DNA of 64,000 nucleotides from Arthrobacter sp. B6. Lineage in GTDB: Bacteria; Actinomycetota; Actinomycetes; Actinomycetales; Micrococcaceae. Below, one piece after another: positions 1 through 64,000 of this stretch. The position numbers and the translations under genes were made by a program. Every line of letters begins with the position of its first letter. Position 1 is the stretch's first letter. The stretch covers positions 224,420 to 288,419 of the forward strand of contig NZ_KV467168.1 in the NCBI RefSeq assembly GCF_001663775.1, written 5' to 3'. The notes beneath the pieces were generated by a model. The model was given only the letters and a program-made list of their open reading frames with translations. It was not told where the DNA came from and searched no databases.

Positions 1-172
1 ATTCGACGTAGCCGGGTTGGTCCCAGCGCCAGGCGTCCAGGTGGTCCCCGGAGACGGCGATTTCCAGGCCGTCGTAGCCCCAGCCGGACGCCAGGCGCGC
101 GACTTCCTCGAACGGGAGGTCGGCCCACTGGCCGGTGAACAGGGTGAACGGCCGGGTCTGTTGATCGATCAT
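1..172 (-). CDS. TIM-barrel sugar isomerase/epimerase, N-terminal part
   Basis: Only the first 57 codons are in the window; the gene continues past the left edge. The reverse strand opens with ATG ATC GAT CAA and gives [20 protein letters not shown], then a run with [17 protein letters not shown]. That is the first beta-alpha unit of the xylose-isomerase-like TIM barrel (COG1082 sugar phosphate isomerase/epimerase). It is the last visible gene of the minus-strand operon, 25 bases after the ABC ATPase stop. No metal-binding residues fall inside the visible part, so the reaction cannot be judged. By context it acts on the same imported sugar as the two other TIM-barrel proteins of this operon. 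Confidence 0.75.
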
Positions 173-197
173 GATTGTTCCGTTCTGGATGGATCGC

Positions 198-1694
198 TTA
201 CGCCGCGGCGTAAGCGATGACGTTTTCTTTGGTTGCTTGGGCTTTGTCCAGTTCGGCCACCACTCTGCCGGCCCGCATGACCATCACTCTGTCGGAGAGC
301 TCGAGCAGCTCGGGGAGCTCGCTGGAGATGACCAGCACGGCCACGCCTCTGCGGGCCAGTTGCTCGATCAAACGGTGGATCTCGGCCTTCGCACCGATGT
401 CGATGCCCTTTGTTGGCTCGTCCAGGATGAGGACCTTGGGATTGCTTGCCAAGCAACGTGCGATGATGACCTTTTGCTGGTTGCCGCCGGACAGGGACTG
501 TATCGGGGTTTCTGCGGACGGGGTCCTGACATCGAGTTCTTTGATGTAGCCGCTGACCATCTTCTTTTCATAGCCGCGCTGTAAGACGCCCCATTTGCTG
601 ACCTGCTTCAGTAGCGTCAGCGTGGTGTTTTCGCGGATGGACAGCATGGGAATGATGCCCTGCAGCTTTCGTTCCTCCGGGACGAGGGCAATGCCGGCGG
701 CGATGCCGGCTGAGGCGCCATGGAGACTGAGTTTCCGCCCGCTTACCTCGACCGTTCCTGCGTCGGCTTTGTCTGCCCCGTAAATGCACCGGGCGACCTC
801 GGTCCGGCCTGCACCGACGAGTCCCGCGAGTCCGACGATCTCTCCTGCGTGCAGCTGGAGGTTCACGTCCTCAAACGCACCGGCAAGGCTTAGACCCCGC
901 GCGTCAAGAACAAGTTCACCGCGTTCGCGGGGAATGTGCTCGTAGAGGTCAACGTCCTTGCCCACCATCAGCTGCACCACGGAACGGGCGTCGAGTTCAT
1001 CTGCCGGGACGGATGAGGCCACCGTTTTGCCTTCGCGAATGACGGTGATCCGGTCGGCCAGGGTGAAGACTTCCTCCAGTTTGTGCGAAACGTACATGAT
1101 CGCAAGGCCCTTGCTCCGCAGCTCGTCGACGAGTTTGTACAGTTTTTCAACGTCTTGCTCGGTCAGGGCCGTGGTGGGCTCATCCATGATGATGACTCTT
1201 GCGTCCTGGGCGATGGCGCGCGCGATTTCCACCATCTGACCGTCCACCGTTGAGAGCGCCATGGCTGGGGTGTCGAGGTTGAGGTGGGGTGCAACCTGGT
1301 CGAGGGCCTTGCGTGCGCGCTTGCGGATCTCGCGGCGGGAGAGGATGCCTTTGTGTCCACCCCAGTTTCCCAGAAGAACATTTTCAGCCACGGACAGGTC
1401 CGGGACCAGGTTGTGCTCCTGGTAGATGGTGGCGATGCCGGCGGCCTTGGAGGCCACCGTGCTGGAGAGCATAAGCTCGCCGTCCACGTACACGCCGCCT
1501 TCGTCGGGCGTGTAGAACCCGCTGAGTGTCTTGATCAGCGTTGATTTTCCTGCTCCGTTTTCGCCGCAGACGCAGTGCACCTCTCCGGCATGAAGCTCAA
1601 AGTTCATGCCGGAGAGGGCGACGACGCCCGGAAACAGTTTTACGAGATTGCGTGCTTCAACGATTGCTGGAGTACGTCCGGGCTTCTCGGTCAT
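198..1694 (-). CDS. Sugar ABC transporter, double ATPase subunit (RbsA/MglA type)
   Basis: About 498 residues with two fused nucleotide-binding domains, the usual RbsA/MglA layout and length. Domain 1 has Walker [10 protein letters not shown] and Walker [12 protein letters not shown] with a weak signature (LSTVDGQ). Domain 2 has a degenerate P-loop (GLVGAGRTE) but a full signature LSGGNQQK and [11 protein letters not shown]. Such proteins power uptake of ribose, galactose or inositol-type sugars at the membrane. An in-frame extension reaches 1871, but the start at 1694 follows a GAGGAGG site and overlaps the upstream stop as ATGA, so I take that one. It works with the permease at 4525-5661 and the lipoprotein at 3470-4459. 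Confidence 0.93.
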
Positions 1695-2545
1695 GCCAGT
1701 TCCCTCCTCAGGAAGGTGAGTCCGTCCCGGGCCAGCGCGTCCATGGACGGCGCAACCGGACGCCAGAGCGAAACAGCCTTGGCGATTTCCTCGACCGTGG
1801 GAAGGAATGATTCGACCACAATGGAACCTTGGTAGTTGATGGTTTTCAGTGCGTCGAAGGTCTCGGACCACGGGACGTGTCCGCTGCCGGGCGTTCCGCG
1901 GTCGTTTTCCGACACCTGGAAGTGGAAGACCTTGTCACCGGCAGCGGTAATGGCTGCACCAATGTTCTTCTCTTCGATGTTCATGTGGAACGTGTCGAGC
2001 ATCAGGCCGACGTTGTCCCGGCCGATCAGCTCGCACAGTTCCAGACCCTGTTCGACGGTGTTGACCAGGTCGGTTTCAAACCGGTTGAGCGGTTCTATGG
2101 CCAGGGTGACGCCGCGTTCGGAGGCGTAGTCGGCCACTTCACGCAGGCTGTCTGCCGCCCACTGGCGCTGCTGCTGGCGTTCCTCCGGGGGAAGCAACCG
2201 GGCTTTGCCGGTGGCCGAGTACATCGGGCCGGCCACGTGGGGCGATCCGACGGCCTGGGCGATGTCGACGCACAGTTTCAGGTAGTCAATGCCCTGCCGC
2301 CGCTTCTGCGGGTCCTCGTGCGAGACGTCGCGGTCCGGTCCAAACGCGCCGCAGATGGACACGGGCAGTCCGGTTCGTTCTGAGGCCTTCTTCAGTGCTT
2401 CCGCGCTGACCACGGCGGGGTCTTCAATACAAACCTCGATCAGGTCGTAGCCCATCTCCTTGGCGACATCGAACTGATCGACGTCCTTGTCGGTGAACGG
2501 GGAGACGAGGATGAAGGTGCTGACGCCGAACTCGTACTTACTCAT
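1691..2545 (-). CDS. TIM-barrel ketose 3-epimerase-like protein (DTE/Hyi family)
   Basis: 284 residues with the D-tagatose/D-psicose 3-epimerase hallmarks: IEPLNRFETD (Glu151), LMLDTFHMNIEE (Asp184), SENDRGTPGSGHVPW and VVESF (Glu245). These match three of the four metal ligands of the family. The fourth, usually the second His of an HxH, reads HFQ (Gln210), as in the hydroxypyruvate isomerase branch. Family knowledge supports proton abstraction next to a ketone: epimerisation, isomerisation or elimination. It overlaps its neighbours (8 bases upstream, 4 downstream), so it is translated with them. The exact sugar is unknown; between two Gfo/Idh enzymes' worth of keto-sugar chemistry, a 3-keto sugar is plausible. 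Confidence 0.85.
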   Translation of the reverse strand: MSKYEFGVSTFILVSPFTDKDVDQFDVAKEMGYDLIEVCIEDPAVVSAEALKKASERTGLPVSICGAFGPDRDVSHEDPQKRRQGIDYLKLCVDIAQAVGSPHVAGPMYSATGKARLLPPEERQQQRQWAADSLREVADYASERGVTLAIEPLNRFETDLVNTVEQGLELCELIGRDNVGLMLDTFHMNIEEKNIGAAITAAGDKVFHFQVSENDRGTPGSGHVPWSETFDALKTINYQGSIVVESFLPTVEEIAKAVSLWRPVAPSMDALARDGLTFLRRELA

Positions 2546-3389
2546 TGGGCCACAGCTCCTGTTCCAGCTTCTTCATTTCGTTAATGGCCTTTTCGGTGTA
2601 GGAGTCCAGGAACTCCAGGTGGCCGCCGCGTGCCATCATGGCGAAGGGGTTCGATGCGGCAGGCAGGAGCTCGAAGGTCAGATATCCGTCGAAGTTGATG
2701 TCCTTCAACGTCTGCAGTGTCGGACGGAAGTCGGTGTGTCCTACACCGGGGGCTGCCCGGGTTGAATCGGCCAAGTGGACGTGGTTGACCTTGCTGCCGG
2801 CACGGGCGAAGGCGCCATGAATGCTGTCTTCCTCGATGTTCATGTGGAAGAGGTCACCATGTACGCCGCCGTTTTTCAGGCCGGTAGCGTCCAGCAGTTC
2901 AACGGCGCGGTCGAGCCGGTTCAGGAAATGTGTCTCGTAGCGGTTCCACGCTTCGAGAGTGATGCTGACGCCGACACTGGCTGCATATTCGCCGAGCGTG
3001 CGGACATTCTCGACAGCCCATTCCCATTCCTGTTCGTCGCTGGCCAGGGCTTCGGTCTTACCCACCGGGGACGGGCCAACGATGATGGTCGGAGCTCCGA
3101 CGGCGGCGGCGAAGTCGGCTACCGACTTGCCGTAGTCCAGGGCCTTCTGCCGGTTGGCCGCGCTGGGGTTGATCAGGTCGCGTTCCTCGCCGAACCAGAT
3201 GCTGCAGATGGAGCTGACGTCGATGCCTGCGTCCTTGGTGAGCCGGTTGATTTCTTCGACGTTGTGCGTTGCCGGTTCTCCTACGAGTTCGATGGCGTCG
3301 TAGCCGTAGCGGGCGACGCGGTCGATGCCTTTGGCGATGTCTTCCTGGTAGTAGACGATGGCGTTGTAGGAATACTTGAAGCGGGACAT
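2538..3389 (-). CDS. TIM-barrel sugar isomerase/epimerase with intact metal site
   Basis: 283 residues, a full-length COG1082 TIM barrel. Metal-site motifs are present in order: LEAWNRYETH (Glu), GDLFHMNIEE (Asp), NHVHLADSTRAAPGVGH (His) and LTFELLP (Glu). It is related to but clearly distinct from the next gene (1691-2545), so the operon encodes two different enzymes of the fold plus a third at the left edge. Such sets accompany Gfo/Idh dehydrogenases in pathways that oxidise a sugar at C3, eliminate or hydrate across the carbonyl, then reduce it. Start ATG is preceded by an AAGGAG site (bases 3392-3398 on the other strand). The substrate is inferred only. Confidence 0.85.
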   Translation of the reverse strand: MSRFKYSYNAIVYYQEDIAKGIDRVARYGYDAIELVGEPATHNVEEINRLTKDAGIDVSSICSIWFGEERDLINPSAANRQKALDYGKSVADFAAAVGAPTIIVGPSPVGKTEALASDEQEWEWAVENVRTLGEYAASVGVSITLEAWNRYETHFLNRLDRAVELLDATGLKNGGVHGDLFHMNIEEDSIHGAFARAGSKVNHVHLADSTRAAPGVGHTDFRPTLQTLKDINFDGYLTFELLPAASNPFAMMARGGHLEFLDSYTEKAINEMKKLEQELWPNE

Positions 3390-3420
3390 GTTTCTCCTTG
3401 AGTTGGAATTGGTTGGTGCT

Positions 3421-3450
3421 GCCGGGCCAAGCAGCGGGGCTCGGCCCGGC
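3421..3450 (-). terminator. Intra-operon hairpin after the binding-protein gene
   Basis: GCCGGGCC (3421-3428) pairs with GGCCCGGC (3443-3450) across a 14-base loop, with no T-run after it. It sits between the binding-protein stop and the next isomerase. Such hairpins usually stabilise the binding-protein message or partly stop transcription so that the binding protein is made in excess. A similar hairpin follows the other RbsB-type gene (27508-27533). Confidence 0.5.
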
Positions 3451-3469
3451 CGTCTATGGCTTTGGTGCT

Positions 3470-4459
3470 CTAGTCCTTGAAGATGTTGCCCCAGAGCGTA
3501 GGATCATCGACGTTCTCTTTGGTGATCAGCTTGGTGTCGGTCAGCTGCATCTTGGGGACCTGCTTGCCGTCCAGCAGATCCACCTGGGCCTGAAGGGCCA
3601 GTGCTCCCATTTCGAACGGGTTCTGGTCCATCGTGGCGTCCTGAATACCGTTGCGGATGCGGTCCAGGGCGAGCGGTGTGCCGTCGACTCCAACGAGCGG
3701 GATGTGATTGTCGGCTCCGACCGGAGCGTTCTTGTTGATCTGGGAAAGGCCAGAGACAATGCCACGCACCATTTCGTCGTTGTGGCTGAAGAGACCGTTG
3801 ATGCTCGAGTCGGCGGTGAAGTTGTCGACGGTCAGGGACAGGGCGTTATCTGCAGTCCACTGTGCGTCACGGCCGATGACCTTGATGTCGGGGAATTGCT
3901 TGATGCCCTCGGTGAAGCCCTTGCCGCGCAGGATGGCGTGGTAGGCGCCCTTGGCTCCTTGGTATTCAAGGACAGTTCCCTTGTTTCCCATCAGTTTGGA
4001 CAAGGCTTCAGCGCCGAGTTTGCCGGCCTTTTCGTTGTCGAAGGCGACGGCAGCGTCGGCAATGTCGCCCGGGATCACCGAGTCGACAGTGGTGACAGTC
4101 TTTCCGGCGTCGTGGATCATCTGGACTCCGGGAACCAGTTCCGCGGAGTTGTTCGGGCTAAGAACGATGCCGTCCACGCCTTGGGCGAGCTGGTCCTGGA
4201 TCTGGCTGATCTGGGTGCTGGAGTCACCTTTGGCGTCAAGGACTGTGACCTCCACGCCGAGTTCCTTAGCTTTATCCTTGACGCCTTGCCCGAGGGCAAC
4301 CATGAATTCAAAACTCTGGCTGTAGAGCAGGACGGCGATTTTCTTGGTCTTCGTTCCGTCGCTTGCTTCCTGGGCAGCGCTGGGTGCACCGCAGCCACTC
4401 AGGGCGATGGCAGCGGCGGAGATTGCCGCCAGGACCGCCAGTTTCGGTGAGGTCTTCAT
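3470..4459 (-). CDS. Sugar ABC transporter substrate-binding lipoprotein (RbsB type)
   Basis: 329 residues. The N-terminus has a lipoprotein signal: basic MKTSPK, a hydrophobic stretch, then LSGC with Cys23 as the lipidation site. The mature part is a type I periplasmic binding fold (IAVLLYSQSFEFM, GIVLSPNNS, GLFSHNDEMVRG, VGVDGTP), the class that binds ribose, galactose, inositol and related sugars. It is anchored outside the membrane and hands substrate to the permease at 4525-5661. Which sugar binds cannot be read from sequence. A hairpin downstream probably boosts its level over the other subunits. Confidence 0.92.
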   Translation of the reverse strand: MKTSPKLAVLAAISAAAIALSGCGAPSAAQEASDGTKTKKIAVLLYSQSFEFMVALGQGVKDKAKELGVEVTVLDAKGDSSTQISQIQDQLAQGVDGIVLSPNNSAELVPGVQMIHDAGKTVTTVDSVIPGDIADAAVAFDNEKAGKLGAEALSKLMGNKGTVLEYQGAKGAYHAILRGKGFTEGIKQFPDIKVIGRDAQWTADNALSLTVDNFTADSSINGLFSHNDEMVRGIVSGLSQINKNAPVGADNHIPLVGVDGTPLALDRIRNGIQDATMDQNPFEMGALALQAQVDLLDGKQVPKMQLTDTKLITKENVDDPTLWGNIFKD

Positions 4460-4524
4460 TGACTTACTCTTTCTGTTGGGTGCTTAGCCGTGCAGGCTGA
4501 GCCGGGTTGTGAGCGGGTGACGCG

Positions 4525-5661
4525 TCAGGCCGGCGTACCGGTGTGCGCTGTGGCGGTCCCGGTGGCTGTGGTGCCGGCCGTCTTCGGGTCTGTCGCCGGC
4601 GGCGGCCCGATCTTGCGTTTCCGTGACAGGTTTTTTTGGACGTACTTGTAGCGGTACACGTCCAGGGCGGCGGCGGCGAAAATGACGACGCCTTGGACAA
4701 TCCGGTCGTAGGACGAGGGGATGCCGAGCAGGTTTACGGCGTTGGAGACCATGGCGATCAACAGCACACCGAGCAGGGTGCCCTTGATGTTTCCCTGGCC
4801 GCCGAAGAGGCTGGTTCCGCCGATGACCACGGCGGCGATGACGGTCAGTTCAATACCATCGCCGGCACGGGGGCTTCCGGAAGCCAGCCGGCCGGTGAGC
4901 AGGAGCCCGGCCATTCCCGCGGAGAGACCGGCGATGATGTAGGCATTCATGGTGACACGGTCGACGCGGATCCCTGCCAGCAGGGCTGCTTCCTTATTAC
5001 CGCCGACGGCGTAGATGGATCGTCCGTAGGTGGTACGGGTCAGGGCCAGGTGAGCCAGGAAGGCCAGCACCAGAACGGCCGGTATGAGCAGGGGGATCCC
5101 TGCCACTTTCGCGCTGACCATCTCGGTGAGCATTTTAGGTACGGGTGTGATGTTGCCGCCGTCGGAGTAGGCGAAGGCGATACCCGAGCCGGCGGAGAGT
5201 GTTGCCAGTGTCGCGATAAGTGGGGATATGCCCAGCTTCGTAACCATCAGCCCGTTGACGGCTCCGACTCCGGCGCCAACCACAAGGCCAGTCAGGAGTC
5301 CGATTGCCGGCGGCATGTTCATGTTGACGATCACGCCCATGGACAGCACAGACGACAGGGCAGCGGTGGAGCCCACCGAGACGTCGATGCCGCCGGTAAG
5401 GATCACGAAGGTCATGCCGATGGCGAACACACCGAGGATCGTGCACTGGAACAGCAGGTTCACCAGGTTGACCGTGGTCAGGAATACTGGGCTGAGGAAT
5501 GTCAGCAGTACACCGAAGAGCAGGACTACGACGAGCAGGCCCTGCGCACCGATGAAGTCGCCGACGCCGGATAGCCGTGAACGTGACTTGTCTTGGAATT
5601 TTCCGGGGCCAGCCTTCCCGGAAACCGGACCGGCGGGGCCGGTGGCTGTTTGTGGCTGCAT
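4525..5661 (-). CDS. Sugar ABC transporter permease (RbsC type)
   Basis: About 378 residues with roughly eight to ten hydrophobic segments and the RbsC-family signatures GGIDVSVGSTAALSS and GTSLFGGQGNIKGTLLG. Both ends are longer than usual: a Gly/Pro-rich N-terminal tail (about 30 residues) and a Pro/Thr-rich C-terminal tail, both likely cytoplasmic. A TTG six codons upstream (5679) is possible, but the ATG at 5661 has GGAG eight bases before it and is preferred. It forms the membrane channel for the importer with the ATPase at 198-1694 and the lipoprotein immediately downstream. Confidence 0.92.
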   Translation of the reverse strand: MQPQTATGPAGPVSGKAGPGKFQDKSRSRLSGVGDFIGAQGLLVVVLLFGVLLTFLSPVFLTTVNLVNLLFQCTILGVFAIGMTFVILTGGIDVSVGSTAALSSVLSMGVIVNMNMPPAIGLLTGLVVGAGVGAVNGLMVTKLGISPLIATLATLSAGSGIAFAYSDGGNITPVPKMLTEMVSAKVAGIPLLIPAVLVLAFLAHLALTRTTYGRSIYAVGGNKEAALLAGIRVDRVTMNAYIIAGLSAGMAGLLLTGRLASGSPRAGDGIELTVIAAVVIGGTSLFGGQGNIKGTLLGVLLIAMVSNAVNLLGIPSSYDRIVQGVVIFAAAALDVYRYKYVQKNLSRKRKIGPPPATDPKTAGTTATGTATAHTGTPA

Positions 5662-5705
5662 GGTTGTATCTCCAGTCAATTCGACACTTCCTCGGGTCAG
5701 AAGTG

Positions 5706-6749
5706 CTAGTGGCTGCCGAAGAGTTCGGCGTTGGTTTTTAAGAAAATGGGCGCACCGTCCTGACGGGCGGAGTCGGCGGTGGCCATGACGAGCTGCAGGC
5801 TCTGGATGTTGTCGGTGACGTCCGTCTCAGCCTTATGCCCTGTTTCGATGGCGTCGCGGAACGCTGCGAGGGTCCCCAGGCGTTCCTCGACCGGCAACGG
5901 GTCCAGGTCGACGTGCATAACGCCGGAGCGTTCCACCGCGCCAGCGAGGAAAACGGTGTCGAACAGTGAGGCGAAGTTGATGGTGACTTCGTTGTTCTTC
6001 CACGTGATGGCGCCCTTGCTGCCTTGGATTTCCCAGTCTCCGTCCCAGCTGGTCTGGGGGCCGTAGGAGCTCCATGAACCGGTGTATACGACGCGGGCAC
6101 CGTTGTCGCAGTCGAACTGCACGACCGCGGAGGCGTTGCCCTTGAACCTGGAGGTGCCAGTGTTCCAGGACCGTGCGCGGACGGTGGTGGCTTCAATGCC
6201 GACGATGCCGCGGAGTTGGTCAAGGTGGTGGATCATCGCGTCAACGATGAGGGGTTCGTCCATTTCGAGCCGGAACCCTTCGAACGGCGGGTTCTTCTTG
6301 TAGTCGATGAAGACGTGCTCGAGGTCTCCGATGACCCCTTCACGGATGAGGCGCTGAACAGTGCGCGCGGCGCGCTTGAAACGGTAGTTCTGCGACACCA
6401 TGGCCTGTTTGCCAGATTTCTCGGCCGCCTCGATGATGCGGATGCCGTCCTCAAGGTTGTGGGCGAGGGGCTTCTCAATCAGAGTATGCACACCGGCTTC
6501 CAGGGCCGGGGTGGCCACGGCTGCATGGTACTCGGGCGGGACGATGACCAGGACAGCGTCGAACGTTTCCTTGTGCTTTAGCGCTTCCTGGATAGTGGCG
6601 TAGGTGGGGATTGCGTACTGCTCACCTGCGGCCCGTGCGGCGTCGGGGTTGACGTCGACAACGCCGGCCAGTTCCCAGGTTTTGCTTTGGTGAATCACGT
6701 TCAGCCATGAAGCGCCCCACGCGCCGAGGCCTACCTGGATGATTTTCAT
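5706..6749 (-). CDS. Gfo/Idh/MocA family NAD(P)-dependent sugar dehydrogenase
   Basis: About 347 residues. The N-terminal Rossmann fold reads QVGLGAWGASW, followed by the family motif LIEKPLAHN with the catalytic Lys, and MIHHLDQLRG with the His of the C-terminal domain. Enzymes of this family oxidise or reduce a sugar hydroxyl or ketone. The start at 6749 shares one base with the stop of the next gene (TAATG) and has AGAAGGAG upstream; a longer frame to 6794 lacks support. Paired with a second Gfo/Idh enzyme, one member may oxidise the imported sugar and the other reduce the product, as in the levoglucosan (lgd) route; this pairing is inference. Confidence 0.9.
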   Translation of the reverse strand: MKIIQVGLGAWGASWLNVIHQSKTWELAGVVDVNPDAARAAGEQYAIPTYATIQEALKHKETFDAVLVIVPPEYHAAVATPALEAGVHTLIEKPLAHNLEDGIRIIEAAEKSGKQAMVSQNYRFKRAARTVQRLIREGVIGDLEHVFIDYKKNPPFEGFRLEMDEPLIVDAMIHHLDQLRGIVGIEATTVRARSWNTGTSRFKGNASAVVQFDCDNGARVVYTGSWSSYGPQTSWDGDWEIQGSKGAITWKNNEVTINFASLFDTVFLAGAVERSGVMHVDLDPLPVEERLGTLAAFRDAIETGHKAETDVTDNIQSLQLVMATADSARQDGAPIFLKTNAELFGSH

Positions 6750-7882
6750 TACTGCACTCCTTCTAGTTCTTTCAGGTATGGGACGTCGACCCACTGGCCG
6801 CCCTTGCAGGATTCGATGATGCTTTCGGTGAGGACGGCTGACCTGAGGCCGTCCTGGAACGTGGGCAGGCCATCGCGGAGGTCTCCGCCGATCGCGGCGT
6901 ACGTATCGGCGACAAACGCATTGAATGCGTCCTGATAACCCTGCGGATGCCCTGCCGGTAGAACACTGAGCCGTGCCGCTTCGGGGCTAAGCGTGTCCGG
7001 GTCGCGGACAAGCAACTGGGATCCGGCGCGTTTGCCTAGCCACAAAGTCTCCGGGGCTTCCTGGTCGAACTGGAGGCTGCTCTCCGAACCTGCGATCTCG
7101 ATCATCAGGCGGTTCTTCCGTCCTGGTGCAACCTGGCTGACCAGGAGGTTTCCCACCGTGCCGGCCTCAGTGGCGAATACAGCTGCAACGAGGTCCTCGG
7201 TCTGGATTTCCTTGTTGTTTGCCCGGCCCGAGAAGAGAGTCCGGCTCAGGGCCCCGACCTGTGTAATCCGTTCACCGCTCATGAATTCGAGAAGATCGCA
7301 CAGGTGGGAACCGATGTCGGCGAACGCCCGCGAGGGGCCACCAAGACCGGCATCCACCCGCCAGTTGTCGTCGTCCCGGGACAGCAGCCAGTCCTGAAGA
7401 TAGGACCCTTGAATGGTCGAGATCCGTCCCGTCTGACCGGATGCAATGCGTTCCCGGGCTTCCCGCACCATCGGGTGGAACCGGTAGACGAAAGGAACGG
7501 TCGCAACCGTCCCAGCGCTTGCGGCTAGCTCCACCAGTTTGGTGGCATCCTGCACGTTGGTAGCCAGAGGCTTCTCACAAACAACGTGCTTGCCTGCCTT
7601 CAGCGCCGCCTCGGCCAGTGCGGCGTGCGTGGCGTTCGGCGTGCAGATGTGGATGACGTCGATCGTTCCGTCCTGGACGAGGTCCTGGACGGAGTCGTAA
7701 GCCTGTTCGACGCCGAGGCGGTCCTTGGCGCGGGCGGCACTGGCAGGGCTCGAGGACGCAATGCCGGCGATTTCCGCCCCGGCAGCACGGGCGGCTCGGC
7801 TATGCACCTCAGCCATGAACCCGGCGCCGACAAACCCGGCCCGTAACCGGGTGGGGGCTGTCGTGGTTCTGTCGTTTTCCAT
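6749..7882 (-). CDS. Gfo/Idh/MocA family NAD(P)-dependent sugar dehydrogenase
   Basis: 377 residues, first gene of the operon. It has the dinucleotide fold GAGFMAEVH, the EKP motif in VCEKPLATN, YLQDWLL as in inositol and levoglucosan dehydrogenase relatives, and DIGSHLCDLLEFM with the active-site His. It differs strongly from the gene after it, so the two are not a recent duplication. It probably catalyses the opening oxidation of the imported sugar or polyol to a keto sugar. It is transcribed away from the ROK repressor gene at 8129; the shared upstream region holds two direct repeats that are likely operators. The true substrate is unknown. Confidence 0.9.
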   Translation of the reverse strand: MENDRTTTAPTRLRAGFVGAGFMAEVHSRAARAAGAEIAGIASSSPASAARAKDRLGVEQAYDSVQDLVQDGTIDVIHICTPNATHAALAEAALKAGKHVVCEKPLATNVQDATKLVELAASAGTVATVPFVYRFHPMVREARERIASGQTGRISTIQGSYLQDWLLSRDDDNWRVDAGLGGPSRAFADIGSHLCDLLEFMSGERITQVGALSRTLFSGRANNKEIQTEDLVAAVFATEAGTVGNLLVSQVAPGRKNRLMIEIAGSESSLQFDQEAPETLWLGKRAGSQLLVRDPDTLSPEAARLSVLPAGHPQGYQDAFNAFVADTYAAIGGDLRDGLPTFQDGLRSAVLTESIIESCKGGQWVDVPYLKELEGVQ

Positions 7883-7935
7883 GCCGAAACAGTGACACGC
7901 AGCACGGGGCTTTGGTCAGTCGATCAGCAAAAGTC

Positions 7936-7999
7936 TGCACCTTTTGACGCTAAGGGCGGTGGAAAGCACGCCCAAGGTGCACTTTTTGATCCTAAGGGC
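7936..7999. promoter_or_regulatory. Paired direct repeats, likely ROK operators
   Basis: Two 22-base direct repeats lie at 7936-7957 and 7978-7999. Each begins TGCAC, contains TTTTGA and ends CTAAGGGC; 19 of 22 bases agree. Their start points are 42 bases apart, close to four helical turns, so proteins bound to both would face the same side. They sit between the operon start at 7882 and the ROK gene at 8129, the natural place for its binding sites. Binding by that protein is inference. Confidence 0.6.
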
Positions 8000-8128
8000 C
8001 TCGACGAGTGGACGGGAATGAGGGGGCACCTTGACACTGAGTGGAGATGAGGGCCCCCGGGGTCCTGAGCCTTTGGGTCAGACCTCAGTCTCACAATTCA
8101 CCCACTTCGAGCCGACAATTGGAGAGAC

Positions 8129-9403
8129 ATGGACAACGGCGGATCCGGCGAACTTCTGCAAATCCTGCGGGACGGACGCCCGCGAACCAGAGCAGACCTG
8201 GCTGGAATAACAGGCTTGGGGCGGGCAGCCATCAGTTCCCGCCTCGAGGCCCTCCTGGAACTCGACCTAGTTGTGCCGGTGTCGGATGCGGCTTCCACCG
8301 GAGGCCGCCCCTCGGCGCGACTAGCCTTCAACCCGCGTGCAAGGCTGATCGCTGCCGCCGACGTCGGCGCCACACACGCGACCGTGGCTCTCACGGACCT
8401 GTCGGGAAGGATTCTCTTGGAAACCACTGAACGACTTGAGATTTCGTGCGGACCGGAAGCTGTTCTGGACTGGCTAGCCATGACGCTGAGGGGCCATTTG
8501 AAAGCGATAAAGCGTCCGGCAACGGATATCATCGCTGTCGGCATCGGGCTGCCTGGTCCGGTGGAACACTCCACCGGAAAGCCGACCAGCCCGCCGATCA
8601 TGCCGGGATGGGACGGATTCGATGTCCCCGCGTACGTCCGGAAGACCTTTGACGTTCCCATACTCGTCGATAACGACGTCAATCTTATGGCCCTCGGGGA
8701 GCGGGCGGCCCGCTGGCCCAATGAGGACAACATGATCTTCCTTAAAGTCGCCACCGGTATCGGATCGGGAGTTGTTAGTGGAGGAATATTGCAGCGAGGC
8801 GCGGCAGGAGTCGCTGGAGACGTCGGCCATATTGCTGTTTCCAGGGCGGCAGGAATTCAGTGCCGCTGTGGCAAGACTGCCTGCCTGGAGGCCATAGCAG
8901 GCGCTCCGGCCGTAGCCGCGCAGCTCCGCGAAAGCGGACTGCAAGCAACCACCGCAAACGACGTCGTCGCGATCGTCCGTTCAGGAGACTTGGCTGCCAT
9001 TCAAGCCGTCCGACAGGCCGGCCGCGACATCGGAGAAATGCTCAACATGTGCGTTAGCTTCATCAACCCCTCCCTCATTGTCGTGGGCGGATCGCTTGCA
9101 CAGTCCGGTGAACATTTGATCGCCGGGATACGCGAAACGGTCTATGCACGCTCAACGCCGCTGGCGACCCAGCACCTGAATATCACCCAATCTGAAACCG
9201 GGCCGGAAGCTGGCGTGGTTGGGGCCAGCATCTTGGCCGTCGAACACGTCCTCTCCCCTCACCGAGTCAACGACCTCGCAACCAGGTTGCATTCCGGCGG
9301 ACACGAAGATACTCACGGTCTCCAGGAAGTGGAGGACGTCGCCCAGATGTCCCAGCCGCTCCCTGACGTGCTGGACAAACAATTGCAGGACACATTTCCT
9401 TGA
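8129..9403 (+). CDS. ROK-family transcriptional repressor
   Basis: 424 residues. An N-terminal winged helix (about residues 5-60, RADLAGITGLGRAAISSRLE) is followed by a ROK sugar-sensing domain: phosphate loop DVGATHATVALTD, GIGLPGPVEHSTG, DNDVNLMALGE, and the zinc motif GHIAVS with CRCGKTACLE. ROK repressors such as NagC and XylR bind operator DNA until a sugar ligand releases them. The start follows GGAGAGAC. The C-terminal 50 residues (HRVNDLATRLHSGG onward) extend past the usual end of the fold and look unstructured. It most likely controls the divergent sugar operon through the repeats at 7936-7999. Confidence 0.9.
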   Translation: MDNGGSGELLQILRDGRPRTRADLAGITGLGRAAISSRLEALLELDLVVPVSDAASTGGRPSARLAFNPRARLIAAADVGATHATVALTDLSGRILLETTERLEISCGPEAVLDWLAMTLRGHLKAIKRPATDIIAVGIGLPGPVEHSTGKPTSPPIMPGWDGFDVPAYVRKTFDVPILVDNDVNLMALGERAARWPNEDNMIFLKVATGIGSGVVSGGILQRGAAGVAGDVGHIAVSRAAGIQCRCGKTACLEAIAGAPAVAAQLRESGLQATTANDVVAIVRSGDLAAIQAVRQAGRDIGEMLNMCVSFINPSLIVVGGSLAQSGEHLIAGIRETVYARSTPLATQHLNITQSETGPEAGVVGASILAVEHVLSPHRVNDLATRLHSGGHEDTHGLQEVEDVAQMSQPLPDVLDKQLQDTFP

Positions 9404-9714
9404 CCACGCCTCCGACTGAAGATGCGCAAGACGGCCGCGCCAAAGGTGCAAGCGACGGATTGGGTCACTTCTCCCAGCATCCACCGTATTCCAGGGCATG
9501 CCCACCCAAGCCCGGCGGCGGCACCAATACTCGTCTTCGGGTGGGGTGCCGATACCAAACTCATCAACGGCCCAATCAAAGGGTTATAGAAGTAAACTAC
9601 CCCTAACAGCTGAGGTCCTCTCGGCCAGCCTTATGAGCCACCGCAGCCTCTTCCTCAGGCGCCGCGGCAACTCCCAAGTCCGCCATAATGGTTCAGCTGG
9701 TGAAGGAGGATGGC
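9404..9714. other. Non-coding gap between the ROK and AraC genes
   Basis: About 310 bases with no gene I can support. A minus-strand open frame overlaps the end of the ROK gene but matches no family I know. The last 15 bases hold the ribosome site (GGAGG) of the AraC-type gene. Confidence 0.5.
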
Positions 9715-10737
9715 ATGCCTCAAACTGGTACCGGGGACAGCGGCCGTCTGCGACGATATGTCGTGCAGGAGGGGCTGAACCCCGAACAAAGGTTCGAACA
9801 TTGGCGAGTGTGGTACGGCAGCGCCGTCGAAACCCCAATGCGGTTGGAAAAAGCGGTACGTACGACTCCTGTATCCTTCAATCCTTCAGCCATTAATCTC
9901 GCCGGGCCGGGCTTCAGCCTCATAGAAATGCACAACGCCCCCGCATTGGGCTCGTGGGCGCCGAATCCCGACACCGCGGACCTGCGCCTGGCCTACTTCC
10001 GCAAGGCGCCGGGGCTAACGCTCACTCTCAATGGTGTTCCTGAGCCAGTATCACCGGGCTCCGTCAGGTTCATCGATACCTCGCTGGGCGGAAGTTTTGA
10101 TGCGCCCGAAGGTTTTCACGCCCTGCAGCTTAATATCGACCGCAGCAGCCTAAATGTGAGCGAGGCCGAACTGAGCTCCCTACTTCGACTGCCTGACCTC
10201 GCAAAACACCCAATTGTGGGCACTTTCGTGATCCCTGCGCTGATGAGTTGGAAGCGGCCGGGCATCGACCGGGCAGCATCGGGGACCGCAGACATTTTCC
10301 GATCCGTGATGGCAACCCTGGTGGGCTCCCTGCTCGAAACATCGGTCAGCGATGAGGCGCAGAAACCGGCCCTAAGCCGGGCGGTGAAGAAATACCTTAA
10401 TGACAGTTATGACGACCCCAATCTGGATGTGGCAATGGTCGCCGATAGGTTTAACCTCTCCCGACGCTCCCTGTTCTACTTTTTCGAGAACGAAGAACTC
10501 CACCTGAGTGAGCGCATACGCGCTTTGAGAACGCGCAGAGCGCTGGAGCTACTCCTGCAGGCCGACGCTCAGAAGACAACATACTCAGAAATTGCGGAAT
10601 CGTGCGGATTCACCAATATGCAAAGTATGCGCCGTGCGGTGAAAGAGTTTACCGGGATGAATGTAAGGGAGATCCATCGATCCGAGACCAACGTTAATAT
10701 CGCCCTGCAACAACTGCGCGAGTCACTGAAGCCCTAG
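9715..10737 (+). CDS. AraC-family transcriptional regulator
   Basis: About 340 residues. The C-terminal 100 residues form the AraC/XylS DNA-binding domain: first helix-turn-helix NLDVAMVADRFNLSRRSL, second TYSEIAESCGFTNMQSMRRA with the conserved FTGM segment. The N-terminal 220 residues resemble the ligand-binding part of the AraC_binding_2 group (FEHWRVWYGSAVE, PGSVRFIDTS). An upstream ATG at 9688 is in frame, but ATG 9715 follows GGAGG and is preferred. No intact catabolic gene is adjacent; the decayed SDR downstream on the other strand may be what it once controlled. Its target is unknown. Confidence 0.88.
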   Translation: MPQTGTGDSGRLRRYVVQEGLNPEQRFEHWRVWYGSAVETPMRLEKAVRTTPVSFNPSAINLAGPGFSLIEMHNAPALGSWAPNPDTADLRLAYFRKAPGLTLTLNGVPEPVSPGSVRFIDTSLGGSFDAPEGFHALQLNIDRSSLNVSEAELSSLLRLPDLAKHPIVGTFVIPALMSWKRPGIDRAASGTADIFRSVMATLVGSLLETSVSDEAQKPALSRAVKKYLNDSYDDPNLDVAMVADRFNLSRRSLFYFFENEELHLSERIRALRTRRALELLLQADAQKTTYSEIAESCGFTNMQSMRRAVKEFTGMNVREIHRSETNVNIALQQLRESLKP

Positions 10738-10768
10738 CGCCTAAACCGCGCTCGACCTATCGGCGAGG

Positions 10769-11300
10769 TCATGTCCCATTCGCGACTTCGTCCAGTTCGA
10801 TGAAGCGCCCGAGGAGAGACGTCTGGTTCGCGCCAATGATCACCGCCTTCAAATCCTCCGTAGAGATTCGCTGCGCCTCGGCAATGTTGTGCACCGTATT
10901 GGCCACGCCGTCTGAGTAGGTCGGGCCGCCGAGGATTGTGTTGACGTAACGCCGTTCCGCGGGTGAGCTTGGCGAGGCCGTTACTCCAGGCGAGCATCCC
11001 GGCGTTGTCACGCCGGAGTTCGTCATGTCAGCCGGTATGTTTACGCTTGATTCGCATCCCAACAAGATGATTTCGGCCACATCCTGCCGCGAGCATTCCG
11101 GGCAGCAGCTCTCGCGAGAGTCGGACTCCGCTCATGCTTGACGGCAAAATAGCGCGACCTGTCCTCGTCGGGTATCTCGGCGAAGGGCTTTAGCCCGAAG
11201 AGGCCGGCGTTGTTGACGAGAATGTCGACGCCGGCGAGCGCAGCGAGAAGGGCCGCCAAACACTGAGTAACGTCACCAGGTAACTTTTCAGTGGCGCTCT
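10769..11300 (-). pseudogene. Short-chain dehydrogenase/reductase remnant
   Basis: The reverse strand carries SDR pieces in several frames: GVDILVNNAGLFGLKPFAEI at about 11160-11230, ILLGCESSVNIPADM, then GLAKLTRGT in another frame, and NTILGGPTYSDGVAN with IIGANQTSLLGRFIE. The NAD-binding start (TGxxxGIG) and the C-terminal end are missing, and at least three frame changes are needed to join the pieces. The order matches one SDR gene, so this is a dead copy rather than several genes. Boundaries are approximate. Confidence 0.75.
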
Positions 11301-11702
11301 GGCAGCTCCTGCCGATTCTCTGTAGCCTGACCGGCATGGACAGCGGAAAGCCCAGGCTGGTCAGAGGGTCCTTGCCGTGATGGCGGACGCCGCAGAGTCA
11401 ACTGCCCTGCTCAACGGCCTTGTGCTGCCTGCCTGGTTCGGACCTGACAATTTTGTCCGGTTCCAGGTGGTTTCCGTGTGCTTGTTTGTGCCGCGGTGTG
11501 CAGAGCCGGCTGTGGTTCTGCCCTATGTGTTTGGCTTGACGGTTCTGGGCGTGGTGCCTCGCTGGTGGGACCTAGCCGTCCATGTCCTGACCATCTGGGC
11601 TTTCGGGGCGATCTCATCTTGCCGGTGGTCTGATGACCCCCTCGTCAACCAGACTGGTAAAGCTGGCCGGGCAGGCATCCAGCAGCAGGACCGGGTGTTC
11701 CT
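11301..11702. other. Gap with one doubtful open frame
   Basis: Between the SDR remnant and the AI-2E gene. A plus-strand frame at 11377-11706 could encode 109 residues with one hydrophobic stretch (about residues 50-82), but it has no clear ribosome site and no family resemblance I recognise. I do not call it a gene. Confidence 0.35.
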
Positions 11703-12857
11703 ATGACGCCGGTAAGGAAACGGGTCACTCCGATAACGAAGTGGCACCGGGCCCGTTCTCCATATGGGCCCCCTGCAGCAGGAGCGCCTGCCGGCCCATC
11801 CGATCCCCGGCAGGGGCAGATCCACGCTTTCCGGGTCGGCCTTGCCGGTGCCCTCGGCGTCGGGGTAGGGCTGATCGTTTGGGCTGCGGTTTCCTCCCTG
11901 GCAACGCTGTTCGTATACATTGGCCTGGCTGTTTTTGTCGCCCTCGGGCTAGACCCCGTACTCCGATGGCTGGAAGGCCGGAACGTGCCCCGACCCTTGG
12001 CTGTCGTCCTCGTAATCGGTGCGCTGGGGCTCTCCGTCACCAGCTTGCTGTACTGGATCATTCCCCGCCTGATCGGGGAAATCCGTGCCCTGATCGATTA
12101 CCTGCCAGCGCTGATAGAACGGCTGTTGCGTTCGGATTGGGTGGAAAACATCGCGGGTATCCTCTCCGGCTACCTGAACCTGGACGAACTGCTTGCGACC
12201 CTGACAGGGTTCCTAAGCGACCCAGATAACCTCGTTGCCCTCGGAGGTGGGCTCCTTACCGTCGGGGCGGGACTGCTGGGTGGCTTTACCGGAGCAATCT
12301 TCGTGTTCATCCTCACCATGTATCTCACGGCGACCCTCGCCCGGACCAAGAGGGCAGCATACCGCCTGGTTCCCGCAAGCCAGAGGGAAGCCTTTATCGA
12401 TATCGCAGAGGACACTGCAGATTCAATCAGCAGATACCTAATGGGAAACTTCGCATTGTCCCTAATTAACGGCCTGTTATCCGCAGTCTTCCTGACACTG
12501 ATTCAAGCTCCCGGCCCGCTGCTCCTGGCAGTTATCGCCGCCTTCGGATCCTTTGTCCCCATGGTGGGCACCTTGGTCTCATCAGTTGTCATCACCGCCG
12601 TTTGTCTTACAGCTTCGCCACAAACAGCGGTCGTGGCGGGAATCTACTACCTGGTGTACATGCAGGTCGAGGCCTACATTCTCACTCCGAGGATCATGGA
12701 CAAGGCCGTGGAAATACCAGGTTCGCTCGTCTTGGTCGCCGTCGTGGCGGGAGGCACGCTGGGCGGTATTCTGGGTGCGCTGGTAGCGGTGCCGCTGGCC
12801 ACCTCCGCCGTCATCATTATTCACAAAGTCGTGATTCCCCGACAGAACAGCCGCTAG
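11703..12857 (+). CDS. AI-2E family (PerM-like) membrane transporter
   Basis: 384 residues. A variable basic N-terminal tail (about 45 residues) precedes seven or eight transmembrane segments in the PerM/TqsA arrangement: two helices, a long amphipathic region (LIGEIRALIDYLPALIERLL), then the conserved GNFALSLINGLLSAVFL, FVPMVGTLVSS, YLVYMQVEAYILTPRIM and ILGALVAVPLATSAV. Family members are exporters or exchangers of small molecules; roles in autoinducer-2 and Na+/H+ exchange are reported for some. The start overlaps no other gene, and an inner ATG further on would remove only the tail. Nothing nearby indicates a substrate. Confidence 0.88.
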   Translation: MTPVRKRVTPITKWHRARSPYGPPAAGAPAGPSDPRQGQIHAFRVGLAGALGVGVGLIVWAAVSSLATLFVYIGLAVFVALGLDPVLRWLEGRNVPRPLAVVLVIGALGLSVTSLLYWIIPRLIGEIRALIDYLPALIERLLRSDWVENIAGILSGYLNLDELLATLTGFLSDPDNLVALGGGLLTVGAGLLGGFTGAIFVFILTMYLTATLARTKRAAYRLVPASQREAFIDIAEDTADSISRYLMGNFALSLINGLLSAVFLTLIQAPGPLLLAVIAAFGSFVPMVGTLVSSVVITAVCLTASPQTAVVAGIYYLVYMQVEAYILTPRIMDKAVEIPGSLVLVAVVAGGTLGGILGALVAVPLATSAVIIIHKVVIPRQNSR

Positions 12858-13262
12858 ACCCGCCCTGACAGGAGCCACGCGCCCATCGTCGACTGGTTCC
12901 ACCCCGGGGCCTGTCCTGCCGCCACGGAAGCCAGAGCGAACCACAGGGCCGCTGCTTCCGGTACAGCGTCCCTACGTCCCGGGAGTCAGGAGCTGGACCC
13001 GTGGGTCGACTCTCTCTTTTTCTCTGACTGTCGGATTGCATCTGAGAACATCATGAACCACTGTCAATAAAACGGAATTCGCGCTATTCTGACGCCAACG
13101 CAGACCGTCGTGTCGAATTTTGCCTACTAGACGAGGATGGCAGACCGTCGCCCGCAAGTTGCCCGCGCTGCCCGCTCCCCCGTTCAGTCGGCTCTACGGC
13201 GAAGCGACTCCGACAAACCCTGCTCTCGGGCATAATCCGATGGCGACTTGACTCAATAACCG
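12858..13262. other. Non-coding gap
   Basis: About 400 bases without a supportable gene. A 17-base string beginning CTGCCCGC at 13168-13184 recurs at 17541-17557 in another gap, possibly by chance. No convincing terminator for the AI-2E gene is visible. Confidence 0.4.
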
Positions 13263-13725
13263 TTATCGGCCTTTAAACAGCGGGAGCAGAAGTAGCTGCA
13301 GGAGCCCGTGGCTAAGCGGATGGGATGTCGGCACTGTGGCTCCGTCGTAGGTTATCTCCGTCTGTCCGTGAGGCGCAGGTTGGCCTAGATTTACGAAGAC
13401 GATTTCCTCGATTGTGAGGATGCTTTGGCGTGTGATCATGTTGCGGACTTCGGCCCGCATTGTCAGGGAGGTCCGCCCAAACCTTGCGGCTGTCAGGCCC
13501 ATCTCAACCACCTCGCCCTGCCTTGCGGAGCTGATGAAGTTGATTTCGGGGATATATTTTGTGACGGCTCGGCCGTTTCCCAGTTGAAGGATGGCGTATA
13601 TCGCCGCCTCCTCGTCGATCCACTTCAACAGGCTGCCGCCAAAAAGGGGTGCCGTCAGCGTTGAGGTCTTCTGGTCGAATCCACTTGCGCGTCCTGAGGG
13701 TGATTCCAGATGAGTAATCAGGCAT
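13263..13725 (-). pseudogene. Acyl-CoA thioesterase (hotdog fold), frameshifted
   Basis: The reverse strand starts MPDYSSGITLRTRKW with IRPEDLNADGT, then the frame shifts. The rest of the hotdog thioesterase follows in the next frame: KWIDEEAAIYAI, YIPEINFISSARQGEVVEMG, RFGRTSLTMRAEVRN, TIEEIVFVNLG. The break falls in a run of five A and four G on the plus strand (13641-13649); removing one base restores GTLFGGSLLKWIDEEA, the expected family sequence. Both halves are otherwise well preserved, so this is either a recent inactivation or a homopolymer sequencing error. The family hydrolyses acyl-CoA thioesters. Confidence 0.8.
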
Positions 13726-13962
13726 CGACGGTCGGTGAGGCTTTGAAGGGCAGGCGCGGGTCGATGTCCTGGGTGTCCCAGGTCTGTCGGACCCAGCCGT
13801 GGTGCGGGTCGTCGCTGATCAGCCAGTCGCGTATGGGGCCGGGGCCGGCCATGACGTTGAGGTAGTAAAGGTCGTAGCCTGGGGCGGCCATGGCGGGGGC
13901 CGTGCCAGCCGTACGGGACCAGGACGACGTCGCCAGGGCAGACCTCGGCGGAGACGTCGATG
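13718..13962 (-). pseudogene. iolB: iolB (5-deoxy-glucuronate isomerase), 3' remnant
   Basis: Only the C-terminal 80 or so residues of IolB remain. The reverse strand reads DVSAEV then PGDVVLVPYGWHG in one frame, and PAMAAPGYDLYYLNVMAGPG, DWLISDDPHHGWVRQTWDTQ and DIDPRLPFKASPTVDA-stop in the next. The frames are separated by one extra base in a run of five C/G (13895-13899). The 5' two thirds are absent and the homology stops where a sugar-porter remnant begins on the other strand (about 13957-13963). IolB converts 5-deoxy-glucuronate to 2-deoxy-5-ketogluconate in inositol breakdown. No intact copy lies in this window. Confidence 0.8.
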
Positions 13963-15029
13963 GGGCGTCAATGGTGGTGCCGGTGTATCTTGCCGAACTG
14001 GCGCCCTACGAGATTCGTGGATCGCTCGCCGGCCGTAACGAGGTCATGATTGTCTCTGGCATGCTGGCTGCCTTCGTGGTCAACGCCGTATCGGCAACCT
14101 TTGGGGAGAGTTCCACGGTGTTTGGCGCATCAGGCTCTCAGTCTCTGCCTTGCCGGCCGTCGCATTGTTCTCCGGCATGCTTCGCATGCCTGAATCACCC
14201 CGGGTGGCTCGTCTCCAAGGGGCGGCAGGAAGATGCCCTTAACGTACTGAAGACCATCCGCTCCGTCGATCGCGCGGAAGCCGAAGTTGAAGAGGTCAGG
14301 CACCTCGGAAACGAATACAAGGAAACGACGAGGTGGTCAGTGCTTGCGGTGCTGAAGAACAAGTGGCCGCTGCGCCTCATCTTGGTTGGTATTGGCATTG
14401 GCGTTGCCCAGCAGCTCACGGGCATCAATTCCATCCTGTACTACGGGCAGTCGGTCCTTATTAAGGCTGGCTTCAACTCCAACGCAGCCCTCATCGCCAA
14501 CAGCGCCCCCGAAGTCATCTCGGTTCTCGGCAGCCTCATCGCGCTGCGGCTGATGGAAACCATGAACCGCCGCACGACGTTCATGTTGGGCTACGGACTC
14601 ACCACCGCATGCCACTTCCTCATCGGCATCGCCTCCGTGACACTGCCTATCGGCAACCCGGCACGCCCGTTCGTTCTCCTTTTCTTGATTGTCGCCTTCG
14701 TGGGGTCTATGAACACATTTCTGAACGTCGCCACCTAAGTCACGCTGTCCGAAATCTTCCCGCTGCATATCCGCGGTTTTGCCATCGGTATTTCTGTCTT
14801 CTGCCTCTGGATCGCCAACGCCTTCTTCGGTCTGTACTTGCCCTCCATCGACGCCGCCGTCGGGATCACTGGCACATTCTTCATGTTCGGTGCCGTGGGT
14901 ATTGCAGCCCTCATCTTCGTCTACACGCAGATGCCCGAAACACGCGGCCGCACCCTTGAGGCGCTCGAAGAGGACGTCACAACCGGCGCGATCTACCAGG
15001 TCCATAAAAAAGAGCGTCCGCCCCCCTAG
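13957..15029 (+). pseudogene. MFS sugar porter (inositol-transporter type), 5'-truncated remnant
   Basis: Sugar-porter homology begins in mid-protein (GASMVVPVYLAELAPYEIRG), so the first four or so helices are missing. Between about 14115 and 14205 the frame shifts out and back (GVWRI and MLRMPESPR appear in another frame). At 14736-14738 a TAA replaces the codon between NVAT and VTLSEIFPLHIRG. The end is intact: PETRGRTLEALEEDVTTGAIY. The tail and context fit the inositol porters of actinobacterial iol clusters. It lies head to head with the iolB remnant, both lacking their 5' ends. Confidence 0.85.
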
Positions 15030-15163
15030 AAGGACTGCCCGCGGCCACGGCCTCCAGGGCCCAAGCAGGCGGCGCGAAGCGATAGCCACCGTCGGAACCC
15101 TGTACAACGGCCGCAGCGGGCTCTTGGTACCGCGCTAAATAGTTTTTCGAAACTATCAAGAAG

Positions 15164-15197
15164 TTGGGCCCCGACCTCACGAAAGGTCGGGGCCCAA
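15164..15197 (+). terminator. Strong hairpin after the porter remnant
   Basis: A perfect 14-base-pair stem (TTGGGCCCCGACCT at 15164-15177 with its complement at 15184-15197) and a 6-base loop, followed by ATGCGTTTT. This is the old transcription terminator of the porter gene. Confidence 0.75.
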
Positions 15198-15394
15198 ATG
15201 CGTTTTGATCGATGCTGTAGATCCGAAGCCGGAGCAAAGCCCAGGGAGGACTGCAGGACTTGCCGATGAGAGGTGCCACGGACGCGGGTCCCAGGGCATC
15301 TGCGCAATTTACGCCCGGCGGATGCACAAGGAATCCGAATGAAAAGGGGAATCCCCGCTTCCGGTTCTGACGGCCCGGCCGTCACGTCAGCTGT
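15198..15394. other. Non-coding gap
   Basis: No gene seen. A short perfect palindrome (TGACGGC, CCG, GCCGTCA at 15369-15385) lies just past the stop of the minus-strand isomerase and may help end its transcript. Confidence 0.4.
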
Positions 15395-16306
15395 TTAGGA
15401 GGCCGTGGCACGGACGGAGCAGGAGAGGATGTGCTTCCGGGTGCGCTCGGCGATCGGAAACGGCGTATCAAAGCTGGGCAATGGGTACATGTCCTGCTCA
15501 ACGATGGCGAACAGGTCCCTGCCCAGCCCGGCTGCGGCATCGAGGATCGGTTCGAAGTCCGGTACGCCCCGGGGCGGCTCGGTCATGATCCCCTGAGGTA
15601 CCGCGTCGGCGAAGGTAACCCCGTTCTTCAGGACGTCGAACAACAGATCCTGGTCAACCTGCTTCAGGTGCAGGTAACCGATCCGGTCGGGATGTTCTTT
15701 GATGAGCCGGACACTGTCACCGCCGTAGTAGGCCAGATGGCCTGTGTCGAGGCAGACGCTGACGTAGCGCGGGTCGGTTTCGTTCAGGAATCTGTTGAGC
15801 TCCCGATAAGTGCCAATTTGGCTTTCGGCGTGTGAGTGAAATTGCTGGGCAAGCCCGAATTCTTCCTGCAGTGCCCGCCCAAGCCGGTTGTGGAGTTCCC
15901 GGAGGTTGTTCCATTGCTCCGTCCCGGGTGTGCGCAGGGCCGGGTTGGTGAATTCGGGTTCGCCCCACATCTCCGGAAGAACAACTACGTGTTCTGCCCC
16001 GAGCGCCGAAATCAGCTTGCCGATCTGTTGGGCTTCGGCCCAAGCGGCGTCCCAGGACTCCGAAGCGCCGCGGTGGAAGGACGTGAACATGGTTCCCGCA
16101 GTCAGCCGCAGCCCGCGCGAACCCAGCTCGTCGGCGAGCTGGTTCGGATCGGTTGGCAGGTACCCGTAGGGCCCAAGCTCGATCCATTCGTATCCTGCGT
16201 CCCGGACTTCATCGAGGAAACGGTCGTAAGGGGGCTGCTGGGGATCATTGGGGTACCAAACGCCCCAGGAATCCGGTGCGGTTCCTATGTGAATGCTGCT
16301 TGTCAT
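15395..16306 (-). CDS. IolE-like TIM-barrel protein (inosose dehydratase/isomerase family)
   Basis: About 303 residues from ATG 16306; a TTG six codons upstream (16324) is an alternative. It opens IGTAPDSWGVWYPNDPQQPP with WIELGPYGYLPTDP, a form typical of TIM-barrel proteins in actinobacterial inositol clusters. The metal residues are present: FHSHAESQ (Glu), VCLDTGHLAYYGGD (Asp), GYLHLKQVD (His) and AIVEQDMYP (Glu). The likely role is dehydration or isomerisation of an inosose (keto-inositol) in the cytoplasm. It is last in the minus arm, 43 bases after the LacI gene. It is not the closest form to Bacillus IolE, so the exact step is uncertain. Confidence 0.8.
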   Translation of the reverse strand: MTSSIHIGTAPDSWGVWYPNDPQQPPYDRFLDEVRDAGYEWIELGPYGYLPTDPNQLADELGSRGLRLTAGTMFTSFHRGASESWDAAWAEAQQIGKLISALGAEHVVVLPEMWGEPEFTNPALRTPGTEQWNNLRELHNRLGRALQEEFGLAQQFHSHAESQIGTYRELNRFLNETDPRYVSVCLDTGHLAYYGGDSVRLIKEHPDRIGYLHLKQVDQDLLFDVLKNGVTFADAVPQGIMTEPPRGVPDFEPILDAAAGLGRDLFAIVEQDMYPLPSFDTPFPIAERTRKHILSCSVRATAS

Positions 16307-16349
16307 GGCTGTTTCTACTTTCAAGCTTTAGTGTCCGTGGCTGCCAGGC

Positions 16350-17450
16350 CTATGGCACAGGCAGATGGAAGAACTTTGGGGTGGGAAGTGGTGCACCTTC
16401 AGTGCGCGGTACACCGCTGGAGGTCCGTACGACCACGTGCGGAATTTCCTTGTGTTCAAGCCAGGCGGCGTCCGGGGTTTCAAGGCGGGTCACCATCGCT
16501 GCCACTGCCCGATCGGTGAGGTCCCGCGGAGTAAAGCCGACTGTGGTGAGCTGGACATAGGGCAGGCGGGAGAGCGTGCTGTCGTCAAAGCCAACGACGG
16601 ACATGTCTTCGGGGACCCGAAGCCCATGCCGCACCAGGGTTCCCATAATGCCCATTGCGCTGCGGTCGTTGGCGCCCATGATGGCGGTCGGAAGGTGGGC
16701 ACGGTGCAGAAGCTCGATCGCCGCTGCCGATCCCCCCTCTTCCGAGTAGTCCCCCTCAACGACGTCGATACGGTCCCCAAGGCCTGCTGCGTTCATCGCC
16801 TTCTCGTAAGCACGGCCGCGGACCGTGCTGCCGGGACCGTTGCCTCCGTTGACGTAGGCAATCCGGGTGTGCCCCAGCTCGATGAGGTGCTCCACGAGCA
16901 TGCGGGTGCCGGCAGCATCGTCGACGCGTAAATCGTCGCGGGCCTCCGTGCTGCGGGGGCCACCGACCATGGTCACAGGGATACTTCCCGGCAGACCTGA
17001 GGCAAAGCCACCTCCCCCCTCGGCCGCGAGCACGAAGAGTCCTTCAATCCGCTGGCCCAGCAGCTCCGCAACGACAGTGGCGCTGCTGCGGTCCTTCGTC
17101 AACGGACCTAGGATCAGGGAGAACCCGAGCTTCTGAGCCGACTCGAAGAGAGCCTCGACCAGGTCAACCTCGAAGGGCTGATGCATGGTGAACAGCACCC
17201 CAAGCCGGAAGGTGCGGCGTCCCCGGAGTGCCCGTGCGGAGGCATCCGGGTAGTAGCCGATTTCCTTTGCCGCTGCGAGAACTTTCTTGCGTGTGTCATC
17301 GCTGGCACCGGGAAGGTCGCGGAGGACAAGGGAGACCAGCTGGCGGGACACCCCAACATGGTCTGCGAGGGTCTTCATGGTGGGCCTTCTTGCTGCAAGG
17401 CCGGTCGCCGCTGGCGATGTCGCCTCTGATTGCTCCGCTTGAATGTCCAC
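16350..17450 (-). CDS. LacI-family transcriptional regulator
   Basis: 366 residues. A 24-residue tail precedes the LacI helix-turn-helix (TMKTLADHVGVSRQLVSLVL) and hinge (ASARALRGRRTFRLGVLF). A periplasmic-binding-like sensor domain follows (VDLVEALFESAQKLGFSL, TAIMGANDRSAMGIM, VVGFDDSTLSRLPYVQLTTV). The GTG start at 17450 has GGAG six bases before it; an inner ATG at 17378 would begin right at the helix-turn-helix. It lies between two TIM-barrel genes on the same strand. It is the best candidate to bind the paired palindromes at 18492-18547 and control both arms of the iol cluster, releasing them when an inositol intermediate appears. Confidence 0.9.
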   Translation of the reverse strand: MDIQAEQSEATSPAATGLAARRPTMKTLADHVGVSRQLVSLVLRDLPGASDDTRKKVLAAAKEIGYYPDASARALRGRRTFRLGVLFTMHQPFEVDLVEALFESAQKLGFSLILGPLTKDRSSATVVAELLGQRIEGLFVLAAEGGGGFASGLPGSIPVTMVGGPRSTEARDDLRVDDAAGTRMLVEHLIELGHTRIAYVNGGNGPGSTVRGRAYEKAMNAAGLGDRIDVVEGDYSEEGGSAAAIELLHRAHLPTAIMGANDRSAMGIMGTLVRHGLRVPEDMSVVGFDDSTLSRLPYVQLTTVGFTPRDLTDRAVAAMVTRLETPDAAWLEHKEIPHVVVRTSSGVPRTEGAPLPTPKFFHLPVP

Positions 17451-17586
17451 TTGTGCTCCGTGACTTTGATCGATCGCTTGCTGCTCCGACTACCTTAGTG
17501 AACCGGCACGAGGCGGGCGCCGGCGAAACCCCGTCTGCTGCTGCCCGCTCCCCCGTTTAGGAGGAAGGGAAGTCCCGGCGACTTTC

Positions 17587-18417
17587 CTAGTGGCTCACCG
17601 GTACGGCTGACCCGCGCAGGGCGCCCGAGAAGGCGTCCCGGAACGATTCCAGGGCGGCGGTTGAATCCTCTTTGGCCCAGGCCTCCATGGCGACGACTCC
17701 CACGTATCCAATGTCCGCCAAAGCCTTGGCAACGGCAGGGTATGCAATTTCGCCGGTGCCGGGTTCGAACCGGCCGGGAACGTCGGCGACCTGAATTTCT
17801 CCAATCAGCGGCAGTGCCCGGGTGACCAGCTCAATCAGGTTTCCCTCGCCAATCTGTGCGTGGTAAAGGTCCAGGTTCAGGCGCAGGAACGGGCTGCCTA
17901 CGGCCTCAACGAGAGCAATGGTCTCCCACGCTTTTGCGAACGGGGTGCCGGGATGATCGACGGCCGTGTTGAGGTTTTCAAGCGTGAAGATGCGGTTGTA
18001 CTTCTGGCCCAGATCGGCAACCCGCTTCAGAGTGTCAGTCGCACGCACCCAATCCGGTCCACTCGTCGACTCCCTTGGACGGACAGGAAGACCCTTGCCG
18101 TCCAGGCCGCCGCCGTGGAGGTTCAGCCGCGGGGAATCAAGCACCTCTGCCGCCTGCAGAGACTCTTCGGCGGTCGCCAGCAGTTCCTTGGCCCCGTCTT
18201 CCTCAATCAAGTCACCGCGGATGTAACCGGTCATGGAGGCGAACGTCGCTCCAGTGCCTGCCAGCCCCTTCAGATCTTTAGCCGTCCAGTCCCAAATTTC
18301 GACCTGAAATCCCAGGGAATCTATCTTTCTGACGCGCTCCTCGAAAGGTAGGTCAGTGAACAACATCTCCGCTGACGCAGCCAGGGTAATGCCGTTTGGG
18401 TTGAGCGCAACACTCAT
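17587..18417 (-). CDS. Hydroxypyruvate-isomerase-like TIM-barrel protein
   Basis: About 276 residues from ATG 18417, which follows GGAGG; a longer frame to 18477 is unsupported. It shows the Hyi layout: ANAEMLFTDLP-like opening (ASAEMLFTDLPFEERV), FTLENLN (Glu), LNLDLYHAQIGEGN (Asp), GEIQVADVPGRFEPGTGEI (Gln ligand) and VVAMEAW (Glu). Hyi enzymes interconvert hydroxypyruvate and tartronate semialdehyde; in iol clusters relatives are often called IolH or IolI and may act on keto-inositols or keto-acids. It is first in the minus arm and divergent from the tautomerase gene. With iolB lost, it is one candidate for an aldose-ketose isomerisation here. Confidence 0.82.
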   Translation of the reverse strand: MSVALNPNGITLAASAEMLFTDLPFEERVRKIDSLGFQVEIWDWTAKDLKGLAGTGATFASMTGYIRGDLIEEDGAKELLATAEESLQAAEVLDSPRLNLHGGGLDGKGLPVRPRESTSGPDWVRATDTLKRVADLGQKYNRIFTLENLNTAVDHPGTPFAKAWETIALVEAVGSPFLRLNLDLYHAQIGEGNLIELVTRALPLIGEIQVADVPGRFEPGTGEIAYPAVAKALADIGYVGVVAMEAWAKEDSTAALESFRDAFSGALRGSAVPVSH

Positions 18418-18491
18418 GCGAGATCCTCCAATATTTCCGGGGCGCCGCCAGTCGCTCTCGACAGGCTCCATCGCCATACTGCACGCCAGAT

Positions 18492-18547
18492 TAGCACGTG
18501 CCAGTACCTCAATCGAAGTACTGGCCCATCGCCACTGTCACGTGCTA
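18492..18547. promoter_or_regulatory. Two inverted CACGTG operators in the iol divergent promoter
   Basis: TAGCACGTGCCA at 18492-18503 and, on the other strand, TAGCACGTGACA (18536-18547) agree at 11 of 12 positions. Their centres are 44 bases apart. The central CG within a palindrome is typical of LacI-family sites. A 7-base inverted repeat (CCAGTAC, 18501-18507; GTACTGG, 18518-18524) lies between. They separate the minus arm (start 18417) from the plus arm (start 18593); the LacI protein of 16350-17450 is the likely binder. Confidence 0.6.
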
Positions 18548-18592
18548 GCCTCGTATTAGTAAGCATGTCAGGACAAATGAAGAGGTGAAGCA

Positions 18593-18997
18593 ATGCCACT
18601 GGTAAGAATCGACGTCAATGAAGGCCGGAACAAAGAGCAGCTCCAGGGCCTGAGCCAAGCCATCCATGACGCGATTCTGGCCGAGTATGGCATCCCCGAA
18701 AGGGACTACTTCCACATCCTGACCGAGCACCCGCAGGGGCAGATCTTCGCGCAGGACGCCGGACTGGGATTTGAACGCTCCCACGATGTCGTGATGATCC
18801 AGATCTTTACCCAGGGCGGACGCAGCCAGGCCGCGAAGCAGTCCCTGTTCGCTGCCGTGGCGGACCGTTTGGGCGAAGTGGGAATCGGAGGCGAGAACGT
18901 CTTCATCGGCTACGTCGAAAACACCCCGGGCGACTGGTCGTTCGGCTTTGGAAAGGCCCAGTACGTCACCGGCGAACTGGCTATACCCAAGAAATGA
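18593..18997 (+). CDS. Tautomerase-family protein in the iol operon
   Basis: 134 residues with the tautomerase N-terminus MPLVRIDVNEGRN; after removal of Met, Pro1 would be the catalytic base as in 4-oxalocrotonate tautomerase. The length equals two fused beta-alpha-beta units, as in the larger tautomerase branch (IFTQGGRSQAAKQSLFAAVA is the second unit's helix). The family moves protons between keto and enol forms. It leads the plus arm, about 100 bases before iolC, and shares the LacI-type promoter. A hairpin at 19001-19040 separates it from iolC. A role in inositol breakdown is inference; a keto-enol step around the IolD or missing IolB reaction is attractive. Confidence 0.85.
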   Translation: MPLVRIDVNEGRNKEQLQGLSQAIHDAILAEYGIPERDYFHILTEHPQGQIFAQDAGLGFERSHDVVMIQIFTQGGRSQAAKQSLFAAVADRLGEVGIGGENVFIGYVENTPGDWSFGFGKAQYVTGELAIPKK

Positions 18998-19000
18998 GCA

Positions 19001-19040
19001 GTACCGCCCGGCCCGCCGTTGGGGGCGGGTCGGGCGGTAC
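19001..19040 (+). terminator. GC-rich hairpin between the tautomerase gene and iolC
   Basis: GTACCGCCCG starts an 18-base arm that pairs at about 16 positions with an arm ending CGGGCGGTAC; the loop is short. There is no T-run, so it more likely tunes expression between genes than ends the transcript. Confidence 0.5.
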
Positions 19041-19098
19041 CCCTTGACGGGAACTTTGCCCCACCCATGACAATCACACAGAAAGGTCCACGATCATC

Positions 19099-20121
19099 GT
19101 GACCCACGAGCTTCTTACGATCGGGCGCATCAGCGTTGATATCTACCCGAACGACACCGGCGTCGGCCTGGAGGACGTGAACTCCTTCGGCAAGTACCTC
19201 GGCGGTTCCCCTGCCAACGTTGCCGTTGCCGCTGCCCGGCACGGCCGTCACGCCGGCGTCATCACCCGCACGGGCAAGGACCCCTTCGGCGTATTCCTGC
19301 GCCGCGAACTGGAAAAGTTCGGTGTTGACGGCTCCTTCGTAGCCCCCGTCGCTGGCCTGCAGACCGCGGTCACCTTCTGCGCGATCAAGCCGGCAACGGA
19401 CGAGTTCCCGCTCTACTTCTACGGCCGCTTCCCCACGGCTCCGGACCTGCAGATCAAGGCTGAGGACCTGGACCTGGACGCGATCCGGGAGGCCGGAATT
19501 TTCTGGTCCACGGTGACGGGCCTGTGCCAGGAGCCGTCCCGCAGCGCGCACATTGCTGCGCACGAGGCACGGCCCCGCACCGGCCTGGCCGAGGGGCAGT
19601 TCACCATCCTGGACCTGGATTACCGGCCGATGTTCTGGGCTTCTGAGGAAGAAGCCCGCGCGGAGGTCGCCAAGATCCTCCCGCACGTCACCGTTGCGAT
19701 CGGCAATGACAAAGAATGCGCCGTCGCCGTCGGTGAGGGCACCCCGGACGAACAGGCGGACCGGCTGCTCGATGCAGGCGTGGAGATCGCCGTCGTCAAG
19801 CTCGGCCCGGAGGGTGTGATGGCCAAGACCCGCACCGAGCGCGTTGTCTCTGCGCCGGTCCCGGTGGATACCCTGAACGGCCTGGGCGCCGGTGATTCCT
19901 TCGGCGGCGCATTCTGCCACGGCCTGCTGTCCGGCTGGCCCCTGGCCCAGGTCCTGGACTACGCCAACGCTGCGGGCGCGATTGTCGCCTCCCGCCTGTC
20001 CTGCGCGGACGCGATGCCGACACCGGACGAGGTCACCTCGCTGCTGGCCGAACGCGGCCGCCCCATCCCCGGTGCTGCACCGGGGACCGCCGAATTTGCC
20101 ACCGAAGGAGCTGCCCTGTGA
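19099..20121 (+). CDS. iolC: 5-dehydro-2-deoxygluconokinase
   Basis: 340 residues, PfkB-type sugar kinase: IGRISVDIYPNDTGVG start, substrate loop GKYLGGSPANVAVAAARHG, and the ATP/catalytic motif LNGLGAGDSFGGAF with the base Asp. The EDVNSFGKYLGGSPANVA pattern is specific to IolC among PfkB kinases. It phosphorylates 2-deoxy-5-keto-gluconate at C6 in the cytoplasm. GTG start at 19099; the ribosome site (AAAGG) is a little distant. The stop overlaps the start of the aldolase gene by four bases, so the kinase and the enzyme using its product are co-translated. Confidence 0.93.
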   Translation: MTHELLTIGRISVDIYPNDTGVGLEDVNSFGKYLGGSPANVAVAAARHGRHAGVITRTGKDPFGVFLRRELEKFGVDGSFVAPVAGLQTAVTFCAIKPATDEFPLYFYGRFPTAPDLQIKAEDLDLDAIREAGIFWSTVTGLCQEPSRSAHIAAHEARPRTGLAEGQFTILDLDYRPMFWASEEEARAEVAKILPHVTVAIGNDKECAVAVGEGTPDEQADRLLDAGVEIAVVKLGPEGVMAKTRTERVVSAPVPVDTLNGLGAGDSFGGAFCHGLLSGWPLAQVLDYANAAGAIVASRLSCADAMPTPDEVTSLLAERGRPIPGAAPGTAEFATEGAAL

Positions 20122-21053
20122 CTCTCACCCCCCTTGCCTCCAACAGCGCAGTTGATGATGACCCGCGCCGTTACGAGCACCTGAGCACCATCCGGCTCGA
20201 AGACCCCGAGGCCGTGGCCCGCGCGGCGAAGGCCCGCCGCCGCCACCCGGGTGGAAAGGCCGGCCGGCAAAACTTCATTGTGGCTGCCGACCACCCGGCC
20301 AGGGGCGCCCTCGCAGTTGGTTCGGATCCTGTGGCGATGGCTGACCGGCGGCAGCTGTTGGACCGGCTGCAGATCGCCCTCGCGAACCCGGCCGTCGACG
20401 GCATCCTGGCCTCCCCGGACATCATGGATGACCTGCTCCTGCTCGGCGCCCTGGACGGCAAGCTGGTCTTCGGTTCGATGAACCGCGGCGGGCTCGCCGG
20501 GCTTGTGAACGAGTTCGATGACCGGTTCACTGGGCACACCGCCGCAGCTCTCGAAGCGCTGGGCGCGGATGGCGGGAAGATGCTGACCCGGATCTGCCTG
20601 GGCGACCCGGACACCGTCGTCACCCTCGAAGCAACGGCTAAGGCCATCGATTCCCTGGCGGAGCGGAAGCTGATCGCCATGGTGGAGCCATTCCTGTCCG
20701 TCCGTGAGAACGGCAGAGTCCGCAACGACCTGTCCACCAACGCGGTGATTAAGTCCATCGGCATCGCCGAAGGCCTGGGTTCCACCAGCGCCTACACCTG
20801 GATGAAGCTTCCGGTGGTGGCGGAGATGGAGCGCGTGATGGCGGCGACCACCATGCCCACCGTCCTCCTGGGCGGGGACCCGGCCGGCAGCCAGGACGAG
20901 GTCTTCGCCACCTGGGGCGCGGCCCTGTCCCTGCCGGGCGTGCAGGGCCTGACCGTCGGCCGTACCCTGCTCTACCCGAATGACGGGGACGTCGCCGGCG
21001 CCGTCGCCGCGGCCGCCTCGTTGCTGCACCACACCACAGAAGCATCGGAGTAA
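20118..21053 (+). CDS. Cgl0159-type (beta/alpha)8 aldolase, probable IolJ analogue
   Basis: 311 residues of the actinobacterial family named after Corynebacterium Cgl0159, which sits beside iolC there too. It shows class I aldolase-like features: FIVAADHPARGALAVG, LVFGSMNRGGLAG, MVEPFL, YTWMKLPVV with a candidate Schiff-base Lys, and TVLLGGDPAG. The fold resembles the class I fructose-bisphosphate/DeoC group. It most likely splits 2-deoxy-5-keto-gluconate 6-phosphate into dihydroxyacetone phosphate and malonate semialdehyde, the step done by IolJ in Bacillus. GTG start overlaps the iolC stop; iolD starts three bases after its stop. The reaction is inferred from context. Confidence 0.85.
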   Translation: MTLTPLASNSAVDDDPRRYEHLSTIRLEDPEAVARAAKARRRHPGGKAGRQNFIVAADHPARGALAVGSDPVAMADRRQLLDRLQIALANPAVDGILASPDIMDDLLLLGALDGKLVFGSMNRGGLAGLVNEFDDRFTGHTAAALEALGADGGKMLTRICLGDPDTVVTLEATAKAIDSLAERKLIAMVEPFLSVRENGRVRNDLSTNAVIKSIGIAEGLGSTSAYTWMKLPVVAEMERVMAATTMPTVLLGGDPAGSQDEVFATWGAALSLPGVQGLTVGRTLLYPNDGDVAGAVAAAASLLHHTTEASE

Positions 21054-21055
21054 CA

Positions 21056-23032
21056 ATGGGAACCACAACAGGAACACGCAGGATGACGGTGGCCCAGGCC
21101 GTCGTTGAATACCTTTCCAGGCAGTACACCGTGGACACGGTGGGCGGTGTGGAGTACCGGGAGCGCCTGATCCCGGGCGCGTTCGGGATTTTCGGGCACG
21201 GCAACGTCGCCGGCGTGGGCCAGGCTCTGAAGCAGTATCAGCAGCTGGACCCGGCGATCATGCCGTACTACCAGGGCCGCAACGAGCAGGCGCAGGTCCC
21301 CCAGGCCGTGGGTTACGCCCGGCACCCCCGCCGCCGCCAGACGTTCGCGGTCAGCACCTCCATTGGGCCGGGTTCCTCGAACCTGCTCACCGGTGCGGCG
21401 CTGGCGACCACCAACAGGCTTCCGGTGCTGTTGCTGCCGTCGGATACGTTCGCCACCCGTGCCGCGGACCCGGTGCTGCAGCAGCTTGAGCAGCCGTACG
21501 CGTACGACCTCACGGTCAATGACGCGTTCCGCCCGTTGTCGAAGTTTTTTGACCGGGTGAACCGGCCCGAGCAGCTGTTCTCGGCGTTCCACCACGGCCT
21601 GCGCGTCCTCACCGACCCGGCCGAGACCGGGGCGGTGACCATTTCGCTGCCGCAGGACGTCCAGGCCGAGGCCTTCGACGTTCCCGAGGAGTTCCTGGCC
21701 GAGCGCGAGTGGCGGATCCGCCGCCCGGACGCCGACGACGCCGACACCGCCCGCGCCATCGAGGCGATCAGGGCGGCGAAGCGGCCGCTGGTTATTGCCG
21801 GCGGCGGCGTCCTCTACGCCTACGCCAACGACGAACTCGCCAGGTTCGCGGAGCTGACAGGCATCCCGGTGGGGAACACCCAGGCCGGTGTCGGCGTCCT
21901 GCCCTGGGACCACGCCCAGTCCCTCGGAGCCATTGGCTCCACGGGCACGACGGCGGCGAACGCCATCGCTGCCGAGGCTGACCTGGTCATCGGCGTCGGC
22001 ACCAGGTATGAGGACTTCACTACCGCGTCCCGGACCGCGTTCCAGAACCCGGACGTGCGCTTCATCAACATCAACGTCGCGGCGATCGATGCGTACAAGC
22101 ACGGCACGCACCTGCCGATCGTCGCTGACGCCCGCAAGGCCCTGGATAAGCTCAACCAGGCCCTGGGCGGCTACCGTGTGGGCGCGGACCTTGAGCAGAC
22201 AATCGCGGCCGAGAAGCAGCGTTGGGACGCCACCGTGGACGAGGCCTTCGACACCCGGTACACGCCGCTGCCGGCGCAGAACGAGATCATCGGCGCCACC
22301 CGCCGGGCCATGGACGATGCCGACGTGGTGGTCTGCGCCGCGGGTTCGCTGCCGGGGGATCTGCACAAGATGTGGCGGGTCCGCGACCCCTTCGGCTACC
22401 ACGTCGAATACGCCTACTCCTGCATGGGCTACGAAATCCCCGGCGGCCTGGGCGTCAAACGCGCAGCGATCGCTGAGGCGAAAAGCACGACGGCGGCAGG
22501 CGGGGAAGGCGCGGAGGTGCGGGACGTCGTCGTGATGGTGGGGGACGGCTCCTACCTGATGATGCACACCGAACTGGTCACCGCCGTCGCCGAACACATC
22601 AAACTGATCGTGGTCCTGATCCAGAACCACGGCTACGCCTCCATCGGCTCCCTGTCCGAGATGCTGGGCTCGCAGCGGTTCGGCACCCGGTACCGCGCCC
22701 TTGACGAGGAGCAGCACAGCTTCGACGAGGGCGAGACCCTGCCCGTCGATCTGGCCCTGAACGCCGAGTCCCTGGGCGTGAAGGTCATCCGGATCGAACC
22801 GGGGGAGAAGGTCATCGCCGAACTCGAACAGGCCATCCGCGACGCGAAAGCCGCCCCCGAGCGGGGCGGTCCCATCCTGATCCACGTCGAATCCGACCCG
22901 CTGCTGGATGCACCGTCCTCCGAATCCTGGTGGGACGTCCCCGTCTCCCAGGTCTCCGAACTTAAATCCACCCAGCAGGCCTTCCAGACCTACACCGACC
23001 ACAAGAGCCGCCAGCGCAAACTGCTCGGCTGA
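21056..23032 (+). CDS. iolD: 3D-trihydroxycyclohexane-1,2-dione hydrolase
   Basis: 658 residues, a thiamine diphosphate enzyme with the three expected domains: the N-terminal part (FGIFGHGNVAGVGQAL, with the activating Glu region QAQVPQAVGYARH), the middle NAD-like domain, and the C-terminal cofactor motif VMVGDGSYLMMHTE to NHGYASIGSLSEMLGSQRFG. Length and the FGHGNVAG opening are characteristic of IolD. It opens the ring of the dione to 5-deoxy-glucuronate, the substrate of IolB, which is missing here. Tightly spaced after the aldolase gene. A very long open frame on the other strand (20972-23191) is a codon-bias shadow. Confidence 0.96.
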   Translation: MGTTTGTRRMTVAQAVVEYLSRQYTVDTVGGVEYRERLIPGAFGIFGHGNVAGVGQALKQYQQLDPAIMPYYQGRNEQAQVPQAVGYARHPRRRQTFAVSTSIGPGSSNLLTGAALATTNRLPVLLLPSDTFATRAADPVLQQLEQPYAYDLTVNDAFRPLSKFFDRVNRPEQLFSAFHHGLRVLTDPAETGAVTISLPQDVQAEAFDVPEEFLAEREWRIRRPDADDADTARAIEAIRAAKRPLVIAGGGVLYAYANDELARFAELTGIPVGNTQAGVGVLPWDHAQSLGAIGSTGTTAANAIAAEADLVIGVGTRYEDFTTASRTAFQNPDVRFININVAAIDAYKHGTHLPIVADARKALDKLNQALGGYRVGADLEQTIAAEKQRWDATVDEAFDTRYTPLPAQNEIIGATRRAMDDADVVVCAAGSLPGDLHKMWRVRDPFGYHVEYAYSCMGYEIPGGLGVKRAAIAEAKSTTAAGGEGAEVRDVVVMVGDGSYLMMHTELVTAVAEHIKLIVVLIQNHGYASIGSLSEMLGSQRFGTRYRALDEEQHSFDEGETLPVDLALNAESLGVKVIRIEPGEKVIAELEQAIRDAKAAPERGGPILIHVESDPLLDAPSSESWWDVPVSQVSELKSTQQAFQTYTDHKSRQRKLLG

Positions 23033-23114
23033 ACCTGCTGGAGGCACCGGGCAGCTTCCGGTGCCTCCAGCAGCCCGGCACACTTTTCCCAGCGACAGAC
23101 CAAGGAAGCCCACC

Positions 23115-24623
23115 ATGTCAACGACGACCACTACCGACATCAACCACTTCATCAACGGCGCCGAAACCGCCGGCGAGGGTGACCGCACCACCCCCGTCTA
23201 CAACCCGGCCACCGGCCAGGTCTCCGCGCAGCTGCAGCTGGCCAACCGCGCCGACCTGGACGCCACCGTCGCCGCCGCCCGCAAAGCCGCCGACACCTGG
23301 GGCGATATTTCCCTGGCCAAGCGCACCGCCGTGCTGTTCAAGTTCCGCGAACTCGTCGCCTCCCACGTCGACGACCTCGCGGCCCTGATCACCGCCGAGC
23401 ACGGCAAGGTCCTCTCCGACGCCAAGGGCGAGATCGGCCGCGGCCTGGAAGTCATCGAATACGCCTGCGGCATCCCCACCCTGCTCAAGGGCGACTACTC
23501 GGACCAGGTCTCCACCGGCATCGACGTCTTCTCCTTCCGCGAACCCCTCGGCGTGGTTGCCGGCATCACCCCGTTCAACTTCCCCGTCATGGTGCCGCTG
23601 TGGATGGCCCCGATGGCCATCGCCACCGGCAACGCCTTCATCCTCAAGCCCTCCGAACGCGACCCCTCCGCCTCCATGCTGCTCGCCAAGCTCTGGAAGG
23701 ACGCCGGACTGCCCGACGGCGTCTTCCAGGTCCTGCACGGCGACAAGGAAACCGTCGACGGGCTCCTGACCCACCCGGACGTGGACGGCATCTCCTTCGT
23801 CGGCTCCACCCCGATCGCCCAATACGTCCACGAAACCGCCACCAGGCACGGCAAAAGGGTCCAGGCCCTGGGTGGGGCGAAGAACCACGCCATCATCCTC
23901 CCCGACGCCGACCTGGACAACGCCGCCGACCACCTCGCCGCCGCCGCGTTCGGCTCCGCAGGCGAACGCTGCATGGCCATCTCCGTCGCCGTCGCCGTCG
24001 GCGACGCCGCGGACCTGATCGTCAAGAAGGTCGAGGAGCGCGCCCTGGCCGTCAAGGTCAACAACGGCACCGCCCCCGACGCCGAAATGGGCCCGGTCAT
24101 CACCCCGGCCTCCAAGGAACGCATCGTGAAGATCGTCACCGAAGCCGAAGCCGCGGGAGCGGCCATGGTGGTGGACGGACGCGACCTCGTAGTCCCCGGC
24201 CACGAAGACGGCTTCTGGGTAGGCCCCACCGTAATCGACCACGTCAAAACCGGAATGACCGCCTACACCGAGGAAATCTTCGGACCCGTCCTGGTTGTGG
24301 TCCGCGTCGACAGCCTGGAAGACGGCATCGCGCTGATCAACGCCAACCCCTACGGCAACGGCACCGCCATCTTCACCTCCTCCGGCGCTGCCGCCCGGAA
24401 GTTCCAGCGCTCCGTCACCGTCGGCATGATCGGCATCAACGTGCCCCTGCCCGTCCCGGTGGCCTACCACTCCTTCGGCGGCTGGAAAGCCTCACTCTTC
24501 GGCGACAAGCACATCTACGGCCCCGAAGGCGTATCCTTCTACACCCGCGGCAAAGTCATCACCTCCCGCTGGCCCGAACCCACCCACGCCTCCGGCGCCT
24601 CCTACAACTTCCCCTCCAACTAA
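23115..24623 (+). CDS. iolA: Methylmalonate/malonate semialdehyde dehydrogenase (acylating)
   Basis: About 502 residues of the aldehyde dehydrogenase superfamily, MmsA/IolA branch: FINGAETAGEGDRTTPVYNP start, PFNFPVMVPLWMAPMAIATG, GSTPIAQYVHETA, and the catalytic GSAGERCMAISVAV with Cys. The Glu base of ordinary aldehyde dehydrogenases is replaced (QALGGAKNH), as expected for this CoA-acylating branch. It turns malonate semialdehyde into acetyl-CoA with NAD and CoA, ending the inositol route. ATG 23115 follows AAGGAAG; upstream in-frame codons run into iolD and are not used. It is last in the plus arm, followed by a hairpin. Confidence 0.95.
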   Translation: MSTTTTTDINHFINGAETAGEGDRTTPVYNPATGQVSAQLQLANRADLDATVAAARKAADTWGDISLAKRTAVLFKFRELVASHVDDLAALITAEHGKVLSDAKGEIGRGLEVIEYACGIPTLLKGDYSDQVSTGIDVFSFREPLGVVAGITPFNFPVMVPLWMAPMAIATGNAFILKPSERDPSASMLLAKLWKDAGLPDGVFQVLHGDKETVDGLLTHPDVDGISFVGSTPIAQYVHETATRHGKRVQALGGAKNHAIILPDADLDNAADHLAAAAFGSAGERCMAISVAVAVGDAADLIVKKVEERALAVKVNNGTAPDAEMGPVITPASKERIVKIVTEAEAAGAAMVVDGRDLVVPGHEDGFWVGPTVIDHVKTGMTAYTEEIFGPVLVVVRVDSLEDGIALINANPYGNGTAIFTSSGAAARKFQRSVTVGMIGINVPLPVPVAYHSFGGWKASLFGDKHIYGPEGVSFYTRGKVITSRWPEPTHASGASYNFPSN

Positions 24624-24630
24624 TTCACCG

Positions 24631-24658
24631 GGGGCTGGCGGCAATGGCTGCCAGCCCC
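24631..24658 (+). terminator. Hairpin after iolA
   Basis: GGGGCTGGC (24631-24639) pairs with GCCAGCCCC (24650-24658) eight bases after the iolA stop, followed by TGCATTTAT. It probably ends the iolC-iolA transcript. Confidence 0.65.
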
Positions 24659-24895
24659 TGCATTTATCCCAACAACCCCAGCCCCCCCAAGGTGCGCAGC
24701 TATGTCGCAGAATCGATCCCCAATCACGAGTCATGCTGCCGGTTTCTTCAGCGTTCAACGCAGTGACTCCGTTCCCGCCGGGCTCACGCAGGAGACTTGG
24801 GAGTGGTGAACAAGCGCTCCGGCTCTATCCGGCTGACCAGAAGAAAAAGCTGAGCGTCATATCGTCCGGATTCGCGACTTCAGTTCTTCCTACCC

Positions 24896-24929
24896 ATGAC
24901 CCGTGCGGGCTAATGCCCGCACGGGTCAT
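24896..24929. repeat. Perfect 15-bp inverted repeat with 4-base loop
   Basis: ATGACCCGTGCGGGC, TAAT, then the exact complement. No T-run on either side. It is either a second bidirectional stop signal or a protein site or palindromic repeat; nothing else in the gap explains it. Confidence 0.6.
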
Positions 24930-25442
24930 CTGCTTAACCGACTCAACGCGCCGCCTGGTGCAACAGGGCGGGGAGCTAAGGCGCCCCAAATTTTGGGTTC
25001 GGCACTGCATGGGCTGTTCCGGGCAGGCATTGCAGGCCTTCGGGAAGGCGGCTGCCCGCCCGCGGTGACACCGCTTGAGCCGCTCTGCCGCACCGTCGCA
25101 GGGCGGCGCGGGCGCCCATCGCCCCTGGACTGGTGATCCAGCTTCATCTCCTTCGGGCTGCCGAGGGCTGGAGGCGTCCCGCCTGGAGAGTATCGACCCG
25201 GCGAACCTGGGCCAAGCTACAAGGAACCTGGGCTTTTCGGCGAAGTCCTGTTGATCGCCAGGTGCGAAGCGGCGCACGTGTCGAGCGAAACCAATTCCTA
25301 TGGGCCAGCATTCAGGGATGCCCTGGAGGACATTCTTTCGCCCCGGACGGTGTTCTCAGCGATGGCAGTACGCGGTAACTGGAGTGCCGCAGCGTAAGCC
25401 CGGCACACAGGAAAGCCAGGTTGGAACTTGGGCTACGAAAAG
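24930..25442. other. Non-coding gap between convergent iol blocks
   Basis: About 510 bases between the iolA side and the ABC transporter side. Several short frames exist on both strands, but none has a ribosome site or a family I can recognise. It may be old gene debris. Confidence 0.4.
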
Positions 25443-25481
25443 ATGCCGCCTGCCAGTGTCATTGACACTTGCAGGCGGCAT
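25443..25481 (-). terminator. Intrinsic terminator of the iolG/ABC operon
   Basis: An 18-base-pair stem with one mismatch (ATGCCGCCTGC on one arm, GCAGGCGGCAT on the other) and a 3-base loop. Read on the minus strand it is followed by CTTTTCG, a short T-run. It lies 50 bases past the ATPase stop and ends the minus-strand operon. Confidence 0.8.
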
Positions 25482-25531
25482 CGGCACTTCATATCCATCA
25501 GGCCTGTGTGGTTGGCGGACAGTGCGGGCTT

Positions 25532-26431
25532 TTAGTTTCCTTCGGTCTTGCTGATTTCAGATTCGACTTCAGCTACAACGTCGCTGTGTCCGCCAAGCTG
25601 CTCTAGTTCGTGAGCGAGTTCGGCAAGTTCGGCGCCGCCGGCCATCTGGGCGGTCAGCTCTTCGAGCGTGATGTCTTTCTTCTCGTAGTAGCCGATGGAC
25701 TTGCCGCGCTTGAGTAGCAGGAACCGGTCCCCCACCGGGAAAGCGTGGTGGGGGTTGTGGGTAATGAAGACAACGCCGAGCCCGCGGTCGCGGGCCTGGA
25801 GGATGTAACGCAACACCACACCTGACTGTTTGACTCCCAGGGCCGCCGTCGGCTCGTCAAGGATCAGGACCTTGGCCCCGAAGTAGACCGCGCGGGCGAT
25901 CGCCACGCATTGGCGCTCACCGCCGGAGAGCTGTCCGATGGGCTGCTCGACGTCACGGAGGTCGATGCCCATTTCGGCGAGTTCGTGCTTGGTGATGTCC
26001 TTCATCTTCTGGACGTCCAGGCTCTTGAACGGCCCGAACCCTGTGGTGAGCTCCGAGCCGAGGAAGAAATTCCGCCAGATGGGCATCAGGGGGACGACGG
26101 CGAGGTCCTGGTAGACGGTTGCGATGCCAACATCAAGGGCGTCTCGGGGTGAGCTGAACTTGCGTTCCTCCCCCATGATTTTCAGCGTGCCGGCGTCGTG
26201 CTGGTGCAGGCCGGCGATGATTTTTATCAGCGTGGATTTGCCGGCGCCGTTGTCGCCCAAGACGCAGGTGACCCGGCCGTTGTCCACGGCCATGGTGACA
26301 TCGCTGAGCGCAAGGATGTTGCCGTAGTTCTTCCCCACCTTCTCCAGTGAGAGCAGGTGCACCGGAGTATGGGTGAGAGGGTCGGTTTCGTTCTGCAGCA
26401 GGGTCCGCTGATCAATCTGGTGCGCGTTCAT
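25532..26431 (-). CDS. Sugar ABC transporter, single ATPase subunit (inositol importer)
   Basis: About 299 residues with one nucleotide-binding domain, unlike the double RbsA form at 198-1694. Walker A is [10 protein letters not shown], the signature is [14 protein letters not shown], Walker B is [11 protein letters not shown], and the switch His is in [14 protein letters not shown]. Single-domain ATPases of this kind (FrcA/XylG-like) pair with FrcC-type permeases. The C-terminal 45 residues are acidic and probably not catalytic. ATG 26431 has GAAGG before it; an extension to 26539 runs through the permease end and is rejected. It is last of iolG, binding protein, permease, ATPase. Confidence 0.92.
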
Positions 26432-26442
26432 TGCTTGCCTTC

Positions 26443-27492
26443 TTATTTCTGTTCTGCGCGGCGCTTGACCACGAGGTTGACGATGGTGGCGAGCAGCAGC
26501 ATCAGCCCCAGGAAGAACTTGAACCAGTCCGGGTTCCACTGGGCGTACACGATGCCCTTGTTGGCCATGCCGAAGATGAAGGCACCGATGGCACCGCCCA
26601 CTGCCGAACCGTAGCCGCCGGTCAGAAGGCAGCCACCGATCACGGCGGCGATGATGTAGAGAAATTCGTTACCGATGCCTTCACCGGACTGAACGGCATC
26701 GAAGGCGAACAGGTTGTGCATGCCCAGGATCCAGGCGCAGAACCCGACGGCCATGAAGAGTCCGATCTTGGTCTTGGTGACGGGTACACCTACGGCGCGG
26801 GCAGCATTGGCGTCCCCGCCGGCTGCGAAGATCCAGTTGCCGATCTTGGTGCGGAGCAGAATCCACGAGGCCAGTGCCACCAGGGCGATCCAGATGAACA
26901 CGGTGATGTTGACGTCCACGCTTCCGATCTTTACGGAAGAGGCGAAGATGGCGCGGGCGGAATCGAAGCCGTCCATGGTGGAGATGGATGGCGAGGACAC
27001 GCCGCCGCCGATGATGCGGGTCAGGCCGAGGTTGAGGCCGGTGAGCATCAGGAAGGTGGCCAGGGTGATGATGAAGCTGGGCAGCTTGGTCTTGATCAGC
27101 AGCCAGCCATTGATGAAGCCGACGGCTAGGGAGACGATCAGGGCCAGTGCCACGCCTACCCAGACGTTCGTGCTGAAGTACCAGCTAAAAAGGGAAGCCG
27201 TCAGGGCGGAGCTGATCACCGCAACACCGGTGGAGAGGTCGAATTCCCCGCCGATCATCAGCAGCGAGACTCCGACAGCCATGATGCCGATCGTGGAGCT
27301 GCCGTACAGCACGGTCGCGAGGGAGGCCGGCTGCAGGAACACGGGGGCGGCGACGGAAAAGAAGACGAAAAGGACTGCGGCGCCGACGAGAGCGCCTACT
27401 TCCGGGCGGCCGAGGAGCTTCTGAAGGGGGTTGCGCTTGGCAACACGTTCATCGGTTACAGGACGCGTGGGCGAGGCTAGTGTCTGAGTCAT
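26443..27492 (-). CDS. Sugar ABC transporter permease (inositol importer)
   Basis: 349 residues, RbsC/FrcC-type permease with about nine to ten membrane segments. Family signatures are present: [16 protein letters not shown] in the first half and [20 protein letters not shown] in the second. The cytoplasmic N-terminus is short and polar ([12 protein letters not shown]). It lies between the binding-protein gene upstream and the ATPase gene 11 bases downstream and forms the channel for this importer. Inositol as substrate is inferred from iolG at the head of the operon and from loss of the MFS porter. Confidence 0.92.
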
Positions 27493-27507
27493 TGGATCTC
27501 CTGAGGC

Positions 27508-27533
27508 CAGGCCGGGGCTTACGCCCCGGCCTG
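27508..27533 (-). terminator. Intra-operon hairpin after the binding-protein gene
   Basis: CAGGCCGGGGC, loop TTAC, GCCCCGGCCTG: a perfect 11-bp stem, without T-run, between the binding-protein stop and the permease start. It likely raises the amount of binding protein relative to permease. Confidence 0.6.
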
Positions 27534-27544
27534 GGCGCGGTTAT

Positions 27545-28540
27545 TTAGCGGATACCCTGCTGGGCGTACTCGAGCACCTGCGCGGCAGAGTCTTTGTCGA
27601 TGATGGACGGGCCGGTCAAAACCGGCAGCCCGCCGCCGACGTGGAACCCGCCACGCTTGACCTGCCACAGCGAGTCGATGGCGCCATAACCCTGAAGCCA
27701 TGGCTGCTGGTCGACAGTCAATGCGACTGTCCCGTCGGTGATCGCCTTGCCGAGCTCGGCGTTCATGTCAAAGGAAGCCACCTTGGCCTTGCTTCCGGCA
27801 GATTCGACCGCCTTGACGATGGTCAGCGTCACCGGGGCTGCAAGGCCGATCACTGCATCTGCATCGGCCGTAGCCTGCAGCTTCGCAGTTACGGTCGAAG
27901 AAACGCTGCTCATATCGGTACCCGTGACATAAAGGTTCTCTGTACCCGGGACCTTTTCCTTTACACCCTGGCACCGGGCTTCCAGAGCCACGTTGCCCTG
28001 CTCCTGGATGACGCAGATGGGGTGCTTGATGCCGTCTTTGGCGAGGCGTTCGCCCACCGCGTTGCCGGCGATGTTCTCGTTAGACCCGAAGTGTGTGAAA
28101 GCGCCCAGCTGCTTCCAGACGTCGCCACCGGCGTTCAGGCTGACAACTGGGATCCCGGCGTCGGTAGCCTTCTTCAGAACGTCCTTGAGCGCGTCCGGCT
28201 TTGCCAGCGTGACCGCGATGCCATCGACCTTCTGGTCGATGGCCTGTTGGATCAGCTGGGCCTGGCGGCCGCCTTCAGCATCGGAGGTGTAGAGAAGTTC
28301 GACGTTGTCCTTGGCGGCAGCTTCTTCAGCGCCCTTGCGCACGATGTCCCAGAAAGTGTCTCCGGCCGGTGCGTGAGTCACCATGGCGATCTTGATCCGG
28401 GGAGTTGAGGCTACTTGTCCGGCTGCGGCTCCGCCGCCACTGTCGGCTGGCCGGCCGCCCTGGGTTGAACAGGCGCTGAGGGCGATGAGCGGAATGACGG
28501 CTGCAGCCACGGCCAACTGGCGGAGGTTGGTTTTCTTCAC
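27545..28540 (-). CDS. Sugar ABC transporter substrate-binding lipoprotein (inositol importer)
   Basis: 331 residues. Lipoprotein signal: MKKTNLRQ, a hydrophobic stretch, LSAC with Cys24, then a Gly/Ala-rich linker. The mature domain is the RbsB/IbpA-type fold: IKIAMVTHAPAGDTFWDIVRKG, AIDQKVDGIAVTLAKPDAL, FGSNENIAGNAVGE, VDQQPWLQGYGAIDSL. The THAPAGDTFWDIV start is shared with actinobacterial binding proteins found beside inositol genes. It captures substrate outside the cell for the permease at 26443-27492. It follows iolG by 263 bases, which hold hairpins and perhaps a promoter of its own. Confidence 0.9.
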   Translation of the reverse strand: MKKTNLRQLAVAAAVIPLIALSACSTQGGRPADSGGGAAAGQVASTPRIKIAMVTHAPAGDTFWDIVRKGAEEAAAKDNVELLYTSDAEGGRQAQLIQQAIDQKVDGIAVTLAKPDALKDVLKKATDAGIPVVSLNAGGDVWKQLGAFTHFGSNENIAGNAVGERLAKDGIKHPICVIQEQGNVALEARCQGVKEKVPGTENLYVTGTDMSSVSSTVTAKLQATADADAVIGLAAPVTLTIVKAVESAGSKAKVASFDMNAELGKAITDGTVALTVDQQPWLQGYGAIDSLWQVKRGGFHVGGGLPVLTGPSIIDKDSAAQVLEYAQQGIR

Positions 28541-28721
28541 TGTGGATCTCCTTTGATTCCAAGGTGTGTCAGCGTCCTGCCGTGGAAGGCAGTAGGCGGA
28601 CTTTGTTGAGCTGAAAACTGATTAAAAAGACCATGCAGTCCGTCGCAAATCTCTAGTTCTGAAGCCCCTGCGGGACCCGGTTACAGAACTGCGACCGACG
28701 GCTGTATTTAGTTGATTGTGC

Positions 28722-28764
28722 AGAGCGCGGACGGTGCGGTGATACGCCGCCCCGTCCGGGCTCT
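28722..28764 (-). terminator. Hairpin between iolG and the binding-protein gene
   Basis: AGAGCGCGGACGG (28722-28734) pairs with CCGTCCGGGCTCT (28752-28764) save one mismatch, with a further small stem inside. No T-run. Together with the smaller repeat AGTTCTG/CAGAACT (28655-28690), the 263-base leader seems structured, either attenuating or insulating the transporter genes. Confidence 0.5.
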
Positions 28765-28803
28765 TGGTGCTTTTGCGCAACAGGCACTTTGAGCGTGCAC
28801 GGT

Positions 28804-29916
28804 TTAGCCGACCGAGTGGAGCTCCGCTTCGGCGGGGTGCAGTTCCGCGATTGTGGCGACGTCGACGGGCTGCCCGGTTTCAGCGGAGCGTACTGCAGCC
28901 AGGGCGATTGCCAGGGCGTTGCGGGCATCCGCACCGCCGGGGGCCTGCGGGCCGGCGACCGGGAGTCCGTCGCGGCGGGCCTGAATGGCGTCCGCGAAGT
29001 GAGCGAGTTCATCTGTGTAAGCGTCGTGGAAGAGGTCCACGTTCAGGCGGACCGTTTCGGCGTTGATGCCGGCAGCCGTGTAACTGGCGGCGCTGGTTGC
29101 CTGGGGTCCGCCGGCGGTCACCATGCCAGCTGAGCCGAAGACTTCGCCCCGGACGTCGTAGCCGTAGAGGGCGTTGAAGTTGGCCTCGGCCACGGCGATG
29201 GCACCGTTGCTGTAGGTGACGGTGACGACTGCTGTGTCGAGCAGTCCGCCGGCCTTTGCCTGGGGTGCGACCAAGGCGTCAGCCACTGCATGGACACGCA
29301 CGGGGACAGCCCCGGGGTTGAGCCAGTTCAGCGTGTCGAAGTCGTGGATCAGCGTTTCAAGGAAGATGGTGCCGGCCGGGATCCGCTCGGGGCTGGCGAT
29401 CCCCGCTTCAGTGCCCGGGTCGCGGGTGAGGGAGCGCAGCAACTGCGGGGTTCCCACGGCACCGTCGTCGATCAGCTTGCGTGCTGCGGCGAAGTCGGCG
29501 GAGTAGCGCCGGGTGAAGCCGAACTGGACAATGACACCGGCAGCCTCGGCCGCGTCGATCGCTTCGTCGATCTCTTCGATGGTGCGACCGCCCGGCTTTT
29601 CGCAAAAGGCGTGCTTTCCGGCCTTCGCTGCTGCAGCAATCAGCCCGGAGTGGAACCGTGCCGGCGCCGCGATGAGGACAGCGTCGATGTCGGGGTCGTT
29701 GATCACGTCCGCAGGATCGGCGCTGATCTTGGTCACTCCCAACCGGCTCGCCAGAGCCTCGACAGCAGGGAGAGCCGGGTCGGCGATCGCTTCCAGCCGG
29801 GCGTTAGGGATCCGCCGTGCGACAGATTCGGCGTGGAAGCCACCGATCCATCCTGCACCGATAAGGCCGATGCGAACCGGCTGGTCGTCAGCGACCGGGT
29901 GCTGAAGGTAACTCAT
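28804..29916 (-). CDS. iolG: Inositol 2-dehydrogenase
   Basis: 370 residues, Gfo/Idh/MocA family. Rossmann motif IGLIGAGWIGGFHAE, catalytic FCEKPGG (Lys107), VQFGFTRRYSADFAAARK and LIHDFDTLNWL are the IolG pattern, with the active-site Asp/His in the last. It oxidises myo-inositol (or scyllo-/chiro-isomers) to an inosose with NAD, the first step of the pathway. It heads the operon with the ABC importer and is transcribed away from the LacI gene at 30024. Two CTAGATCG-type operators lie between, the first 21 bases from its start codon. Which inositol isomer it prefers is not readable. Confidence 0.88.
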   Translation of the reverse strand: MSYLQHPVADDQPVRIGLIGAGWIGGFHAESVARRIPNARLEAIADPALPAVEALASRLGVTKISADPADVINDPDIDAVLIAAPARFHSGLIAAAAKAGKHAFCEKPGGRTIEEIDEAIDAAEAAGVIVQFGFTRRYSADFAAARKLIDDGAVGTPQLLRSLTRDPGTEAGIASPERIPAGTIFLETLIHDFDTLNWLNPGAVPVRVHAVADALVAPQAKAGGLLDTAVVTVTYSNGAIAVAEANFNALYGYDVRGEVFGSAGMVTAGGPQATSAASYTAAGINAETVRLNVDLFHDAYTDELAHFADAIQARRDGLPVAGPQAPGGADARNALAIALAAVRSAETGQPVDVATIAELHPAEAELHSVG

Positions 29917-29937
29917 AAAAACTCCTGAAAGCTGGTT

Positions 29938-29998
29938 TCTAGATCGTTCTAGTGAGAATATCTTGGCATGTGATTGGCGTCATGTCTAGATCGTTCTA
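29938..29998. promoter_or_regulatory. Two identical LacI-type operators
   Basis: The 14-mer TCTAGATCGTTCTA occurs at 29938-29951 and again at 29985-29998, 47 bases apart. Each is a near-perfect palindrome around a central CG (CTAGATCG-TTCTAG), the classic LacI-family form. They lie between iolG and the regulator at 30024; the second is 25 bases from the regulator start, which suggests autoregulation. Confidence 0.75.
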
Positions 29999-30023
29999 TA
30001 GAGTGTTTTAGTCAAGGAGGAAC

Positions 30024-31043
30024 ATGACGAAACAGCAGCGCCGCGCAACCTTGATGGACGTGGCTAACGCAGCCGGGGTCTCGCGTGCCTTGGTCTCCAT
30101 CGTCATGCGCGGTGCACCCGGCGCTGCCGAGGGAACACGTGAGAAAGTTCTGGAAGCGGCGCGGGAACTCGGCTATAGAGCAGACACCAGGGCGCGGCTG
30201 CTTCGCAGCAGCCGAACGAAACTTCTTGGCCTCGTCTTCTCCAGCTCACAGCCCTTCCACACGGAAATCGTCGACGCCGCCTACGCCGAAGCGGCCGCCA
30301 GAGGATATGAGATTGCCCTTAGTGCCGTAGCCGCCGGACGGCCTGAGGAGCGTGCCATCGAGTCGCTCCTGGACGTTGGCGCTGAAGCGCTCATCCTCAT
30401 TTCCTCTACGCTCAGCAACGAGGAACTCGCCAGACACGCCCGCCAGGTACCCGTCGTGAGCCTTCTCCGCGACGAAGTCGGGGAAGAAGTGGATTCAGTC
30501 AGCAGCGACGATCACGCCGGCATCCGCATAGCGGTCGAACATCTCACCAACTTGGGCCACAGACGCATTGTGCACGTCGACGGGGGGTCAGCCGTTTCCG
30601 CAGACCACCGAAGGGAAGCGTTCCGCGCAGAGATGCTACGCCACGGCTTGGAGCCAGTAGTTGTTCCCGGCGGCCCTGATGAAGAAGCCGGAATCAGGGC
30701 TGGTCGCAATTTTCAGGCATTCGCGCCCACCGCCGTGATCGGGTTTAACGACAGGTGCGCCCTCGGTGTCATGGAAGGCCTGCGTGCCTCAGGACTGAAG
30801 GTTCCGGCGGACGTGTCGGTTCTCGGCTATGACGACAGCCAATTTGCCCGGCTCAGCTACGTTCAACTGTCATCAATCAGTCAGGACGCTCCACTCCTCG
30901 CGGCCGCCGCCGTTGACCGTGCCGTTGACCGCGTGGAAGGCACTCGCCCGCCAGCCAGCGTAGTTAGAATGCCACACTTGGTAGTCCGCGAGACAACAGC
31001 CAAAGCGGCCACGGTCCAAACCGACACCGCCTCCGTGGGGTAG
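30024..31043 (+). CDS. LacI-family transcriptional regulator of iolG and its importer
   Basis: 339 residues: helix-turn-helix TLMDVANAAGVSRALVSIVM, hinge region, and a sugar-sensing domain (GLVFSSSQPFHTEIVDAAYA, LTNLGHRRIVHVDGG, AVIGFNDRCALGVMEGLR, VLGYDDSQFARLSYVQLSSI). It is related to the LacI at 16350-17450 (shared DDSxxxRLxYVQL) but distinct. Start ATG follows AGGAGGAAC. Two identical palindromes upstream are its probable sites; it would repress iolG and the ABC genes and itself until an inositol-derived ligand binds. Confidence 0.92.
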   Translation: MTKQQRRATLMDVANAAGVSRALVSIVMRGAPGAAEGTREKVLEAARELGYRADTRARLLRSSRTKLLGLVFSSSQPFHTEIVDAAYAEAAARGYEIALSAVAAGRPEERAIESLLDVGAEALILISSTLSNEELARHARQVPVVSLLRDEVGEEVDSVSSDDHAGIRIAVEHLTNLGHRRIVHVDGGSAVSADHRREAFRAEMLRHGLEPVVVPGGPDEEAGIRAGRNFQAFAPTAVIGFNDRCALGVMEGLRASGLKVPADVSVLGYDDSQFARLSYVQLSSISQDAPLLAAAAVDRAVDRVEGTRPPASVVRMPHLVVRETTAKAATVQTDTASVG

Positions 31044-31119
31044 TCCATCAGCTGGCAGCCCAAACTCCATAAAGAGGCATTCTTCCGTGACCTCGACCCC
31101 TGCCCCATGCCTGCTTGAT

Positions 31120-31644
31120 GTACACCCAACCTGACGTTAGTTACGCCTATTAGGAGTGTGACCTTCGGCGATAAATGGCGGTCTTTTTCGGCGCTATTTA
31201 TCGCCTGGGCGGCGTTAACCTTGCTCTTTGAATGGCGCGGTAGACGGTAGCCACTGCCATTCCTTCCCGCGTCCTGGCACGGATTCGGCTTCGAACTCGG
31301 CAACCATGCCCAGGACGTTGCATAGCAGCTTCCCCACCGGATCGTGAGGGTCGTAGACGCTGCCGCCAAGGATGAGGGCAACCCCTTTGCGGGTGAGTTC
31401 GTCCGCGATGTCCCTGGCGTCGGGCAACGATCGAGCGAGGCGATCAAGCTTGGTTACCACGAGGGTGTCTCCGTTGCGGCATGCGGCCAGGGCTTGCCAA
31501 CGCCGGGTCGTTCGCGTTGGGTGCCGGTGAATCCGTGATCGACGTAGATAGCGTCGGGATCCACGCCGGGGCGGCCGCGAGAGCGTCGCACTGGGCGGTT
31601 AGGTCTTGAGTGTTGGTGGAGACACGGGCGTAGCCGATAAGCAT
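31120..31644 (-). pseudogene. Serine recombinase (resolvase/invertase), frameshifted
   Basis: The reverse strand starts MLIGYARVSTNTQDLTAQ with the catalytic Ser (YARVST). The frame then shifts: GVDPDAIYVDHGFTGTQRER is in a second frame, VVTKLDRLARSLPDARDIAD and SVYDPHDPVGKLLCNVLGMV in a third, and ARTREGMAVA with a short DNA-binding tail (VYRAIQRARLTPPRR) in yet another. At least three shifts kill the gene, although each part is well conserved. Resolvases of this type come from Tn3-like transposons, plasmids or integrated elements. It is the only mobile-element gene seen and marks the left border of a debris zone. Confidence 0.8.
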
Positions 31645-31736
31645 GACGCCGAGTGCACCGTTTAGGGCCCCCTGATTCTGTGTCGAAGCAACGCCTGTGA
31701 AGGAACGAGCTTTGCGCCGCTAGGCGCGATCGAGCC

Positions 31737-32126
31737 TTGAACCTTCTGGCGCTGACCTCCCGCAACTGGGAACAGATCCGCTCAGCCGGCAGCAGGCTGG
31801 ACGTCTGGGACCGGCTCGTGGAACGCGCCGGCCGCAAGGCAGTGGTGGTGTACTCCTGGCAGGTGCCGCCTTCATGGGACGCCGAACACCACCTGCAGAT
31901 CTCCGTGGCAGCACTCCAGGACGGTGACCAGTTGCAGATGACGACCGAACTGCTGCCGATCTGGCCCGTCCACCACGCGGAACTCCTAGCCGATGTCGCG
32001 GCCGCAGGTCTAAGCCTCGCAGGGTCCACGTACGACGCGACCCAACCGAATTATCTCGTCACCGCTCAGCGCGACGCGCAGGGTTACCGACCTGACCCAC
32101 ATTCTCCTCATCTCGGCGTCGCATGA
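31737..32126 (+). pseudogene. Methyltransferase-like C-terminal remnant
   Basis: An open frame of 129 residues without a proper start (TTG, no ribosome site). The sequence looks like the C-terminal third of a class I SAM-dependent methyltransferase: LLALTSRNWEQIR, AVVVYSWQVPPSWDAEHHLQ, LLADVAAAGLSL and YLVTAQRDAQ. The cofactor-binding motif that should lie upstream is absent, and the sequence before 31730 belongs to the recombinase border. I take it as a 5'-deleted gene. Family assignment is moderate. Confidence 0.5.
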
Positions 32127-32269
32127 TCACACCGTCCGCGGCGAGACCGGACGGCCATGTTGCGTCCCGCTCAGGCACCGGCTTACGGGCAGGCGGCGCG
32201 CTCGAAACCGCGTTCATTAGTGGCGATGCATTCCTCAATCAGGCAGTCGCCGTAGGGCACGATGGTGTG

Positions 32270-32635
32270 ATGACAACCGCATGCGTGATCGCCGTGAGCC
32301 GCGACGACGAACACCGCTTCTCGAAGCCACGCCGCGGATCCATCAGCCTTGTCGCCGGCCTCGGCGTAGAAGGAGACGCCCACTTCGGGGCCACCGTGCA
32401 GCATCTGTCGCGTGTGCGTCGAGACCCGACGCAGCCGGATCTCCGGCAGGTTCACTTGATCCAACGGGAACTATGCGAGGACGTGACAGCAGAGATTGCT
32501 CCAGGCGAGCTCGGCGAGAATGTCACCACGGAAGGGGTCGACCTGCTGAGACTCCCCCGCGGGACACGCCTACGACTCGGCGCCGAGGCTGCTGTCGAAG
32601 TGACCGAGCTGCGTAATCCGTGCCGGATTATCTGA
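32270..32635 (+). pseudogene. MOSC-domain protein, C-terminally cut
   Basis: From ATG 32270 the frame gives about 121 residues: ACVIAVSRDDEHRFSKP, LVAGLGVEGDAHFG, VHLIQRELCEDV, IAPGELGENVTTEGVDLL and VTELRNPCRII-stop. These are the core motifs of the MOSC domain (molybdenum cofactor sulfurase C-terminal type), including the invariant Cys in RNPC. Family proteins normally continue another 40 or more residues after RNPC, so this one ends abruptly at the next junction. It could be a functioning short form, but position inside the debris zone argues for truncation. An in-frame extension to 32123 lacks homology. Confidence 0.65.
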
Positions 32636-32694
32636 TGCCCATCGACGTGGGGCCGCTGGTGGAGTACTTCCCCGACCGCGCGGAGGAATCGCGC

Positions 32695-33270
32695 TCAGCG
32701 CTTCGTCTCGTACCTGGTCACGACCACGCCGCCGGGAAACGTCCGCGTCTCCACCAGGTTCAGGTTCACCCAGCTGTCCAGCGAGGTGAAGAACGGGGTG
32801 CCGCCGCCCACCAGGACCGGATAGGTGGCCAGCGCGTACTCGTCGATCAGCCCGGCCCGTATGGCCGCCCCGGCGAGCATTGCTCCGCCGACGCTCATCG
32901 GGCCGCCATCCCCGGCCTTGAGCCGGGTGATCTCGGCGATCGCGTCGCCGGTGACCAGGCGGGTGTTCCAGTCGACCTTGTCGATCGTCGAGGAGAACAC
33001 CACCTTCGGGGTGTCCCGCCAGTTCCGCGCGAACTCGATCTCCGCTGGGGTGGCGTTGGGCTGCTGGTCGCCGGTCGGCCAGTAGGAGCTCATGGTCGCC
33101 CAGAGCTTGCGGCCGTACAGCGACAGGCTGCTAGCCCGCTCCTGGTCGAGCCACCACTGGAACAGTTCGTCGCTCGGCCCGCTCCAGCCGATGTCGTCGC
33201 CGGCCGCGGCGATGTAGCCGTCCAGGGTCAGATTCATGCCGTAGATCAGTTTCCGCACGGCGCCAGCCAT
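32695..33270 (-). CDS. Dihydrofolate-reductase-fold (RibD C-terminal) family protein
   Basis: About 191 residues from ATG 33270 (GTG 33258 also possible). It opens RKLIYGMNLTLDGYIAAAGD, then YGRKLWATMSSYWPTG, KVVFSSTIDKVDWNTRL, GGPMSVGGAMLAGAAIRAGL and DEYALATYPVLVGGGTPFF. This is the stand-alone RibD C-terminal domain or YyaP/YwjB group, NADPH-dependent reductases of unknown substrate common in actinobacteria. Length is normal and the frame intact. It lies alone between truncated genes and has no operon partner. Confidence 0.82.
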   Translation of the reverse strand: MAGAVRKLIYGMNLTLDGYIAAAGDDIGWSGPSDELFQWWLDQERASSLSLYGRKLWATMSSYWPTGDQQPNATPAEIEFARNWRDTPKVVFSSTIDKVDWNTRLVTGDAIAEITRLKAGDGGPMSVGGAMLAGAAIRAGLIDEYALATYPVLVGGGTPFFTSLDSWVNLNLVETRTFPGGVVVTRYETKR

Positions 33271-33395
33271 CCGTCTCGTAGTGGTCGAGGGGCGTCGTTG
33301 AACTCTGTCGTCCCGCAAACGATTAGCTGCTTCCTGTCCCTCATAGAGCCACCGTAACTGCCCATGATCTCGATGCCATAGCTTCGGTCCGCGTT

Positions 33396-33906
33396 TCAAC
33401 TGAGCTTCCCGGTGAGGGATCCGCGTAGGGGGCGGACTGGGACTCCCGCCGAACTGGTGCTTTGCGTTGGCAACCCTGCGACGACGCCCGGGTTCGCCCG
33501 GCCTCGCGTTCCGGGTGAGGCCTGTCCAAAGCCGATGCTGTGCGCGTCATAGGGCGCGAGGGATTCCATGAGCGTAATCCCGCTGGTTGATGCGAGTTCT
33601 ACCAACCCCTCTACCATTTGGCTCGCCCGGAGTGGGCTGCAGGTATAGCCATACTGCATCTACAGGGCGTCCGTCGGGGCCGGATATTCGGACTGCCCGT
33701 TGTTCCGCAGCGGGGAACAACGTCTTCAAGGCATCGATGGCTCCTTCCCCTCCGTCCGCCATTGGTAGGAGTCGGACGTCGTCGTTAGGGCGGACAGTCA
33801 ACCAACCCTCGGCGATGTTGCGGGCCGCGGCATCCGCGGTTGCTGTGCCCCTTAAGGAGTCGGGGGCGAAGACGATGCGGGCCGCGTCTTTACTGGTGCG
33901 GCTCAC
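33396..33906 (-). pseudogene. Glycerate kinase, 5' part only, frameshifted
   Basis: The reverse strand starts with GTG 33906, inside the last codons of ribokinase (ATGTGA overlap). It reads MSRTSKDAARIVFAPDSLRG with NIAEGWLTVRPNDDV and LLPMADGGEGAIDALK, the N-terminus of a GlxK-type glycerate kinase. One extra base near 33610 shifts the frame; LVELASTSGITLMESLAPYD and IGFGQA continue in the next frame. Homology then stops at about 33530; the remaining 240 or so residues are missing. Glycerate kinase is the last step from glyoxylate in purine ring breakdown, so the operon once may have carried that function. Confidence 0.8.
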
Positions 33907-34841
33907 ATTCGGGCCGCAACCGTTGAGGCAAGTGAGTCGAGGTCCGTCCTTCTGCCGTATGACGGTTGTGCGCCGTGGCCTTGGGCAGCCCAGGCACCGG
34001 CCAGGGCCCCTGTTTGGGCTGCTTCGGTCAGCGTCCGCCCAGCCGCCAGTTCGGCTGCAAGACCACCCATGAACGCGTCCCCGCTTCCGGTTGTGTCTAC
34101 AGCGGTGACCGAGGCAGGATCGACCGCTGTGATGGTCAGGTGGCCGTCGCTGTGCTCGATGACAACGGCACCCTGCTTTCCCAAAGTGACAACCGTGCGC
34201 TCGATGCCGTCTTCGTGCAGTCTCCGGGCGTAGTCTTCCCACTGGCCTGACGGAATCTGATCCCCCAATAGTTCCAGCAGTTCGCCCTCGTTTACGACGA
34301 GCACGTCCACATTCGCAAGCAGGCGTCGCGGCAACGGCTGGGCCGGAGAAGCGTTAAGGAGGACCTGGGCACCCGCTGCCGCCGCCCGCTCGGCAACTGC
34401 AACAACGGTTTCCAGGGGAATTTCGAGTGCCATTAGGACAAGCGGGTTGCCGTGGAGATCAGCGTCGCTCACATCCTCGGGCCTGAGTGTGGCATTCGCG
34501 CCAGGTGAGACGATAATGGTGTTTTCGCCTTCTCGGTTGACGGATATCAGAGCGCAGCCTGTACTGGTGTCTGGGTTCCGCCGGACCCTGGAAGTGTCGA
34601 CTCCCCGGGCACTCGCTTCTATGATGAGCCGGTCACCGATGGCATCGGTGCCGACCACTCCGATGAGAGTTACGTCTGCTTCCAGCAGGGCTGCGGCTGC
34701 TGCCTGGTTTGATGACTTGCCGCCCGGCTCGGTGACGAGGTCGGTGCCGATCACGGTTTGGCCAGGTTCGGGAAGCTCTTTGACAGTGGTCATGAAATCA
34801 GCGTTCATGGAACCTACGACGAGGATTTTTGCGGTTGGCAT
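33903..34841 (-). CDS. rbsK: Ribokinase
   Basis: 312 residues of the PfkB family: ILVVGSMNADFMTTVKELPE, the substrate loop TEPGGKSSNQAAAAALL, ALISVNREGENTIIV, and the ATP/catalytic motif VDTTGSGDAFMGGLAAEL. The SMNxD and GGKxxNQA motifs are those of ribokinase. It makes ribose 5-phosphate from ribose, most likely that released by the two nucleoside hydrolases in this operon. It follows an SDR gene by 88 bases on the same strand and overlaps the broken glycerate kinase. Confidence 0.9.
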   Translation of the reverse strand: MPTAKILVVGSMNADFMTTVKELPEPGQTVIGTDLVTEPGGKSSNQAAAAALLEADVTLIGVVGTDAIGDRLIIEASARGVDTSRVRRNPDTSTGCALISVNREGENTIIVSPGANATLRPEDVSDADLHGNPLVLMALEIPLETVVAVAERAAAAGAQVLLNASPAQPLPRRLLANVDVLVVNEGELLELLGDQIPSGQWEDYARRLHEDGIERTVVTLGKQGAVVIEHSDGHLTITAVDPASVTAVDTTGSGDAFMGGLAAELAAGRTLTEAAQTGALAGAWAAQGHGAQPSYGRRTDLDSLASTVAARM

Positions 34842-34929
34842 GGCAATCGGTCCTTTCTGGCTGTGGTGCTGGATGCGCGTTGCTGCTGCTCGTGCATTTG
34901 GGCAACCGACGGGCTCGCGGCTGCGGGGA

Positions 34930-35697
34930 TTAGGAGATTGGCATGAATACTGTCAGCCCGCCGTCCACGACGAGGTGCTGGCCGGTGACGTAGCTCGCGT
35001 CATCGCTGCTGAGAAATCTCACAACGTTGGCAATCTCTTCCGGGCGTCCCACCCGTCCTGCCGGGATCTTCGTTCCGGCAAGGTCTAGGCCTTCGCGTCC
35101 GAACGAGTTCTCCCCGTCCTGTGTTTGAGCTGTGTCGATGACGCCTGGGATGACTGAATTTACACGGATCCCGCGGGGAGCGAGCTCTACAGCCAGTGCC
35201 TTGCAGAGCCCGAGTACGCCTGCTTTGGCGGCTGTGTAGTGGGCGTGTTGCGGCCAGCCGTAGACGCCCCCGGAAATCGATGACACTCCTACCAGAGCTC
35301 CGCCGTCGACCATGAGAGCGGCGGCGCTGCGGAAAAGGCGCATGACGCCGGTCAGGTCCACGGATATCAGGTCGTTCCACGCTTCGTCGGTCAAGCTTCC
35401 CAACGGGTGAAGCCGGACGATGCCGGCGTTGGCGACGGCGATGTCCAGGCGGCCCCATTCGGTGACCGCTCGACGTGCGAATTCGTCCACCTCGTCCGGG
35501 TCCCGGACGTCGAGTTCGTGGACGACGGCTGTCCCGCCTGCTTCTTCTACAAGTTTCATTGTTTCGTACGGATCGTGAGGATCCCCGGGGTATGCGCCGA
35601 TGACCGATTTGATGCCGGCTTTGGCGAATGCCACCGCGGTTTCGCGGCCTATGCCACTCGCTGCTCCGGTGATGATGGCAGTTCTCGTTCTTGTCAT
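34930..35697 (-). CDS. Short-chain dehydrogenase/reductase
   Basis: 255 residues, classical SDR: cofactor motif [19 protein letters not shown], catalytic Ser (VSSISGG), YTAAKAG (Tyr and Lys), and the end [19 protein letters not shown]. Residues after the second strand ([13 protein letters not shown]) lack the basic pair that favours NADP, so NAD use is likely. The family oxidises hydroxyl groups of many small molecules. It sits between the M24 protein gene and ribokinase; the substrate may be a hydroxylated product of the operon's pathway, but nothing in the sequence settles it. Confidence 0.87.
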
Positions 35698-35711
35698 TGT
35701 TCCTTCTGGTT

Positions 35712-36839
35712 CTAGAATGCCCGGACCCGGGGGATTTGATGCAAGGTGGAAGGGTAGGTGGAAAGGGCGGTTCCTCCCTGGGGGGTGATGAGGAACGTGT
35801 TGGCCACGCCTGCCGCGTCTCCGCTGGCGGGGTCAATCAGGCTGGGGTGCAGTGCCACGGCTTCGCCCTCCAGCATTTTGGTTTGTATTCCGGGGGCCAC
35901 CGCTACGGGTATTTCATCGATGCCGGTACTGTGCCCGAAACCGATGGTGGACTGCCCCGCTAAGGCCATATGTTCAGCGACTGCCGCGAACGGCTGTTCC
36001 GGGTGGAGGTGAGTGGCAGCACGGGCCAGCGCATCAATGGTCCTGTGCCCGAGGCGAAGCCGTTGGTCAGAAACGTGGCCGATGGCGAAGGCGGCGCCAA
36101 GCTCCACCCAGTGTCCATCTGCCCCGGCGGTTTCCACGAAGACTGTGACTATGTCCCCCTCGAGGATCTTCCGTTCCCGGGGCGCCTGGCCACTGAAGTC
36201 ATTGCATGAGACGTGGACGATCTCGAAAAGACTGCCTCTTGCCCGCAGCTGCTGTGCTATGGCTCCGGCGACTTCCCTCTCTGTAAGTTCCGTATGCAGA
36301 GCCTCTTCGCCGGCGCCGATGGCGCGTTCGGCAACTTGCATTGCCTGCCGCAGCTGCATTGCCTTGACCTGGTCGCTGCTCCTGCGCAGCTGCTCCATGG
36401 TTCCGCTCCCGTCCACAACACGGGTGTGTTGCCCGAGGGCTTGACGGATACCGTGATCGTCCCCTGTGGAAAGCCCATTGCTGCCCGGACCTGCCAAACC
36501 AATTGGCCCCTCGCCGACGGCACACGCTATTTCCGTCCACAGTCCTGCCCGTGTCGGGACGCTGGCGGTCCGTATCTGTATTCCCGCAGCCAGGAAACCG
36601 CTTTGCCTTACGGCTTGTGCCTCCAGTGCCGTCGCGGCGATCAGCTCGGGTGCTTTGCCTCGCCGTATGACCGCAAAAACTCCCTTATTGCTGGGCACGT
36701 GTCCGGTCAGGTAGACGATGTTCCCGAACTGGGAAACAGCTCCTGCACCATGGAGCACCAGGGAGTCGATGCCCTGCTTCTCTTGGGCGTCCCACACTTC
36801 CTCCCAACGTCGCAGGTAGTCGGGGCGGGATTCATTCAC
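35712..36839 (-). CDS. M24 (creatinase/aminopeptidase P fold) hydrolase with altered metal site
   Basis: About 375 residues from GTG 36839, which overlaps the previous stop (GTGAATGA); an extension to 36863 lacks homology. A creatinase-type N-terminal domain ([20 protein letters not shown]) is followed by the pita-bread fold ([32 protein letters not shown]). Metal positions are unusual: where aminopeptidases have the first Asp pair the protein reads [15 protein letters not shown], and where a Glu is expected it reads VALHPSLI. Creatinase itself works without metal, so a C-N hydrolase acting on a ureido or guanidino compound fits better than a peptidase. Neighbours (hydantoinase, allantoinase-like) support this. 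Confidence 0.75.
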
Positions 36840-37767
36840 CGGACTGCCGCATGGAGTCCACAATGGGGAAGTTGTGATGGTTCTCGAGCCACCACTCGGC
36901 GATGTCCGTCCGGCGTGCGAACCAGACGCCGCCCCGTTTCTGGGCGTAGGTAATGAAGTCGCGCAGGGCGGATGTGCGCGCAGCCTGCCCGGCCAGCCTC
37001 GGATGCAGGCCGACTGACATCATTTTCGGCAGCCCCTTCTCCCCTTCCAGCCACAGTTCGTCAAAGGCCCGCCGGAGGTAATCGAAGAACTCAGCAGGGT
37101 TCTTTGACCCCTGCGAGTCGTTGTAGGTCTGCGAGTACGGAACAACGAGGTGCCTTTGTCCTTTGACTTCTGTGAAGTAGGGCAGGTCGTCGTTGTAGGC
37201 GTCGCAGTCGAAGGAAAACCCGCCTTCTTCAACAACGAGGTCCCGGGTATTTACCGAGGGACCATAACGGCAGTACCAGCCGGTGGGACGACTGCCCCAG
37301 GTACGTTCGAAGGATTCCACTGCCTTGCGGATGTGTTCACGTTCTTCGTCACGTGTAAGTCTCCAGTGTTCTTCCCACCGCCAGCCGTGCGAGACAAGGT
37401 CATGGCCTGCGGTGCTGGCATACGATGCTACGGCCGGGTTCTTTTCAAAAGCCACGGCGCACCCGAAAAAGGTTGTCCGGACCTGTAACTCGTCGAACAG
37501 TCGCAGGAGCCGCCAGACCCCTGCCCTGCTCCCGTACTCATACATGGACTCTTGGGCGAGATCCCGGACATGGGCTGGAAACCGGTAACCCGAGTCGCCC
37601 AGGACATCGTTCTCGCCGTCGCCGGCGGCATAGGAGTACTCGGAACCTTCCTCATAATTTACGACAATGTTGACCGCGATGTTCGCGTTATCGGGCCAGG
37701 TTACCTTCGGCAGTTGTGGCCCGTAGCCGACAAGGTCCCGGAAGGGCCCGGTGAGTGTCGTCGTCAT
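36832..37767 (-). CDS. Polysaccharide-deacetylase-family hydrolase, PuuE (allantoinase) type
   Basis: About 311 residues from ATG 37767, which shares one base with the SDR stop (TGATG). It carries the features of the PuuE branch: VNIVVNYEEGSEYS, DLVSHGWRWEEHWRLT, RPTGWYCRYGPSVNTRDLVV and FDCDAYNDDLPYF. PuuE proteins open the hydantoin ring of allantoin without the usual amidohydrolase fold. Here it stands beside a classical hydantoinase, so two unrelated ring-opening enzymes share one operon. The true substrate may be a related cyclic ureide rather than allantoin. Confidence 0.85.
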   Translation of the reverse strand: MTTTLTGPFRDLVGYGPQLPKVTWPDNANIAVNIVVNYEEGSEYSYAAGDGENDVLGDSGYRFPAHVRDLAQESMYEYGSRAGVWRLLRLFDELQVRTTFFGCAVAFEKNPAVASYASTAGHDLVSHGWRWEEHWRLTRDEEREHIRKAVESFERTWGSRPTGWYCRYGPSVNTRDLVVEEGGFSFDCDAYNDDLPYFTEVKGQRHLVVPYSQTYNDSQGSKNPAEFFDYLRRAFDELWLEGEKGLPKMMSVGLHPRLAGQAARTSALRDFITYAQKRGGVWFARRTDIAEWWLENHHNFPIVDSMRQSGE

Positions 37768-38552
37768 CAGTAGGCCATCCATCCGCCGTCGACAAGGAGG
37801 TTGTGGCCCGAGATGTAGCTGCAGTCATCCGATGCGAGGAACAAAGCGGCGCCGGCCACGTCTTCGGCCCTTCCGAGGCGAGGGAACGGCGTGCGGGATC
37901 GCGAGTATTCGAGTACGGGGTCGGTCATGTCGACTTCCCCGGGGTGGGTTCCGGTGATGATTCGTCCGGGGGCGATGCCGTTGACGATAATTCCGTGCTG
38001 GGCGTAGTCAACGGCGAGCTGCCGTGTCATCTGGATCATTCCGCCTTTGCTGACGGAGTAGGCGAAAAAGTCTGGGGCTCCGACGAGGCCGTGTTGCGAG
38101 GCGACGTTGATTACGCGGCCGCGGACTTCCCCGATGGGGTCCTGTGCAATCATCTGCCTGATGCCGCGTTTGCAGCTGAGAAACTGTCCCCGGAGGTTCA
38201 CGTCCATGAGCCGGTCCCAGTCTTCCTCGCTGGTGTCGAGCACCGAGGAGGAGAACACGAGCCCTGCGTTGTTGACCAGGATGTCCACGCGTCCGAAGTC
38301 TTCAACGGCGCGGGTCACCAGCCGGTCGATGTCGTCGGCCTTTGAAACGTCGGTCTGCTGGAATACCGCCGTCCCGTTTTCGGCCATGATCAGGTCGGCT
38401 GTGGGCAGCTCGTCGGTGCCGTTCCAAACGGGTTCTTCGCGTATGTCGCTGACTACTACCTTCGCCCCTTCACGGGCAAAGCGGAGCGCTATGGCCCGGC
38501 CGATACCGGATGAAGCTCCGGTGACGATTGCTGTGCGACCTGCAAGGCGCAT
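37767..38552 (-). CDS. Short-chain dehydrogenase/reductase
   Basis: 261 residues: TGASSGIGRAIALRFAREG, LVNNAGLVFSS, NVASQHGLVG (Ser), YSVSKGG (Tyr and Lys) and DDCSYISGHNLLVDGGWMAY. The Asp after the second strand (VVVSDIREE) points to NAD. It has an unusual insertion after that strand (WNGTDELPTADLI). It is upstream of the PuuE-like gene, overlapping by one base, and 79 bases after the nucleoside hydrolase. It shares little with the SDR at 34930-35697 beyond the fold, so two separate oxidations are likely. Confidence 0.87.
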   Translation of the reverse strand: MRLAGRTAIVTGASSGIGRAIALRFAREGAKVVVSDIREEPVWNGTDELPTADLIMAENGTAVFQQTDVSKADDIDRLVTRAVEDFGRVDILVNNAGLVFSSSVLDTSEEDWDRLMDVNLRGQFLSCKRGIRQMIAQDPIGEVRGRVINVASQHGLVGAPDFFAYSVSKGGMIQMTRQLAVDYAQHGIIVNGIAPGRIITGTHPGEVDMTDPVLEYSRSRTPFPRLGRAEDVAGAALFLASDDCSYISGHNLLVDGGWMAY

Positions 38553-38585
38553 GTTTCATGCCTTTCTCTGAGGAGCAAGATAGTG

Positions 38586-38619
38586 CCGTCCCGGCGTGCA
38601 GAGGCGCAGGCCGGGACGG
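38586..38619 (-). terminator. Intra-operon hairpin after the second nucleoside hydrolase gene
   Basis: CCGTCCCGGC and GCCGGGACGG form a perfect 10-bp stem with a 14-base loop and no T-run, between the nucleoside hydrolase stop and the SDR start. Likely tunes the ratio of transport and hydrolase genes to later enzymes. Confidence 0.55.
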
Positions 38620-38630
38620 ACAGCGGAGGA

Positions 38631-39587
38631 TCAGCTAGCGCTGACTTGTTTGATGGCATCGATGATGAGGTCCCAGAAAGCGTCGAAGTCCAAAGTGGTG
38701 GCCGCGAGGTTGTTGAAGGGCAGGCCGTAGGCGCCGAGGAAGTCGGTGACGGTTTCGCCGTAGGTCCATTTACCCTGGGTTTCGACGGCGATGAACGCCT
38801 CCATCGCCTGCACGACGGATGGGTTGATCACTCGCGCCACGGCGCAGGCGTCGTGGATCGGCGGGTAGGGCATCTTCCACACGGAATCGTAGTTCGCGCC
38901 GAAGAAATCGAGCCATTCGACGACTACCTGTGAAATGGGTGTTCCGATCGCCCGGATCCGTTCCTTCACCTCGGGGGTGGCAACTGCCTGGTGGGTGAGG
39001 TCCAGTCCCACCATCGTTACCTGCCACTGTGCGGCGAAAACCGCCGCTGCGGCTTCCGGATCGGCGAGGATGTTGAACTCGGCCGCGGGCGTGGCGTTCC
39101 CCTGGGTGTAGGCCCCGCCCATCAGGACGACTTCCTTTACGCGGTCCACTATTTTCGGCTCCAGCCGCATGGCCAGGGCGATGTTGGTGAGCGGTCCGGT
39201 GGGGACCAGTGTGTACTCGTCCTGCTCCCCTGCCATAACGAGGTCCACGATGAGCTGTGCGGCATGGCGGGGGTCGAGCTCCATCACGGGTTCCGGCAGC
39301 GCCGGACCGTCCAGCCCAGAGACACCGTGGACCGATCCGGCGATCACTTCGCCGTCGGTGATCTGTTCACGCACCAGGGGGAATTCCGCGCCGGCGGCGA
39401 TCGGGATGTTGATCGCTCCGACGAGCGTGGCAACACGCTGTGCGTTGTAGGTTGTCTTTGCCAGGACCTGGTTGCCGGCGACAGAAGTGATGGCGGCCAG
39501 TTCAATATCAGGATTTCCCTGCGCGAGCAGGATGGCTATCGCGTCATCGTGTCCGGGGTCAACGTCGAGAATGATCTTCTTAGGCAC
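38631..39587 (-). CDS. Nucleoside hydrolase (IunH family)
   Basis: 318 residues with the calcium-binding motif DVDPGHDDAIAILLA, the substrate region LVPTGPLTNIALAM, MGGAYTQGNATPAAEFNILADPEAA and IHDACAVARVINPS. All Asp ligands (first motif and HDA) are present. It splits the N-glycosidic bond of nucleosides to ribose and base. GTG start with GGAG upstream. It directly follows the ABC permease genes. It differs from the second hydrolase at 42911-43867 (DVDTGTDDA), so the operon has two, perhaps for different bases. Confidence 0.92.
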   Translation of the reverse strand: MPKKIILDVDPGHDDAIAILLAQGNPDIELAAITSVAGNQVLAKTTYNAQRVATLVGAINIPIAAGAEFPLVREQITDGEVIAGSVHGVSGLDGPALPEPVMELDPRHAAQLIVDLVMAGEQDEYTLVPTGPLTNIALAMRLEPKIVDRVKEVVLMGGAYTQGNATPAAEFNILADPEAAAAVFAAQWQVTMVGLDLTHQAVATPEVKERIRAIGTPISQVVVEWLDFFGANYDSVWKMPYPPIHDACAVARVINPSVVQAMEAFIAVETQGKWTYGETVTDFLGAYGLPFNNLAATTLDFDAFWDLIIDAIKQVSAS

Positions 39588-39622
39588 TTAATTACTCTCC
39601 TTAGGAGTTTGTTGGATCGGCT

Positions 39623-40552
39623 TTACTTCAGTCCGGATCGGGCGAGCCCGGGGATGAAGAGCCGTTGAAGGAAGATGAACAGAATTAGCAGGGGGATGGT
39701 GGCCACGGAGGCGCCCGCGAATGTCAGGCCCCAGTTTGGCAGCGCCCCGGGGGATACTGACTGCGCGACGGCGACCTGCACAAGTGTGTTTTCCGTGCTC
39801 TGGATGGCCACGAGGGGCCAGAGGAATGCGTTCCACGAGAACAGGAAAATCATCAGTACAAACGTCACGAGGTCGACCCGGACCACGGGGAGAATGACTG
39901 ACCAGAAAATCCGGAAGTGGCCCGCGCCGTCGAGTTTGGCAGCTTCGTCCAGTTCCAGAGGAACCGCTTCGAATGACTGACGGAGCAGGAACAACCCGAA
40001 CGCGCTTGCGATCCAGGGAACACCCACGGCAATGAGGGTGTCCTGCAGGCTCATTGCGGAAATCAGCTGATACAGCGGAACGACGAGCGCTTCAGCGGGA
40101 AGCATGAACGTGGCAAGTATGACGGCGAACACTGCGTTGCGGCCCTTGAAGGCGATTCTGGTCAGCGCATAGGCTGCCAGCGTGCACAGGATGAGTGAGG
40201 CCACCACTTGGAATGCCGCGACCAGGAACGAGTTCAGCAGGGCGCGTCCGACGCCCCGGTCAACGAACAGCTCTTCGAGGTTTTCGAAGGTCACAGCAAG
40301 TGGAACGAACGTCTTCCAACTGAGCGGGCTAATGTCCGCGAAGATGCTCGATTGGCTCTTCAGGCCTGAAACGAACATCCATTCGTACGGCAGGACGAAG
40401 GCCATCAGAATTGCAATGACGACGACCGTTGTCCAGATCCGCTGCCATAGCCGGGTGGGCACGCGGCTCCGGCCGGTCTTGTCGCCGTTTCCGCCGGCAC
40501 CGCCCCCGGCTCCGGCGTCGTCCGACACGCGTTGCGATGTCAGCTGTGTCAT
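39623..40552 (-). CDS. ABC transporter permease (MalG/CUT1 type)
   Basis: 309 residues. A polar N-terminal tail (about 30 residues) precedes six membrane segments in the MalG arrangement. The EAA loop that docks to the ATPase is LDEAAKLDGAGHFRIFWSVI. It pairs with the permease at 40554-41474 and the lipoprotein at 41486-42835. As usual for CUT1 importers no ATPase gene is in the cluster; a shared MsiK/UgpC-type ATPase elsewhere is expected. ATG lies one base after the upstream stop. Confidence 0.92.
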   Translation of the reverse strand: MTQLTSQRVSDDAGAGGGAGGNGDKTGRSRVPTRLWQRIWTTVVVIAILMAFVLPYEWMFVSGLKSQSSIFADISPLSWKTFVPLAVTFENLEELFVDRGVGRALLNSFLVAAFQVVASLILCTLAAYALTRIAFKGRNAVFAVILATFMLPAEALVVPLYQLISAMSLQDTLIAVGVPWIASAFGLFLLRQSFEAVPLELDEAAKLDGAGHFRIFWSVILPVVRVDLVTFVLMIFLFSWNAFLWPLVAIQSTENTLVQVAVAQSVSPGALPNWGLTFAGASVATIPLLILFIFLQRLFIPGLARSGLK

Positions 40553-40553
40553 C

Positions 40554-41474
40554 TCAGTAGTCCCATCGGGTTCGGAGAAGTCTCATTTGAACGAGGCTGA
40601 TAGTGATGGCTCCGACCAACAGCAGAACCGACAGTGCAGAAGCGAAGCCCGGGTCCTGCAGGGTGAAAGCCTGTTTGTAGATCTCGTAAACGAGCAGGTT
40701 GGTGGTGCCCCCCGGGGCGCCTTTGGTCATGACGTAGGCCGGAGTGAATGACTGAAGCGCAAAGACCGTCATGATGACCACGACCATGACGGTCGTCCTG
40801 GACAGGAGCGGGATCACGATCAGAAATGTCCGCTTCAGCCCCCCTGCACCGTCGAGGACCGATGCCTCCATTACGTCACCGGGAATGGACTGAAGTCCGC
40901 CGAGGTAGAGGATGGCGGCCATGCCAACTTGCTGCCAGACACTCATGATGATGATCGACGGCAAAGCCAAAGCCTGGTCGGTTAGGAACGAGGCGGTACC
41001 AAACCCCAGAGAATTCAGGACGGCGTTGACGAGTCCTTCGTTGGCCAGCAGGAAATTCCACAGGGTTGCGACCACAACCGATGATGTGATGACCGGGAGG
41101 AACACTGCTGTCCGAAGGATTCCCCTGCCTGGAAGGGGTTGATTAAGATACGTGGCCAGGAGGAAGCCCAGCGGGATGATCAGGACGACCATTCCTACCG
41201 CGAAGATCAGCGTGACCCCTATGGTTTGAAGAGCCCCTGGATCGCTGAAGATCCGGGCGAAGTTCTCCAACCCCACGAACGTCTGCAGGTCGGGGTTGAT
41301 AAGCGTGTAACTGAGAAGGCTGTTCTTGATAAGGAGTACAACCGGGACGTATTGGAATACTGCGAGGATGATGAGGAACGGGGCCAGGAAGCCGGCCGCG
41401 ACGAGTAATTCTCGCCGCGACCGCTTCCTTCCAGTTCCACGGACGAGCCTCGTCCTCGTCGTCGTGGATGACAT
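40554..41474 (-). CDS. ABC transporter permease (MalF/CUT1 type)
   Basis: About 306 residues from ATG 41474, preceded by AAGGAG; a frame reaching 41633 runs into the binding-protein gene and is rejected. Six membrane segments follow a basic tail (TRLVRGTGRKRSRRELL), with the docking loop VMEASVLDGAGGLKRTFLIV. It forms the heterodimeric channel with the permease just downstream. Substrate by context is a nucleoside-like molecule. Confidence 0.92.
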   Translation of the reverse strand: MSSTTTRTRLVRGTGRKRSRRELLVAAGFLAPFLIILAVFQYVPVVLLIKNSLLSYTLINPDLQTFVGLENFARIFSDPGALQTIGVTLIFAVGMVVLIIPLGFLLATYLNQPLPGRGILRTAVFLPVITSSVVVATLWNFLLANEGLVNAVLNSLGFGTASFLTDQALALPSIIIMSVWQQVGMAAILYLGGLQSIPGDVMEASVLDGAGGLKRTFLIVIPLLSRTTVMVVVIMTVFALQSFTPAYVMTKGAPGGTTNLLVYEIYKQAFTLQDPGFASALSVLLLVGAITISLVQMRLLRTRWDY

Positions 41475-41485
41475 GGACGGTCTCC

Positions 41486-42835
41486 TTACCGGGACATCAG
41501 CGGCGACAGCTTGGTCACTGCCTGGTCGAGTTCGTCCTTGGGGTCGCCACCGTAGGCGATGTTCTTCAGCGCGTTCTCCACGATCTGGCTGTACTGGGAG
41601 AAGTGCGTAGTGGGCGGCCGCGGCTGGCCCCACTTCTCCAGCTCACTGTAGAACAGACTCAGCGGGGGCTCTTGGAATTCCGGCAGTTCCTTGTAAACGC
41701 TGTTCAGCGTGGGAAGGCGGCCGTTCTTCTGGTTATATTCCTTGGCTGCGGCACCCGTGCTCACGGCAACCACGAACTCCGCCGCCGCGTCTGCCTGCTT
41801 CGATTTCGCCGACGCCGCAACAGTGATCGCACCCGTATGAACAATGGGGGTCTTGATGTAGGGCATCGGTGCCACACCCCAGTCGAAGGACACCTGGGCG
41901 TCCTTCAAAGGCTGGACCTGCCCCGCGTGGAACATGTCAAAACACGCCTTGCCGTCCAAAAATGCATTCGGCCGCCCCGTCTTCGAAGTGACTGCTTTAT
42001 CGCCGTTATACAGTGACTGATAGAAGCCCGCCGCTTCAACCGCTTCGGGCGTGTTCAACCAGCCGTCAACCTCTTTACCATCAGGAGAGATCGCGTAGAA
42101 GGTCTTGTACGCTGACGAATCACTTGGCGCCTTAGGGTCGCCGGCACTGCGAAGATACAACAGGTCGCTATAAACCGGCCCCGGAGTCCCCGAACCCAGC
42201 TGCGTCGGCGCGAGCCCGTAAATTGTTGGGTTGCCAGGGGTCCCCTGTTGGCACTTCAGCATGGCATCGCGGGCCTGCTCCCACGTCCAGGCCGTATCCA
42301 GGGTCGTGGGGACCGTGATGCCGGCCTGGTCAGTCAGGGTCTTGTTGTAGTACAGGCCCAAGGCGTCCTGCTGAACGCCCATGGTGTAAACCTTGCCCTC
42401 GTAGCTGCCCTCTGTGAGCGTGGCTGGAAGGACGTCGTCCTTCCACCCCTCAGGCAGGTAGTCATCGAGGGGAAGCAGTACGCCTTTGGAAGCGTAGTTC
42501 GCGGTCTCCGGCAGGTCATATCCGTAGATGTCCGGTGCGTTAGCCGAGGAGCTGAGAACACTGACCTTGTCGGCGTACTGGCCGAAAGGCACATCGGTGA
42601 CGTCGAAGGTGACGCACCCGTTGGTCTTGGTCGTGTAGTCGGCCATCTGGGCGTCCGTTGGCACGTTGGTCGTGGACCGCAGAACCTTAAGCTTGGCTGA
42701 CCCGTCAGGGCAGTTGGCGCTGGTCTCCGGGGCACTCGGTGAACACGCAACTACGGATGAGGCCAGAGCGCCAATCGCAAGTGTTGTAAGGATCAGACGG
42801 CTTCTCCGCCGTCGTGATGTAAAGTTGTTGTACAT
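41486..42835 (-). CDS. ABC transporter substrate-binding lipoprotein (CUT1, type II fold)
   Basis: About 449 residues from ATG 42835, which has AGGAG seven bases upstream; the ATG at 42850 is less well placed. Lipoprotein signal with four Arg residues, a hydrophobic core and VVAC (Cys31). The mature part is the MalE-like extracellular solute-binding fold 1: QDALGLYYNKTLTDQAGI, WTWEQARDAMLKC, FLDGKACFDMFHAGQ, VSFDWGVAPMPY. It captures substrate outside the membrane. A hairpin at 42861-42893 precedes it. Fold 1 proteins usually bind sugars, so a ribosylated compound is reasonable; this is inference. Confidence 0.92.
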   Translation of the reverse strand: MYNNFTSRRRRSRLILTTLAIGALASSVVACSPSAPETSANCPDGSAKLKVLRSTTNVPTDAQMADYTTKTNGCVTFDVTDVPFGQYADKVSVLSSSANAPDIYGYDLPETANYASKGVLLPLDDYLPEGWKDDVLPATLTEGSYEGKVYTMGVQQDALGLYYNKTLTDQAGITVPTTLDTAWTWEQARDAMLKCQQGTPGNPTIYGLAPTQLGSGTPGPVYSDLLYLRSAGDPKAPSDSSAYKTFYAISPDGKEVDGWLNTPEAVEAAGFYQSLYNGDKAVTSKTGRPNAFLDGKACFDMFHAGQVQPLKDAQVSFDWGVAPMPYIKTPIVHTGAITVAASAKSKQADAAAEFVVAVSTGAAAKEYNQKNGRLPTLNSVYKELPEFQEPPLSLFYSELEKWGQPRPPTTHFSQYSQIVENALKNIAYGGDPKDELDQAVTKLSPLMSR

Positions 42836-42860
42836 AAGTGACTCCTTCATTACTGGCGTG

Positions 42861-42893
42861 GGAGGGTGTTCGTTTCCTAGGCATTCACCCTCC
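42861..42893 (-). terminator. Hairpin between nucleoside hydrolase and binding-protein genes
   Basis: GGAGGGTG and CACCCTCC form an 8-bp stem with a 17-base loop in the 75-base leader of the binding-protein gene. No T-run; probably a processing or tuning signal. Confidence 0.4.
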
Positions 42894-42910
42894 GCGTTAG
42901 GACTAGCTGC

Positions 42911-43867
42911 CTATCTCCCTTCGCTCATGGCCTCGAAAAGAAGCTTGTTGAACAGGTCCGCGCCCGCGCCCAATGCCACAAATGCATTGGGCTTTTTGCG
43001 GGAGCGTGAGGCGACATCGACAAATGTTTTGCCGAAAGCCAGCGGGCTGACCGTGTCGACGGCGACGTGGTAGGCCGCCAGGTCGACCACGGCCGGGTCT
43101 AAGAGGTACGCGATGCAGAGAGCATCATGCACGGGAGCCGAATCCGGTTCATTCTGAGGCTGGGTTTCGTTATAGCCATGGATTCGCTGCTCGACGATGT
43201 CTGCAGCCACACGAGCGGCCGGAGTGCCAATGGCACGCAGGGCGGCGGTGTGACGCAAGGACATGTTGGCTTTATGGGTCGCATCGAGGGGCACCAGCAC
43301 GAGACGTTCGAAGCCTGCCTGCAGGACGACGTCTGCTGCGACCGGGTCATGCCAGATGTTTGCTTCGGCTGAAACCGTGACGTTACCCAACGCGTGCCCA
43401 CCGCCCATGATGACGACCTCGTCGATCGCCTGAACGATCCGGGGGTCCAGAGTGATGGCTGCTGCGATGTTCGTCAATGGTGCTACTGGCACCAAGGTGA
43501 TCTGCTCCGTGGTTGCCCGCAGAGTTTCCACCAGCCATTCCACTGCCGGCTGCTGAGATGCCAGTCGGAGGGTGGCCGGCGCTGGGAAGTCACGAGGATG
43601 AATAACTTCCCGCTCGCTGTCAACGTGATCCTCGAAGAGGAACGGGATGGGTGCGTAGGGCTTACCGAGTCCCCGGTACACCGGAATGTCCTGACGACCG
43701 ATCAGGTCGAGAGTCCGCAGTGTGTTCTCTGTCGTGGTGTCAACGTCGTGGTTACCCCACACGGTGGTGCAGGCGATCAAATCCAGTGGCCGGGACTGGG
43801 CCGCCAACATGATCGCGATTGCGTCGTCGGTTCCCGTGTCGACGTCGAGAATCACTTTTCGGGTCAT
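42911..43867 (-). CDS. Nucleoside hydrolase (IunH family)
   Basis: 318 residues: metal motif DVDTGTDDAIAIMLAA, CTTVWGNHDVDTTTENT, VPVAPLTNIAAAI, MGGGHALGNVTVSAEANIWHDPVAA and VHDALCIAYLLDP. It is the second hydrolase of the operon and is about as distant from the first as typical family members with different base preference. ATGA overlap with the hydantoinase stop means the two are co-translated, linking release of a base to opening of its ring. Ribose released would go to ribokinase at 33903-34841. Confidence 0.92.
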   Translation of the reverse strand: MTRKVILDVDTGTDDAIAIMLAAQSRPLDLIACTTVWGNHDVDTTTENTLRTLDLIGRQDIPVYRGLGKPYAPIPFLFEDHVDSEREVIHPRDFPAPATLRLASQQPAVEWLVETLRATTEQITLVPVAPLTNIAAAITLDPRIVQAIDEVVIMGGGHALGNVTVSAEANIWHDPVAADVVLQAGFERLVLVPLDATHKANMSLRHTAALRAIGTPAARVAADIVEQRIHGYNETQPQNEPDSAPVHDALCIAYLLDPAVVDLAAYHVAVDTVSPLAFGKTFVDVASRSRKKPNAFVALGAGADLFNKLLFEAMSEGR

Positions 43868-45342
43868 GCCAGGAGCTCCTCTTTGTTGGATCCGGTGATC
43901 ATGGTTTGTGTTCCGCCGATCGCGGGTGCCGCCAGGAGCGGGACGGCGTCGAGCTGGGCTTTTGAGAAGATGTGCCGTCCAACGGGTCCCGGATCGTGGA
44001 ACCCGTCGTCGTCAATAACGACGCGTCCTGCGCTGATCACCGCAGTGGGCCAGCCGGTGAACTCCGTGCCCTCGTACGGCGAATAGTCAGAGTTCATATG
44101 GTGCGTCTTTGCGCTGATTACCTTCGTTATCGTGGGGTCGAAAATGACCACGTCGGCATCCGCGCCAGGGCCTATCCAGCCCTTGGACCTGAGGCCATTG
44201 AGGACTGCGGGATTTGTTGAAGACATCGCCACGAAGTGTTCAACACTCATTCCACCGCGGATGACGAGCGTGTCAAAGGACACCGTCATTCGGTGTTCGA
44301 CACCCGGGAGACCGTTGGGCATGGAGGTCACGTCGTGGGAGTATTTTTCTTTCTGTGCGCTGGAGTAGCAGCAGTGATCGGATCCAAGGGTGTGGACCAT
44401 GCCCCTGATCGTCCGGTCCCTCAGTCCATTCATGGCGGCAGCGGAGCGGATTGGCGGGCAGCAAACGAAAAGTTCGGGTCGCCCGCTTTCATAGACGCTG
44501 TCGTCCAAAGTGATGTAGTGCGGGCAGGTTTCTGAGTAGGCGCGGATGCCCTTGGACCTGGCATCTGCAACCAAATCCACAACATCGGGCGTCGTCTGGT
44601 GTACGAAGTAGACAGCCGCTCCAGTGTTTGCCGCGATCCCCAGGGCGCGGGAGACAGCAGCTGCTTCAGCTGCTTCGGGCCGCGTCAGCCCGTGGTGCCG
44701 GGAGTCGCCCCGCCCATGCTCGCGCTCGTAGTTTTGCGCCTGCTCGACCAGGTGATTCTCCTCGGCGTGAATAATTGCTACGCCACCGAGACCGGCAAGG
44801 ACTTCCATGACTTTTTCGATGGTGTCGAATCCGGCCATCACCCCGTCACGATATGTTGTGAACATCTTGACCGTGAGGACTCCGAGTTCAGCTAAGGACA
44901 GGAGTTGATCGCGTGTGGTGTTGTCCCAGGCGACAACACCACCGTGCAGGGCCAGGTCTGTGCGCGTATCCTGCGCAGCCTTGCGCTTCTCGTACACAGC
45001 CTGCAGCGGGCTTTGGCCGGGTTCCGGAATGGCGAAATCAATGATGGTGGTGGTACCGCCCCACAGAGCTGCAATGCTTGCCTGACCGTGGCTGTCCAGC
45101 ATGGAGAATTCACCGAGCACCTGCCCGACGTGGCAGTGCGGATCGACCCCGCCGGGCAGAACCAGCTGGCCTGTCGCGTCGATTTGTCGCTTATGAGGGG
45201 GCAACGGCGCGTCCACGTCGAGGATCCCTGCGATGCGCCCGTCTTGGATCAAGACGGTGCCCTCAGAGGATCCGGTGGCGTTGACGACAAGGCCGCCGGT
45301 AACAACAAGGTCATAGGGCGTAGGGATTGTTTGGTCAGGCAC
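43864..45342 (-). CDS. Dihydropyrimidinase/hydantoinase
   Basis: 492 residues, cyclic amidohydrolase family. Zinc motif PGGVDPHCHV, the carbamylated-Lys strand TVKMFTTYRDGV, IIHAEEN, YFVHQTT, the ETCPHYITLDDSVY stretch and GSDHCCYSSAQK with the catalytic Asp. MPNGLPGVEHRM is close to dihydropyrimidinase rather than to allantoinase. It opens dihydropyrimidines or hydantoins to N-carbamoyl amino acids. The GTG start lies eight bases inside the GntR gene end. The partner carbamoylase usually found next to such genes is absent; the M24 protein may take that place. Confidence 0.92.
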   Translation of the reverse strand: MPDQTIPTPYDLVVTGGLVVNATGSSEGTVLIQDGRIAGILDVDAPLPPHKRQIDATGQLVLPGGVDPHCHVGQVLGEFSMLDSHGQASIAALWGGTTTIIDFAIPEPGQSPLQAVYEKRKAAQDTRTDLALHGGVVAWDNTTRDQLLSLAELGVLTVKMFTTYRDGVMAGFDTIEKVMEVLAGLGGVAIIHAEENHLVEQAQNYEREHGRGDSRHHGLTRPEAAEAAAVSRALGIAANTGAAVYFVHQTTPDVVDLVADARSKGIRAYSETCPHYITLDDSVYESGRPELFVCCPPIRSAAAMNGLRDRTIRGMVHTLGSDHCCYSSAQKEKYSHDVTSMPNGLPGVEHRMTVSFDTLVIRGGMSVEHFVAMSSTNPAVLNGLRSKGWIGPGADADVVIFDPTITKVISAKTHHMNSDYSPYEGTEFTGWPTAVISAGRVVIDDDGFHDPGPVGRHIFSKAQLDAVPLLAAPAIGGTQTMITGSNKEELLA

Positions 45343-46060
45343 GAGTGCCGCCTCCGTTCATGAAAATGGCACGGTCCAGATGCCCAAGATGGTTTCGCAT
45401 CGCTTCGGCCGCGGATAGTGGATCGCCGCCGCGGACTGCCTTGAGGACGGCACGGTGCTCGTCGACTTGCACCTGCCGAGACGCCGGGTCCGGCAATCCT
45501 TGTTGATTGACGAGGACCCACAGTGGATGCGATTCGATGTTCACCAGCTGCTCGATAATCCCCGACAGGATTGAGTTGCCGCACCCAGGTGCCAGATCCG
45601 AGTGGAACTGAAGCCCCAAGGCGACAAATTCGGCAACCCCTGTGGAGTCCTCCACAAGTTCGGCCTGGCGATCCAGATACCGCTCCAACTTGGAAATCCG
45701 CTCAGACGTAATCCTGGTGGCCGCCAAGCTGGCTGCTACAGGCTCAATCGACAGGCGGGTCTCAATCAACTCCCGCGGAGGGACGTCAAGGGGGGAACCT
45801 TCGGTCCCGCCGACCTTCGCAGCGCGCCGTACGAAAGTCCCGTCACCATGGCGAACCTCAATTGCCCCCACAAGCTCCAAGGCCAGGAACGCTTCCCGCG
45901 CGGTAGGCCGGGAAACCTGATACTTAGCGGCGATATCGGTATGGGCGGGTAGCCGCTCTCCTGCTGCGAACTCGCCATTGGTAATGGCCATCAACAGGTC
46001 CTGGGCGACATTCAAATAGCGGCGCTGCCGACCTGACTCATCTGATGTGTGCATAGTCAC
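45335..46060 (-). CDS. GntR/FadR-family repressor
   Basis: 241 residues. Winged helix (LLMAITNGEFAAGERLPAHT, YQVSRPTAREAFLALELVGA, RHGDGTFV) then an all-helical FCD ligand domain (RLSIEPVAASLAATRI, FHSDLAPGCGNSILSGII, DEHRAVLKAVRGGD). FCD regulators sense small acids. The GTG start at 46060 has no good ribosome site and ATG 46054 is possible. It heads the operon with the hydantoinase, so it would repress itself and all genes down to ribokinase. A palindrome of its expected type lies just upstream. Confidence 0.9.
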   Translation of the reverse strand: MTMHTSDESGRQRRYLNVAQDLLMAITNGEFAAGERLPAHTDIAAKYQVSRPTAREAFLALELVGAIEVRHGDGTFVRRAAKVGGTEGSPLDVPPRELIETRLSIEPVAASLAATRITSERISKLERYLDRQAELVEDSTGVAEFVALGLQFHSDLAPGCGNSILSGIIEQLVNIESHPLWVLVNQQGLPDPASRQVQVDEHRAVLKAVRGGDPLSAAEAMRNHLGHLDRAIFMNGGGTRA

Positions 46061-46070
46061 AAGATATACG

Positions 46071-46099
46071 TCTTACGAGTAAGATGCAAGAGGTAAGAC
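46071..46099. promoter_or_regulatory. GntR-type operator
   Basis: TCTTAC-GA-GTAAGA (46071-46084) is a perfect palindrome, followed at 46093-46099 by a further half-site GTAAGAC. It lies 11 bases from the GntR start and 59 bases before the divergent dehydrogenase gene, so one protein could control both. Confidence 0.7.
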
Positions 46100-46142
46100 T
46101 TCTAGGCAAAGGCCCTAGGACCAAAAGAACAGGTGGGATGCA

Positions 46143-47096
46143 ATGAAGGTTCTGATTCCGTCAACGGTCAGTTCAGAGTCGTTTACAGGTGAAAGGGTGG
46201 ACGACTTCATCGTCTATGACGTACACGCCCCAATACCGGAAGAGCATAGGGATGCCGAGGTTCTGGTGGCGTGGCAGAACCCTCCGGCACAACTGGCAGC
46301 CGCGGCAAAACACCTCACGCGCCTGCGCCTGGTGCAAGCCCTGGCCTCGGGGACGGACGCTGTCACCGCAGCCGGCTTTCCTGAGCCGGTACAGGTATGT
46401 TCGGGCCGTTCCCTTCATGATGGGCCGGTAGCCGAGCACACCCTTACGCTCGTGCTCGCCTGTATCCGGAGGCTCGACCGGCTCCACCTGGCTCAGCAAT
46501 CCAGTACGTGGGACAACGAGTACGTTCATGAGCAGGCAAGTCCGAGTACTGCCCGCGACTACACACTCGCTGGCGCAGGTGTCCTCATCTGGGGATTTGG
46601 TTCCATCGCCGCGAAGCTAGCTCCCCTTCTCACATCTCTGGGCGCAAAGGTCACGGGTGTGGCAAGCACCGCGGGTAACCGCTCAGGCTATCCCGTCGTG
46701 ACAGAAGATACTGCCCGGGAAATGCTGGCAAGTACAAACGTGCTCATTTCCCTTGTGCCCGCTACCGCGCGAACCGACAAGCTGTTCAACAACAGTGTGT
46801 TCGCCACCATGCCGCGAGGCTCCGTTTTCATCAACGCAGGACGTGGTTCAACGGTCGACGAAGCAGATCTTAGATCCGCCCTCGAAAAGAAACAGCTAAG
46901 GGTTGCGGCCATCGACGTCGCGCAAAGCGAACCACTGCCCTCCACCTCACCACTATGGACAACAGAAAACCTCATCATCACACCGCACGTTGCCGGAAAC
47001 AGGCCACAAGGAGCGGCAGCGCTGATCAGTAGGAACCTAGAAGCACTTCACACCGGCAACATGCTGGAAAACCTCACCTCAAAAAGTGTCTCCTGA
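46143..47096 (+). CDS. D-isomer-specific 2-hydroxyacid dehydrogenase
   Basis: 317 residues. The NAD fold is LIWGFGSIAAKLAPLLTSLG; catalytic residues appear in NAGRGSTVDEADL (Arg), AIDVAQSEPLP (Glu) and IITPHVAGNRP (His). The N-terminal catalytic domain is short (about 100 residues) with SGTDAV in the substrate loop. The family reduces 2-keto acids or oxidises 2-hydroxy acids. It is transcribed away from the GntR gene and shares its operator region; it could process glyoxylate or tartronate semialdehyde from ureide breakdown. Start follows AGGTGGG. Confidence 0.87.
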   Translation: MKVLIPSTVSSESFTGERVDDFIVYDVHAPIPEEHRDAEVLVAWQNPPAQLAAAAKHLTRLRLVQALASGTDAVTAAGFPEPVQVCSGRSLHDGPVAEHTLTLVLACIRRLDRLHLAQQSSTWDNEYVHEQASPSTARDYTLAGAGVLIWGFGSIAAKLAPLLTSLGAKVTGVASTAGNRSGYPVVTEDTAREMLASTNVLISLVPATARTDKLFNNSVFATMPRGSVFINAGRGSTVDEADLRSALEKKQLRVAAIDVAQSEPLPSTSPLWTTENLIITPHVAGNRPQGAAALISRNLEALHTGNMLENLTSKSVS

Positions 47097-47329
47097 CTAC
47101 GCGAGCTAAGCGCCCGCCCGCCCAGTTCCCGGGCGGTGCCCCCGCAAAGGGGACGGGCTGCAGGCGGGCTGGCGCAAGGACCAACCCCTTGGTCTACTGG
47201 CACCCCCGGGCGTGTCAATGTTGGGCGTATTCGCCTCCAGGAGGGCCCGTCGCTGGGGCGATGAAGGGCATGCCACCCCGTCTGCTTCCTGCCTCCAAAC
47301 AACGCCGGGTCAAGTCAGCCAATAGGACT
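47097..47329. other. Gap with GC-rich inverted repeats
   Basis: No gene. It contains CCGCCC/GGGCGG hairpin arms just after the dehydrogenase stop, which may act as its terminator. The right end merges into the aldehyde dehydrogenase remnant. Confidence 0.35.
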
Positions 47330-47610
47330 GCCCGCCGGCCTTGCCCATCATCCGATACAGCACCATCGACCAGGCAGTCGCCATGGCCAACGGCCTCGAT
47401 GTCGGGTTAGGAGCCTCAGTCTGGTCATCCGATCCGGAAGCTGCCCGCGAAGTGGCGGCAAGGATCCAGGCCGGGACGGTATGGATCAATAAACACGGAG
47501 CCGTCGACCCGCGGGTTCCCTTCGGCGGCGCCAGGCAGTCAGGCTACGGCCTCGAATTCGGCGTCGAAGGCCTCAAAGCCCTCGGCGTACCCCAAATCAT
47601 CAACGGCTGA
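47330..47610 (+). pseudogene. Aldehyde dehydrogenase, C-terminal remnant
   Basis: Only the last 89 or so residues remain: LPIIRYSTIDQAVAMANG through GTVWINKHGAVDPRVPFGG to GLKALGVPQIING. The intact aldehyde dehydrogenase at 56454-57866 ends almost the same way (72 of 89 residues identical by my alignment), so this is a decayed relative. The catalytic Cys and NAD sites are missing. The first base-paired match starts at about 47330, with no ribosome site before it. Confidence 0.85.
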
Positions 47611-47728
47611 ACTCACGACAGTCTTCCGGCCTCGAGCATGGAAGCCTCCAAAGTACAGCTCCGTTAGTTTCCCGCAAAGCGGCCGCGACAAGCTCTCGTT
47701 ATCTGGCAGGACACCCCCATGCGGCAGA

Positions 47729-48640
47729 TCAACCCTTGGCTGGCTTGCCGTATAGCTGCGCGGCGAGTGTCATCATCGCCCCAACGCTTCGGGACGGCCG
47801 GATGGCTGCGGGCCAGATGATAGATACGGGCACGTTACGCACTGTGGGCTCGATGGGCCGGACCGCGAGTGGGCGGCCCTCGTAGGATTGGTTGGATGCG
47901 GGCTGCTGGATAAGGATCGCGTAGCCCATGCCGCGCCCCACCAGCGATCTGGTGACCTCGTAGTCCAAAGTCCTGAACCTGATGTTCGGCTCTATACCCG
48001 CACTGGAAAACATCATCATCGTGTTTTCCCGGCTGGGATTGACGTCCAGCAGGATCATCGGTTCATCAGCTACGTCCGCCAGTCCCAGCGCCGGGTGCGC
48101 GGCAAGTGGGTGGTCGGCGGCTATGACGATCGCTGGCACGGCATCGAAGAGTCTTTGGCTCACCAGCCCGTTGGGCAGTGACAGGTCGTAGGCGATAGCC
48201 AGGTCCAGGGTTCCAGATGCCAGGCCGCTCTGCACCTCGGACTGAGGACCAACGAAGAAGTCGAGTTCGACGAATGGATACAGTCGGCTGTAGTCGTCAA
48301 TGAGTGCGGCCAGGACCGTAGGCGCCAGGGTCCTGTAGCAGCCCAATGTCAGGGACCCACGCAACTCCGCTCCCGCATCCGCGGCATGAAGTTCCAGATC
48401 TGAAGCCGCGTTGAGCAGCCCCTTGGCCCGGTCCAAGACGTACCGCCCGGCGGCAGTAAGTGCCACGCCGTGGGCCTTGCGCCGTATGGTCAGTTGCGCT
48501 CCAAAAGCATGTTCCAAGGCGTTGACTGCTCCAGCGACCGCAGACTGCGACACAAGCAAGGCGTCCGCTGCAGCCGACATGCTTCCGTGCTCGGCAACAG
48601 CAATGAAGATCTCAAGCTGTCGCAACGTGTAGCGTGCCAT
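47729..48640 (-). CDS. LysR-family transcriptional regulator
   Basis: 303 residues: helix-turn-helix YTLRQLEIFIAVAEHGSMSA with SQSAVAGAVNALEHAFGAQL, then a two-lobe effector domain (LTLGCYRTLAPTVLAALIDD, DLAIAYDLSLPNGL, MILLDVNPSRENTMM). LysR proteins typically activate a divergent gene when an aromatic or acid ligand binds. The divergent gene is the P450 at 48761, and a pair of GGATAT repeats lies between. It probably controls the P450, ferredoxin, reductase and transporter genes. Confidence 0.9.
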   Translation of the reverse strand: MARYTLRQLEIFIAVAEHGSMSAAADALLVSQSAVAGAVNALEHAFGAQLTIRRKAHGVALTAAGRYVLDRAKGLLNAASDLELHAADAGAELRGSLTLGCYRTLAPTVLAALIDDYSRLYPFVELDFFVGPQSEVQSGLASGTLDLAIAYDLSLPNGLVSQRLFDAVPAIVIAADHPLAAHPALGLADVADEPMILLDVNPSRENTMMMFSSAGIEPNIRFRTLDYEVTRSLVGRGMGYAILIQQPASNQSYEGRPLAVRPIEPTVRNVPVSIIWPAAIRPSRSVGAMMTLAAQLYGKPAKG

Positions 48641-48666
48641 GTTTCGCCTCCCTCCTCATTAAAACC

Positions 48667-48707
48667 GTGGATATAGCCCAGATAGTTGTACTTTACCGGG
48701 GATATGT
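48667..48707. promoter_or_regulatory. Direct repeats in the LysR/P450 intergenic region
   Basis: GTGGATATAG (48667-48676) and GGGGATATGT (48698-48707) share GGATAT and are 31 bases apart, three helical turns. They lie in the 120 bases between the LysR and P450 starts and could be activator contact sites. The match is short. Confidence 0.3.
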
Positions 48708-48760
48708 TCTAACCCACACTGAGTACAGGCAAAGTCGCGCAACACTTAAGGAGACCAAAG

Positions 48761-50074
48761 ATGATCGTCCAGGGAACCCCGCAAGCCCCAGGCTGCCCGT
48801 TCACGGGGGCGCTGCCGGAAGACGCAGCGGAGCGGAACGCACTACTATCCTCGGTTCCAGCGGACCACGGCGTCGTCGCAGACTCCTCAGCTGCTGCGGC
48901 CGCCGTTGAGGCCCCGGTGGCTGACTGGGTGACCATACCGGACCTGTACCGCGACCCGTTCCCTATGTACCGGCGCATGCGTGAAGAAGCTCCGGTGCAC
49001 TGGGTGCCGGCAGTGAACCGCTACATGGTCACCAGCTACGCTGCCTGCCACACCATCGAACAGGACGCGGACACGTTCTCCGCCAACGAATCCGGTTCAC
49101 TGATGAAGCGGGCCATGGGCCACTCGATGCTGCGCAAAGACGACCCGGAACACAAAATCGATCGGGACTCCTACGGCAGCACGCTGCGCCCCGGAACGAT
49201 CAAGAATCACTGGGCATCAATCTTCGAAAAGAACAACACCAAATACCTGGAAGAGCTCGCCGCCAAGGGCCCGGGCGCTGATTTCGTCTGGGATTATGCC
49301 GCACCCTACGCGGCAGAAAACCTCAGGCTGATCTGTGGCTTCCACAACTCCACCCAGGAGGACTTCCAGCACTGGAGCCAGACGATGATCGATGGCACCG
49401 GCAACTACGCCGACGACCCCTCCGTATGGGCCAAGAGCGAAGCATCTTCCAAAGAAGTAGACGCGGCCATTGATGACATGATCCCGTACCTGCGCAAGAA
49501 CCCCGATCCATCGCTGCTATCCGGGCTGGCCTCAATGCCTATTCCACTTGAGTCCATCAGGGCCAACCTCAAGATGACCATCGGCGGCGGCCTCAACGAG
49601 CCCCGCGACGTGCTGGCCACAACGGTCTGGGCCCTCCTGGCAAACCCGGACCAACTGGCCGACGTGCTGGCAAACCCGAAATTGTTCTCCGTCGCCTTCG
49701 AAGAGTCCGTCCGCTGGGTCGCGCCCATTGGGATGTACCCGCGCCAGACGACCCGCGAAACAGTCCTCGAGGGTGTGCGCCTCCCCGCCGGAGCACGCCT
49801 GGGCGTCGTGCTCGGCGCCGCAAACCGCGATCCTGCCGTGTTCACCGACCCGGAGACGTTCAACATCCATCGGCCTAAGAAGCCGCACCTTGGCTTCGGT
49901 GGCGGCGCACACTTCTGCGCCGGGACCTGGGTCGCCCGCGCCCAGGTGGCCCAAGTGGCGATGCCCGCGCTCTTCGACAGGCTGCCCAGTCTGCGGCTGG
50001 ACCCTGACAACCCCTCTATCGACGCCGGCTGGGTATTCCGCGGACTGACCAAAATGCCAGTCCTCTGGAACTGA
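48761..50074 (+). CDS. Cytochrome P450
   Basis: 437 residues, bacterial class I P450. Heme-binding loop FGGGAHFCAGTWVAR (Cys386), ExxR in FEESVRW (Glu315, Arg318). In the I helix, residues 275-283 read GGGLNEPRD: the acid is kept (Glu280), but the usual Thr after it is Pro281. An N-terminal extension of about 50 residues is Ala-rich. It would hydroxylate or demethylate a small, probably aromatic or terpenoid, molecule using electrons from the ferredoxin and reductase encoded next. Start follows AGGAG. LysR divergent upstream; MFS importer downstream suggests substrate uptake. Substrate unknown. Confidence 0.93.
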   Translation: MIVQGTPQAPGCPFTGALPEDAAERNALLSSVPADHGVVADSSAAAAAVEAPVADWVTIPDLYRDPFPMYRRMREEAPVHWVPAVNRYMVTSYAACHTIEQDADTFSANESGSLMKRAMGHSMLRKDDPEHKIDRDSYGSTLRPGTIKNHWASIFEKNNTKYLEELAAKGPGADFVWDYAAPYAAENLRLICGFHNSTQEDFQHWSQTMIDGTGNYADDPSVWAKSEASSKEVDAAIDDMIPYLRKNPDPSLLSGLASMPIPLESIRANLKMTIGGGLNEPRDVLATTVWALLANPDQLADVLANPKLFSVAFEESVRWVAPIGMYPRQTTRETVLEGVRLPAGARLGVVLGAANRDPAVFTDPETFNIHRPKKPHLGFGGGAHFCAGTWVARAQVAQVAMPALFDRLPSLRLDPDNPSIDAGWVFRGLTKMPVLWN

Positions 50075-50108
50075 AACCAGCCCCATCCAAGCACTCCAAG
50101 GAAGAATC

Positions 50109-50432
50109 ATGCCAACCATCACCTTCGTACAGCCCACCGGAAAATCCGACACCGTCTCTGTGGAGGAAAAGACATCTCTCATGCGCGCCGCAGTCGCCAA
50201 CGGCGTTGAAGGAATCGTCGGCGAATGCGGCGGCCAAGCCATGTGCGCCACCTGCCATGTGTATGTGCGCCCCGAGTTCGAGGACGCTCTGCCCGAGCTC
50301 AGCGAGGACGAAGACGAAATGCTCGACTGCACCACGGCAGAGCGGACAAGCCAGTCCCGCCTTGGATGCCAGGTGAGCGTCGGTGTACACCTCGACGCGA
50401 TCATCGTCGACGTCCCCACGGACCAGGTCTAA
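50109..50432 (+). CDS. [2Fe-2S] ferredoxin (putidaredoxin type)
   Basis: 107 residues with the vertebrate/putidaredoxin-type cluster spacing: Cys40, Cys46, Cys49 (GECGGQAMCATC) and Cys87 (RLGCQV). The acidic helix LPELSEDEDEMLD is the docking surface for the P450 and reductase. It carries electrons from the flavoprotein at 50436 to the P450 at 48761. Start follows AGGAAG; the next gene begins three bases after its stop. Confidence 0.94.
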   Translation: MPTITFVQPTGKSDTVSVEEKTSLMRAAVANGVEGIVGECGGQAMCATCHVYVRPEFEDALPELSEDEDEMLDCTTAERTSQSRLGCQVSVGVHLDAIIVDVPTDQV

Positions 50433-50435
50433 ACC

Positions 50436-51674
50436 ATGGGGGTAATCATCATCGGAGGCGGCCAGGCCGGCATTCAAGCGGCTGACTCCCTCCGCTCCGG
50501 CGGATATACCGGCAGCATCACCATCCTCGCCGAGGAAGAGGGCCTGCCATATCAGCGCCCGCCACTGTCCAAGGACTACCTGGCTCCGGCCGGCCGCCCT
50601 GCGGCCCTGCCACTCCGGCCAGCAACCTTCTACACCGACAACGACATTGACCTGCGCACCGGTGTCTCCGCAAGGGACATCGACCGGGACAACAAGACCG
50701 TCACCATCTCAGACGGGACTGCGATTCCCTATGACCACCTTGTCCTGGCCACTGGTTCCCGCAACCGCAAACTGACCTGCCCCGGAGCGGAAACGACAGG
50801 CATTCACAGCCTGAAGACTCTGCAGGACGCGGAAGAACTCCACGCGGCCCTCGCCCAAGCCCGGGACGTCATCGTGATTGGAGCAGGATTTATTGGCCTG
50901 GAATTCGCCGCAGCCGCAAGAGCCCACGGATGCTCCGTGACAGTGCTGGAATTTGCCCCCCGACCCATGGCCCGGGCCCTGACGCCTGTTATGAGCGAAT
51001 GGTTTACGGACGCGCACCGACGGAACGGTATCGAGCTTCGTCTAGATGAGGGGATCAGCCATTTTGACGCTGGCCCTGATGGCCGGGTCTGTGCCGCCCA
51101 CTCAACCACAAATCGGCGTTACCCGGCTGATCTCATTGTCGTCGGAGTAGGTGTCATGCCCAACGACGAGATTGCCGCCAGGGCCGGACTCGAAACAAAC
51201 AACGGCATCGTCGTAGACCAGTCCCTGAGGACTTCAGACCCCCGAATTCTCGCCATTGGCGACTGCGCGAACTACCCGAACCCCCATACCCGGACCAGAA
51301 CCCGGCTCGAGTCGGTCCAGAACGCTGCGGCGCACGGGCGGCACGCAGCACAGGTCGTCCTTGGCGCAACGGACCACTACGAAGAAACACCCTGGTTCTG
51401 GTCAACACAAGGCACACTGCGCCTGCAGATGGCAGGAATGTCCAGAGCCGATGACTCAGCCACACTCATCGGAGACCCCGCTGCAGCAAAATTCTCGGTC
51501 CTCTGCCACCGGGAGGGCCAACTCGTAGCAGTCGAATCCGTAAATGCCGCAGCAGACCATATGGCCGCCCGGAAACTTCTATCCGCAGGCCTGGGACCAT
51601 CACCCGAAGAAGCCCAAGCCCCAGGCTTCAGCCTAAAAGCACATACACAGCAGGCACTGCTAAACCCCGCCTAG
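50436..51674 (+). CDS. Ferredoxin reductase (FAD, putidaredoxin-reductase type)
   Basis: 412 residues. FAD fold VIIIGGGQAGIQAADSLR, PYQRPPLSKDYL, second (NADH) fold VIVIGAGFIGLEFAAAARA, and ILAIGDCANYPN before a C-terminal reductase domain. This is the ThcD/CamA group that passes electrons from NADH to a [2Fe-2S] ferredoxin. It completes a three-component P450 system with the two preceding genes. Start ATG is three bases after the ferredoxin stop. Confidence 0.94.
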   Translation: MGVIIIGGGQAGIQAADSLRSGGYTGSITILAEEEGLPYQRPPLSKDYLAPAGRPAALPLRPATFYTDNDIDLRTGVSARDIDRDNKTVTISDGTAIPYDHLVLATGSRNRKLTCPGAETTGIHSLKTLQDAEELHAALAQARDVIVIGAGFIGLEFAAAARAHGCSVTVLEFAPRPMARALTPVMSEWFTDAHRRNGIELRLDEGISHFDAGPDGRVCAAHSTTNRRYPADLIVVGVGVMPNDEIAARAGLETNNGIVVDQSLRTSDPRILAIGDCANYPNPHTRTRTRLESVQNAAAHGRHAAQVVLGATDHYEETPWFWSTQGTLRLQMAGMSRADDSATLIGDPAAAKFSVLCHREGQLVAVESVNAAADHMAARKLLSAGLGPSPEEAQAPGFSLKAHTQQALLNPA

Positions 51675-51718
51675 CGCTCTGCCCCTAAACGCCGCCTTGA
51701 CCCAACGCAGGAGAAACC

Positions 51719-53101
51719 ATGCCCAATGCATCAACCGACGCCACGGCGAAAAAGACGCAACGCCGCGTCGCCTTCGCCACCATCGTCGGAACCACCATCG
51801 AGTGGTACGACTTCTTCATCTACGCCACCGCCGCAGGACTCGTCTTTGCCCAAGTCTTCTTTGCCCCCGCGGGTGAGTCGATCGGGCTTCTGCTGGCATT
51901 CGCATCCGTGGGGATAAGCTTCCTCTTCCGGCCGCTCGGAGCCTTCCTCGCCGGACACTTTGGCGACCGCATCGGCCGACGGCCAATGCTGGTCCTAACA
52001 CTCATCCTGATGGGAGCCGCCACCACACTCATCGGAATCCTGCCAACTTACGAAACTGCAGGAATCCTGGCCCCCGTCATGTTGCTGCTGCTCAGGATCC
52101 TCCAAGGCATCTCAGCAGGCGGCGAATGGGGAGGCGCAGTCCTCATGGCCGTCGAGCACGCCCCAAGGGACCACCGCGGCCGCGCCGGAGCCTTCCCCCA
52201 ACTCGGAGTACCGCTGGGCATGCTCCTGGCCTCCGGAGTCACAGCCGTTATGACCGGATGGGTCTCCCCCGGAACAGCCTTCATCGAATGGGGCTGGCGC
52301 GTGCCCTTCCTGCTCAGCATCGTGCTGATCGGCGTCGGATACATGGTCCGGCGCGCAGTCGACGAATCCCCCGTGTTCCAGGAAATCGCCACCAAAAAGC
52401 AACAGACGAAAGTCCCGGCCGCCGAACTGTTCCGCAAACACTGGCTGCTGGTCCTACTCGCCGCACTCGTCTTCGCGGGAAACAACGCAGCCGGCTACAT
52501 GGCCACCGGAGGATTCATCCCCAGCTACGCCACAAGCCAGGTAGGCCTGGACCGCACCGACGTACTCCTTGCCATCACCTTCGCCGCCGCCATGTGGTTC
52601 CTCTTCACGCTTCTGTCCGGCTACCTCGCGGACAAAATCGGGCGCAAACGGACCTACCTAATCGGCTTCGCCTCCCAGACACTCATGGTCTTCCCACTGT
52701 TCTGGCTCATCGACAGCGGGTCGCTGCCCCTGCTCTACCTCTCCCTTGGCCTGTTCACCATCGGGCTCGGACTCAGCTACGGACCCCAGGCAGCCTGGTA
52801 CAGCGAAATCTTCCCGGCCTCAGTTCGCTTTTCCGGCGTTTCTATCTCCTACGCCATCGGCGCCATCCTAGGCGGGGCGTTCGCACCGACCATCGCCCAG
52901 GCACTCATACAGTCCACCGGGAGCAGCGCCTCAGTTTCCCTTTATCTGCTCGGCATGACCCTACTATCTGTAATCGCCGTCCTAATCCTGCGGGACCGGC
53001 CAGGTATCGACCTCTCCATCAACAACCAAGCCGAACAGGAAGTCGGAGCCACAATCTTCGATAAGCGCAGAGAACCAGCCTACGAAAAAGCGACCGTCTA
53101 G
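51719..53101 (+). CDS. MFS transporter (metabolite:H+ symporter family)
   Basis: 460 residues, twelve membrane segments. Signatures of the MHS group (ProP, ShiA): GTTIEWYDFFIYATAAGLVF at the start, GHFGDRIGRRPML between helices 2 and 3, RILQGISAGGEWGGAVLM, and GYLADKIGRKRTYLIG in the second half. Members import organic acids, aromatic acids or betaines with protons. It is last in the P450 operon and likely brings in the substrate of the P450. A strong hairpin follows. Confidence 0.92.
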   Translation: MPNASTDATAKKTQRRVAFATIVGTTIEWYDFFIYATAAGLVFAQVFFAPAGESIGLLLAFASVGISFLFRPLGAFLAGHFGDRIGRRPMLVLTLILMGAATTLIGILPTYETAGILAPVMLLLLRILQGISAGGEWGGAVLMAVEHAPRDHRGRAGAFPQLGVPLGMLLASGVTAVMTGWVSPGTAFIEWGWRVPFLLSIVLIGVGYMVRRAVDESPVFQEIATKKQQTKVPAAELFRKHWLLVLLAALVFAGNNAAGYMATGGFIPSYATSQVGLDRTDVLLAITFAAAMWFLFTLLSGYLADKIGRKRTYLIGFASQTLMVFPLFWLIDSGSLPLLYLSLGLFTIGLGLSYGPQAAWYSEIFPASVRFSGVSISYAIGAILGGAFAPTIAQALIQSTGSSASVSLYLLGMTLLSVIAVLILRDRPGIDLSINNQAEQEVGATIFDKRREPAYEKATV

Positions 53102-53121
53102 CAGGACTACGAACAGAAAGG

Positions 53122-53160
53122 CCCTGCGGGCTCTTGTCATCCTCACGAGAGCCCGCAGGG
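53122..53160 (+). terminator. Hairpin ending the P450 operon
   Basis: CCCTGCGGGCTCT and AGAGCCCGCAGGG form a perfect 13-bp stem with a 13-base loop, 21 bases past the MFS stop; no long T-run. Confidence 0.7.
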
Positions 53161-53162
53161 TC

Positions 53163-53769
53163 CAGCTGTTTGTGATGTCCCAAGGGACCAAAGCGCGCGC
53201 CCGGCGCCGGCAGCATGCTCACGTACGCCCGGCGCAGCCAACTCGAAGAGTTCCGAGAAAACGCACTCGTGTGGTCCTATCCGCAGCCGGTTACCAAGAG
53301 GGGCGGCCAATCCCCCAGAACCAGTAGGGCCTCAGGCCGTCTCTTTGCTGATCCCAGCTTTAGCGTTCCCAGTGGGGCTTGACTGTGGAGAGTGTCAGCC
53401 TAGTACTTCGGTGATAGAAGGGCCCGATACTGAGTACGCTCCGAGCGGCGCCATGGACCCATGCATGGTAAGCGGAGCCGGCTGTTAGTGCCGTCCATCC
53501 GTACTTTCGGTGATCCAACCGTCACAATGGGGCCCAGAAATCCCTTCTCTCGAGGCGAACCAGACGTAAGTGTGGACAGTAATGATGAAACCCCCTTTCT
53601 GACAGATTCTGAGCAGCAAAATGGCGAGTGCCGCGCTCCCCAACCCGGGAGCGCTGCAGGCGCCGATCTGCAGCAAAGATCCTCCAAAAGCAGATCAAAC
53701 GCCGCCCCCGCCTCATGTGAAGAAACGCCGGTTATGGGCAGCGGGATGTTATAGCGTGGTGGTCGCTGT
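53163..53769. other. Non-coding gap of about 600 bases
   Basis: Open frames exist on both strands (for example plus 53461-53754, minus 53400-53801), but none resembles a known family or has a ribosome site. I see no repeat or RNA gene in it. Confidence 0.4.
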
Positions 53770-54216
53770 TCAGTGAAGGGGATGATGTGCTGCGCGTTCA
53801 TTAGCTCGCAACCGGGCTATCAGCGTGGAAGCAAGCAGCGCCGTCATTAGCTCCAGGCCGATGACGGCCAACAGATTCCCGACCCCGTCAGCCACCGACT
53901 CGAGATCCCCGGAGGTGTCGTGATGCGCGTGGCCTCGCGCTGTACCGCCCATCAGAAGCAGCCCATGGAGGGCAACCATGAAAAGCCCGCAGCCCATTAC
54001 ACGTTGGAGCGCGGCCACTTGGCTTTCACGCCAAATATGGACGGCGCAAGGCATACAGACAGCCGCCAGGACCATCATTAACGCACCCAACCAAGCGCCG
54101 TGCTGATTCTGGAGGGCAAGCCACAGGTGAACGCCACTGGAAGCTGCAACAACGCCCGCGCACAGTCGGGCATGGAGAACAGGCCCGCCGGTTCCAGCCC
54201 GTCCTGTCAATAACAT
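53770..54216 (-). CDS. Small four-helix membrane protein
   Basis: About 148 residues from ATG 54216 (GTG 54255 also possible). Four hydrophobic segments: VLHARLCAGVVAASSGVHLW, GAWLGALMMVLAAVCMPCAV, MGCGLFMVALHGLLLMGG, and GNLLAVIGLELMTALLASTL, with a His-rich loop RGHAHHD. The start overlaps the last codons of the copper amine oxidase, so it is likely made from the same message. I do not recognise the family. The His/Cys-containing segments next to a copper enzyme raise the idea of a metal-handling role, which is speculation. Confidence 0.6.
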   Translation of the reverse strand: MLLTGRAGTGGPVLHARLCAGVVAASSGVHLWLALQNQHGAWLGALMMVLAAVCMPCAVHIWRESQVAALQRVMGCGLFMVALHGLLLMGGTARGHAHHDTSGDLESVADGVGNLLAVIGLELMTALLASTLIARLRANERAAHHPLH

Positions 54217-54226
54217 GGCGGAAGCC

Positions 54227-56170
54227 TTAGCTGTGGCAATGGCTGCCGGAGACACTGTCCTCACGGCAGCCACTAACCGAGGTTGAACCTGCGACAGGAG
54301 GCACGTCCAGGACCGGGCTGCGGTCGAAGAAGCCCTCAGGCCGCAGCTTGAAGCCCACGGTGTCCACCGGCATGATGGGCCAGTCCTCAAGGCGCGGGAA
54401 GTGGGTGAGGCCGAAGGTGTGCCAGACCACGATGTCCTGGCCGTCGATGTCCCGGTCCTGAGCTACGTATTCGGGCAGGCCTGCTCCGCCGGAGTGCTGG
54501 TTGACGAAGTCGCCGGTGGGGTATAGCTCGTTTTCCGCGTAGCGCGTGACCCAGAGGTCCTTCGTGGCGAAGGCGGCACGGGCGGCGATGGAGGATCCGG
54601 GGTCGGCCAGCAGCGTGGGCTGGTTTTGGGCGTGGAGCTTGTAGCCGACGGGCTCGCCGAGCCGGTTGCGGGATTCGGGGTTGGAGATGATCCAGGTCCG
54701 GCCCCTCCGGGCGTCGGCCTCACGGACCCCGTCGGATTCGCGGGTGAGTACCGTGCGCTTGCGGGAGAAGGCGTTGCCGCGCTCGTTGCCCGGACCCATG
54801 GGCTGGCGGACGACGTCTTCCTCTTCGACCCTGTTGGTGAACCCGTCAATGGCCATGTCCAGGCGGGCGCTGAAGAGGTGCTGGTGGTAGGGGGCGCCCA
54901 AACCGGGGGCGAGCTGGGAGATGTTGTCCGAGCCGCCTTCGGGGAAGGCAGAGGTGAAGACGACGCCGGTGGCCTTGGCTTCGAATTCGATGGTGCCGTC
55001 CAGGTAGAGGTACCAGTAGAAGCCGTAGTCGTAGTTGCCGATGGCGGTGAAGAAGGAGATCACCAGGCGGCGGTTGCGGCGGGTGTAGTTGATGCCGGAC
55101 CACAGGTCGGAGTGCTTGGCCAGGATGCCCCAGTCCTCCTCATGCATGCAGATGCCGTTCCGGATCTCCCTCGGGTTGCCGAAGGCGTCCGAGACCACTG
55201 GGCTCAGGTAGGTGATCTCGCCCAGGCAGTCGCAGCCGAGCTCCAGGGAGTTGGCGTACTGGCCCACCAGGTACTCGCCGGTGTCGAAGTAGTTCTGCCA
55301 GGACCGGACGGGCGAGGGGTCCCCGTACGGGACCACCATCTCGGCGATGGAGGCACGGTTGATGATGGGCCGCAGCCGGTCCCCGTCCCGGAAGGCGAGG
55401 TTGTGCAGGACAACCCCTTCGCGGACATCAAACCCGACGTCCACGCTCCACTTCTCCCACTCCACGTGATTGCCGCCGGTGACAGTGAAGCTTGGCCCCT
55501 CCGGCTGGGTGATGCTGATGGGCTTCTGTGTGGTCCGCAGCGGCCCGGTCAGTTCCGGATCGGTGTAGTTGCCGTGCTCGGCCGGGATCGGCATGGGACC
55601 GAGGTCCAGCACCTGGGTGACTTCCTTGTTGACCACGTCCACATAGGCCACGAGCCCGTCCACCGGATGCGCCCAGGCGCTGTCCTCCGGAAATTCCTGG
55701 ACGAATGCCAGACCACGCAGGATGCGGCGCCCCTTTTCTTCGGCGTACTCGAATACGCCAGCCGAAAGCGGCGCAACCCGTACTCTGGCGACGTCCAGGT
55801 CACGTGCGGCGAGGGCGGCGAGCCAACGCTCGTCCGTGGAAAGAAGAATCTCCACCAGCTCAAACTCTTCCTCAAGCACCGGCAGTTCGCCGGTGACTGT
55901 GGTGTCCAGTTCAGTGACGGAGAGGACGTGCCCGCGTGTCAGGGACACAACGGCGTCCACGGGCGCCGCGCCGGAGACGTCATGGATGAAGACCCGAAAC
56001 CGGCGGTCCTGTCCCTCCTGGCCGCGTGAAGGATCCAAAAGCCCAAGATAGGCAATCCGCTTCTCTGGGCCAAGAAGGCCGCTTGAACCCAGCAGGGACT
56101 GGACCGCAGTGATTTCGTCGGGGCTGGCCAACGGGTGGACAGAAGCTGCCTGCAGCACGGGAGTAATCAT
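54227..56170 (-). CDS. Copper-containing primary-amine oxidase
   Basis: 647 residues, no signal peptide. The topaquinone precursor is Tyr380 in AIGNYDYG; the catalytic base is Asp296 (NYFDTGEYL). Copper ligands are His429 and His431 (PYHQHLF) and His590 ([10 protein letters not shown]). All positions are two less than in Arthrobacter globiformis phenylethylamine oxidase, a close structural relative. The enzyme oxidises primary amines such as phenylethylamine, tyramine, histamine or tryptamine to aldehydes with release of ammonia and peroxide. It is divergent from an aldehyde dehydrogenase and permease and sits near an iac-like cluster, which favours an aryl-alkylamine. Confidence 0.95.
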
Positions 56171-56232
56171 GGGTCCTCATTCGCGTGAAAGGTGGGAATG
56201 TGTTTTTCTATGACTGTAGAGATTACGCCATT

Positions 56233-56346
56233 GTGATCACGGCCACAAGGCCGGAGCGGACACAAAAGTTTTTTTCGCCAATTGTGGAAAAAAGCATGAC
56301 AAGGGCGGGAAACGCCGTCTACTGTGTGTTGTGTCACACGTCATGC
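56233..56346. promoter_or_regulatory. Divergent promoter region of the amine oxidase and aldehyde dehydrogenase
   Basis: The 283 bases between the two starts are A/T-richer than their surroundings. They hold a palindrome GTGATCAC (56233-56240) and an inverted pair GCATGAC (56294-56300) / GTCATGC (56340-56346). They may bind the TetR protein encoded at 59702 or another regulator. No clear -35/-10 pair is claimed. Confidence 0.35.
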
Positions 56347-56453
56347 AAGCAGATGAGCCATGACGGCAAGAGCTTCCTCCACCACGACCGAGCCGCACGT
56401 GCACCTCATGCCGCCCCTCGGTCCCTGTGAATCCACCCAGCAAAAGGAGCACG

Positions 56454-57866
56454 ATGAACATCAGCACTGCCCCCGGTACCGCGGAACGAGCATCATCGCC
56501 GGCAAGATCAAGGACAATCTTTGACCCGGCGACCGGCGAGCCGGTGGGGGACGCCCCGGTGCATACCGTCAGCGACCTTGAAGCCGCGGTCGAAGGCGCC
56601 GCTGCGGCACAACCGGAGTGGGCCGCCTTGGGCCACGAGGCGAGGTCCGCCGCACTCATGAAGGCCGCCGACGCCGTCGAACGCTCTGCCGAAGAGCTTG
56701 CCCACCTGCTATCCCGGGAGCAGGGCAAGCCGCTCAACGGCCCAAATGCCCGGTTCGAGGTCAGCGCATGCGGCGCGTGGCTTCGCGCCACGGCCGCTAC
56801 CCCGCTCAACCCCGAGACAGTGGTCGATGACGGGGAAACCCGTGCAGAACTCCACTATCGGCCCATCGGGATCGTTGGTGCCATTGGTCCCTGGAACTGG
56901 CCGATGCTGATCACCATTTGGCAGATCGCCCCCGCCCTGCGCATGGGTAACGCGGTCGTGGTCAAACCGTCCGAATACACGCCGTTGTCTGTGCTGGCCC
57001 TGATCAAGGTCATCAACGAGCAACTGCCCGAAGGCCTGCTATCGGTGGTCAGCGGGGGCCGTGACGTCGGTGCCCGGTTGGTCGAACATCCCGCGATCGG
57101 AAAGGTCATGTTCACCGGCTCCACCGCCACCGGCAAGGCGATCATCAGGTCCTCCGCGGCGACCGTCAAGCGGCTGACCCTTGAACTGGGTGGCAACGAC
57201 GCCGGGATTGTCCTGCCCGACGCCGATCCCAAGGCCATCGCCGAAGGTTTGTTCTGGGGCGCGTTCATCAATACCGGGCAGACCTGCGCCGCACTGAAGC
57301 GCCTCTACGTGCACGACGACATCTACGACGCCGTCTGTAGCGAGCTGACCGCCTTTGCGGCAGCCATGCCAATGGGCGTCGGTCTTGATGAAAACAACGT
57401 ATTGGGTCCGCTGCAGAACCGGCAGCAGTTCGACATCGTCGCCCGGCTGGTGGAGGCAGCGAAGGAATCCGGCGCCCGCGTTCTGCTCGGCGGAAACCCG
57501 GACACCGATCAGCCCGGCAACTTCTATCCCACCACCCTCGTGGCCGACATCGACAATGACAACCCCCTCGTCGCTGAAGAGCAGTTTGGCCCAGCCTTGC
57601 CGATCATCCGCTACAGCTCCGTTGACGAGGCCGTTGCCAAGGCAAATGGGCTCGACGTCGGACTGGGCGCCTCAGTCTGGTCCGCTGACCCCGCCGCAGC
57701 CCGCGAAGTCGCATCACGCATCCAGGCAGGAACTGTATGGATCAACGCCCACGGAATGGTCAACCCCTTGATTCCTTTCGGAGGATCCAAGCAGTCGGGT
57801 TACGGCCTTGAATTCGGCGTTGAAGGACTCAAAGCCCTTGGCATTCCCCAAGTAATCAACGGCTAA
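56454..57866 (+). CDS. Aldehyde dehydrogenase (NAD)
   Basis: About 470 residues from ATG 56454, which follows AGGAG; an in-frame ATG at 56427 is less likely. GPWNWPMLITIWQIAPAL, MFTGSTATGKAIIRS, LTLELGGNDAGIVLPDAD (catalytic Glu) and FINTGQTCAALKRLYV (catalytic Cys) are all intact. It would oxidise the aldehyde made by the amine oxidase to a carboxylic acid, for example indole-3-acetaldehyde to indole-3-acetate. A truncated relative lies at 47330-47610. It is followed by an amino-acid/amine permease gene. Confidence 0.93.
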   Translation: MNISTAPGTAERASSPARSRTIFDPATGEPVGDAPVHTVSDLEAAVEGAAAAQPEWAALGHEARSAALMKAADAVERSAEELAHLLSREQGKPLNGPNARFEVSACGAWLRATAATPLNPETVVDDGETRAELHYRPIGIVGAIGPWNWPMLITIWQIAPALRMGNAVVVKPSEYTPLSVLALIKVINEQLPEGLLSVVSGGRDVGARLVEHPAIGKVMFTGSTATGKAIIRSSAATVKRLTLELGGNDAGIVLPDADPKAIAEGLFWGAFINTGQTCAALKRLYVHDDIYDAVCSELTAFAAAMPMGVGLDENNVLGPLQNRQQFDIVARLVEAAKESGARVLLGGNPDTDQPGNFYPTTLVADIDNDNPLVAEEQFGPALPIIRYSSVDEAVAKANGLDVGLGASVWSADPAAAREVASRIQAGTVWINAHGMVNPLIPFGGSKQSGYGLEFGVEGLKALGIPQVING

Positions 57867-57957
57867 GACCCACGTTTGACTGGCGGTTTGCCCCACGGGG
57901 TAAACATGCACTCCTAAGCAACTCCCCTGCACCCCGCACCACCTTTCGGAGGCTGAA

Positions 57958-59505
57958 ATGTCCCAACACTACCCAGAATCCACCGTTGTCGCTGACCCGC
58001 CGGGCCTAAGTCGGCGCACGCTCGGAGTACCCGCGCTTGTCTTTATGACCATCGCCGCTTCGGCTCCCCTGACTGTCGTCGCCGGAGGCTACCCCAGCAA
58101 CTTCGCCGTGAACGGCGTGATAGGCGTACCACTGTCGTTCATTGTGCTGGGTGTGGTCCTTACCCTGTTCACGGCCGGCTACGCCGCCATGAGCACAAAA
58201 ATCCGAAACGCCGGCGCCTTTTACGCATATATCGCCCAAGGGCTGGGAAAGAGAACGGGCGTTGCCTCCTCGTTCCTTGCCCTCACTGCCTACAACAGCA
58301 TCCAAGTGGCAGTCTATGGTCTCTTCGGGTTCGCCTCGGCAGCGTTCATCAACGCCAAGACAGGCTCGGATATCCCCTGGTGGGCAACGGCCGGCGTCGC
58401 CTTCCTGGTTGTAGGATGGCTCGGCGTCAACAAAGTGGACCTCTCTGTCCGTGTCGTAGCGGTAATGGTCGGACTGGAATTTCTGGCAGTCATCATCTTT
58501 GACGTGGCCGCCTTCGTTGTTCAGCCCGAAGGAGTATCGACAGCAGGGCTGCTGCCGGGCGACCTCTTCACCGCCGGCGTTGGGGGCGTACTGGCCTTCA
58601 GCATCGCCTCGTTCATGGGTTTTGAATCCGCGGCCATCTACAGCGAGGAGACGAAAAACCCCACCCGCTCCATAGCCAGAGCCACCTACATCTCCGTCGC
58701 TGTCATCGCAGCCTTCTACGCTTTCTCTGCCTGGGCCATGACGATCGGGACCGGTCCGAGCCAGATTGTTGCAGCTTCACGGGAAATGGGACCCGAACTC
58801 ATGTTCGCCTTCATCGGGCAAAATGTCGGCACGATCATGGCCGACATAGCCCAAGTACTCTTCCTGACAAGCCTCTTTGCAGCTCTGCTTGCCTTCCACA
58901 ACGCTGTGGCCCGATACGTTTTCTCCCTGGCCCGGGAAAGTGTCCTTCCCCAACGGCTCGCTTACGTCAACGGTCGCACGCATGCCCCGGTGGCCGGCTC
59001 ACTCACCCAATCCGCCATAGCCCTGATTGCCATACTGATCTTCGCCGTCGCGGGCACGGGCTCCGAACTCGGCCCGCTCTTCCCCGTCCTGACGCTCTTC
59101 ACGTGGCTTTCAAATACAGCCGCCCTCGGACTGGTGTTTCTCATGGTTCTGGTTTCCCTCTCCGTCTGGGGCTACTTCCGTACCGACCATCACGGGCACT
59201 CACTCTGGACCCGCCTCATAGCCCCATTGCTCAGCGCCCTGGCACTGGGACTCGTCTGCGTACTCATCTTCGTAAACTTTGACGTACTCATCGGCTCCTC
59301 AGGCTCCTCACCTCTTTCCTGGATCCTCCCTGCCATCGCCCTGCTACCGGGCGCCGCAGGACTGTGGTGGGGCCACCACCTCAAGACCAAGGCACCCGCA
59401 GTCTTTGACGGCATCGGACACGGCAGCGAAGGTGTCTCTGGCCAAGAACACCCTTCCGGCCAGCGAGCATCAGATAGCGAGGTCCTGGGGGTCAACCAGA
59501 CATAG
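57958..59505 (+). CDS. APC-superfamily amino acid/amine permease
   Basis: 515 residues, twelve membrane segments. FMTIAASAPLTVVAGGYPSN lies in helix 1 with the unwound substrate site, KIRNAGAFYAYIAQGLGK follows, and FMGFESAAIYSEETKNPTRS is the conserved loop after helix 6. The C-terminal 40 residues are polar. It belongs to the APC group that imports amino acids or biogenic amines. Between aldehyde dehydrogenase and regulator, opposite an amine oxidase, it probably takes up the amine. Start follows GGAGG; a terminator follows. Confidence 0.92.
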   Translation: MSQHYPESTVVADPPGLSRRTLGVPALVFMTIAASAPLTVVAGGYPSNFAVNGVIGVPLSFIVLGVVLTLFTAGYAAMSTKIRNAGAFYAYIAQGLGKRTGVASSFLALTAYNSIQVAVYGLFGFASAAFINAKTGSDIPWWATAGVAFLVVGWLGVNKVDLSVRVVAVMVGLEFLAVIIFDVAAFVVQPEGVSTAGLLPGDLFTAGVGGVLAFSIASFMGFESAAIYSEETKNPTRSIARATYISVAVIAAFYAFSAWAMTIGTGPSQIVAASREMGPELMFAFIGQNVGTIMADIAQVLFLTSLFAALLAFHNAVARYVFSLARESVLPQRLAYVNGRTHAPVAGSLTQSAIALIAILIFAVAGTGSELGPLFPVLTLFTWLSNTAALGLVFLMVLVSLSVWGYFRTDHHGHSLWTRLIAPLLSALALGLVCVLIFVNFDVLIGSSGSSPLSWILPAIALLPGAAGLWWGHHLKTKAPAVFDGIGHGSEGVSGQEHPSGQRASDSEVLGVNQT

Positions 59506-59522
59506 CCAACAGATGCATGCTT

Positions 59523-59560
59523 GGCACCCTCGGCACCCTCACCGGACGGCCGAGGGTGCC
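59523..59560 (+). terminator. Intrinsic terminator after the permease gene
   Basis: GGCACCCTCGG pairs with CCGAGGGTGCC (11 bp, 16-base loop), followed by GTTCCTTTT. It ends the aldehyde dehydrogenase-permease transcript. Confidence 0.8.
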
Positions 59561-59615
59561 GTTCCTTTTCGCACTTTCTGTCCACCCTCCAGCAACGGCC
59601 ATCCCAACACCTGGC

Positions 59616-59683
59616 TAACTCGGCGATCCCGTGAGGCGCGGGGGCACCGTCGAGTTACGCTAAATGGAGTCCGCACGTCGGAC
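59616..59683. promoter_or_regulatory. Palindromes upstream of the TetR gene
   Basis: TAACTCG (59616-59622) and CGAGTTA (59651-59657) form an inverted repeat. GTCCG-CACGT-CGGAC (59669-59683) is a 15-base palindrome 19 bases before the TetR start. The second has the size and place of an autoregulatory TetR operator. Confidence 0.5.
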
Positions 59684-59701
59684 GGAGTAAAAGGAGTATT
59701 G

Positions 59702-60295
59702 GTGCCAAAAGTTGTTGATCACGATCAGCGGAGAGTGGAGCTGGTGGGCGCCACATGGAGGCTCATCGCCCGCGACGGCCTCGAGGGCGCAACCATGCGG
59801 GAAATCGCCGCAGAGGCAGGATTCGCCAATGGCGCCTTGAAACCCTACTTTGGCAGCAAAGAGCAACTGCTCACCTTCGCTTTCGAGCATGTGTTTAACG
59901 AGACGAACAAAAGAATAGACAATGCCACCGGGAGCAAGAAGGGCTTGGCTGCTCTGCGGCTGTTCTGTCACGAGGTACTCCCGCTGGATGAGGAAAAACG
60001 GAGCGAAGCCCGGATCGTCATAGCGTTCTGGCAACGCGCCCTGGTCGATGAGTCCAAATCCGCGTTGCATGAACAATCCATGGAACAGTGGCGCAAAAGG
60101 ATACTCGTCCACCTTCGGGACGCCCGGGCGGCTGGGGAAACGCTCCCTCTAATAAGCGATGACGACTTCGCCGGGATCCTGATGAACATGCTTCTCGGCG
60201 CGCAAACAAGCGCTGCCCTCGCCCCTGGCACCAGTACCCCGGCCCAGCTCATTTCCCACCTGGAAGCTCTGCTCCGGCTCATACACAACCCATAG
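59702..60295 (+). CDS. TetR-family transcriptional regulator
   Basis: 197 residues from GTG 59702, with AGGAG seven bases before; a much longer frame from 59279 overlaps the permease gene and is rejected. The helix-turn-helix is ATMREIAAEAGFANGALKPYFG, a BetI-like form, and the C-terminal ligand domain ends LISHLEALLRLIHNP. BetI-like regulators often sense amines or aldehydes, which fits control of the amine oxidase, aldehyde dehydrogenase and permease. Palindromes upstream suggest autoregulation. Confidence 0.88.
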   Translation: MPKVVDHDQRRVELVGATWRLIARDGLEGATMREIAAEAGFANGALKPYFGSKEQLLTFAFEHVFNETNKRIDNATGSKKGLAALRLFCHEVLPLDEEKRSEARIVIAFWQRALVDESKSALHEQSMEQWRKRILVHLRDARAAGETLPLISDDDFAGILMNMLLGAQTSAALAPGTSTPAQLISHLEALLRLIHNP

Positions 60296-60392
60296 TTGTC
60301 CCGACCGACTCATTTTCGACGACCTGGGGGGCCGAGAGCACCCGCCATCATATGTCCCTCCGCTGTTACCCTGCTCGGGATCCTGGGTTTGC

Positions 60393-62021
60393 CTACTCGT
60401 CGTCGGTGCCATCCACTACGGCGAGCGGCAGCTCGAAGATGAAAGACGCTCCCCGTGAATCGTTTTCTTCGGCCCAGAGACGGCCCTGTTGACGGGTGAT
60501 GATGCGGTGGCTAAGAGCGAGACCGATGCCGCTTCCTGTTGACTTCGACGTGAAGGCACCGTCGAAAATGCGCCCGTCCGGGATGTGCGCCAGTCCCTTA
60601 CCGCGATCAGCGACGCGGAAGACACCGGAATCAGCCGTCGCGTAGGTGGTGATCGTGACGTGCCGTTCCTTCGCCGGCCACCCTGACATCTCGTCAATAG
60701 CGTTGTGGCAGAGGTTAAGTATCACTTGACCTGTGAGCACCTTCTCGCAGCGGATCCAGAGTGGCAGGTCGCTCTTGACGACTTGGACCTCCGTGTCGTG
60801 TTGCTGGGCACGGAGCATGATGAAGTAGAGGCAGTCTTCGACGATTTCGTTCAAATCGACAATCTGTTCGGATTGTTCAAGCTGAACTACGAACGAGCGC
60901 AAACTGGAAACGATGTGGTTAGCCCTATCGATCTGCTTCCTTGCGTTATCCAGGCCGTATTCGAGGTCATCGCGGCTGGTTGTCGGATTGACCAGCCGGC
61001 GAGCCACTCCGTCGATAAAGTTTGTGGCCGCGGCGAGCGGCTGACCGAGCTCGTGGGCGATGGCCATAGCCATGTCCCCCATCGCGTTGTAGCGGCCAAG
61101 GTAGTTAAGGTGCTCCAAGTCCCGCCGGTGTTGCTTCTCAGCCTCCACCTGCTCGGAGATGTCGTGGAGGAGGACCAGCGTCCCGGTCAGGTCGTGCTCA
61201 AGTGCGATGTACTGGCAGCTGGCCCCGAACCATGCCGTTGTTCCGTCAGGGCGCGCAATCTGCAAGCGGAGGCTCACCGGGGAACCTTCCGCGTGGGGGC
61301 TGGCAAGGGCCTTCTGGAGTTCCGGCCTGGACTGCTCCGAGCACAGGCCCAAGAGGTCGGTGCCAACCAATTCGTCTACGTCCCTGCCGAGCTGCTCCCC
61401 GCCGGCAACGCTGGCATAACTGATCACCGAGTCCTGATCCACGACCAGGATTCCTTCCGCCATGTGCCGCAGGAAAGCCTGCAGCCTTCCTTCGGTCCGC
61501 TGAAGGTCGGACTTCAGCAGTTCCTCTTTTTCGATGTCCCGGAACTGCACCATGACAACGGGCCGCTGACGCAGGTCAGCCCTTACGGCTATAGCTTCTG
61601 TGAGGAATTCACGGCCAGTCTTTGACTTGTACATCCATTCAATGCGGCTCATCCCGTGGTCAACGGCATCCTGTAGCCAATGAACCCCGATGGAGCGCCG
61701 GAATCTCGGATCAGCGCTGCTCATGTCCGGCGCCTTGAGAGGCCTCAATTCATCAAGGCTGAACCCCAGCATGTCGCAGGCTGCCTGGTTGGCCCACAAG
61801 ATGTCTTTGGTCTCGGCATCATGAATGAGGATGCAGTACGTCAGCGACTGCATAAGGCTGGCGTAGTCGCCAACGTCAGGGAAGGGTAGCTCGCTACCTA
61901 AAGAGGAGTTGGACACAAGGAATTTTACGCCCTGACAGCCAGCGCCGGGCATAGGTGAATTCCTTAGCAAAACGAGGAAATGCTGTGCTGGCCCGCGAAG
62001 AATCTCCAATTGTTGCGTCAT
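60393..62021 (-). CDS. PAS-domain sensor histidine kinase (FixL/DctB-like)
   Basis: About 542 residues from ATG 62021 (GGGGG six bases before). Two PAS domains (about residues 50-180: CILIHDAETKDILWANQAAC; about 190-310: ILVVDQDSVISYASVAGGEQ) precede the phosphoacceptor helix MAIAHELGQPLAAATNFIDG, with the phosphorylated His, and the ATPase domain (NLCHNAIDE, GVFRVADRGKGL, GSGIGLALSHRI). No membrane segments, so it senses a cytoplasmic or redox signal. The HELGQPL form is more common in proteobacteria (FixL, DctB). No response regulator lies in the window. It is divergent from the iac-like genes and may control them. Confidence 0.9.
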   Translation of the reverse strand: MTQQLEILRGPAQHFLVLLRNSPMPGAGCQGVKFLVSNSSLGSELPFPDVGDYASLMQSLTYCILIHDAETKDILWANQAACDMLGFSLDELRPLKAPDMSSADPRFRRSIGVHWLQDAVDHGMSRIEWMYKSKTGREFLTEAIAVRADLRQRPVVMVQFRDIEKEELLKSDLQRTEGRLQAFLRHMAEGILVVDQDSVISYASVAGGEQLGRDVDELVGTDLLGLCSEQSRPELQKALASPHAEGSPVSLRLQIARPDGTTAWFGASCQYIALEHDLTGTLVLLHDISEQVEAEKQHRRDLEHLNYLGRYNAMGDMAMAIAHELGQPLAAATNFIDGVARRLVNPTTSRDDLEYGLDNARKQIDRANHIVSSLRSFVVQLEQSEQIVDLNEIVEDCLYFIMLRAQQHDTEVQVVKSDLPLWIRCEKVLTGQVILNLCHNAIDEMSGWPAKERHVTITTYATADSGVFRVADRGKGLAHIPDGRIFDGAFTSKSTGSGIGLALSHRIITRQQGRLWAEENDSRGASFIFELPLAVVDGTDDE

Positions 62022-62081
62022 CGGCACCCCCATAGCTTTGAAGCAGACAAAATTCGTTGCTGAACCCCTTGGGAGCCACAC

Positions 62082-63221
62082 ATGACAGAAGTCCTAAACC
62101 CGACTTCAAGCGCCACCTTAGACGAGGTGCTGAAGACGGTGGAGCGTCGCCGCGAAGAATTCAGCGAACAGAAGTCGCTGCCCGAAGATGTGATCGCTGA
62201 GTTCAAAAAGGCCGGAATCTACCGCTCAGCAACTCCCAAACAATTCGGAGGCGACGCCCTGCCTCCCGCTGAATTTCTGAGGATTGTTGAGCGCATCTCC
62301 GCCGTTGACGCCTCGGCCGGCTGGGTCGCGAGTTTCGGTTCTGCCGTGTATCTGGCGGCCCTGCCGCTGGAAACCCAGGCGAAGCTTTATGCCGAAGGCC
62401 CGGACGTTGTCTTCGCAGGCGGGCTCTTCCCCGTCCAAAAGGCAGACCGGTTCCCTGGTGGATGGAACGTCACCGGGGAATGGAAGTTTTCAAGCGGCTG
62501 CCGCGGTGCGGACATCATCGGCGTCGGGCTGGCAGGCGGAGACGACAACAACGGAAAGCCCCTCACTGCCCTGCTGCGTCCGGACCAGGTTCAGATTGTC
62601 GAAAATTGGGATGTCATTGGACTCAAGGGCACCGGCAGCAACGATTTGCGCGTGCAGGGAGAGTTCGTACCGGATGAATGGACGTTCATACGGGGTGGCG
62701 AACCGACCGTCGATGAGCCGCTCTACCGCTACCCGGCAATTGCCTATGCTGCCCAGGTCCTTGCGGCCGTAAACCTGGGCACAGGCCGGGCAGCGCTCGA
62801 CTACGCCACCCGCGTAGGCAGTGGACGCAGCGGGATCACCGGCGCCCCTAAACTGGCAGATCGGGCCTACTACCGCATCGACATCGCCAAAGCCGAAGCG
62901 TCCCTGCTGTCGGCCCGTGCGTTCTTCTACGACATTTCCGAAGAAGTGTTCGCCACTGTAACTGCAGGCGACCCGGCCACAGACAAGCAAAAGGCTCTCC
63001 TTCGCCTGGCCTCCACCCATGTGGCGAAGGTGGGAGCGGCAGCAGTCCAGAGCGCATACACGTTGTCCGGAACCGCTGCCATCTACGATTCCAACCCAAT
63101 GCAGCGATACCTCCGGGACGCCTCCGTTGTAACCCAGCACGCCTTCCTCGGAGACGGAATCTACGACGGCGCAGGCGCAGTACTCATGGACACCCCGCCA
63201 TCCATCCCGGCATTCATCTAG
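62082..63221 (+). CDS. iacA: IacA-like flavin monooxygenase (acyl-CoA dehydrogenase fold)
   Basis: 379 residues with the acyl-CoA-dehydrogenase fold of group D flavin monooxygenases: EEFKKAGIYRSATPKQFGGD-like opening (FKKAGIYRSATPKQFGG), ISAVDASAGWVASFG, VTGEWKFSSGCRGADIIGVG, WDVIGLKGTGSNDLRVQGEF and a C-terminal helical bundle. In indole-3-acetate degraders IacA carries out the first oxygenation of the indole ring with reduced flavin. The next two genes are IacB- and Rieske-like, the same order as in Pseudomonas iac clusters, which is the main ground for the name. A flavin reductase is expected beyond the right edge. Confidence 0.75.
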   Translation: MTEVLNPTSSATLDEVLKTVERRREEFSEQKSLPEDVIAEFKKAGIYRSATPKQFGGDALPPAEFLRIVERISAVDASAGWVASFGSAVYLAALPLETQAKLYAEGPDVVFAGGLFPVQKADRFPGGWNVTGEWKFSSGCRGADIIGVGLAGGDDNNGKPLTALLRPDQVQIVENWDVIGLKGTGSNDLRVQGEFVPDEWTFIRGGEPTVDEPLYRYPAIAYAAQVLAAVNLGTGRAALDYATRVGSGRSGITGAPKLADRAYYRIDIAKAEASLLSARAFFYDISEEVFATVTAGDPATDKQKALLRLASTHVAKVGAAAVQSAYTLSGTAAIYDSNPMQRYLRDASVVTQHAFLGDGIYDGAGAVLMDTPPSIPAFI

Positions 63222-63243
63222 AACACTGCACCAAGGAGCCAAC

Positions 63244-63618
63244 GTGACTACCCCCAGCGAACCCCTGCGAGTGCTTTTCTGCATCGGAATCAACCAGAAC
63301 TTTTTCGACCTTCCCAAGAATGACATCGGCAGTGTCTGGACCGCATTCTCAGGAATGATGTCCGAGATGGCCCGCATGCAAGGCGTGCACGTCATCGGCA
63401 ACATGGACGACGACTCCCACATGGTAGGCCCCTCCACAGGTTGGCCCTGGACCTGCTACATTCTCGCCGACGTTGACACCCAAGAGACCGTTAAGGCCGC
63501 CTGCAACCTTTTCCGGACCACCATGATCGGCGAGCACGCCCTCTGGCACTACGCAACAGTCGAGGCCCGAATCGGCCGCGCCCTCGTGATCCGTGACGAC
63601 GTAGCCCCGGCAGGATAG
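63244..63618 (+). CDS. iacB: IacB-like small protein
   Basis: 124 residues from GTG 63244 (AGGAG upstream). RVLFCIGINQNFFDLPKNDI and MARMQGVHVIGNMDDDSHMVGP with GWPWTCYILADVDTQETVKA suggest a compact alpha-beta (dimeric barrel-like) fold. No catalytic motif is evident. It lies 22 bases after the IacA-like gene and 57 before the Rieske gene, the place of iacB in known clusters, where its role in ring oxidation is poorly defined. Name rests on size and position. Confidence 0.65.
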   Translation: MTTPSEPLRVLFCIGINQNFFDLPKNDIGSVWTAFSGMMSEMARMQGVHVIGNMDDDSHMVGPSTGWPWTCYILADVDTQETVKAACNLFRTTMIGEHALWHYATVEARIGRALVIRDDVAPAG

Positions 63619-63675
63619 GCCACGGCAACTGGCCGAGATCCAACCACTATTTGACCTGCAATTGAAGGAGTACCA

Positions 63676-64000
63676 ATGACTGTCCCCACTACAGACCGGT
63701 CAGGCGGTTTCGCCGGGCTGGCGGCCGACGACCGTGTTGCTGCCCGTCTCTACACAGATCCCGAAGTTTTTGACTGTGAGATGGAAAAGATCTTCTACAG
63801 CACCTGGGTCTGGGTCGCCCACGAGAGCGAAATTCCCGACGCAGGAAGTTTCAAAATGACGCACGTCGGTCTGCAGCCGGTTGTAGTCAACCGAGACCGC
63901 AAGGGCAACTTCAACGTTCTCCTCAACCGCTGCCGGCACCGCGGCGCCAGCGTCTGCGAGGTCCCCAAAGGCAAGGCCAACGGGTTCACGTGCCCGTACC
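63676..64000 (+). CDS. iacC: Rieske oxygenase large subunit (IacC-like), N-terminal part
   Basis: The first 108 residues are in the window; the gene runs off the right edge. ATG follows AGGAG. YTDPEVFDCEMEKIFYSTWV is the standard opening of ring-hydroxylating oxygenase alpha subunits, and the Rieske cluster motif begins in NRCRHRGASVC (Cys and His of CxH) and CPY (the second Cys; its His lies beyond the edge). These enzymes add oxygen to an aromatic ring using electrons from a reductase. After IacA and IacB it matches IacC of indole-3-acetate degradation. Confidence 0.85.
   Translation, partial: MTVPTTDRSGGFAGLAADDRVAARLYTDPEVFDCEMEKIFYSTWVWVAHESEIPDAGSFKMTHVGLQPVVVNRDRKGNFNVLLNRCRHRGASVCEVPKGKANGFTCPY

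Follow-up and report, generated by a model that had tools for sequence, protein, structure and literature searches.

The window, the whole 64 000-nucleotide stretch of Arthrobacter sp. B6 DNA analysed here, carries a 12-gene operon that we tentatively read as dedicated to the breakdown of an N-ribosylated cyclic ureide or imide; the substrate would be something else than uridine, and the route may end at glycerate. The cluster itself is real and conserved. A genome-neighbourhood search for co-occurrence of its families, as suggested in the first-pass annotation, found it in the same order in four of the 198 genomes of the genus (that of strain B6 included; one copy is without ribokinase), so that the cluster is not a chance arrangement. 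The substrate class, the order of the steps, all of the activities and the glycerate end point are predictions from sequence; a ribosylated ring substrate is the simplest reading.

Operon organization and conservation

The operon (33903–46060) lies on the minus strand, with adjacent genes overlapping or no more than about 90 bp apart; this close packing and a gene order kept in relatives agree with its earlier description as a single operon. Pfam and NCBIfam domain searches recovered every family named in that description, to which a 2-hydroxyacid dehydrogenase (2HADH) and a decayed glycerate kinase are now added. The regulator is of the GntR type with an FCD domain (45335–46060; PF00392 and PF07729). 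2HADH (46143–47096, plus strand; PF02826, 145 bits) is divergent from the operon and matches NCBIfam D-2-hydroxyacid dehydrogenase and GhrA models, each below its cut-off. The divergent intergenic region contains a candidate GntR operator (46070–46099), a perfect 7-base inverted repeat with an N16 spacer (GTCTTAC-N16-GTAAGAC); a similar, imperfect version of this putative motif is seen in three relatives in a by-eye comparison made without statistics. Two short-chain dehydrogenases, SDR1 (37767–38552) and SDR2 (34930–35697), both match PF13561.

The importer comprises a CUT1-type solute-binding lipoprotein (41486–42850; PF01547, lipobox assigned by eye) and two permeases matching PF00528, A (40554–41474, its start placed at an ATG in agreement with the relatives, with the longest reading frame beginning at 41633) and B (39623–40552). 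The operon includes no gene identified as an ABC ATPase. The combination of SBP_bac_1 and BPD_transp_1 domains is nearest to sugar importers and is not that of a BMP-type importer, and the closest solved chains to the binding protein, at a weak match, are maltose and oligosaccharide binders. In the A. vitis cluster, by contrast, the importer is of the BMP type.

The relatives with the same gene order are three congeneric genomes, G536, G508 and G422. All 12 operon proteins and 2HADH are present in G536 and G508; G422 carries both nucleoside hydrolase 1 (NH1) and the M24 protein (by sequence reading and tblastn), while tblastn of its fetched stretch gave no ribokinase match. 2HADH adjoins the operon in all three, the G422 copy being cut by the end of the fetched stretch. 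Identities to the relatives are 73–91% for permease A, 80–90% for SDR1, 78–82% for SDR2 and 81–85% for the PuuE-like protein. Homologues of the hydantoinase-like protein (HYD) with at least 68% identity were found only in the four cluster genomes, the next tier reaching at most 52%, and the genes of the nucleoside and ring groups are interleaved. An intact glycerate kinase (PF02595) stands at the 3′ end of the operon in G536 and G508. The window retains only a remnant, an N-terminal part in two reading frames at about 33517–33882 on the minus strand, detected by tblastn of the intact copies from loci L035 and L034 against the window and, as two broken matches, in a search of the B6 genome; no intact copy was found at this place in G422. 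Together, 2HADH and glycerate kinase hint at the fate of the carbon.

Nucleoside hydrolases and kinase

NH1 (42911–43867) and NH2 (38631–39587) score 253 and 308 bits on PF01156 (cut-off 34.2) and are members of this superfamily. In NH1 the segment DVDTGTDD, which we take to be the aspartate-rich metal motif of the IU nucleoside hydrolase superfamily, is invariant together with Asn170, His247 and Asp248 in all six aligned sequences. NH2 is UriH-like, with 385 bits on the UriH model NF052221 against a cut-off of 450. The ribokinase-like PfkB kinase (33903–34841; PF00294, 210 bits) reaches 264 bits on TIGR02152, below the cut-off of 299.65.

Elsewhere in the same genome lies a canonical uriH–uriT–ribokinase locus, with UriH and UriT identified by NCBIfam models (529 bits against 450 and 715 bits against 600, respectively). 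Its kinase reaches 256 bits on TIGR02152 and so also falls below the cut-off, which therefore seems strict for this group. Because of this separate locus, plain uridine is unlikely to be the main substrate of the operon. The earlier proposal of a ribosylated heterocycle as substrate stands as the simplest reading, with plain uridine taken out of the foreground. The uridine operon of Corynebacterium type, arranged uriR–rbsK–uriT–uriH, likewise combines a UriH-branch nucleoside hydrolase, a ribokinase-like kinase and a dedicated importer; the present operon differs in having an ABC importer where UriT stands, and in its additional second hydrolase, two ring openers, M24 protein, two SDRs and 2HADH.

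NH1 does not serve as a marker of the pathway. Profile searches (thresholds 1e-85 for the class and 1e-70 for the family) matched seven of 394 class genomes, strain B6 included, and three of 395 family genomes, and no PuuE, HYD or M24 relative was found near the NH1 relatives in any of the seven loci read (six from the class and one from the family). On plasmids, both records matching NH1 at 1e-60 were read, and in each the neighbourhood also includes HydA together with an SDR and an epimerase-type oxidoreductase; in one, from M. huakuii, NH1-, PuuE- and HydA-like genes lie inside 8 kb. This locus is counted under both the NH1 and the PuuE plasmid loci.

Ring-opening enzymes

HYD (43864–45342; PF01979) is a D-hydantoinase/dihydropyrimidinase-like amidohydrolase whose best score among the listed models is 372 bits on TIGR02033, below the cut-off of 393. 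Residues His69, His71, Lys159, His192, His248 and Asp322, presumably those of the binuclear metal site, are invariant in all four orthologues. Their composition of four His, one Asp and one carboxylatable Lys is that of the binuclear site described in PMC9863593. The nearest relatives of HYD in the genus, at about 50% identity, belong to hydantoin-racemase/hydantoinase sets: at all three chromosomal places read they adjoin a racemase homologue and, as here, a GntR-type gene is present, but these three loci contain no nucleoside hydrolase match. Of 11 plasmid records matching HYD two loci were read, one with a racemase homologue beside the gene and one (L135) without.

The PuuE-like protein (36832–37782), a predicted cyclic amide/imide hydrolase, has the polysaccharide deacetylase fold (PF01522), yet it scores 318 bits on the PuuE model TIGR03212, its best NCBIfam model, whereas no NCBIfam deacetylase model gives it more than 38 bits. 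The TIGR03212 cut-off is 424.6, and a tree and the neighbouring genes place the protein outside the urate-pathway allantoinase clade; neither ureidoglycolate lyase nor PuuD was found among the operon genes in the Pfam and NCBIfam searches. On score, clade and gene context, we reject its identification as an allantoinase. The PuuE allantoinase of the urate pathway, reportedly the subject of Ramazzina et al. 2008, is of the same family, with 45–47% identity for most urate-context relatives and near-invariant residues in common, but the protein here belongs to another clade with other neighbours.

The 36 rows with at least 50% identity to the PuuE of the window need ten changes on the tree and are not a clade, so a 17-row set was used; the tree has long branches, that of L107_p0 above all, and its joining of L054 and L151 may be false. 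Among the matches listed from the scan of genome contigs, relatives of nucleoside hydrolase, ribokinase, M24 and 2HADH were detected in none of 80 named PuuE loci (at E 1e-15, some loci being short). On plasmids (311 matching records, eight loci read), a nucleoside hydrolase occurs in one locus and ureidoglycolate lyase adjoins PuuE in six. This rarity of nucleoside hydrolases near PuuE makes the ring and ribose steps separable, and HYD and PuuE therefore need not share one molecule. None of the PuuE genes linked to the lyase belongs to the 17-row set, within which five of the 13 non-orthologous rows have an isochorismatase or amidase plus a CoA-transferase. Three clusters with PuuE in this set (L060, L063 and L068) combine it with isochorismatase, methylaspartate ammonia-lyase and CoA-transferase and, as in the operon, have SDR relatives adjoining, one of them 47–52% identical to SDR2; in contrast to the operon, no nucleoside hydrolase or HYD relative was detected there, and the route seems to end in a mesaconate-type CoA ester and not in glycerate.

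The M24 protein

The M24 (pita-bread fold) protein (35712–36839; PF00557) was assigned a GTG start at 36839, the longest reading frame beginning at a TTG at 36863. The canonical metal ligands of M24 metallopeptidases are Asp, Asp, His, Glu and Glu; in an alignment to canonical M24 chains these positions are occupied by Phe235, Glu247, His304, His332 and Asn348, so that most of the ligands are lost. A fold search with an AF2 model gave creatinases as the best rows, tied with prolidases. Creatinase and the ectoine hydrolase DoeA share the fold (Z scores of 31.6 and 29.9), but at 15–17% identity, with prolidases equally close. Creatinase works without metal, and the modelled M24 protein looks metal-free and creatinase-like. 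It evolves much faster than its neighbours (37–50% identity in the relatives); in six of six pairs differences are most frequent at third codon positions and least frequent at second ones, with no internal stops.

As the first-pass annotation had observed, no carbamoylase, allantoate hydrolase or phosphorylase is present among the operon genes, and the whole genome has no match to TIGR01879 (the M20-type carbamoylase/allantoate hydrolase family) or to PF04115 (ureidoglycolate lyase). For this reason the M24 protein appears to be the best candidate in the operon for the missing C–N cleavage. Alternatively, this step could be supplied by two genes of the isochorismatase family (three matches) that lie outside the operon in the same genome. 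The comparison of M24 with ureidoglycolate lyase crosses clades, since the lyase-linked PuuE genes are not of the 17-row set, and the idea of a plain stand-in for the lyase is reduced to an analogy. M24 was also rejected as a pathway marker: it occurs in three of 396 phylum genomes (B6 included) and has no match on plasmids. Of the two other genomes, one has it at L041 (27–28% identity), near genes of the GntR and phosphotriesterase families, and the other at L042, where the sole relative found is a distant HYD homologue (29%) about 2.6 kb away.

Proposed pathway and alternatives

In the route that we tentatively favour, the GntR-controlled operon would import an N-ribosylated cyclic ureide or imide; in place of plain uridine this would be a pyrimidine-type nucleoside in modified or oxidised form, or else a ribosyl-hydantoin. 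Ribose would be freed by NH1 and NH2 and phosphorylated by the kinase, and hydroxyl groups of the base, or of intermediates derived from the ring, may be oxidised by the two SDRs. HYD, which is metal-dependent, and the PuuE-like enzyme would each open one ring C–N bond, and M24 would make, perhaps with release of urea, the further C–N cut that in related clusters may fall to ureidoglycolate lyases, isochorismatases or amidases. The leftover oxo-acid would be reduced by 2HADH and, in two relatives, glycerate would be phosphorylated by glycerate kinase. Candidate chemistries are uracil glycol, 5-hydroxyhydantoin, ribosyl-hydantoins and t6A-type nucleosides, which sequence does not separate. A narrower version, which we regard as improbable, is salvage of damaged or modified nucleosides such as 5-hydroxyuracil- or 5-hydroxyhydantoin-type ribosides, with a metal-free creatinase-fold enzyme releasing urea where other systems use ureidoglycolate lyase, and the oxidised ring carbon passing into metabolism as glycerate. 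No description of the gene combination was found in open-licence papers, which is weak evidence for the earlier impression that it is undescribed.

The operon might instead serve mixed scavenging under one regulator, in which the nucleoside hydrolases and ribokinase would act on ordinary nucleosides, HYD and PuuE would act on free hydantoins or imides of other origin, and no single pathway would exist. PuuE relatives without a nucleoside hydrolase (80/80 loci and 7/8 plasmid loci) and NH1 relatives without PuuE, HYD and M24 (7/7 loci read) speak for such a division; the whole set in one order in four genomes, the interleaving of the two gene groups and the compact M. huakuii locus speak against it, and we consider it unlikely, if worth keeping in view. 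A reductive-type route for a pyrimidine nucleoside, either dihydrouridine or a close analogue, would make HYD a dihydropyrimidinase and let M24 take off the carbamoyl group, the SDRs and 2HADH processing a C3 acid and the PuuE-like protein acting on a side substrate. The best model of HYD and the UriH-like NH2 suit this scheme, but it leaves no job for a PuuE conserved at 81–85%, the genome lacks a TIGR01879 match and glycerate kinase is not expected for β-alanine, which makes the scheme as a whole rather unlikely.

Catabolism of a glycoside or sugar amide, imported by the CUT1 system, deacetylated by the PuuE-like protein and cut by nucleoside hydrolase folds acting on a non-nucleoside riboside, would account for the maltose/oligosaccharide-like binding protein and the deacetylase fold. 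It is quite improbable given the margin of the PuuE model over the deacetylase models, and ribokinase is the sole sugar-catabolic family that the Pfam and NCBIfam searches identified in the operon. Very improbable indeed is a purine or allantoin-type route with PuuE as a true allantoinase and a purine nucleoside as substrate: the TIGR03212 family match favours it, but the score lies below the curated cut-off, the protein is not a member of the clade found next to ureidoglycolate lyase and PuuD, and neither PF04115 nor TIGR01879 is matched in the genome.

Biological implications

Should the substrate prove to be a nucleoside in modified or oxidised form, the operon would represent a bacterial route using such compounds for carbon and nitrogen, and would give an assignable function both to a metal-free M24 branch and to a PuuE branch that carries the annotation allantoinase or polysaccharide deacetylase. 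To judge from the related clusters, which contain methylaspartate ammonia-lyase, ureidoglycolate lyase, isochorismatase or amidases, several cyclic-amide pathways appear to draw on PuuE relatives, and we found none of these pathways described in the open-licence literature; solving one of these PuuE-linked pathways would aid annotation of the others.

Organization of the operon and its flanks

The region at 33903–46060 contains twelve genes on the minus strand, which encode a GntR-FCD regulator, a D-hydantoinase/dihydropyrimidinase-like amidohydrolase (HYD), a nucleoside hydrolase (NH1), a CUT1-type lipoprotein, two permeases, a second nucleoside hydrolase (NH2), a short-chain dehydrogenase (SDR1), a predicted cyclic amide/imide hydrolase resembling the allantoinase PuuE (36832–37782), a creatinase-like pita-bread-fold protein of the M24 family (35712–36839), a second short-chain dehydrogenase (SDR2) and a ribokinase-like kinase. 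Neighbouring genes overlap or have gaps shorter than about 90 bp between them, a tight spacing as in one operon, and all of the gene families named in the first-pass annotation were identified in this closely packed array. A 2-hydroxyacid dehydrogenase gene (2HADH; 46143–47096) is divergent from the operon with its start 82 bp away, and a perfect 7-base inverted repeat (46070–46099) lies between the two; sequences resembling this repeat are present in the relatives when compared by eye.

Downstream of the kinase gene, a tblastn search with intact relatives located the N-terminal part of a broken glycerate kinase in two frames at about 33517–33882. A search of the whole genome returned the same two broken matches and two longer, more distant copies elsewhere (40–41% identity). 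The remnant is followed immediately by a gene for a RibD_C-domain protein (32695–33399, minus strand), and a further reading frame (31454–32029, minus strand) has an end that by eye is serine recombinase-like. Together, the recombinase-like frame and the broken glycerate kinase may reflect a rearrangement at the 3′ flank of the operon. Near the operon and separate from it, consecutive genes for a cytochrome P450, a ferredoxin-reductase-like protein and an MFS transporter adjoin a LysR gene (48761–53101).

Conservation within the genus

Conservation was assessed in a drawn sample of 198 genomes of the genus, one per species and including that of strain B6. The first-pass annotation had proposed a genome-neighbourhood search for co-occurrence of these families, and the operon proteins and the divergent 2HADH were found in the same order in three congeneric genomes (G536, G508 and G422), the 2HADH of G422 being cut off where the retrieved stretch ends. 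No match to the ribokinase was found when the operon proteins were searched in the G422 stretch, where an MFS gene occupies the place after SDR2. The glycerate kinase is broken in the window and intact in G536 and G508. A PuuE-family match at an E value of 1e-30 is present in 23 of the 198 genomes, with identity of at least 81% in the four operon genomes only and a next best value of 61%. HYD has a match at 1e-110 in 112 of the 198, and identity rises above 52% only in the four with the operon (100, 79, 77 and 68%). Comparison of the window with the other three copies gives identities of 67–94% for ten proteins, 55–67% for 2HADH, 59–68% for the kinase where found and 37–50% for M24.

Hydantoinase and nucleoside hydrolases

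In all four copies HYD retains the residues anticipated at a binuclear amidohydrolase site. Its score on the dihydropyrimidinase/D-hydantoinase model, 372 bits, falls just below the cut-off of 393. The genome contains no second HYD match at the 1e-110 threshold. Many genomes of the genus carry a hydantoinase about 50% identical to HYD; in all three places read (L169, L170 and L171) it lies outside this operon, adjoined by a homologue of hydantoin racemase and by a GntR gene. Plasmids of Arthrobacter and Paenarthrobacter hold relatives at a similar identity.

NH1 retains the metal motif of nucleoside hydrolases in six of six sequences. NH2 is UriH-like, with 385 bits against a UriH cut-off of 450, and is 55% identical to another copy elsewhere in the genome. 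The locus of that copy, with UriH (529 bits), UriT (715 bits) and a ribokinase-like kinase, is a standard uridine locus; since it is separate from the operon, plain uridine is probably not what the operon is for.

The M24 protein

By sequence, M24 shows a weak relationship to both prolidases and creatinase. When it is aligned with canonical M24 chains, Phe235, Glu247, His304, His332 and Asn348 occupy the positions expected to hold the ligands Asp, Asp, His, Glu and Glu, a ligand loss that argues against peptidase chemistry. Creatinase functions without a metal. An AlphaFold2 model built with five sequences (mean pLDDT of 79.8, poor near residues 298–317) matches creatinase (Z = 31.6), Xaa-Pro dipeptidase (Z = 31.4) and DoeA (Z = 29.9); the modelled fold thus leaves creatinase and Xaa-Pro dipeptidase tied and picks neither. 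Foldseek ranks a creatinase first, followed by prolidases. No copy contains an internal stop and, in six of six pairs, third codon positions vary most and second positions least, so the protein, although fast-evolving, is under constraint.

The PuuE-like protein and related clusters

On the model for the allantoinase PuuE, the PuuE-like protein reaches 318 bits, against a cut-off of 424.6. Neighbours were recounted at 80 loci of named genomes, split at 50% identity to the window protein. Below this line are 57 loci, 47 with a ureidoglycolate-lyase relative and 41 with a PuuD relative nearby, which is the setting of the urate pathway. At or above it are 23 loci, with ureidoglycolate lyase in three, PuuD in none, HYD, isochorismatase and CoA-transferase relatives in five each and methylaspartate ammonia-lyase in three. 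Relatives of the nucleoside hydrolases, M24, ribokinase and 2HADH were found near PuuE at none of the 80 loci in this recount. Genes at the fetched loci were called as mechanical reading frames against a small reference set, where an undetected neighbour is not proof of absence.

In a 121-row PuuE tree, the window protein belongs to a set of 17 rows (support 98/95), and the Pseudomonas and Vibrio rows with a urate context lie outside it. The 50% identity line was rejected as a PuuE clade; 36 rows need 10 changes on the tree. Thirteen rows of the set are not orthologous to the operon, and five of these (L045, L060, L063, L068 and L037) pair an isochorismatase or amidase with a family III CoA-transferase, three of the five also having relatives of methylaspartate ammonia-lyase and of SDRs. 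In the other eight, the reference sets used detected neither an isochorismatase or amidase nor a CoA-transferase.

Several of these loci have compositions of their own. L060, L063 and L068 combine a PuuE-like gene, isochorismatase (biuret-hydrolase/RutB-like where scanned), SDRs, methylaspartate ammonia-lyase and family III CoA-transferase, and look like a separate cyclic-amide pathway with a mesaconate-type CoA ester as end product. L063 and L068 also hold relatives of a mesaconyl-CoA-hydratase-domain gene of L037 (8511–14265; congeneric genome G469), where a PuuE-like gene (60%) is accompanied by this MaoC/mesaconyl-CoA-hydratase-domain gene, an AtzE-like amidase, a CoA-transferase and a ribose-type ABC importer. 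Two further congeneric genomes (G484 and G557; L043 and L044) carry two PuuE-family genes about 3–4 kb apart on opposite strands, in a stretch that also holds isochorismatase and amidase relatives, and such paired genes occur in several other genomes of the genus.

Plasmid relatives

Two plasmid records match NH1 at 1e-60. M. huakuii pMHb carries, within 8 kb, an NH1-like gene (46%), glycerate dehydrogenase, ureidoglycolate lyase (PF04115), a PuuE-like gene (52%), an FCD regulator, an epimerase-type oxidoreductase, an SDR and HydA. The A. vitis plasmid carries an SDR, a GntR gene, an NH1-like gene (44%), a BMP-type importer, an epimerase-type oxidoreductase and an NH2-like gene (49%), with HydA, ribokinase and a styrene-monooxygenase-like flavoprotein with its flavin reductase in the same stretch and no PuuE within the stretch read. 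The flavoprotein pair lies between a nucleoside hydrolase and HydA with ribokinase (L126, 18823–23991) and may be a pointer to pyrimidine ring oxidation.

Eight plasmid PuuE-like loci were read out of 311 matching records. Ureidoglycolate lyase adjoins PuuE in six (L125, L128 and L130–L133) and not in L127 or L129. Because L127 alone falls in the 17-row set, the plasmid loci support the general theme of ring opening followed by a further C–N cut rather than orthology.

Proposed pathway

Uptake would proceed through the ABC importer, whose ATPase gene presumably lies elsewhere; a weak point of this step is that the binding protein is of the sugar type. From their families, NH1 and NH2 would free ribose, which the kinase would phosphorylate. 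SDR1 and SDR2 could then oxidize hydroxyl groups on the ring or on ring-opened intermediates; SDR relatives beside PuuE in clusters without ribose genes suggest a role in processing the ring part. HYD and PuuE would open C–N bonds of the ring. A further C–N cut may be made by M24, given its place after PuuE, its fold and the lack of any match to TIGR01879 or PF04115 in the genome; an alternative for this cut is offered by two genes of the isochorismatase family at other places in the genome (three matches). Finally, 2HADH would reduce an oxo-acid, and glycerate kinase would phosphorylate glycerate in the genomes where it is intact.

None of the operon families is new singly. The first-pass annotation did not recognize the combination as a characterized pathway, and our searches of a collection of open-licence papers, which omits most subscription papers, likewise found no description of it. 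We rate the operon as of the nucleoside and cyclic-ureide catabolic type with an unusual set of C–N enzymes, to which the ligand loss in M24 and the broader family of PuuE clusters add interest.
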